Positions 1-23,566 of a DNA stretch of 23,566 nt are shown piece by piece. The number at the start of each line of letters is the position of its first letter. Positions within the stretch are counted from its first letter, which is position 1. This DNA comes from a virus. The stretch covers positions 1-23,566 of IMG/VR virus record IMGVR_UViG_3300028597_000074, one strand, 5' to 3'. Both the position numbers and the translations under genes were made by a program. The notes under the pieces were generated by a model, which was given only the letters and a program-made list of their open reading frames with translations, was not told where the DNA came from and ran no database searches.

Positions 1-18
1 CCGTCACGGAGGTCATCC

Positions 19-522
19 ATGAGCAGTGAAGTGGTCGGGTACGACCCGGACCAGGTGGCCCAGACCATCTACCACCTGCGCAAGATCGGGAACTCCTTCC
101 CCGAGATCCAGAAGTCGCTGAGCTACGACGACATCGACCTGACCATGAGCCAGGTCGTCTCCCTCTTCCGTGGCTTCCAGAAGTCGCTGTCCGAGGCGTA
201 CGGCCCCGAGGAGCGTGCGCAGCTGCTCGGCCTGGAGCTGGAGCGCCTGGACGACATGCAGGGCTCGTGGTGGGCCGCCGCGCAGCACGACAAGGACGCC
301 GCAGGTGTGGTGCTCAAGATCATGAGCATGCGCCACAAGCTGCTGGGCCTGGACATCCCCGACGGCACCGACCGCAACGTGCAGCAGACAGTCCTGGTCA
401 TCGGCAACAACACCCAGGAGTGGATCGAGGCGCTGGAACACGGGCAGGCCAACCCCGGCCGCCTCAGCCTGCCTGGCGCACCCCTGGATGATGGAGGCGT
501 ACCAGAGGAGGCAACCCCGTGA
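19..522 (+). CDS. Probable terminase small subunit (DNA-binding packaging protein)
   Basis: A 167-residue protein. The N-terminal part (about residues 10-55) is predicted helical and reads like a helix-turn-helix. It is followed by a segment around residues 70-115 with a pattern I recognise from actinophage small terminases: a Leu-Glu-rich helix, an Arg-Leu-Asp step, a Trp-rich stretch, then a helix ending in a Lys-Leu-Leu-Gly-Leu-Asp-Ile-Pro motif. Small terminase subunits recognise phage DNA and hand it to the large subunit. The large subunit is also in this window but lies 3.2 kb away, with tail genes in between, which is unusual. The start is an ATG with CGGAGG six bases upstream. An upstream gene may end at TGA 20-22 (an ATGA overlap) or at TGA 27-29, but too little of it is present to call. 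The role is inferred from pattern memory; a generic DNA-binding protein is the alternative. Confidence 0.6.
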   Translation: MSSEVVGYDPDQVAQTIYHLRKIGNSFPEIQKSLSYDDIDLTMSQVVSLFRGFQKSLSEAYGPEERAQLLGLELERLDDMQGSWWAAAQHDKDAAGVVLKIMSMRHKLLGLDIPDGTDRNVQQTVLVIGNNTQEWIEALEHGQANPGRLSLPGAPLDDGGVPEEATP

Positions 523-938
523 CCGAAGCAGCGTACGCGGACATCAGCATCGACCAGGGTGCTGACTTCACCATGCAGGTCATCTGGACCGATCCGGCCA
601 ACGAGCCGTACGAGGTGATCCACCCCATCCGCCTTCAGGCGCGCGCGGCCACTGGGCAGGTGATGCTCGACCTGACGAGCTACGCCGACGGTGCGGAGAT
701 CCCCGAGGGCGTCCAGCCCACCATCACGTACAACTCGGACAGTGGGGTGATCCAGCTCCAGGTGCCCTACTCGCTCACCTCGACGATCCCGCACGGCGAG
801 CTGTACTACGACCTGTTCACGACCTACCGTGCGCCGGTCTACGACCTGACGTCCGGGGTGGAGTCCAGCACCGAGCGCCGGGCCAAGATCCTCACCGGCA
901 AGATCACCGTGGAAGGACGTGTGACCAAGGATGTCTAG
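519..938 (+). CDS. Putative tail/baseplate beta-sandwich protein (BppU N-terminal-like)
   Basis: A 139-residue protein starting at GTG, with a GAGGAG ribosome binding site nine bases upstream and a GTGA overlap with the previous gene. The sequence has the organisation of small phage proteins that resemble the N-terminal domain of baseplate upper protein BppU: an opening Asp-Gln-Gly-Ala-Asp-Phe strand, an apolar beta-rich middle with a polar turn, a Tyr-Tyr-Asp-Leu strand (the counterpart of the family's Tyr-Xaa-Leu-Glu/Asp strand), and a final Gly-Lys-Ile-Thr-Val-Glu-Gly strand. Such proteins are usually attached to tails or fibres and often sit next to collagen-like fibre genes, as here. No catalytic residues are apparent. 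The fold assignment is inference; structural (tail) function is well supported by context. Confidence 0.6.
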   Translation: MTEAAYADISIDQGADFTMQVIWTDPANEPYEVIHPIRLQARAATGQVMLDLTSYADGAEIPEGVQPTITYNSDSGVIQLQVPYSLTSTIPHGELYYDLFTTYRAPVYDLTSGVESSTERRAKILTGKITVEGRVTKDV

Positions 939-1641
939 CACCATCATCCGACTGCGTTCGGGCGACCAGGTGCAGGTGCGCACCGGAGCCGTCGCAGGCA
1001 TCGGTCCCCAGGGTCCGTCCGGCCCCACCGGTAGCACCGGTCCCGAGGGTCCTGCTGGCCCCCAGGGTCCGCAGGGCGACACCGGTCACGTGGACGAGTC
1101 CGCGACGCACTGCACCAACACCGCACAGTCCGTGCCTGCGACCACCAACACGCTCGTGCAGTTCGGCACCGTCATCATCGACGAGCTGAGTGCCCAGGCG
1201 TCCACTACCAACTTCAAGCCGGGGGTGGGCAACTTCCTGGTGAGCGCGGGGGTCATCTTCGCCAAGGGCTCGGGCACGCTGTCTGGTGGCCGCGTCATCC
1301 GCATCCGTGTGGATGGTGCTGTGGTGTGGGAGACCGCTGCTGCCTCGTTCTCGCAGGCGTCTATCACCTCCTCGGGCCTGACGATCAGCGGCGGGGTGTC
1401 CATCACCAACCCGAACTCGATCATCGACATCCAGGTGTGGCACTCGGACTCGGTGTCCCTCTCGCTGAGCCCGGCACGCATCTGGCTCACGCGCGTGGGT
1501 CCTGGCCCCGAGGGTCCGGTCGGTCCTCAGGGTCCGATGGGTCCTGTGGGTGCCACGGGTGCCACCGGTGCGCAGGGTCCTGCTGGCACCGTGGGTAACA
1601 ACACCACGACGTTCGCTCAGCTGGCGGCAGGGACTGGCTGA
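931..1641 (+). CDS. Collagen-like minor tail/fibre protein with central globular domain
   Basis: A 236-residue protein. Residues 25-51 form nine Gly-X-Y triplets. Residues 60-188 form a beta-rich, apolar domain, likely a C1q/TNF-type jelly roll (not proven). Residues 192-218 form a further nine triplets. The tail ends in a Thr-rich segment. Collagen-like segments in phage fibres form trimeric rods, so this is expected to be a homotrimer with two short rods flanking a globular head. The first 22 residues would attach to the particle. The start ATG overlaps the previous stop codon, and the end overlaps the next ATG as TGATG. Collagen-like genes are common in actinophage tail modules. The rod-head-rod order is less usual than a single rod. 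Confidence 0.8.
   Translation: MSSTIIRLRSGDQVQVRTGAVAGIGPQGPSGPTGSTGPEGPAGPQGPQGDTGHVDESATHCTNTAQSVPATTNTLVQFGTVIIDELSAQASTTNFKPGVGNFLVSAGVIFAKGSGTLSGGRVIRIRVDGAVVWETAAASFSQASITSSGLTISGGVSITNPNSIIDIQVWHSDSVSLSLSPARIWLTRVGPGPEGPVGPQGPMGPVGATGATGAQGPAGTVGNNTTTFAQLAAGTG
1003..1083 (+). repeat. Collagen Gly-X-Y repeat block 1
   Basis: Nine consecutive Gly-X-Y codon triplets in the fibre gene starting at 931, with Pro in many X positions. The nucleotide sequence is a degenerate repeat of ggtcc/ggccc units, which could recombine with the second block at 1504-1584. Confidence 0.85.
1504..1584 (+). repeat. Collagen Gly-X-Y repeat block 2
   Basis: A second run of nine Gly-X-Y triplets near the C-terminus of the same fibre protein. 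The first triplets have Pro at X and the later ones Ala-Thr, a composition shift typical of phage collagen-like rods. Confidence 0.85.
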
Positions 1642-2111
1642 TGCCCATCTCGACTCAGGCGTCCCAGCTGCGGCTCAAGCAGCGGATCGCGGACACAGGC
1701 TGGATCTCCCCCGAGCTCAAGGTGGAGCAGTCCAGCCTCACGGTGGAGGGGCAGTGGATCGACGCCACGCCCTACTTCACGCGTGTCGGCAGCGCACTCA
1801 CGGTGACGGGGAACATCGTGGACTGCAACGCCGTGTTCCGCCGCATCTCTGGGACGCCTGGGGCGGGGAACATCTACCGCCTGTCCTTCCCCAACCGGGA
1901 GGACTCGCTCCAGACTCCGCAGCTCGTGGGACAGCTCGCCCTGCGCGTGGTGGACCCGGAGAGCGCGGGGGACTACCTCTGGGCGATCTACGACCTGGTG
2001 GGGACGCCGGACGGGCTGCTCCAGGTGCCAGGGCAGTACGACCTGGCGTGGCCCATCCCCAGCGCGCAGGACATCCTTCAGTTCACCGGCTCGTGGTTCA
2101 TCGAGGAGTAA
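1641..2111 (+). CDS. Hypothetical tail-module protein
   Basis: A 156-residue protein I do not recognise. It starts at an ATG overlapping the preceding stop and ends three bases before the next gene. The N-terminal 20 residues are polar and helical (Gln, Lys, Arg), and the rest is strand-rich with many aromatic residues and Gly/Pro turns, consistent with a beta-sandwich. A probable first domain runs from residues 20 to 85 (a Trp-Ile-Asp-Ala-Thr-Pro-Tyr-Phe stretch), and the C-terminus is Trp-rich. Position between a collagen-like fibre and a fibre-tip-like gene suggests a structural tail or fibre accessory role. No signal peptide or membrane segment is visible. Confidence 0.65.
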   Translation: MPISTQASQLRLKQRIADTGWISPELKVEQSSLTVEGQWIDATPYFTRVGSALTVTGNIVDCNAVFRRISGTPGAGNIYRLSFPNREDSLQTPQLVGQLALRVVDPESAGDYLWAIYDLVGTPDGLLQVPGQYDLAWPIPSAQDILQFTGSWFIEE

Positions 2112-2114
2112 CCC

Positions 2115-2438
2115 ATGTCCATCCAGTTCTCGCCCATCCAGGGGTTCCGCTACCCCGACATGAACGAGTACCTCAAGGACGTCCCGCAGTTCGTGCAGAA
2201 CCTGGCACTGGACGTCGAGAAGCGCGTGGTGCAGATCTTCGCCAGCGCGTCGGACCGAGGTACGAAGCTCCCCAACCCCGTGAGCGGCAACCTCACGTGG
2301 CTCCAGGACCAGAAGGCCATGGACGTGTTCGACGGCTCGGTCTACAAGCGCATCTACCCGTTCAGCCCGAACATCACCTCTGGCACCTCTGCGCCCTCGG
2401 GCACGGGTGCCATCGGTGACATCTACATCCAGTACTGA
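2115..2438 (+). CDS. Small minor tail / fibre-associated protein
   Basis: A 107-residue protein. Residues 40-85 contain a motif frequent in actinophage tail proteins: an Arg plus Leu-Pro-Xaa-Pro turn (here Thr-Lys-Leu-Pro-Asn-Pro), then Gly-Xaa-Leu-Thr-Trp-Leu-Gln-Asp-Gln and a Val-(Phe/Tyr)-Asp-Gly-Ser strand. The C-terminus is Gly/Ser/Thr-rich and ends in an Asp-Ile-Tyr-Ile-Gln-Tyr strand. The start ATG is three bases after the previous stop. The next gene begins in a related style (a His-Asn-Gly-Thr-Glu-Trp motif), so the two may be parts of one split fibre. Function is structural by pattern and context. Confidence 0.65.
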   Translation: MSIQFSPIQGFRYPDMNEYLKDVPQFVQNLALDVEKRVVQIFASASDRGTKLPNPVSGNLTWLQDQKAMDVFDGSVYKRIYPFSPNITSGTSAPSGTGAIGDIYIQY

Positions 2439-2450
2439 CAGGAGCAGCCG

Positions 2451-3740
2451 ATGGGCGCGATCTGGGTGCACAACGGCACCGAGTGGAAGCAGGGTGTGCC
2501 GAGCGTGGCTCGCGAGACGGGCTATGTTCCGGGCCGCGCTGCCTATCGGCGTCCCTCCACGAGCACCTGGTCGCTGATCTGGCAGCGGGACACCACACCC
2601 CCGCCTGCGCCGATCCTCGACGTCACGATGGTGCCCGAGACCAGGAACAAGTTCTCCATCAAGCTCACCACCCCGGCCACGTCGAAGAAGTTCGTGCGTG
2701 CCGTGGTCAAGGTGGGCATCAACAAGTGGTCGTCCGGCCCGGTGTCCAACGACGGCACCTACTATGCCGAGGTCAACGCAGGCGAGCCGTGGAGCGAGTT
2801 CCTCACGGCCTCGCTGGTGGACGACAACGCGATCAGCCCCGGGGAGACGCAGACCAAGCAGTTCCCCGCTGCCTACCAGGGCAACGTGAACCTGCCGCTG
2901 AACACGCCGGTGAACATCAGCGCGTGGGTGCAGGACACCAACCTCAACTGGTCCGAGGCAGCCACGGTGTCCGTGCGTACGCTCAAGGCCACGGACCCGC
3001 CCGCAGGCATGCAGCTGTTCTCCACGGCGATCTACCAGACCTCGTTCGACACCTGGTCGGTGGCCAAGAGCTACTACATCCTGCGCAACGAGACCACCAG
3101 GACGCAGGACATCGCCGCTGCCAAGAAGACGTGGGTGGGCCAGTACGGTCCCAACCTGTACGGCTGGCAGGGCGGCACCGAGCGCTACATGCAGTACATG
3201 TGCTACGCCGACCGCATCCGTTCGGTGATGAACCAGGCGCACAGCATCGCAGGGCTGCGCTGGGCATTCGTGCGTCGCGCCTACAGCGGCCCGAGCAACG
3301 AGGACCCGGCAACGGGCTCTGGCCCGCCGAACTCCGTCACGCTGCGCGTGTACGGGCTCACGCAGGCCAACGTGCCTTCGGTGGGCTCCACGGCCCACCT
3401 CGCAGGCGGGCTGAACAACTACGCCGATGTGCCGGTCACCATCGCGCTCGGAGAGACGGTGTACGTCAACCTGCCCGAGAAGATCTGGAGCCAGTTCCTC
3501 GACGGCAAGGGCACGGCCAAGGGCCTGGCGTTCTACTCCGCCACCGGCAAGACTCCGAGCAACGCCGACCCGTACAACCCCTCGTTCACGCTCGTGGGCT
3601 CGTGGGGCACCCTCAAGAAGGGTTCGCGAGGCGGCATCGTGCTGGTGGACTGGTACGGCTACACCAACCCTTGGCCCGAGGCTACGTACGGTCACCCGCA
3701 GTTCCGTCCCGTCGGCTGGACGGGAGCCGTTCCCTTCTAG
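2451..3740 (+). CDS. Minor tail / fibre protein, 429 aa
   Basis: A 429-residue protein with an N-terminal Trp-Val-His-Asn-Gly-Thr-Glu-Trp motif like those that begin fibre modules. A Pro-rich linker (about residues 48-55) leads into a fibronectin III-like domain (about 55-185). The C-terminal half is rich in Tyr, Trp, Gly and Asn (about 190-429), typical of receptor-binding fibre tips. The ribosome binding site AGGAG lies seven bases before the ATG at 2451. The stop codon TAG overlaps the AGGAGG Shine-Dalgarno of the terminase gene, so the two are probably translationally coupled. No enzyme motif is seen. Specificity for a host surface polymer is inference. Confidence 0.7.
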   Translation: MGAIWVHNGTEWKQGVPSVARETGYVPGRAAYRRPSTSTWSLIWQRDTTPPPAPILDVTMVPETRNKFSIKLTTPATSKKFVRAVVKVGINKWSSGPVSNDGTYYAEVNAGEPWSEFLTASLVDDNAISPGETQTKQFPAAYQGNVNLPLNTPVNISAWVQDTNLNWSEAATVSVRTLKATDPPAGMQLFSTAIYQTSFDTWSVAKSYYILRNETTRTQDIAAAKKTWVGQYGPNLYGWQGGTERYMQYMCYADRIRSVMNQAHSIAGLRWAFVRRAYSGPSNEDPATGSGPPNSVTLRVYGLTQANVPSVGSTAHLAGGLNNYADVPVTIALGETVYVNLPEKIWSQFLDGKGTAKGLAFYSATGKTPSNADPYNPSFTLVGSWGTLKKGSRGGIVLVDWYGYTNPWPEATYGHPQFRPVGWTGAVPF

Positions 3741-3749
3741 GAGGTCGCA

Positions 3750-5279
3750 GTGCCAGTCAGCACCAAGACGTACGGACCACTGGCACTGACCAGGCCCCCG
3801 CGCGACAACGACGAGCTCCACAGCCTCGTGTACCGGCTGTGGGGCGTGTCCATCCCGCGCTACAGCGTGTGTGACGACCACGACGCGCCGTTCGACTGGT
3901 TCAGTGACGCGTTCTTCCGGCGCACCCCTTCGGCCATCTCGAAGGGGTCGCGTGGTCTGTCCGGCAAGAGCTACGCCATGTCCGCCCTCGGGCTCACCAG
4001 CGCCGTGGTGCTGGGCAGTGACGTGAACCTGCTGGGTGGCTCGTTCGAGCAGTCGGTCAACATCCACAAGCACATGCGCGCTGCGTGGGAGTGGTCGGGT
4101 GCGCCGCGCTACATGCTGCGCCGTGACGGCATGAACGAGGTCGAGCTCACCAACAACGCCAAGATCCGCCCGCTCACCGCCTCCCAGAAGACGGTGCGTG
4201 GCCCGCACCCTGCGTCCCTGCTGCTCGACGAGCTGGACGAGATGGACTACGAGATCTACGAGTCCGCCCTGGGCCAGCCGATGGACCAGGTGAACCACGT
4301 GGGTGTGCGCATCCACCCGGTGATCGCGGGCACCTCCACGCTCCAGTACGGCGACGGCACCTTCGTGAAGATCCTCAAGAACCTGGAGGAGCAGGGCATC
4401 GAGCCCTACGAGTGGTGCTACAAGGAGAGCGCGAATCCCTGGGACGGGTGGCTGAGCCAGGAGCAGATCGAGCACAAGAAGCGCACGGTCTCCGCAGAGC
4501 GCTGGCGCGTGGAGTACGAGCTGGGTGAGCCCGGTATCGGCAACCGTGCCATCGACTCCCACGCCGTGGAGCAGATGTTCGCCCAACCTGCGGACCAGAC
4601 CAAGCGCATCTCCCACAAGAAGGACTACGAGGAGTGGTGCTTCGAGGAGCACCAGAGCGTCGAGGACTACGTGATCGCGGCCGACTGGGCGCGCAGCCAG
4701 GACTACACCGTCATCACGGTGTGGCGGGCCACCGACCTGCCCATGAAGCTCGTGTACTACGTGCGCATGAACCACCTGCCCTGGCCGGTCATGATCAAGA
4801 AGTTCAACGACCTCCAGAAGCGCTACCGGGCCGAGGGCATCCACGACGCCACGGGCCTGGGTGACGTGGTGGCCTCCCTCATCGAGGACACCAACACCTG
4901 GGACTTCAAGATGACCGGTGCCCAGCGCGACGACATGCTCAGCGAGTACGTGGCAGCCGTGGAGCGGGGCAAGCTCTCCAGCCCCCGCATCGAGAGCTTC
5001 TACAAGGCCAACCTGTACTGCTCGGTGGAGGACCTGTTCTCCCGTGCCAAGGAGTTCCACCTGCCTGACGAGGTGTGCTCGGCAGCGCTCGCGTGGCGTG
5101 TGGTGAGCGACCGCTTCCCGGGCACGCTGCCCATCGGGCTGCCCAAGACCGACCAGAACTGGATGGCCAAGGCGGTGGAGGAGAACAAGCAGAAACTCGC
5201 ACCAGTGAGCACCTGGAACCCCGATGGTGCGGTGCGTGTGACGAGTGCGGCTCCTGAGTCCGCATGGGACATGCTCTGA
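3750..5279 (+). CDS. terL: Terminase large subunit (packaging ATPase/nuclease)
   Basis: A 509-residue protein that pumps DNA into the prohead and cuts the concatemer. The N-terminal ATPase has a Walker A-like motif with Lys73-Ser74 (residues 65-74), a Walker B motif Leu-Leu-Leu-Asp160-Glu161, and a coupling motif Ala-Gly-Thr-Ser-Thr at 193-197. The C-terminal RNase H-like nuclease shows the expected acidic residues: Asp312 in Ala-Asp-Trp, Asp366/Asp372 in Asp-Ala-Thr-Gly-Leu-Gly-Asp, and Asp440 near His-Leu-Pro-Asp-Glu. The length is normal for the family. The start is GTG with AGGAGG at 3739-3744 and a five-base spacer. It lies apart from both the probable small subunit (3.2 kb upstream) and the portal (6 kb downstream). 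A perfect 9-bp inverted repeat lies in the codons just before the P-loop. Confidence 0.95.
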   Translation: MPVSTKTYGPLALTRPPRDNDELHSLVYRLWGVSIPRYSVCDDHDAPFDWFSDAFFRRTPSAISKGSRGLSGKSYAMSALGLTSAVVLGSDVNLLGGSFEQSVNIHKHMRAAWEWSGAPRYMLRRDGMNEVELTNNAKIRPLTASQKTVRGPHPASLLLDELDEMDYEIYESALGQPMDQVNHVGVRIHPVIAGTSTLQYGDGTFVKILKNLEEQGIEPYEWCYKESANPWDGWLSQEQIEHKKRTVSAERWRVEYELGEPGIGNRAIDSHAVEQMFAQPADQTKRISHKKDYEEWCFEEHQSVEDYVIAADWARSQDYTVITVWRATDLPMKLVYYVRMNHLPWPVMIKKFNDLQKRYRAEGIHDATGLGDVVASLIEDTNTWDFKMTGAQRDDMLSEYVAAVERGKLSSPRIESFYKANLYCSVEDLFSRAKEFHLPDEVCSAALAWRVVSDRFPGTLPIGLPKTDQNWMAKAVEENKQKLAPVSTWNPDGAVRVTSAAPESAWDML

Positions 5280-5281
5280 GG

Positions 5282-5299
5282 TATCGTGTGAGTACACGA
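5282..5299 (+). promoter_or_regulatory. Promoter-like -10 with overlapping inverted repeat
   Basis: Just after the terminase stop lies TATCGT (5282-5287), a TANNNT-type -10. It overlaps a perfect 6-bp-arm inverted repeat, TCGTGT-GAGT-ACACGA, at 5284-5299. No good -35 is visible. A related element lies before the gene at 8517. It could be a promoter with operator for the small HTH gene at 5312, or a chance palindrome. Confidence 0.4.
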
Positions 5300-5311
5300 C
5301 GGGAGAACAGC

Positions 5312-5536
5312 ATGAGGGACGAGCGCCTGTACAAGGCCAAGCTCAAGGCGGTGTTCGAGGCAGCCTCTGCGGAGGAGCTCGCGAACATCGAGCTGGAGCG
5401 AGCACTGAGGGACGCCATCGACTACGGGGTGACCTTCACTGACCTGGGCCGCACCCTGGGCACTACCGAGGCTGGCATCCGTCAGAAGGCGAACAGGAGG
5501 GGCTGGCATGAAGCGGGTACGCGTCGCAGTCGATGA
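5312..5536 (+). CDS. Small helix-turn-helix DNA-binding protein
   Basis: A 74-residue basic protein. Residues 41-64 form a plausible helix-turn-helix: a Thr-Asp-Leu-Gly-Xaa-Thr-Leu-Gly first helix, a Thr-Thr-Glu-Ala-Gly-Ile-Arg turn and start of the recognition helix, then Lys-Ala-Asn-Arg-Arg-Gly-Trp. The N-terminal 40 residues are a charged helix. I chose the ATG at 5312 rather than the in-frame ATG at 5264 (which lies inside the terminase gene), because GGGAG sits six bases before it. The gene is immediately preceded by a promoter-like palindrome, so autoregulation is possible. The last 29 bases overlap the next gene. Function as a transcription regulator or packaging accessory protein is inferred; the family is not recognised. 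Confidence 0.7.
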   Translation: MRDERLYKAKLKAVFEAASAEELANIELERALRDAIDYGVTFTDLGRTLGTTEAGIRQKANRRGWHEAGTRRSR

Positions 5537-5702
5537 GGAGAAGCCGGAGATCGTGATCCTCATGATCGGTGAGGACGACGCCCTCACCAAGATCTACATG
5601 AGCGGTCAGGAGGCCATGGGCCTGGGTGAGTCTCTGCTCAACGAGGGAGTGACCGCCAAGCTCAAGGCAATGGGCCACAATCCGCGAGAATCGCGTCAGT
5701 AA
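5508..5702 (+). CDS. Hypothetical small protein, 64 aa
   Basis: A 64-residue protein of mixed charge. The ATG at 5508 has a strong AGGAGGGG ribosome binding site (5495-5502) inside the end of the preceding gene. Residues 1-22 look like two strands (Arg-Val-Arg-Val-Ala-Val and Ile-Val-Ile-Leu-Met-Ile), followed by a helix at about 34-55. The alternation suggests a beta-beta-alpha fold. No motif of known function is seen. Confidence 0.6.
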   Translation: MKRVRVAVDEEKPEIVILMIGEDDALTKIYMSGQEAMGLGESLLNEGVTAKLKAMGHNPRESRQ

Positions 5703-5738
5703 CAGACGAGATCCTCCCTACTAGGTGGAGCACAAGTG

Positions 5739-5948
5739 ATGATGACTCGTGAGGAGCTCGCAGCCCTGCCTGTGGGCGAGGTGATCTACGGGGACGAGAC
5801 CGTGTGGCGCAAGCTGCACGAGACCAACCCCAGGTTCGGCTACTACCAGTGCTGGCGGGGTGAAGCACGCAAGGGCGTGTGGACCGACGGCGCAGTGTGG
5901 GCGCTGAGCAAGGGCAACATCACCCGCATCGGGAACGTCCGTGGCTGA
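5739..5948 (+). CDS. Hypothetical small protein, 69 aa
   Basis: A small protein with Trp, Tyr and Gly-rich strands, including Val-Ile-Tyr-Gly-Asp-Glu-Thr-Val-Trp and a central Phe-Gly-Tyr-Tyr-Gln-Cys-Trp stretch; probably a small beta barrel or sheet. Three in-frame starts follow each other (GTG 5736, ATG 5739, ATG 5742). TGGAG at 5726-5730 favours 5739 (eight-base spacer). The last eight bases overlap the GTG of the fibre gene at 5941. A palindrome CCTACTAGG lies at 5717-5725 just before the start. No recognised family. Confidence 0.6.
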   Translation: MMTREELAALPVGEVIYGDETVWRKLHETNPRFGYYQCWRGEARKGVWTDGAVWALSKGNITRIGNVRG

Positions 5949-7242
5949 GAACTACTTCGACACCCAGGCGCTGCTCGGCGTGGTCATCCGTGACCCCACC
6001 ATCCTGGGCGCGGACATCACGGGGACATCCGTGACCGTGAACGCGAACTACGACTGGCCCGAGAGCGGCAAGCCCTTCGTGCCGGGGTACTCCCTGAGCA
6101 TGAACCCCGACACTGGCCTGAGCGTGTACCAGGCGAGCAGCCCCTCCTCGGGTGGCCTGGTGCTGGAGATGCTCACTGCGGACAACGAGTACACCCCGTG
6201 GTACTTCGACCGCATGGAGCTGTACACGGGCTCGTTCTCCTCGGTGTACATCACCAAGTCCCGCTTCCTGGACGGGCAGGTGGAGTACCGCGAGCTCACG
6301 GACTTCAGCACCACCAGTGCCTACCCGGACACCCAGCAGTACATCCAGAAGGGTGTGCAGGCCGTGGGTGAGCTGATCATCACCGACCGGCAGACCTACG
6401 ACCCGTACACCGACACCTACCCTGACGCGCCTGCCTCCCTCGGTGTGAGTTCTAGGGCCTCGTTCAACTACAACCCACAGAACATCACCAAGTCCTCGCA
6501 GATGGTGATGCGCACCTCCAACCAGGGAGACACGCAGTACGCGGCCAAGGACACGATCCTGGAGATCGACAAGGCGGGGCGCACCATCACCCCCAAGATC
6601 GGCCCAGGCTCCACGGTGAGCGCGATCAAGATCGTCTCGGGCACGCAGAGCGGGGCGACCAACAGGGCGAGCATCCAGCTCCAGGGCGGGAGCACACGCG
6701 GGCTCATCACCATCACTGGAGGCACGCAGCACACAGGGCCTCTGGACGTCACGGGCACGTTCAGCGTGTCCACCAGCGCTACGTTCCAGGATGTCGACGT
6801 GCTGGGGACCATCGAGGTGCCCACGCCCACACAGCCCACGCACGCCACCACCAAGGACTGGGTGGAGACCTACGTGGCTGCCAACGGGGGCACACCCAGC
6901 GACACGGGATGGCTGGACTGCACGCTCGCCAGTGGATGGGTAGCCAGCACGGCAGCAGGCCAGGCCCCCACGGTGCAGGCGCGCAAGATCGGCAACCAGG
7001 TGCGCTTCCGGGGCAGGGCCTCAGGCACGCTCACTGTGGGGGCGACCACGACCATCCTCACCATCCCCACAGAGTGCCGTCCGCCCATCGACTCGAACAT
7101 GAACGCCGTGGCCACCACAGGAGGCTTCACGGGCTGGTCCAACGCCACCAGCGCAGGCGTGCTGTCCGTGCACTTCAAGAGCCCGTTCGCCACGGGCGCA
7201 GCGGTGATCGAGTTCACCGGCATGTCCTACCTCACCAACTAG
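5941..7242 (+). CDS. Tail fibre / minor tail protein, 433 aa
   Basis: A 433-residue, Thr/Ser/Gly-rich, strand-rich protein. The N-terminal region (about 1-140) is compact and aromatic. The middle (about 200-290) has repeated beta strands around Thr/Gly residues, consistent with a trimeric beta helix or rod. A Pro-Thr-His-Ala-Thr-Thr-Lys-Asp-Trp-Val-Glu-Thr-Tyr-Val motif near 295-308 matches the linker often seen before fibre tip domains. The C-terminal domain (about 320-433) has a Gly-Asn-Gln-Val-Arg-Phe-Arg-Gly motif typical of phage tip/knob domains that display receptor-binding sites. The GTG start overlaps the preceding stop. Confidence 0.75.
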   Translation: MAENYFDTQALLGVVIRDPTILGADITGTSVTVNANYDWPESGKPFVPGYSLSMNPDTGLSVYQASSPSSGGLVLEMLTADNEYTPWYFDRMELYTGSFSSVYITKSRFLDGQVEYRELTDFSTTSAYPDTQQYIQKGVQAVGELIITDRQTYDPYTDTYPDAPASLGVSSRASFNYNPQNITKSSQMVMRTSNQGDTQYAAKDTILEIDKAGRTITPKIGPGSTVSAIKIVSGTQSGATNRASIQLQGGSTRGLITITGGTQHTGPLDVTGTFSVSTSATFQDVDVLGTIEVPTPTQPTHATTKDWVETYVAANGGTPSDTGWLDCTLASGWVASTAAGQAPTVQARKIGNQVRFRGRASGTLTVGATTTILTIPTECRPPIDSNMNAVATTGGFTGWSNATSAGVLSVHFKSPFATGAAVIEFTGMSYLTN

Positions 7243-7253
7243 GGAGCACACCC

Positions 7254-7661
7254 ATGCAGATCGAGGCCAACGCCGTCATCGAGGCGTACCAGGAGCGGGT
7301 CAAGCACCTCACCCACGAGCTCATGCTCGCCCAGGCGTACATCGCGGCCCAGAGCACCGTCATCAAGGAGCTGGAGCCCAAGACGGGCTACGCCCACGAG
7401 GACAAGGCTGAGGCGAACGTCGAGGATGCCACCGACGACATCCTGTACGAGCAGGTCCCCGAGAAGACGATCCGCATGCGCGCAGCCCGTGCCCTGGAAG
7501 CATCCACGCGCTGGCCCAGCGGCTTCTCCACGATCATCGAGGCCATCCTCGTGGGTCAGTACGACCGGCTCAGTGATGAGGAGTTCCGAGGTGTGTACGA
7601 GACCTGGGAGAAGCACGAGCGCGCGAACTGGACCACGGTGCGCATCGAGGACGCTCCGTGA
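7254..7661 (+). CDS. Hypothetical helical protein, 135 aa
   Basis: A 135-residue protein whose N-terminal 45 residues are a long amphipathic helix likely to form a coiled coil, followed by an acidic linker and a second helical domain with Trp and Arg (about 75-135). The start ATG has AGGGAG at 7241-7246. It overlaps the next gene by GTGA. It could be a structural adapter or a regulator; I do not recognise it. There is no evidence for a tail assembly chaperone frameshift. Confidence 0.65.
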   Translation: MQIEANAVIEAYQERVKHLTHELMLAQAYIAAQSTVIKELEPKTGYAHEDKAEANVEDATDDILYEQVPEKTIRMRAARALEASTRWPSGFSTIIEAILVGQYDRLSDEEFRGVYETWEKHERANWTTVRIEDAP

Positions 7662-7951
7662 GGACCTACGTGCTGCTGCCCGCCCAGGCACAGCTCATGA
7701 CCGACCTGGAGCGAGAGCAGCTGTTCGACTGGCTGCGCAAGGAGTTCAAGGTCGATCCCATGGACGTCTCGGGGATCAGGCTCGTGCCCACACAGCGCAA
7801 GGTCGTCATCACCACGCTGGTGCGGGGCGCAGATGGCGGGATCGCTGAGAGCCCGTACATGAAGGGTGAGCCCTGGACTGAGACCGAGACCCACCCCATG
7901 CGGGACAAGCCCCCGCTCATCGACCACTACACCATCGAGGAGCTGTCGTGA
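7658..7951 (+). CDS. Hypothetical protein, 97 aa
   Basis: A 97-residue protein with a GTG start overlapping the previous stop. The N-terminus has a strand (Thr-Tyr-Val-Leu-Leu-Pro), a helix rich in Glu/Arg/Leu (about 18-35), then two strands (Val-Ser-Gly-Ile-Arg-Leu-Val and Lys-Val-Val-Ile-Thr-Thr). The second half contains a Pro/Glu/Thr-rich loop. No catalytic pattern is obvious. It belongs to the dense small-gene run. Confidence 0.6.
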   Translation: MRTYVLLPAQAQLMTDLEREQLFDWLRKEFKVDPMDVSGIRLVPTQRKVVITTLVRGADGGIAESPYMKGEPWTETETHPMRDKPPLIDHYTIEELS

Positions 7952-8172
7952 ACTTCTACTGGGTCGTGGACTACACGGCCAACAGCATCCAGGGGCCGTT
8001 CCTCACGGTGGAGCAGGCCAGCATGGTGCAGGGCTACCAGCACCAGGCGTTCCCCACCAACGACGTGCGCGTGGTGCGCCAGGAGATGATCTGGCTGAGC
8101 GACGAGCAGGTCCCTGAGCCCGTGTACCCCACAGAGCCCGAAGACGTCACCCAGCCTGAGGAGCAGCCATGA
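7948..8172 (+). CDS. Hypothetical small protein, 74 aa, Pro/Glu-rich C-terminus
   Basis: A 74-residue protein: an aromatic N-terminal strand, a helix (about 20-32), a second strand (Val-Arg-Val-Val-Arg-Gln-Glu-Met-Ile-Trp), then an unstructured acidic Pro-rich tail. GTG start, overlapping the previous gene by GTGA. The following gene has a similar strand-helix-strand pattern, so the two may be distant paralogues. Confidence 0.6.
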   Translation: MNFYWVVDYTANSIQGPFLTVEQASMVQGYQHQAFPTNDVRVVRQEMIWLSDEQVPEPVYPTEPEDVTQPEEQP

Positions 8173-8330
8173 CGTTCACCTACTACGTGGTCGTGAACCA
8201 CAGCCTGAAGATCGTCTACGAGCCCTGCTACGAGTACTTGGGCGCGGAGCAGTTCAAGGTTGACCTGCTCACTGCCAGGCCCAGTGACGACGTGGACATC
8301 ATCAGTGTCACGGGCACGGTTGTGCCGTAG
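8169..8330 (+). CDS. Hypothetical small protein, 53 aa
   Basis: A 53-residue ORF (53 codons plus TAG at 8328-8330) overlapping the previous stop by ATGA. The N-terminal strand is Tyr-Tyr-Val-Val-Val and a later strand is Asp-Val-Asp-Ile-Ile-Ser-Val. It shares with its upstream neighbour a Phe/Tyr-rich strand then a Pro-Xaa-Asp-Asp-Val or Pro-Thr-Asn-Asp-Val turn. It is too short for common ORF-length cut-offs. The stop codon TAG is also the start of a -10-like TAGACT. Confidence 0.55.
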   Translation: MTFTYYVVVNHSLKIVYEPCYEYLGAEQFKVDLLTARPSDDVDIISVTGTVVP

Positions 8331-8333
8331 ACT
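8305..8333 (+). promoter_or_regulatory. Candidate sigma70-type promoter
   Basis: GTGTCA (8305-8310, four of six matches to TTGACA) lies exactly 17 bases before TAGACT (8328-8333). The -10 hexamer overlaps the stop codon of the 53-residue gene. Transcription would start near 8340, just before the hairpin at 8364-8407, so it would make a short leader or small RNA, or drive the genes from 8517. Confidence 0.35.
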
Positions 8334-8363
8334 GGTCACGTTCATCTCTTTGCCGAGTGAACC

Positions 8364-8407
8364 GAGAGCCCCTGCTACAACCTTCCCCCGGAGAGGCAGG
8401 GGCTCTC
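8364..8407 (+). terminator. Terminator-like hairpin (12-bp perfect stem)
   Basis: Arms GAGAGCCCCTGC (8364-8375) and GCAGGGGCTCTC (8396-8407) are perfectly complementary, with a 20-base loop. The bases after the stem (TTGTGCCC) are only mildly T-rich, which is common for terminators in high-GC actinobacteria and their phages. It lies in the largest intergenic gap of the window (8331-8516), which otherwise holds only promoter-like sites. Confidence 0.65.
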
Positions 8408-8476
8408 TTGTGCCCACATTGTTGCGTAGACACGCGGATTCGCCCGAGAGAAGTCGCACCATTACTGCTCTGTATG

Positions 8477-8495
8477 TGCTAGGGTCGTGTACACG
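8477..8495 (+). promoter_or_regulatory. Extended -10 promoter-like site with palindrome
   Basis: TGCTAGGGT (8477-8485) fits an extended -10 (TGN-TANNNT). It is followed immediately by the palindrome CGTGTACACG (8486-8495), which would cover the start of transcription. The ATG of the 92-residue gene is at 8517, with a GGGGAAGGGA Shine-Dalgarno in between. The same TCGTGT / ACACG half-sites occur before the gene at 5312. Confidence 0.45.
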
Positions 8496-8516
8496 TTCGA
8501 GGGGAAGGGAACAGAC

Positions 8517-8795
8517 ATGACCGACATGCCAGAGCAGTACGACGTGGTGGCCAAAAAGCTGGACGAGCACGAGTCCCAGGCCGCCAGGAAGATCCTCACC
8601 GCGCTCACCGAGCCGGGGCAGGAGTACCAGGGCGCATCCATCGACATGGTGAACTTCATGGGGGCCGAGCACGGGGAGCTGCTTGTCGAGGGGCGCGTGG
8701 GCGGGGACGACTTCGAGATCGCCCTGCGCATCACCAGCATGTACCTCACGCCGTCCATGCCTGACAGCTTCGACGAGGCGGAGGAGGACCGATGA
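8517..8795 (+). CDS. Hypothetical acidic protein, 92 aa
   Basis: A 92-residue acidic protein. The ATG at 8517 has AAGGGA six bases upstream; an alternative GTG at 8487 would overlap the putative promoter palindrome and is less likely. An N-terminal helix (about 5-30) is followed by beta strands (Gly-Glu-Leu-Leu-Val-Glu-Gly-Arg-Val and Phe-Glu-Ile-Ala-Leu-Arg-Ile) and an acidic Glu/Asp-rich C-terminus. It is the first gene after the hairpin and promoter-like region. Function unknown. Confidence 0.65.
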   Translation: MTDMPEQYDVVAKKLDEHESQAARKILTALTEPGQEYQGASIDMVNFMGAEHGELLVEGRVGGDDFEIALRITSMYLTPSMPDSFDEAEEDR

Positions 8796-8926
8796 AGAAC
8801 CTCGACCACGAGCGGGAGCTGCTGCGCGCGCTGAACCGTATCGCCACCGCTCTGGAGCAGGGCAACAAGATGGCTCAGCAGGCGCGTGACGAGCTCCTGA
8901 GCATCGCCAGGACTGAGGAGGAGTGA
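8792..8926 (+). CDS. Tiny helical protein, 44 aa
   Basis: A 44-residue ORF beginning at an ATG that overlaps the previous stop (ATGA). GAGGAGG lies just upstream. The whole sequence is a predicted amphipathic helix (Leu/Ile/Ala at heptad-like spacing, Glu/Arg/Gln elsewhere), so it may oligomerise as a coiled coil. It overlaps the following membrane-protein gene by TGATG. Confidence 0.55.
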   Translation: MKNLDHERELLRALNRIATALEQGNKMAQQARDELLSIARTEEE

Positions 8927-9126
8927 TGTGGATCTACGTCGGTGGCGCGGCCATCACTCTGGTCGTGGCCATCATCCTCGCTGGGCTCAACGTCGAAGAC
9001 CAGAACTGGGACTACACGCTCCTGGCCATCGCGGTCATCGCCGCAACGCTCTTCTGGCCACTGGCCTGGCTGCTGTTGGCCGTCGTCTGCGCCATCTACC
9101 TGGTCCGGGAGCACACCCGTGGATGA
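8926..9126 (+). CDS. Small membrane protein, two predicted TM segments
   Basis: A 66-residue protein. Hydrophobic segments at about residues 3-21 and 30-57 are separated by a short polar loop (Asn-Val-Glu-Asp-Gln-Asn-Trp-Asp), and the C-terminus is basic. The ATG overlaps the preceding stop (an in-frame GTG three bases earlier is possible) and GAGGAG lies upstream. It is the first of three membrane-protein genes in this small-gene run. It could be a superinfection exclusion or holin-like protein, but it lies far from the lysis genes; the role is unknown. Confidence 0.65.
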   Translation: MWIYVGGAAITLVVAIILAGLNVEDQNWDYTLLAIAVIAATLFWPLAWLLLAVVCAIYLVREHTRG

Positions 9127-9235
9127 GGCCAAGCTCCTAGCCTTCCTGGAGGCCCGCAAGGACATGGGCAACCCCGTGGTCTACGCGGTCTACCAGGGGC
9201 TCATCGACCGCATCCGGCGAGGGGAGTTCAGGTGA
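9119..9235 (+). CDS. Tiny protein, 38 aa
   Basis: A 38-residue ORF with GTG start, GGGAG seven bases upstream, and overlaps with both neighbours. The N-terminus is acidic, then a helix and a Tyr-Ala-Val-Tyr-Gln-Gly-Leu segment and basic end. It resembles no family I know. The overlapping, evenly spaced arrangement supports it being translated. Confidence 0.5.
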   Translation: MDEAKLLAFLEARKDMGNPVVYAVYQGLIDRIRRGEFR

Positions 9236-9426
9236 AGCCAGACGAGATCACGCTCATGCGCGAGGCGGCCAAGGAGTGCTACAGCACCAAGGACGACGGC
9301 ATCGCGCAGTACCTGATGCAGGAGGTCCTGTACTTCCAGGACCGCGCCAGGTGGCGCTGGGAGACCGAACGACTGAACAAGGCCGTCCGCACGGCCAAGA
9401 CCGTACTGGAGGGAGTGAGCACATGA
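9232..9426 (+). CDS. Small helical protein, 64 aa
   Basis: A 64-residue protein, GTG start at a GTGA overlap with the previous gene. GGCGAGGGGAG just upstream is a good ribosome binding site. The sequence is almost entirely helical with many Arg/Lys/Glu residues and a central aromatic patch (Tyr-Phe-Gln-Asp-Arg-Ala-Arg-Trp-Arg-Trp). Possibly nucleic-acid or protein binding; function unknown. Confidence 0.6.
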   Translation: MKPDEITLMREAAKECYSTKDDGIAQYLMQEVLYFQDRARWRWETERLNKAVRTAKTVLEGVST

Positions 9427-9674
9427 GCGAGGAGCCTGAGGTGATGCGGGCGAACTTCGAGCCCCCGCGCGCAGGGCGACCTCCGCTGGTCTCTGCCCGC
9501 CCTCTCATGCGCAAGGCCACGGAGTACGCCCAGAGCCACCCTAAGCGCTGGCTGGCCTTCCGCACCTACTCCGCGGCCGAGTGCCGCTCCCTGCGCCGTC
9601 AGCTGCACGCCGAGGGCTACGACGCGTCCATCGCCACTGAGGACGGCCAGACCGTCCTGTACGTGAGGAGCTGA
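9423..9674 (+). CDS. Hypothetical protein, 83 aa, strand-helix-strand C-terminus
   Basis: An 83-residue protein. The ATG at 9423 overlaps the previous stop (ATGA) and GGAGGGAG lies eight bases upstream. The N-terminal 40 residues are Pro/Arg-rich. The C-terminal part has a strand (Trp-Leu-Ala-Phe-Arg-Thr-Tyr), a helix (about 50-62) and two strands ending Val-Leu-Tyr-Val-Arg. This is the shape of small phage proteins that fold like a ferredoxin half or a nucleic-acid-binding beta-alpha-beta unit. Function unknown. Confidence 0.6.
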   Translation: MSEEPEVMRANFEPPRAGRPPLVSARPLMRKATEYAQSHPKRWLAFRTYSAAECRSLRRQLHAEGYDASIATEDGQTVLYVRS

Positions 9675-9676
9675 GC

Positions 9677-9916
9677 ATGGCAGACATCCGCGAGTGGACT
9701 GGCCCTGACGAGGAGCTGACGGTCGAGTACTCCGACACGTTCTTCGACAAGTCCATGGACGGCCCGGTCAACGTCTGGCAGCAGATGTTCGACTACGCGT
9801 CCGAGAACGGCTTCAAGGTGGACGTCGAGTCCATCCGCTTCGAGAAGGTCTACTCGCCCATGCTCGGGCAGGAGAACGAGCTCGTGGGCTTCAAGATGAT
9901 CGGGAGGATGCACTGA
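9677..9916 (+). CDS. Hypothetical acidic protein, 79 aa
   Basis: A 79-residue protein rich in Asp/Glu and aromatic residues, probably a mixed alpha/beta fold. The gene starts two bases after the previous stop with TGAGGAG upstream, and it overlaps the next gene by TGATG. No recognised motif. Confidence 0.6.
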   Translation: MADIREWTGPDEELTVEYSDTFFDKSMDGPVNVWQQMFDYASENGFKVDVESIRFEKVYSPMLGQENELVGFKMIGRMH

Positions 9917-10068
9917 TGCTGGACATCCTGTTCTGGGTCGCCGCCATCGCCTTCATCGTGGAGGGGGTGTACATGTCGCGCCGGGTCACCAAGCTGGAGC
10001 AGCAGGTGCAGTGCCTCAGCGGTGAGTGCGACTGCGAGGACGAGGAGTGGACGGAGGACAAGCTGTGA
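9916..10068 (+). CDS. Small single-pass membrane protein with Cys-rich acidic tail
   Basis: A 50-residue protein. Residues 3-20 are a predicted transmembrane helix, followed by a basic patch (Arg-Arg-Val-Thr-Lys) and then a tail with three cysteines (Cys33, Cys38, Cys40) and many Asp/Glu residues. The arrangement predicts a cytoplasmic tail that could bind metal or form disulfides. It is coupled to the next membrane-protein gene by a GTGA overlap. Confidence 0.6.
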   Translation: MLDILFWVAAIAFIVEGVYMSRRVTKLEQQVQCLSGECDCEDEEWTEDKL

Positions 10069-10274
10069 CCAGCTTCGCCACCTGGGTGGACATCGCCACC
10101 GTCGTGCTCGTCGTAGCAGGGATGCTCATCCTGCTGTGGGACAACGTGAAGATCCGTCGCGTGAACAAGTACCAGCGCGAGATCATCCGCGACCTGCGGT
10201 CCAAGCTCGCCAAGTACTACCTGGAGGACCGCCTGCACAGGTACGAGGAGGAGCACGATGGCTCTGCACGGTGA
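10065..10274 (+). CDS. Small single-pass membrane protein, 69 aa
   Basis: A 69-residue protein starting at GTG 10065. Residues 6-24 are strongly hydrophobic (Val-Val-Leu-Val-Val-Ala-Gly-Met-Leu-Ile-Leu-Leu). A basic helix with Arg/Lys/Tyr follows, then an acidic end. The end overlaps the next gene by 17 bases. An earlier in-frame ATG at 10026 lies inside the upstream gene and would add a 13-residue basic extension, so it was not preferred. Confidence 0.6.
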   Translation: MTSFATWVDIATVVLVVAGMLILLWDNVKIRRVNKYQREIIRDLRSKLAKYYLEDRLHRYEEEHDGSAR

Positions 10275-10488
10275 CGTCTCGGTCAACCGGCAGCCCATCC
10301 TCTTCTGGTCCGCGCGCAGGCTCACCCCTGAGCTCACCGAGCGCAACGAGTACGAGGTCGAGGTCTTCGACTACGCGACCAACGAGACCACACGTTTCAA
10401 GCTGAAGCACAAGTACGAGGACGGCGCTGCGGTGCTGGCCTCGGCGGTGCTCAGGCAGTACAACTACAGGAAGGCTGGAGTGGCATGA
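10258..10488 (+). CDS. Hypothetical protein, 76 aa, beta-rich
   Basis: A 76-residue protein with paired strands (Glu-Tyr-Glu-Val-Glu-Val-Phe-Asp-Tyr and Thr-Thr-Arg-Phe-Lys-Leu-Lys-His), then a C-terminal helix (about 53-70). The ATG has AGGAGGAG nine bases upstream, inside the preceding gene. Function unknown. Confidence 0.6.
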   Translation: MALHGDVSVNRQPILFWSARRLTPELTERNEYEVEVFDYATNETTRFKLKHKYEDGAAVLASAVLRQYNYRKAGVA

Positions 10489-10724
10489 CCGAGAAGAACG
10501 CGTTCCTCAAGTTCGTCCACAAGAACATCGAGGACTTCACGCCTCAGCAGATGGAGCTCGCCACGCGCATCCTCAAGGGCGACAAGGTGGAGCTGACGGA
10601 CAAGAAGCCCGTCCTGATGTCCCTGCACAGCGGGCTCGTCCCCAACTCCACCACGATCACCACCAACGCGAACAAGACGATCACGTTCAGCGGTCTCGAC
10701 TTCAAGTTCACGGAGGCGTCCTGA
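10485..10724 (+). CDS. Hypothetical protein, 79 aa
   Basis: A 79-residue protein. The N-terminal half is helical (residues 5-35) and the C-terminal half is a strand-rich segment with Thr/Asn repeats. The ATG overlaps the previous stop (ATGA) and the stop overlaps the next ATG (TGATG). No recognised motif. Confidence 0.6.
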   Translation: MTEKNAFLKFVHKNIEDFTPQQMELATRILKGDKVELTDKKPVLMSLHSGLVPNSTTITTNANKTITFSGLDFKFTEAS

Positions 10725-10921
10725 TGGCCAGCAAGCAGTGCCACATGATCGTGCAGAAGGCCAACGGCCGCTACGGCGTGGTGGAGGTGAACCTCAACGC
10801 CGAGCGGTACGACGCCGACAAGGTGGAGGGGGACTACGACTCCGTGCAGCAGGCCATCCTCACTCACCAGTTCGGTGAGTACGGGTTCAAGATCCACAGC
10901 TCCATCGCTGGCCATCGTTAG
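10724..10921 (+). CDS. Hypothetical protein, 65 aa
   Basis: A 65-residue protein with a strand, a Tyr-Gly-Val-Val-Glu-Val-Asn strand and a helix (about 39-48), again a beta-alpha-beta-like pattern. The TAG stop is embedded in a -10-like TAGAAT hexamer. Function unknown. Confidence 0.6.
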   Translation: MASKQCHMIVQKANGRYGVVEVNLNAERYDADKVEGDYDSVQQAILTHQFGEYGFKIHSSIAGHR

Positions 10922-10936
10922 AATGTTCGATATCGA
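10919..10936 (+). promoter_or_regulatory. Promoter-like TAGAAT with adjacent palindrome
   Basis: TAGAAT (10919-10924) is a good TANNNT -10 hexamer, overlapping the previous stop codon. It is followed two bases later by the palindrome TCGATATCGA (10927-10936). No -35 was found, so this is only a candidate. The palindrome leads directly into the hairpin at 10935-10976. Confidence 0.35.
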
Positions 10937-10976
10937 GAAGCCCCACCAGGTGCCGCCCGCCCTGATGGGGCTTCTC
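10935..10976 (+). terminator. Terminator-like hairpin (11-bp perfect stem)
   Basis: Arms GAGAAGCCCCA (10935-10945) and TGGGGCTTCTC (10966-10976) are perfectly complementary, with a 20-base loop. It has no T-tract after it. It shares a GAGA(A)GCCCC stem and a 20-base loop with the hairpin at 8364-8407. It lies in the 73-base gap before the gene at 10995. Confidence 0.6.
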
Positions 10977-10994
10977 ACGTACCGAGGAGGACAC

Positions 10995-11270
10995 ATGACG
11001 CAGGACATCCCCGACTACGGCACCCCTGAGCCCATCGCGGAGTACACCCCCGACATCGAGAAGCAGATGCTGCGCTCCATGGTCGACCAGCTCACCCAGC
11101 AGGTCTCAGACCTCTCGCGCTACCTCATCGCCACCGTGGACGCTTCTGGGGGCAACATCGAGCTGGCCACCTCAGCCATCGAGTCCCTGGACTCCAAGGA
11201 CAGCATCGACGTCTCCATCGACCCCACGCACAGGTGGATCAAGCTCAAGGTGATCCGTCACGAGGGCTGA
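10995..11270 (+). CDS. Hypothetical protein, 91 aa, coiled-coil plus beta hairpin
   Basis: A 91-residue protein. The ATG has GAGGAGG four bases upstream. The N-terminus is acidic and Pro-rich, followed by a helix (about 20-50, Met/Leu/Gln/Val pattern) that could form a coiled coil, and a C-terminal beta hairpin (Trp-Ile-Lys-Leu-Lys-Val-Ile). It is the last small gene before the portal. A role with the head-tail connector is possible from position but not shown. Confidence 0.6.
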   Translation: MTQDIPDYGTPEPIAEYTPDIEKQMLRSMVDQLTQQVSDLSRYLIATVDASGGNIELATSAIESLDSKDSIDVSIDPTHRWIKLKVIRHEG

Positions 11271-11310
11271 CTGGCCGAGGTCTGGATGATGGAGCACAGA
11301 GAGGAGCACC

Positions 11311-13296
11311 ATGCCTAACCCGAACTTCGGCTTCATGGGTAACGACCTGAGCCGGTACGACGAGGTGGCGATCCCCGACCTGGAGGTCCAGCCCAAGTCC
11401 TCTCCGCTCCAGGAGATGGGCGTCACGGGCCTCAAGCGCGCAGCGGGCATCGTCGACGAGGAGTTCCTCCCTGCCCTCCGCGGCCGCAAGGCCGTCAAGA
11501 TCTTCCAGGAGATGTCCCTCAACGACCCCATCGTCGGGTCGCTGCTGTTCTCCATCACCCAGCTGCTGCGCAACGTCGACTGGCGGGTGGAGGGCACGGA
11601 CAACACTCCGGAGGCCACGGAAGCCAAGGACTTCCTGGAGCAGTGCATGGACGACATGTCGCACACGTGGGACGACATGATCGCGGACATCCTCACCTGC
11701 CTGGTCTACGGCTGGTCCTGGCACGAGATCGTCTACAAGAAGCGCATCGGCCCGTGGGAGCGCGACCCGAAGAAGAAGTCGAAGTACACCGACGGGCGCA
11801 TCGGCTGGCGCAAGATCGCCATCCGCTCCCAGGAGACGATGCTGCGCTGGATCTTCGACGAGGACGGCGGCATCAAGGGCCTGGTCCAGCTGAGCCCGCC
11901 GCAGTACCAGTCCGTGGTCATCCCCATCGAGCGCTCGCTGCTGTTCCGCACCGACACCTCCAAGGGCAACCCCGAGGGCGTGTCGATCCTGCGTCGGTCC
12001 TACCGGCCCTGGTTCTTCAAGAAGCGCCTGGAGGAGTTCGAGGCCATCGGTGTCGAGCGTGACCTCGCCGGTATGCCGGTGGCGCGCATCCCTGCCGCAT
12101 ACATGGACGCCCCTGCGGGCTCCAAGGAGCGCAAGGTCTTCGAGGCGTTCAAGAAGATGGTCTCCAACGTGCGTCGGGACGAGCACGAGGGCCTGGTGCT
12201 GCCCACGCAGTACGACCGCAACACCAAGCAGCCGCTGTTCGACTTCGAGCTGCTGAGCGCCGGTGGGTCGCGCACCTTCGACACCAACGCCCTCATCCAG
12301 CGCTACGAGCAGCGCATCCTCATGACCGTGCTGGCCGACTTCATCCTGGTGGGTCACGAGGGTCAGGGCTCCTACGCCCTGCACGTGGACAAGACCGGCA
12401 TCTTCCGCTCGGCCCTGAACTCGTTCGCCAACATGATCGCGGACGTGTTCAACCGGCACGCCATCCCCCGCCTGTTCGAGCTGAACGGGTGGAAGCTCGA
12501 CGAGCTGCCCAAGATCGTCCCCAACAACGTCGACCCGCCGAACCTGACGGAGCTGACGCAGTTCATGACCGGCATGGCGGGCATGGGCATGGAGTGGTTC
12601 CCCGACGCCGAGCTGGAGGCGTTCCTGCGCGATATCGCGCATCTGCCTGCGCTGCCGGACGAGCTCATGGAGATCCGCCGCCAGATGTCCCAGCAGAGCG
12701 CTGTCATGGGCTACGCGGACCAGCAGATGCAGTTCCTGGGCATGCAGCAGAAGGCCGAGATGGTGGGCCGGGGCTACACGCCGGAGCAGGCGATGCTGGC
12801 CTCCGAGCAGCCCAACGACGAGATGGCCGAGCAGCAGATGGGCCAGCAGCTGCGTCAGCAGGAGGGCGAGGCCCAGATGCAGGCGCAGTACGACACCTCG
12901 CTCCAGCAGGCCGAGATCGAGTCCGGACAGGCCGAGCAGAACGAGCAGCACGCCCAGGCCCAGCACACGCGCGAGATGGAGCTCATGCAAGCGCAGGAGG
13001 CCATCGCTCAGGCGGGGCTGGAGCGCGAGGCCGCCAAGCTCGACATGGCGGACTTCTACAAGGAGCGCGAGACCGAGCGTGGCGAGAAGGCTGCCACGTC
13101 CGGCGACAAGCGCGCTGCCATCGCGGGGGAGCGGGAGGGCAAGGCCAAGGACGCCGACGTCAAGCGTCAGCTGGCCCTGCGCGACCGGGAGGACAAGTCC
13201 AAGGACGCGGACGAGAAGCGTCAGATCCGCATCCAGCGGGCCAAGCAGACCGCCAAGCCCGACAAGAAGCCGCTGCCCACGAAGGGGAAGAAGTGA
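11311..13296 (+). CDS. Portal protein, DUF935-like, with long C-terminal extension
   Basis: A 661-residue protein. Residues about 50-430 match portals of the DUF935 (Mu gp29-like) group as I know them. They show an Ala-Val-Lys-Ile-Phe-Gln-Glu-Met-Ser-Leu-Asn-Asp-Pro-Ile-Val-Gly opening, a Trp-Arg-Val-Glu-Gly segment, and a Tyr-Gly-Trp-Ser-Trp-His-Glu-Ile-Val motif (about 132-141) typical of the family. The portal forms the dodecameric DNA channel at the head vertex and docks the terminase. The last 200 residues are unusual: about 459-560 is Gln/Met/Ala-rich and helical, and about 574-661 is a long Lys/Asp/Glu/Arg helix, resembling a scaffold or coiled-coil extension. The start has AGGAG at 11301-11305. 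A 16-bp palindrome occurs in the coding sequence at 12626-12641. Confidence 0.9.
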   Translation: MPNPNFGFMGNDLSRYDEVAIPDLEVQPKSSPLQEMGVTGLKRAAGIVDEEFLPALRGRKAVKIFQEMSLNDPIVGSLLFSITQLLRNVDWRVEGTDNTPEATEAKDFLEQCMDDMSHTWDDMIADILTCLVYGWSWHEIVYKKRIGPWERDPKKKSKYTDGRIGWRKIAIRSQETMLRWIFDEDGGIKGLVQLSPPQYQSVVIPIERSLLFRTDTSKGNPEGVSILRRSYRPWFFKKRLEEFEAIGVERDLAGMPVARIPAAYMDAPAGSKERKVFEAFKKMVSNVRRDEHEGLVLPTQYDRNTKQPLFDFELLSAGGSRTFDTNALIQRYEQRILMTVLADFILVGHEGQGSYALHVDKTGIFRSALNSFANMIADVFNRHAIPRLFELNGWKLDELPKIVPNNVDPPNLTELTQFMTGMAGMGMEWFPDAELEAFLRDIAHLPALPDELMEIRRQMSQQSAVMGYADQQMQFLGMQQKAEMVGRGYTPEQAMLASEQPNDEMAEQQMGQQLRQQEGEAQMQAQYDTSLQQAEIESGQAEQNEQHAQAQHTREMELMQAQEAIAQAGLEREAAKLDMADFYKERETERGEKAATSGDKRAAIAGEREGKAKDADVKRQLALRDREDKSKDADEKRQIRIQRAKQTAKPDKKPLPTKGKK

Positions 13297-13637
13297 TGGT
13301 CGACAAGGTAGAGCAGTACGGCGAGCGCTCCCTCGCCATCAAGATCAACGAGGTGATCGACGTCCTCAACGGCCTGGAGGTCGGCGGGAGCGTGGCCTGG
13401 GGTGACATCACTGGTGTCCCCGCTGCGCTCACCACGGCTCAAGCTGCGGGCACGCCGTCCATCCGTGCCATCGGCACCACGGCCACCACGGCGGCTGCGG
13501 GCAACCACACGCACACCGGGCTCATGACGGGCTCTGCCGCGGCGCAGGCTGCCAGCACCGCCACCGACGTGCCTGGCCTCCTGGCTGACTTCAACGCCCT
13601 CCTGACCAAGCTCCGCAACCGCGGCGTCATCTCCTGA
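13296..13637 (+). CDS. Head-fibre-like / decoration protein
   Basis: A 113-residue protein. The N-terminal helix carries an Ile-Lys-Ile-Asn-Glu-Val-Ile-Asp-Val-Leu-Asn repeat. It is followed by a Trp-Gly-Asp-Ile-Thr-Gly-Val-Pro turn, a Gly/Ala/Thr-rich rod with a Gly-Asn-His-Thr-His-Thr-Gly motif (about 68-74), and a C-terminal helix. These elements recur in phage head-fibre and tail-fibre proteins. The ATG overlaps the portal stop (TGATG), which fits a head-vertex-associated or decoration protein. The exact location on the virion is inferred. Confidence 0.65.
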   Translation: MVDKVEQYGERSLAIKINEVIDVLNGLEVGGSVAWGDITGVPAALTTAQAAGTPSIRAIGTTATTAAAGNHTHTGLMTGSAAAQAASTATDVPGLLADFNALLTKLRNRGVIS

Positions 13638-13646
13638 GGTGACCAA

Positions 13647-14636
13647 GTGATCAGTGCGTTCGGTGTCGACCATGGCGAGGAGATCGCCAAGTCCCTGGTC
13701 GACGGGAAGTTCGTTCGTGCCGTGGACGTCGGCGCGAAGGGGCTTCGTGCTGCCCGCAAGAACGCCCAGGGCGGGTACGTCTCCGACGCTGGCAACCCGC
13801 TGGAACAGCTTCTGCGTGCCACGGGGGCTGCCCCTGCGCGCAGCAAGAGCGACGTGCCGTCCTTCGACAAGAGCGGCCTGTTCGGCGGGCGCTACCTCTC
13901 GCGTGGCCCGGACGACGAGACCATCTCCGTCCTGACCAACAAGGAGGGCGTCACCCAGATGCTCTCCCAGCTCGCTGGGCGCGACCTCTCGGGCGCACCT
14001 GCCGAGGCCATCGAGTTCGTGGGCACCAAGTCGGGCAAGTACAAGAACGCACACCCGCTGCGCTACGGCAGCGCCAAGGGCGGACGCACCTACGTGGTCT
14101 CGGACAAGAAGGACGAGAAGACCATCGCGCACGAGCTCCTGCACTCTGAGGGGCGCTCGTCGTGGCGTATCGCCCAGGTCCAGAACGACCCCAAGAAGCT
14201 GGCTCGCGAGGAGGCCCGTGCGGACACGCTCTCGGGCACGCACTCGGAGATCCACCGCTCGCCCTTCTTCCGCTCGCACACCCAGCTCAACCGGGCCAAT
14301 GGGGAGAAGGCGAGCAAGCTGCGCGCCAAGGCGACCCGAGACCAGGGCAAGGCGGATCGCGCGGAGAGCATCTTCGGCCAGACGTACTACGGCACGCGCG
14401 CGAACATGCGTGGTCAGGCCGCCGACACCGGGGACGCGTTCAAGCGCACCCAGGACAAGATCGACGCAGACGGGCGCTACGGCACCAAGGAAGGCTTCGC
14501 GCGGTACAAGCGGCGCAAGGCCACCCAGCGCGCCACTCTGGGCGCTGGTGCGGGCGCTGGCACGGTCGTGGTGGCGGCGTACAAGACCAAGGACGGCCGC
14601 GAGGTCAAGGGATACCGGAGGAAGAGCGATGGCTGA
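13647..14636 (+). CDS. Putative HEXXH zinc metallopeptidase-like structural-region protein
   Basis: A 329-residue protein. The N-terminal Ile-Ser-Ala-Phe-Gly-Val-Asp-His segment is familiar from small phage head-region proteins. Residues 162-166 read His-Glu-Leu-Leu-His, a classic zincin HEXXH motif, followed at 188-193 by Glu-Glu-Ala-Arg-Ala-Asp, which could supply the third zinc ligand (Glu). A basic, polar linker and a Gly/Ala hydrophobic stretch (about 299-311) follow; the latter could be a membrane-associating segment. Start: GTG 13647 with GAGGTG six bases upstream. Likely role: processing of head proteins, or a virion-carried protease acting on the host envelope. The motif is visible; the activity is inference, and an HEXXH can occur by chance in a non-enzyme. 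Confidence 0.6.
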   Translation: MISAFGVDHGEEIAKSLVDGKFVRAVDVGAKGLRAARKNAQGGYVSDAGNPLEQLLRATGAAPARSKSDVPSFDKSGLFGGRYLSRGPDDETISVLTNKEGVTQMLSQLAGRDLSGAPAEAIEFVGTKSGKYKNAHPLRYGSAKGGRTYVVSDKKDEKTIAHELLHSEGRSSWRIAQVQNDPKKLAREEARADTLSGTHSEIHRSPFFRSHTQLNRANGEKASKLRAKATRDQGKADRAESIFGQTYYGTRANMRGQAADTGDAFKRTQDKIDADGRYGTKEGFARYKRRKATQRATLGAGAGAGTVVVAAYKTKDGREVKGYRRKSDG

Positions 14637-15219
14637 CCTGCCCAGCGTCCTGTCCTACGGCCAGGTGGGAGGACGCTTCCTGCTCGCCGTGGGTGACTCG
14701 ACCGACCCCGGGCGCGAGCCTGACGCCCAGGCCGCCGAGGGCAAGATCCGCTTCACCCCGGCCCCTGGTCACGTCATCGTGGCCGGGGCGTCTCCCGTGC
14801 CGGTGTTCATCACCCCCAAGACCATCGAGTGCACCCTGGACACCGAGGGCTACCTCGTGGACCCCCAGAACTCGCGGGACGTGTGGCTGATCGCCGGGGA
14901 CGACCCGGACATGAACCCCACGGGCTGGACGTACAAGGTGACGTTCGAGCTCAAGGGTGTCGTCATCCCGAGCTTCGACCTGCTGGTGCAGGGAGGCGTG
15001 CGCAAGGACCTCGCGCTCGTCGCCCCGATCCCCTCGAACCCGGGCACCACCGTCGTGGTGACCGAGCAGTCGCGCATCGCGGCTGAGGCTGCTGCGGCAT
15101 CCGCTCAGGCAGCCCTGGCGCAGATCATGGCCTACGCACCGGTCCTGTTCCTGCCCACGGGCTCGCCCATCCCGCCCGACGCGCCCGACCCGGTGCTCGT
15201 CGCGTTCTACGGCTCCTAG
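14629..15219 (+). CDS. Minor tail / tip-attached beta protein with Ala-rich C-terminus
   Basis: A 196-residue protein. The N-terminal region (about 1-130) has the pattern of small phage tail-tip proteins: a Gly-Lys-Ile-Arg-Phe-Thr-Pro segment, a Thr-Ile-Glu-Cys-Thr-Leu-Asp-Thr-Glu-Gly-Tyr-Leu segment, and a Trp-Thr-Tyr-Lys-Val-Thr-Phe strand. The last 60 residues include an Ala-rich helix (about 150-170), often seen as an adaptor to the next fibre. The ATG at 14629 has CGGAGGAAG six bases upstream and overlaps the previous gene by eight bases. It ends ten bases before the next gene. Confidence 0.65.
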   Translation: MADLPSVLSYGQVGGRFLLAVGDSTDPGREPDAQAAEGKIRFTPAPGHVIVAGASPVPVFITPKTIECTLDTEGYLVDPQNSRDVWLIAGDDPDMNPTGWTYKVTFELKGVVIPSFDLLVQGGVRKDLALVAPIPSNPGTTVVVTEQSRIAAEAAAASAQAALAQIMAYAPVLFLPTGSPIPPDAPDPVLVAFYGS

Positions 15220-15228
15220 GAGGAAGTC

Positions 15229-15576
15229 ATGGCTCTCAACGCCACCGCATCGAAGAACTCCCTGGCGACCTCCTTCGGGACGGCCGCCACCCACGCAGCG
15301 CTGTACACCACGTCCGCAGGTGCCTCCCAGGGCACCGAGGTCACCGGTGGCTCGCCCGCCTACGCGCGCAAGGCCATCACGTGGGGTGCGCCCACCAACG
15401 GCGTCATCACCGCCTCGGTCACGTTCGACGTGCCTGCGTCCACGACCATCGTGGCGGCTGGTGTGCACACGGCTGTCTCGGGCGCGGGCAACTACCTGGA
15501 GGGTGGCACGGTCACGTCCCAGGCGTTCAGCTCCCAGGGGACGTACACGCTGAACCTCACCTTCACCATCGCCTGA
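15229..15576 (+). CDS. Small tail/decoration protein (paralogue of the 21204 gene)
   Basis: A 115-residue Thr/Ala/Gly-rich protein with strands throughout. It shares an identical Thr-Gly-Gly-Ser-Pro-Ala-Tyr-Ala-Arg-Lys-Ala block with the protein at 21204-21554, plus a Val-Thr-Phe-Asp-Val-Pro strand and a Gly-Val-(His/Trp)-Thr-Ala strand in the same order. This is a family seen next to phage fibre genes. In both places it directly precedes a large lectin/repeat fibre gene, so it may anchor or decorate that fibre. The start has AGGAGG at 15219-15224. Confidence 0.7.
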   Translation: MALNATASKNSLATSFGTAATHAALYTTSAGASQGTEVTGGSPAYARKAITWGAPTNGVITASVTFDVPASTTIVAAGVHTAVSGAGNYLEGGTVTSQAFSSQGTYTLNLTFTIA

Positions 15577-15589
15577 CGAGGAGGCCCTC

Positions 15590-18500
15590 GTGGCGATCAC
15601 CTACGAGGCGGCGAACACCACACCGTTCTCCGTCGCCTCGACCACGTTCTCGTTCACCCCAGACGCGGGTGTTCAGGCCGATGACGTCTTCGTCGTGGCG
15701 GTGGCTCACCGTCAGGACTCCAACGTCAACGTGCCCGCGAACACCCTGGAGACCCCCGTCAACAAGGCGGAGATCACCACGGGTGACCGACACGTGACGG
15801 TGTTCGTCTGGAGGGCCACCTCGACCTCTACCGCTGCGGTCACGTTCACGCTCACCGCGTCCACGGTGGGCAACGTGGCCTGGGCGCGCTTCCGGGGTGT
15901 GGACGTGTCGGACCCGGTGGATGTGACCTCGCCGGGCAACTACACCTACCCCACGCCCAACCCTGCGCCCTCGATCACCACCACGGTGGCCAACGCCTTC
16001 GTCGTGGGTGGCATCGCCTGTGGGTCGTCCAGCGCGACGCCGGGCGTGCCGGGAGGCTGGACCTCGCGGGTCACCACCACGGTGTCCACGGGGCTCATCG
16101 CCACCAAGGGCGTCCAGGCGAGCGCAGGAGCGACCGGCAGCGCGGCGTTCACCACCAGTCCCACCACGATCAACACGGTCTCCTGGCAGCTCGCCCTGCG
16201 CCCTGCTGGTGCGGTCACCGCTCCCGCACTCACGCACACGCTGACCGACCTGTCCACGCCGACGTCGATCTCCGCCAAGATCAAGGGCACCAACGCCACC
16301 TCGGCCCGCCTCAAGGTGGGGACGAACCTCGCGGTCACCACGGGCGTGGTCTACGGCTCCTCGGTGACTCTGGACGCTAACGGCTACGCCGACCTCGTGT
16401 GCACGGGGCTGAACCCCTGGACCCAGTACTACTACGCCGTGGAGCTCACCGGCAGCACGGTGGAGACCACGGCGCAGGTGGGCAAGGCCAAGACCCTGCC
16501 CAACCCGGGCACGCCCACGAGCTTCACCATCGGGTTCGGCTCCTGCAACGAGTTCTACGACGAGACCATGAGCATCTCGCTCACGGCGTTCACGAACCTC
16601 AACGCGCGCGACCCCGACCTGTTCGTGCACCTGGGGGACATCTCCTACGAGGACAACGCCTCCTCGTCCCAGGCGTCTCAGCGCGCGGGCCTGGAGTACA
16701 ACCTCAACTTCAACGCCTCGATGCGCTCGTCCTTCGCCGGGCGGCAGTCGGTGTGCCTGGCCTCCGACCACGACTCGGGCGGCAACAACGCCTTCCCGGG
16801 CGCGTGGTCCCCTGCCATCCGTGCGGCGCGCAAGCAGGTGCTGCCGGTGCCGGACTGCCCCGACCCCAACGGCCTGTACGGCTCGACGGTGTTCGGCCGG
16901 GTGCGGATGATCTACCTGGACACCCGCAACTTCATGGCCGCCGACTTCAGCACGCGCCTGGGCTCGGCTCAGCTCGCCTGGCTGAAGGCGGAGCTGAATC
17001 AGCCGGAGCCGCTGAAGATCATCTGGACCGAGCAGGTCTGGAACGACTACTCGGTGCCCGAGGGCGACGACAAGTGGTGCAACTTCCCCGAGCGCACGAC
17101 CATCGGGAACATGATCGCTGCCGCCCCGGGCACGGTCATCATGGCCCACGGCGACTCGCACATGCTCGCCGCCGACAACGGGACGAACAACAACTGGGGT
17201 GGCTTCCCCACGGTGTGCGCGGCGGCGTTCTACAACTACGCCTCGATCAAGGGCGACGCCACGTGGACGCAGGGCACCTACCCCACGACTGACGGCGCGC
17301 AGGTCAGCCAGTACGGCATGTTCGTCATCGCCGACACCGGCGACGACATCACCGTCCAGTTCAACGGGTACGACTCCTCGAACACCTCGCGCGTGGCCCT
17401 GACGGTCACCGCAGAGGGCACACCGTCCACCCCCATGTCGGCGTACAACTTCGAGGGCTCGGGGCTGTCCTTCGCGGACCAGAGCGGTGGCGGACGCACC
17501 GTCACCCTCAGCTCCTCGTCCCAGCGCTCGGCCACGGCCAAGAACGGCACGGGTGCGGGGGCGCTGGCGACTGCGCTGGCCGGTGGCTCCTCGGGTGTGG
17601 CCGTCGCTCCGTACAACGCCACCACGTCGCGCTCCATGACCTTCTGGGCGCGTGAGTCGGGTGCTGGTGTGTGGCTGGCCCGCTGGCAGGTCACGGCGTC
17701 GGACGCGGGCGCGTTCGGGGTCTACTACACCGGAGGCACGGTCCGAGGGCGCTTCCGCAAGGGCGGGACGAACTACAACGTCGACAGCGGCGTGGCTGCA
17801 CCCGTGGGCACCTACACGCACTACGGCGTCACGTACAACGCCACCACGGGCGTGGGACGGCTGTACATCAACGGGGCGCTCGCGGGCAGTGTCACCGTGC
17901 CTGGTGGCGGCTCGCTGGACGCTGCCGACGGCATCGACCTCGCGGCGGACGGCGCGGCTGTGGGTGGGCTGCCGACCAACTGGCTGATCGACGACCTGCG
18001 GATCTACAACCACGAGATCCCGGACTTCCAGGTCGCCGTGGACATGAACACCCCGGTGCCCTCCACGGCTGGGGAGTCCTACACCGGCTCGCTGGCCATC
18101 TCGGCGGGCGGCACGCTGGCGCGTACCCAGGCGGGCATGAGCACAGCAGGTACGCTCGGAGTGACCGCAGGCGGCACCCTGGGACGTGCCCCCTCGGGGA
18201 TGAGCGTGGCCGGGACACTGGCCACCACCGCCAGCGGCACCCTGGGCCGGACGGGCTCGCCGGGGATCAGAGGAGATCTCTCGATGAGCTCGTCCGGTTC
18301 CCTCGCCTTCACCGCTACCCCGCGCACGGGTGGCTCGCTGGCGATCACCGCCGCAGGCACGCTCTCCACGGGCTCCACGTCCTTCCAGGGCACGCTGTCC
18401 ATGACGGCCGGGGGCACCCTCGCGCTGTCGGGCCGCATCGCCATGGTCGGGTCGCTGGGCATGAACGCCACCGGGATGCTGTCCTTCGGGGCGACCCCGG

Positions 18501-19384
18501 CCTTCACGCAGACACTGAACATCACCGCAACCGGGACACTGGGCCGCGCTGGGCGACCCGCCGTGTCCGGGCTGCTCGCCATGGGGGGAACGGGCACGCT
18601 GAGCATGACACCGGTCGTGGCAGGGGACTCGCGCGCGCAGGGATGGGTCGGTGGCCAGATCCAGGACCTCAACCTCGCGCTGCGCTTCAACGGGGTGGAC
18701 TACCCCATCACGCTCGTGGCCAAGGTCGACGGGGAGGAGTACCCGCTGAACCACGGGATCACTCCGCCGCCCGAGGGCCTGGCTGCGCGCTGGACCTTCG
18801 ATGACGGGGTGGAGGACCAGATCGCCGGGCGTGCCCTGACGCTGACGTCCACCACGCTCGTGGCCGCGCGGGGAGGCCAGGCGCTGGCTGCACCGACCGC
18901 CACCGGCACGGCGGACTCCGAGGACGGCTTCCTGGACCTGATGGGCTTCTCCATCGCGTACTGGCTGTACACCCCGGACAACGCCTCCACCACGGCCATC
19001 ACGCGCGTGGCCTTCACCGCAGCCGGGGTCACCGTCGCAGAGCTGTACTCGGGCTGGCGTCTGCTCGCCGGGTCGTACTACACGCTCTCGCGGCTGCTGG
19101 TGGTCACGGACACCGGCTCGCTGAACAGCCTCCACCAGTCGAGCGTCGGCACCGCCATCCCGTCCCAGCAGTGGCGGCACGTGGCCGGGGTCTACGACGG
19201 CGCGGAGATGAAGCTGTACGTCAACGGCGTGCTGGTCGACTCCGATCCCAAGACAGGTGTGGTGACCGACCCGGACGCCTTCACTATCCGCGTGCAGAAC
19301 ACCGCCCTGGTGGACGACGTGGAGATCTGGTCCCGGCCGCTCGACGCTGCCGAGATCGCCGCCATGTACGAGGAAGGGCTCTAG
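15590..19384 (+). CDS. Large fibre with PhoD-type metallophosphoesterase, two lectin-like domains and beta repeats
   Basis: A 1264-residue protein. Residues 1-205 are a beta-rich attachment domain. Residues 210-300 are a fibronectin-like domain like the PhoD N-terminal domain. Residues 310-605 are a PhoD-like phosphoesterase with Phe-Gly-Ser-Cys (316-319), His-Leu-Gly-Asp...Tyr-Glu (347-354), Asp-His-Asp...Asn-Asn (393-400), Asp-Thr-Arg (444-446) and His-Gly-Asp-Ser-His (520-524), all placed as in that metal-binding family. Residues 616-820 form a LamG/concanavalin-like lectin domain. Residues 833-1010 are nine short beta repeats. Residues about 1060-1264 form a second lectin-like domain. PhoD enzymes cleave phosphodiesters, and B. 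subtilis PhoD acts on teichoic acids, so cutting of host wall polymers during adsorption is the inferred role. GTG start, GAGGAGG at 15578-15584. Confidence 0.85.
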   Translation: MAITYEAANTTPFSVASTTFSFTPDAGVQADDVFVVAVAHRQDSNVNVPANTLETPVNKAEITTGDRHVTVFVWRATSTSTAAVTFTLTASTVGNVAWARFRGVDVSDPVDVTSPGNYTYPTPNPAPSITTTVANAFVVGGIACGSSSATPGVPGGWTSRVTTTVSTGLIATKGVQASAGATGSAAFTTSPTTINTVSWQLALRPAGAVTAPALTHTLTDLSTPTSISAKIKGTNATSARLKVGTNLAVTTGVVYGSSVTLDANGYADLVCTGLNPWTQYYYAVELTGSTVETTAQVGKAKTLPNPGTPTSFTIGFGSCNEFYDETMSISLTAFTNLNARDPDLFVHLGDISYEDNASSSQASQRAGLEYNLNFNASMRSSFAGRQSVCLASDHDSGGNNAFPGAWSPAIRAARKQVLPVPDCPDPNGLYGSTVFGRVRMIYLDTRNFMAADFSTRLGSAQLAWLKAELNQPEPLKIIWTEQVWNDYSVPEGDDKWCNFPERTTIGNMIAAAPGTVIMAHGDSHMLAADNGTNNNWGGFPTVCAAAFYNYASIKGDATWTQGTYPTTDGAQVSQYGMFVIADTGDDITVQFNGYDSSNTSRVALTVTAEGTPSTPMSAYNFEGSGLSFADQSGGGRTVTLSSSSQRSATAKNGTGAGALATALAGGSSGVAVAPYNATTSRSMTFWARESGAGVWLARWQVTASDAGAFGVYYTGGTVRGRFRKGGTNYNVDSGVAAPVGTYTHYGVTYNATTGVGRLYINGALAGSVTVPGGGSLDAADGIDLAADGAAVGGLPTNWLIDDLRIYNHEIPDFQVAVDMNTPVPSTAGESYTGSLAISAGGTLARTQAGMSTAGTLGVTAGGTLGRAPSGMSVAGTLATTASGTLGRTGSPGIRGDLSMSSSGSLAFTATPRTGGSLAITAAGTLSTGSTSFQGTLSMTAGGTLALSGRIAMVGSLGMNATGMLSFGATPAFTQTLNITATGTLGRAGRPAVSGLLAMGGTGTLSMTPVVAGDSRAQGWVGGQIQDLNLALRFNGVDYPITLVAKVDGEEYPLNHGITPPPEGLAARWTFDDGVEDQIAGRALTLTSTTLVAARGGQALAAPTATGTADSEDGFLDLMGFSIAYWLYTPDNASTTAITRVAFTAAGVTVAELYSGWRLLAGSYYTLSRLLVVTDTGSLNSLHQSSVGTAIPSQQWRHVAGVYDGAEMKLYVNGVLVDSDPKTGVVTDPDAFTIRVQNTALVDDVEIWSRPLDAAEIAAMYEEGL
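18086..18625 (+). repeat. Nine tandem ~20-residue beta repeats in the large fibre
   Basis: Residues about 833-1010 of the 1264-residue fibre consist of about nine units of 19-21 residues with the consensus Gly-(Ser/Thr)-Leu-Xaa-(Ile/Met/Val)-(Thr/Ser)-Ala-Xaa-Gly-Thr-Leu. The units have diverged in DNA sequence. This suggests an elongated beta spacer between the two lectin-like domains. Confidence 0.8.
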
Positions 19385-19385
19385 C

Positions 19386-19556
19386 ATGCAGTTCCCCAAC
19401 GAAATCCCCGCCAAGGTCAGCGTCTCGGATGCGAAGCCCAAAGAGCAGTTCAAGAAGATGTCTCCGGACGGTGCTGATCTCAACTCGCACGCCTGCCCTC
19501 CAGGCACCAAACTGAAGAAGAAGGGCAAGTCGGGCAAGAAGACCGAAGGGATGTAG
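19386..19556 (+). CDS. Small basic protein, 56 aa
   Basis: A 56-residue ORF (ATG 19386, TAG 19554-19556) with AGGAAGGG seven bases upstream. The C-terminal third is very Lys-rich and an Ala-Cys-Pro-Pro-Gly motif precedes it. No membrane segment. It opens the small run leading to the endolysin. Function unknown; the basic tail could interact with nucleic acid or membrane lipids. Confidence 0.55.
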   Translation: MQFPNEIPAKVSVSDAKPKEQFKKMSPDGADLNSHACPPGTKLKKKGKSGKKTEGM

Positions 19557-19558
19557 TC

Positions 19559-19639
19559 ATGGACCGCAACGTCGTCTGGACCATCGCGGGCATCGCGATC
19601 ATCGTCGCCATCGTCCTCTGGATCGCCTCCGTGCTCTGA
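19559..19639 (+). CDS. Tiny single-pass membrane peptide, 26 aa
   Basis: A 26-residue ORF two bases after the previous stop, with GAAGGG eight bases before the ATG. Residues 6-26 are one hydrophobic helix (Trp-Thr-Ile-Ala-Gly-Ile-Ala-Ile-Ile-Val). Its position just upstream of the endolysin suggests a role in lysis, such as a holin partner or antiholin, but this is inference from location. Peptides this short are easily missed by annotation. Confidence 0.5.
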   Translation: MDRNVVWTIAGIAIIVAIVLWIASVL

Positions 19640-19687
19640 CCCCCGTAGACAGCGCCGAGACCATGGTGGTGACTCAAGGAGGACCCC

Positions 19688-20797
19688 ATGGCCATCTACT
19701 CCGGCGCGGTCTACAAGCCGCTCAGCCGTAACCACGGTGGCGTGCGCCCTCGTACCACGTGCGCCATCCTGCACGTGGACGCTGGTGGTGCGAACTCGCT
19801 GTACGGCTGGTTCAACAACCCGGCGTCCTCGGCGTCCTCGCACTTCTACGTGAAGTACGACGGGACCGTCGAGCAGTACCTCGACACCAACCTCATCGCA
19901 TGGACGCAGCGCGCGGGCAACCTCTACGGCATCGGCATCGAGACCCAGGGCCTCGGCTCGGGCACGTGGACCGACGCCCAGATGGCGTCCATCGCCGCAC
20001 TGCTCAAGTGGATCAACAAGGTCCACGGCGTGCTGCTCACCGACATGGGGAACTCCAAGAAGAGCTCCCGTGGCGTGGGCTACCACCGCATGGGCTGCGA
20101 CCCGTGGCGGCTGTCCGGCGCTGACGTGTGGGGACCGCGCGGCAAGGTCTGCCCTGGCGACGGTCGTGTGGCGCAGTTCGACGCTGTGGTGCGAGCAGCC
20201 GGTGGCGCGACCATCCCGGTCACGAACCCGGTCAACCCGGGCAACACCGTCCCCGAGCTCAACGCGGGCTTCTCCAAGGCGCACATCACCTGGGTGCAGC
20301 AGGAGCTCAAGAAGCTCGGCTTCTACAAGGACGTCGTGGACGGCGTGCGTGGGCCGAACACCCAGGCCGCCATCAAGGCGTTCCAGAAGTCGCGCGGGCT
20401 CGTCCAGGACGGTCTGCCCGGACCGCTCACCACGAACGCGCTCAAGGGCATCAAGCCTGCCCAGCCGAGCAACGCGCTGGCGCTGGACGGGAACTTCGGC
20501 CCGGCCTCGGTCAAGCGTCTCCAGGCGAGCCTGGGCACGACCCAGGACGGGGTGATCTCCGGCCAGGGGACGGCGGACGCCAAGTACCACCCGGCGTTCA
20601 AGTCGATCAAGTACGGCCCGGGTGGGTCGGACGTCGTGCGTGCCCTCCAGCGCAAGCTCGGGGTCACTGCCGACGGCTACCTCGGCCCGAACACCATCAA
20701 GGCCCTCCAGCGGTACCTGGGCATCAAGCAGGACGGCTACTTCGGCCCCACCACCGCCAAGACGCTTCAGGCTCGCCTGAACGCTGGCACCTTCTGA
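19688..20797 (+). CDS. Endolysin: N-acetylmuramoyl-L-alanine amidase with peptidoglycan-binding repeats
   Basis: A 369-residue lysin. Residues 20-170 are an Amidase_2-type zinc amidase that cuts the bond between MurNAc and L-Ala. Candidate zinc ligands are His29, His133 and Cys155 in Val-Cys-Pro-Gly-Asp, and Glu85 lies in a Gly-Ile-Glu-Thr-Gln motif. Residues 195-255, 262-300 and 312-367 are peptidoglycan-binding (PG_binding_1-type) units marked by four Asp-Gly-Xaa-Xaa-Gly-Pro turns (218-223, 267-272, 329-334, 349-354). There is no signal peptide, as expected for a holin-dependent lysin. The start has AGGAGG at 19677-19682. The holin-like gene follows after ten bases. Confidence 0.92.
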   Translation: MAIYSGAVYKPLSRNHGGVRPRTTCAILHVDAGGANSLYGWFNNPASSASSHFYVKYDGTVEQYLDTNLIAWTQRAGNLYGIGIETQGLGSGTWTDAQMASIAALLKWINKVHGVLLTDMGNSKKSSRGVGYHRMGCDPWRLSGADVWGPRGKVCPGDGRVAQFDAVVRAAGGATIPVTNPVNPGNTVPELNAGFSKAHITWVQQELKKLGFYKDVVDGVRGPNTQAAIKAFQKSRGLVQDGLPGPLTTNALKGIKPAQPSNALALDGNFGPASVKRLQASLGTTQDGVISGQGTADAKYHPAFKSIKYGPGGSDVVRALQRKLGVTADGYLGPNTIKALQRYLGIKQDGYFGPTTAKTLQARLNAGTF

Positions 20798-20807
20798 GGA
20801 GAGGGAC

Positions 20808-21200
20808 ATGCTGTACAACGCACTGATCAGCGGCATCCGTACCGGTGTCGCGCTGCTCGTGGGCCTGGCGATCACCTGGCTCGTGAGCGTGGGAGTGACC
20901 CTCCCCGCAGACGCAGAGGTCCAGCTCAACGCGATCCTCTTCGTCGTCGTCTCGGCGGGCTACAACGCCCTCGTGAACTGGCTGGCCGTGAAGGTCCACC
21001 CGGCGTTCGGGTACCTGCTCGGTGTGCCGAAGACGCCGGAGTACAACGCGGTGGCTGTCCAGGAGAAGGACGGACAGATCGTCGCCTCTGCGAACTCGCC
21101 CATCGAGACCGGTGAGATCGTCGTCGTCCAGCCTGCTGAGCCTCACGATCCGGCGAAGGTCGACAACTTCGAGCCCCACCCCTACGAGACCGAGGAGTGA
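20808..21200 (+). CDS. Holin-like membrane protein
   Basis: A 130-residue protein with two predicted transmembrane helices (about 11-32 and 43-64) and a long polar acidic tail (about 75-130). A Leu-Leu-Gly-Val-Pro-Lys-Thr-Pro-Xaa-Tyr segment follows helix 2, a pattern common in actinophage proteins annotated as holins. Holins let the endolysin cross the membrane. It sits ten bases after the endolysin and starts at an ATG with AGGAGAGGG upstream. The role is strongly suggested by neighbour and topology but not proven. Confidence 0.75.
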   Translation: MLYNALISGIRTGVALLVGLAITWLVSVGVTLPADAEVQLNAILFVVVSAGYNALVNWLAVKVHPAFGYLLGVPKTPEYNAVAVQEKDGQIVASANSPIETGEIVVVQPAEPHDPAKVDNFEPHPYETEE

Positions 21201-21203
21201 CAG

Positions 21204-21554
21204 ATGCCTCTGCTCGACTCTGAGCGGAACGCCGTCGCGGACCTCCAGGCGTCGCGTCTCCAGTACGTGTCGCTGCACACGGGCAACCCCGGTACCACCG
21301 GTACCGCTGAGGCCACGGGTGGCAGCCCTGCGTACGCGCGCAAGGCGCTGGTGTTCACGGCTGCGTCCGGTGGCACGGCCACGGCCGCGGAGGTCACCTT
21401 CGACGTGCCCGCTGGCACCTACACGCACTTCGGTGTGTGGACGGCAGCCACAGGCGGCACGTTCCGTGGTGGCAACCCGCTGTCCGCGTCCACGACGATC
21501 AGCCCCCAGGGTCAGATCAAGGTCACGGTCTCCATCCCCGTCACCGCTGCGTAG
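21204..21554 (+). CDS. Small tail/decoration protein (paralogue of the 15229 gene)
   Basis: A 116-residue Thr/Gly/Ala-rich protein sharing the identical 11-residue Gly-Ser-Pro-Ala-Tyr-Ala-Arg-Lys-containing block and the following strands with the protein at 15229. It follows the holin-like gene after three bases and directly precedes another lectin/repeat fibre gene, mirroring the 15229/15590 pair. Probably a fibre-associated structural protein. Confidence 0.7.
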   Translation: MPLLDSERNAVADLQASRLQYVSLHTGNPGTTGTAEATGGSPAYARKALVFTAASGGTATAAEVTFDVPAGTYTHFGVWTAATGGTFRGGNPLSASTTISPQGQIKVTVSIPVTAA

Positions 21555-21560
21555 GCCGCC

Positions 21561-23561
21561 ATGCCGTACAACAACGGCAGCGGCAGCACTGCGGGGACGG
21601 CCATCACCACCGCGAACTCCGGTGGTGCCTCCGGCGACGCCTTCTACTCGGTGTCGACGGTGGCACCACTGTGGGCTTCCACCCAGACCGGCCCCTACGC
21701 GGGGATCGGTCGGCCGATGCAGTTCAACGCGTCGTCGAGCGCTCAGTACGTCCAGGTCATCTCCAGCCTGAGCGGCAGCCAGGACACGATCTTCCTGTCC
21801 TTCTACTTCTACGCCTCCTCGATCACCGCGACCACGACGGTCGCCACGCTCCTCACCAGCACCACCGGAAGCCCGATGGTGCGCATCGCCATCGACACCG
21901 CCCGGCACATCCGCATCTTCGGGTGGAGCGGGGCGTCCCTGTACACCGGGGTGGCAGGCGCAGAGATCCCGCTGAACCAGTGGGTCTTCGTCTCCCTGAT
22001 GACCGAGACCCTGGCCTCCTCGCGCCTGCGCCTGAAGGTGCAGACCATGGACGGCACCGTGGTGGAGGAGGTCATCCTCTCGGGCGTGGCCACCGGTGCC
22101 ACCGGCTCGCAGACCACCAACGCCATCCGGATCGGCTCGGACACCGTGTCGGGGGCGTACTCGCAGTACTTCCTGTACGAGCCGCGCATGGAGGAGCACG
22201 GGACGTACTCCCTGGACCTCATGCTCACCATGCCGCCCAGGGTGACCGGCGAGCTGCGCCTCTTCGACCGCGCGGCGGCGTTCAACGAGGACGAGCCCTA
22301 CACCACCCTGGCCGCCTTCATGCCAGGCACCTGGACCCCGGCCAGCCAGATGCTGAGCCCCAGCAACACCTCGGTCACCGGAGTGTTCGCCGCGAGCACG
22401 CTGTTCACTCCGGAGATGACGGACATGTCCGGGGTCATGGTCATCCTGCTCACCGGGGACCTGATCTTCCTGGACGAGCTCGGCGTGGGGAACATGCACG
22501 TGGAGCGCTGGAACGAGGCGGGCACCGTGCAGCGCTCCATCGGCCAGGAGTACACGACCTACGACGGCGACCCGGACCCCTCCACGAGCGCGGTCATGTA
22601 CGTCATGCCCTTCCACCAGTCCGAGGGCGGCCAGATGGTCAAGCTCATCGGCTCGGGCTTCACGGGCTCGGGGGACGGCGAGGGCACCAAGATCTCGGTG
22701 CTGTTCATCTACAACGTGAACCCGGGCACCGCGCCGCTGATGGTCTTCCGCTCCTACGCGGACAACACCACCGGCCCCGTGCAGCCGCTCCAGCGCAGCG
22801 GTGACGAGGAGTTCCCCGAGGTCTGGGAGCGCGAGCTGTACTCCACCGCCACCGTCCTCGTCACCGAGGTCCAGGCAGGCACCACGCCCCCAGGGGACTT
22901 CTGGGACGTCCTGCGTCCGTACATGGCGTCAGGCACCGAGGCCACGCACACCTACGTCTACAACTCCTACTCCCTGGCCGCCGCCGTCAACATGAAGTCC
23001 TGGCAGGACGGAACCAGCGAGGTCTGGTACTCCACTCGCCAGCGCAACTCCTGGGCCATGTGGGAGATCATGATCCCGATCCAGGGCGTGCTGAAGGGCG
23101 TGCTGCCCTACACCGTGAACCTGGTCGGGCGCTCCCAGATCGGCGGGGTGCAGGCCCTGCCGTTCACCGTGGGTCTCCAGGGGGCCGTGAAGCAAGAGTT
23201 CTCCGCCACAGGCTCCACCCCGCTCACCGTGGGCCTCGCCGGACGCACAGAGCCGCAGCACACCGTCACCGGCTCCGTCACACTCGACGTGGGCCTGGTG
23301 GGCACGGCCAAGTCAGTCTCCAACCTGGCGCTCAGCGTGGGGCTCGTGGGCACCGTGAAGATCACCGCGCGTCTGCCCATCGTGCTCGGGCTCAGTGGTC
23401 GCAACACCCCGACCCAGGTGCAGGCAATCCTGCCCATCGTGCTCGGGCTGAAGACCCGCCTGGCTCCCCCACCAGTCGCTGACCCTCTCGAAGCCATCTC
23501 TCTGTCTCCTCTTGACTTCGACGTGACCCTCGCGCCGATCCAGGACTACGAGGTGGTCTGA
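21561..23561 (+). CDS. Lectin-like fibre protein with C-terminal short beta repeats, 666 aa
   Basis: A 666-residue protein. Residues about 45-225 form a LamG/concanavalin-like domain (a Leu-Ser-Phe-Tyr-Phe-Tyr strand and an Asn-Gln-Trp-Val-Phe-Val-Ser-Leu strand). Residues about 225-505 form a second, unrecognised beta-rich region. Residues about 515-635 contain seven short repeats with a (Val/Ile/Leu)-(Gly/Asn)-Leu core followed by a short polar stretch. Like the 15590 protein it combines a lectin domain with short beta repeats, though here the repeats are at the C-terminus and there is no phosphoesterase. It likely binds host surface glycans. The stop TGA overlaps the ATG of the next gene. 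Confidence 0.75.
   Translation: MPYNNGSGSTAGTAITTANSGGASGDAFYSVSTVAPLWASTQTGPYAGIGRPMQFNASSSAQYVQVISSLSGSQDTIFLSFYFYASSITATTTVATLLTSTTGSPMVRIAIDTARHIRIFGWSGASLYTGVAGAEIPLNQWVFVSLMTETLASSRLRLKVQTMDGTVVEEVILSGVATGATGSQTTNAIRIGSDTVSGAYSQYFLYEPRMEEHGTYSLDLMLTMPPRVTGELRLFDRAAAFNEDEPYTTLAAFMPGTWTPASQMLSPSNTSVTGVFAASTLFTPEMTDMSGVMVILLTGDLIFLDELGVGNMHVERWNEAGTVQRSIGQEYTTYDGDPDPSTSAVMYVMPFHQSEGGQMVKLIGSGFTGSGDGEGTKISVLFIYNVNPGTAPLMVFRSYADNTTGPVQPLQRSGDEEFPEVWERELYSTATVLVTEVQAGTTPPGDFWDVLRPYMASGTEATHTYVYNSYSLAAAVNMKSWQDGTSEVWYSTRQRNSWAMWEIMIPIQGVLKGVLPYTVNLVGRSQIGGVQALPFTVGLQGAVKQEFSATGSTPLTVGLAGRTEPQHTVTGSVTLDVGLVGTAKSVSNLALSVGLVGTVKITARLPIVLGLSGRNTPTQVQAILPIVLGLKTRLAPPPVADPLEAISLSPLDFDVTLAPIQDYEVV
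23103..23460 (+). repeat. Seven short beta repeats in the 666-residue fibre
   Basis: Residues about 515-633 consist of seven units of 15-21 residues, each built on a Leu-Xaa-(Thr/Ser/Ile)-Val-Gly-Leu-Xaa-Gly strand and a variable turn. This is similar in style, though not in sequence, to the nine-repeat segment at 18086-18625. Confidence 0.7.
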
Positions 23562-23566
23562 TGGCC
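23561..23566 (+). CDS. Start of the next gene (truncated at window end)
   Basis: ATG at 23561 overlaps the previous stop (TGATG) and encodes only Met-Ala before the window ends. The overlap follows the pattern of the rest of the region, so a real gene probably begins here; nothing can be said of its product. Confidence 0.5.

Follow-up and report, generated by a model that had tools for sequence, protein, structure and literature searches.

A PhoD-type metallophosphoesterase domain in a candidate phage tail-fibre protein with lectin-like modules

The locus and the domains of the encoded protein

The window analysed here, a stretch of 23,566 nt of viral DNA, carries a gene for a 1264-residue protein which sits between fibre-type and lysis genes (Table 1). 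Its GC3 (0.92) is similar to that of the neighbouring genes. A large antisense open reading frame (15563-20929, - strand) was put down to the high GC content and rejected, since the distribution of GC across codon positions fits the + strand. A scan of the window for promoters and terminators gave nothing exceeding chance. The host is most likely actinobacterial: the portal is nearest to those of Arthrobacter phages, a small neighbouring protein is nearest to proteins of Microbacterium, Mycobacterium and Gordonia phages, and relatives occur in Agrococcus and Pengzhenrongella genomes.

Table 1. Features in the window around the PhoD-bearing gene; residue numbers refer to the 1264-residue protein.
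Feature	Position	Strand	Basis
Fibre-type protein, upstream	14608..15219	+	PHROG tail / tail fibre families
Small structural-type protein, ending 13 bp before the PhoD-bearing gene	15229..15576	+	Paralogue of 21204-21554; PHROG 240
Ribosome-binding site AGGAGG, 5' of the GTG start	15579..15584	+	Upstream sequence CGCCTGACGAGGAGGCCCTC
Putative fibre protein gene with PhoD domain, 1264 aa	15590..19384	+	GTG start, stop included, open ORF
N-terminal all-beta domain, residues 1-205	15590..16204	+	Family shared with relatives' PhoD proteins and P1312 ORF21; predicted fold
PhoD_N-like and PhoD metallophosphoesterase domains, residues 210-612	16217..17425	+	Pfam, alignment, predicted fold
PhoD ligands C319, D350, Y353, S392 (Asp265 equivalent), D393, N399, N400, D522, H524	within residues 210-612		Alignment
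First Laminin_G_3 lectin-like domain, residues 665-814	17582..18031	+	Pfam, E 2e-15
About nine approximate 20-residue beta repeats, residues 833-1004	18086..18601	+	Repeat analysis
Second Laminin_G_3 lectin-like domain, residues 1114-1257	18929..19360	+	Pfam, E 4.4e-18
Endolysin	19688..20797	+	Amidase_2 and peptidoglycan-binding domains

The protein consists, in order, of an all-beta phage domain, a PhoD_N/PhoD unit, a LamG domain, a series of beta repeats and a second LamG domain. The first-pass annotation had described an open reading frame with ordered PhoD motifs, lectin-like modules and repeats in a fibre-like part. Motif positions, Pfam, PHROG and the predicted fold bear out the first of these, both Laminin_G_3 domains exceed the Pfam cut-off, and the repeats were recovered as copies of a unit GxLxxTAxGTL. 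The C-terminal stretch 1059-1264 shares 51% identity with a lectin from Stenotrophomonas phage Jojan60. Judged by hydropathy, neither a signal peptide nor a membrane segment is evident in the protein, the highest 19-residue mean being 1.33.

The family of the N-terminal domain was built by iterative profile search from IMG/VR loci and re-tested with a profile omitting P1312-like sequences. It includes the tail protein ORF21 of Thermobifida phage P1312 (profile E 3e-14), and the domain is predicted to fold like minor tail proteins of mycobacteriophages. A tblastn search of the domain against phages returned no matches. Its top match in the PDB is the head domain of the Tuc2009 receptor-binding protein at only Z 7.8; that none exceeds Z 8 carries no weight on fold novelty. 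These relationships point to a phage tail-type domain, for which an attachment role is proposed.

The PhoD domain and its metal site

The PhoD motifs are found at residues 316-319 (FGSC), 347-353 (HLGD..Y), 392-400 (SDHDSGGNN), 444-446 (DTR) and 520-524 (HGDSH). The Pfam PhoD profile (PF09423) matches the whole protein with E 1.2e-7 and the region alone with E 4.3e-9, both above its gathering cut-off of 27 bits. PHROG 13624, named 'hydrolase', matches with E 4.5e-93, and a profile of the phage relatives matches the structure of Bacillus subtilis PhoD, 2YEQ, with E 1.8e-31. An AlphaFold model of residues 210-612 has a pLDDT mostly >90 and aligns with 2YEQ at Z 33.6 and an rmsd of 2.9 Å over 379 residues (model range 206-609). 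By the Pfam, PHROG, 2YEQ-profile and fold matches, the assignment to PhoD lies far beyond chance. Of the checks proposed with the first-pass annotation, the profile search confirmed the PhoD and LamG domains and the structure prediction confirmed the PhoD domain. Its PhoD_N domain is a mixed case: the Pfam match is weak (E 0.089, below the cut-off), whereas the structural match begins at residue 206 and includes the N-terminal beta domain together with the metallophosphoesterase fold, as in 2YEQ.

The two proteins share this two-domain fold, the motif order, the iron ligands and most calcium ligands. They differ in that the window protein, at ~20% identity, lacks a visible export signal, has its PhoD domain inside a fibre-type protein with lectins and carries a serine at the position of Asp265. 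The metal site was assessed by alignment, not from model coordinates. The Fe3+ ligand set of Cys, Asp, Tyr and His is present as C319, D350, Y353 and H524; the numbering of the B. subtilis ligands Cys180 and Asp207 follows the published structure (PMC4223295), and Tyr and His are taken as probable Fe3+ ligands on our own reading of the alignment. The calcium ligands of the reference are Asp265, Asp266, Asn271, Asn272 and Asp436, and equivalents are kept as D393, N399, N400 and D522. The sole exception among the ligands compared is Ser392, which stands in place of Asp265. The 'DHD...NN' motif of the first-pass annotation is correctly placed but conceals this substitution in an otherwise near-complete site.

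Across 45 aligned phage PhoD proteins, D350, Y353, D444, D522 and H524 are invariant. At the C319 position, 36 of them have Cys and eight have Asp, a split which agrees with the two iron-ligand subfamilies of PhoD that have been described (PMC4223295). Serine at the Asp265 position occurs in ten of the 45, the window protein included, and also in a chromosomal PhoD of Pengzhenrongella which has an N-terminal membrane segment. Since B. subtilis PhoD is rendered inactive by Asp265Ala (PMC4223295), and since the domain is placed among lectin domains, it might be argued that Ser392 breaks the calcium site and that a domain without catalysis serves only in lectin-like recognition of phosphorylated glycans. 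We consider this unlikely, as every other ligand is kept, whereas loss of catalysis should have cost the domain several of them, and as the variant is common to the Pengzhenrongella protein. Due to its recurrence in a coherent phage group and in a chromosomal actinobacterial PhoD, Ser392 seems to mark a variant of the site and not its decay.

Gene context in relatives and in other phages

No tape measure or major capsid gene was recognised within the window, and the tail synteny of the PhoD-bearing gene is therefore inferred from its relatives. Their loci were located by motif pattern and alignment A6; single-sequence back-translated scans with the PhoD domain and the C-terminal lectin yielded no loci, nor did a genome scan with alignment A2. 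Four IMG/VR relatives (L099, L092, L067 and L115) combine the same N-terminal domain with a Ser-variant PhoD; their best-matching stretches are about 39-53% identical to the window protein. The closest, L099 and L092, are 53% and 52% identical over residues 1-612, and their PhoD gene is the last of the tail module, following tape measure, Dit, minor tail, lysin and fibre genes. In L067, located in Agrococcus pavilionensis, the gene likewise follows tape measure, tail and fibre genes. These three proteins end soon after PhoD, unlike the window protein. L115 encodes a single 1272-residue protein which ends in LamG like the window protein but has an extra propeller-like part between the N-terminal domain and PhoD; its gene is flanked by a tail protein/fibre pair and by tail assembly chaperone and tape measure genes. 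In L023, PhoD lies inside a 1331-residue protein with a C-terminal Phage_tail_C domain. A further locus, L119, has the N-terminal domain in the same gene slot and no PhoD, and was considered as a module swap; its reading frame exits the contig end, and it was discarded as evidence because its second part resembles the L115 propeller, so that PhoD may follow.

Phage-encoded PhoD proteins are widespread and already annotated, and many lie in or beside tail genes. The same PhoD core, at ~24-37% identity, occurs in Samisti12 and Tomas (Streptomyces), Alleb, Rowlf and Phinky (Microbacterium), P1312 ORF22 (Thermobifida) and YongM (Nostoc), under the names hydrolase, phosphoesterase, purple acid phosphatase and phosphodiesterase. 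Several of the known proteins are encoded in structural operons; most have 600-700 residues and no LamG domain, unlike the window protein. In the literature searched, no experimental characterisation of phage PhoD proteins or fibres was found. The PhoD gene of P1312 directly follows tape measure and tail protein genes. Mass spectrometry of P1312 virions detected 24 of 93 proteins and gives no peptide coverage for ORF22 and likewise none for its tail-protein neighbour ORF21 (PMC4569894). The signal peptide claimed for ORF22 was not seen by hydropathy.

Placement on the head has also to be weighed, as a capsid fibre or decoration; the target of the enzyme would even then be the cell surface or surface-attached glycans. 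The PhoD gene of Alleb lies after the major capsid gene region, that of cyanophages precedes a 'capsid fiber protein', and head-fibre PHROGs are represented among the neighbours of both the window gene and L099. The tail-module position in L099, L092, L067, L115 and P1312 and the Phage_tail_C terminus in L023 make a head location decidedly improbable. The fibre reading of the first-pass annotation is supported in part by the phage-type N-terminal domain and the lectins of the protein itself, and its place in a tail or fibre module by the relatives' synteny and by Phage_tail_C.

In viromes, PhoD is often interpreted as an auxiliary metabolic gene and counted towards phosphate acquisition. A phosphatase that scavenges phosphate for phage replication inside the infected cell, and is no part of the virion, would fit the gene order of Streptomyces Boydwoodruffvirinae and two large Microbacterium phages, where the PhoD gene lies away from structural genes. 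For the window protein this is very unlikely, given the lack of an evident export signal or membrane anchor, the fusion of PhoD to a tail-type domain, lectins and repeats, and the tail-module position of the closest relatives' genes. Because many copies hold that position, part of the virome counts may represent structural proteins.

Proposed role at the cell envelope

Little is understood of how actinophages cross wall polymers rich in phosphate. On balance, we favour a tail-fibre or adsorption protein with a built-in PhoD-type phosphodiesterase which cuts an envelope polymer of the host. The N-terminal domain would anchor the protein, either at the end of the tail or on an adjacent fibre protein, and both LamG modules, together with the spacer of beta repeats, would keep it bound to the cell-surface glycan. 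The PhoD domain, which presumably takes up Fe3+ and Ca2+ prior to assembly or in its course, would cleave phosphodiester links of a phosphate-containing polymer in the envelope of the probably actinobacterial host, and so give the tail access to the wall.

As substrates, the first candidates would be teichoic acid, which is plausible, and other polyol-phosphate polymers of the wall. To our knowledge, cyanobacteria have no teichoic acid; since related PhoD proteins occur in cyanophages, the substrate range is likely to be broader. An enzyme active in the virion might instead act on extracellular or competing phage DNA or on membrane phospholipid. The PhoD family includes the phospholipase D of Streptomyces chromofuscus (PMC4223295), and DNA degradation was proposed for the P1312 protein (PMC4569894). 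With lectin domains that point to a glycan, such a natural target appears distinctly unlikely.

The proposed role, cleavage of wall-polymer phosphodiesters from the virion, has a parallel in the wall teichoic acid hydrolase gp12 of phi29, a trimeric beta-helix appendage which differs from PhoD in fold. Phosphodiesterase domains of the GDPD type, whose fold is likewise unrelated, occur in tail modules of Lactobacillus phage Ld17 and of enterococcal phages, again with teichoic acid as the proposed target (for the enterococcal phages, PMC10194240). No GDPD was found in the 16 PhoD-bearing phage records searched, although the N-terminal domain of the window protein has a structural counterpart in a Microbacterium phage protein that bears the name GDPD.

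Tentatively, PhoD fibres as a whole may be widespread virion-borne envelope phosphodiesterases with a fold unlike gp12 or GDPD, and the Ser392 group, whose serine also occurs in one actinobacterial cell-surface PhoD, may have a modified Fe/Ca site suiting a particular actinobacterial wall polymer; we hold this extension to be possible though doubtful. If such fibres are active, they would add a third enzyme fold, dependent on iron and calcium, to those with which virions cut envelope phosphodiesters, and would also supply enzymes as tools to dissect the wall polymers of actinobacteria.

Domain architecture and fold of the PhoD fibre

The gene of the PhoD fibre has a GTG start codon with AGGAGG upstream, lies 13 bp behind the preceding gene and shows the same codon-position GC pattern as the adjoining genes. 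The first-pass annotation had described its product as a fibre carrying a PhoD-type phosphoesterase between an attachment domain and lectin-like modules; Pfam matches confirm the PhoD and lectin-like parts of this order.

Coordinates of the PhoD fibre, its domains and other genes discussed
Feature	Sequence	Nucleotides	Residues
PhoD fibre	window	15590-19384 (+)	1-1264
All-beta N-terminal domain	PhoD fibre		1-205
PhoD_N-like + PhoD	PhoD fibre		210-612
First LamG	PhoD fibre		665-814
About nine repeats, each of about 20 residues	PhoD fibre		833-1004
Second LamG	PhoD fibre		1114-1257
Large terminase	window	3750-5279
Portal	window	11311-13296
First small paralogue (PHROG 240)	window	15229-15576
Second small paralogue (PHROG 240)	window	21204-21554
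Long fibre-type protein	window	21561-23561	1-666
N-domain, propeller-like part, PhoD and LamG	L115 (IMG/VR locus)	7186-11004	1-1272
Chromosomal actinobacterial PhoD	L110 (locus)	8680-10200

HMM search and structure prediction both recovered PhoD, and LamG was also found. The PhoD domain is real: its region alone matches Pfam PhoD (E 4.3e-9), the protein matches PHROG 13624 (E 4.5e-93), and a profile built from phage relatives matches 2YEQ, the structure of Bacillus subtilis PhoD (E 1.8e-31). An AlphaFold model built with 45 phage sequences is confident across residues 210-612 and aligns with 2YEQ over 379 residues (Z 33.6, rmsd 2.9 Å).

Residues 1-218 were modelled with moderate confidence (pLDDT 74). 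Most of the best viral structural matches of the N-domain are phage proteins without a name, but they include minor tail proteins of mycobacteriophages. Because a Microbacterium phage protein named glycerophosphodiester phosphodiesterase (GDPD) also resembles it (TM-score 0.66, 19% identity), purely structural similarity suggests that the same carrier domain may bear a different phosphodiesterase in other phages.

The metal site and its serine variant

B. subtilis PhoD is inactive or strongly impaired when Cys180, Asp207, Asp265, Asp266, Asn271, Asn272 or Asp436 is substituted (PMC4223295). By alignment, the equivalents in the PhoD fibre are C319, D350, S392, D393, N399, N400 and D522, with Y353 and H524 likewise present. 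These metal-site residues are all kept except at S392, in the Asp265 position. Of 45 phage PhoD proteins, 35 carry Asp and 10 carry Ser here, and the Ser form also occurs in a 42% identical chromosomal PhoD of Pengzhenrongella frigida, which has a membrane segment at its N-terminus. Since the remaining site is kept across the Ser group, inactivation is not the leading interpretation, and the domain is a putative active enzyme. Such a chromosomal actinobacterial PhoD with the Ser variant and an N-terminal membrane segment (L110) is possibly a cellular source or a descendant of the phage enzyme.

Genomic setting and spread of phage PhoD proteins

The closest relatives over residues 1-612 are encoded at two IMG/VR loci (L099, 53% identity; L092, 52%), where the PhoD gene closes a series of tape measure, Dit, minor tail, lysin and fibre genes. 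In a locus of Agrococcus pavilionensis it follows tape measure, tail and fibre genes, and in Thermobifida phage P1312 tape measure and tail protein genes, the N-domain family also occurring in the preceding tail protein. At L115 the N-domain, PhoD and LamG lie in a single protein, whose gene is flanked by a tail protein/fibre pair on one side and by the genes for tail assembly chaperone and tape measure on the other; a BNR/propeller-like part separates its N-domain from PhoD, which may give a single fibre two modules acting on glycans. A further relative (L023) ends in a Phage_tail_C domain. The PhoD gene lies inside the head-tail structural operon in Microbacterium phages Alleb, Rowlf and Phinky; large Microbacterium phages and the Streptomyces Boydwoodruffvirinae carry it at another place in the genome.

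Searches by tblastn matched 63 annotated phage records (Streptomyces, Microbacterium, Nostoc, Anabaena, Dolichospermum, Thermobifida), an IMG/VR pattern scan yielded 66 stretches, in almost all of which a profile search identified a PhoD ORF, and Pfam found PhoD in 54 of 57 such proteins. PhoD in phage structural-type proteins is therefore a widespread annotated class, already present in databases; the papers covered by a literature search gave no experimental account of phage PhoD proteins. Companion domains among the 57 are DUF5047 (7), LamG (2), fn3 (2), CBM_4_9 (2) and Phage_tail_C (1). The uncharacterised DUF5047, in the same polypeptide as PhoD in those seven proteins (alignment A5), is possibly a tail-specific partner. 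By raw count, a GDPD domain occurs in 0 of 16 PhoD-bearing phage records; the two enzymes may be alternatives to each other.

Proposed role, host and neighbourhood

Judging by its domains, fold, ligands and the synteny of its relatives, the PhoD fibre is most likely a phosphodiesterase-bearing tail-fibre component, which would sit on the virion and hold the enzyme at the cell surface. Virion mass spectrometry of P1312 gives no coverage for its PhoD protein (PMC4569894). Teichoic acid, proposed as substrate of B. subtilis PhoD (PMC4223295) and of tail GDPD domains in enterococcal phages (PMC10194240), is by this analogy a reasonable first candidate; copies in cyanophages suggest that the family overall is not confined to it. 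As a virion-borne polymer phosphodiesterase, PhoD would perform a known kind of function with a new fold.

The portal has its nearest counterparts in Arthrobacter phages and a small neighbour protein in those of Microbacterium, Mycobacterium and Gordonia, and relatives occur in Agrococcus and Pengzhenrongella genomes; the host is likely actinobacterial. The C-terminal lectin is closest to that of a Stenotrophomonas phage.

The window spans a complete IMG/VR virus record (23,566 bases) that is probably a fragment, and neither a major capsid nor a tape measure gene was recognised within it. Fibre-type and small structural-type genes lie upstream of the PhoD fibre gene and an endolysin gene downstream, within an unusual overall order: fibre-type genes, large terminase, many small genes, portal, fibres, PhoD fibre, endolysin. 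The two small paralogues (about 35% identical, PHROG 240 'head protein') each directly precede a different long fibre-type gene. The product of the second of these genes matches no Pfam or PHROG family; its N-terminus looks lectin-like, and its C-terminal repeat tract resembles that of the PhoD fibre in style.
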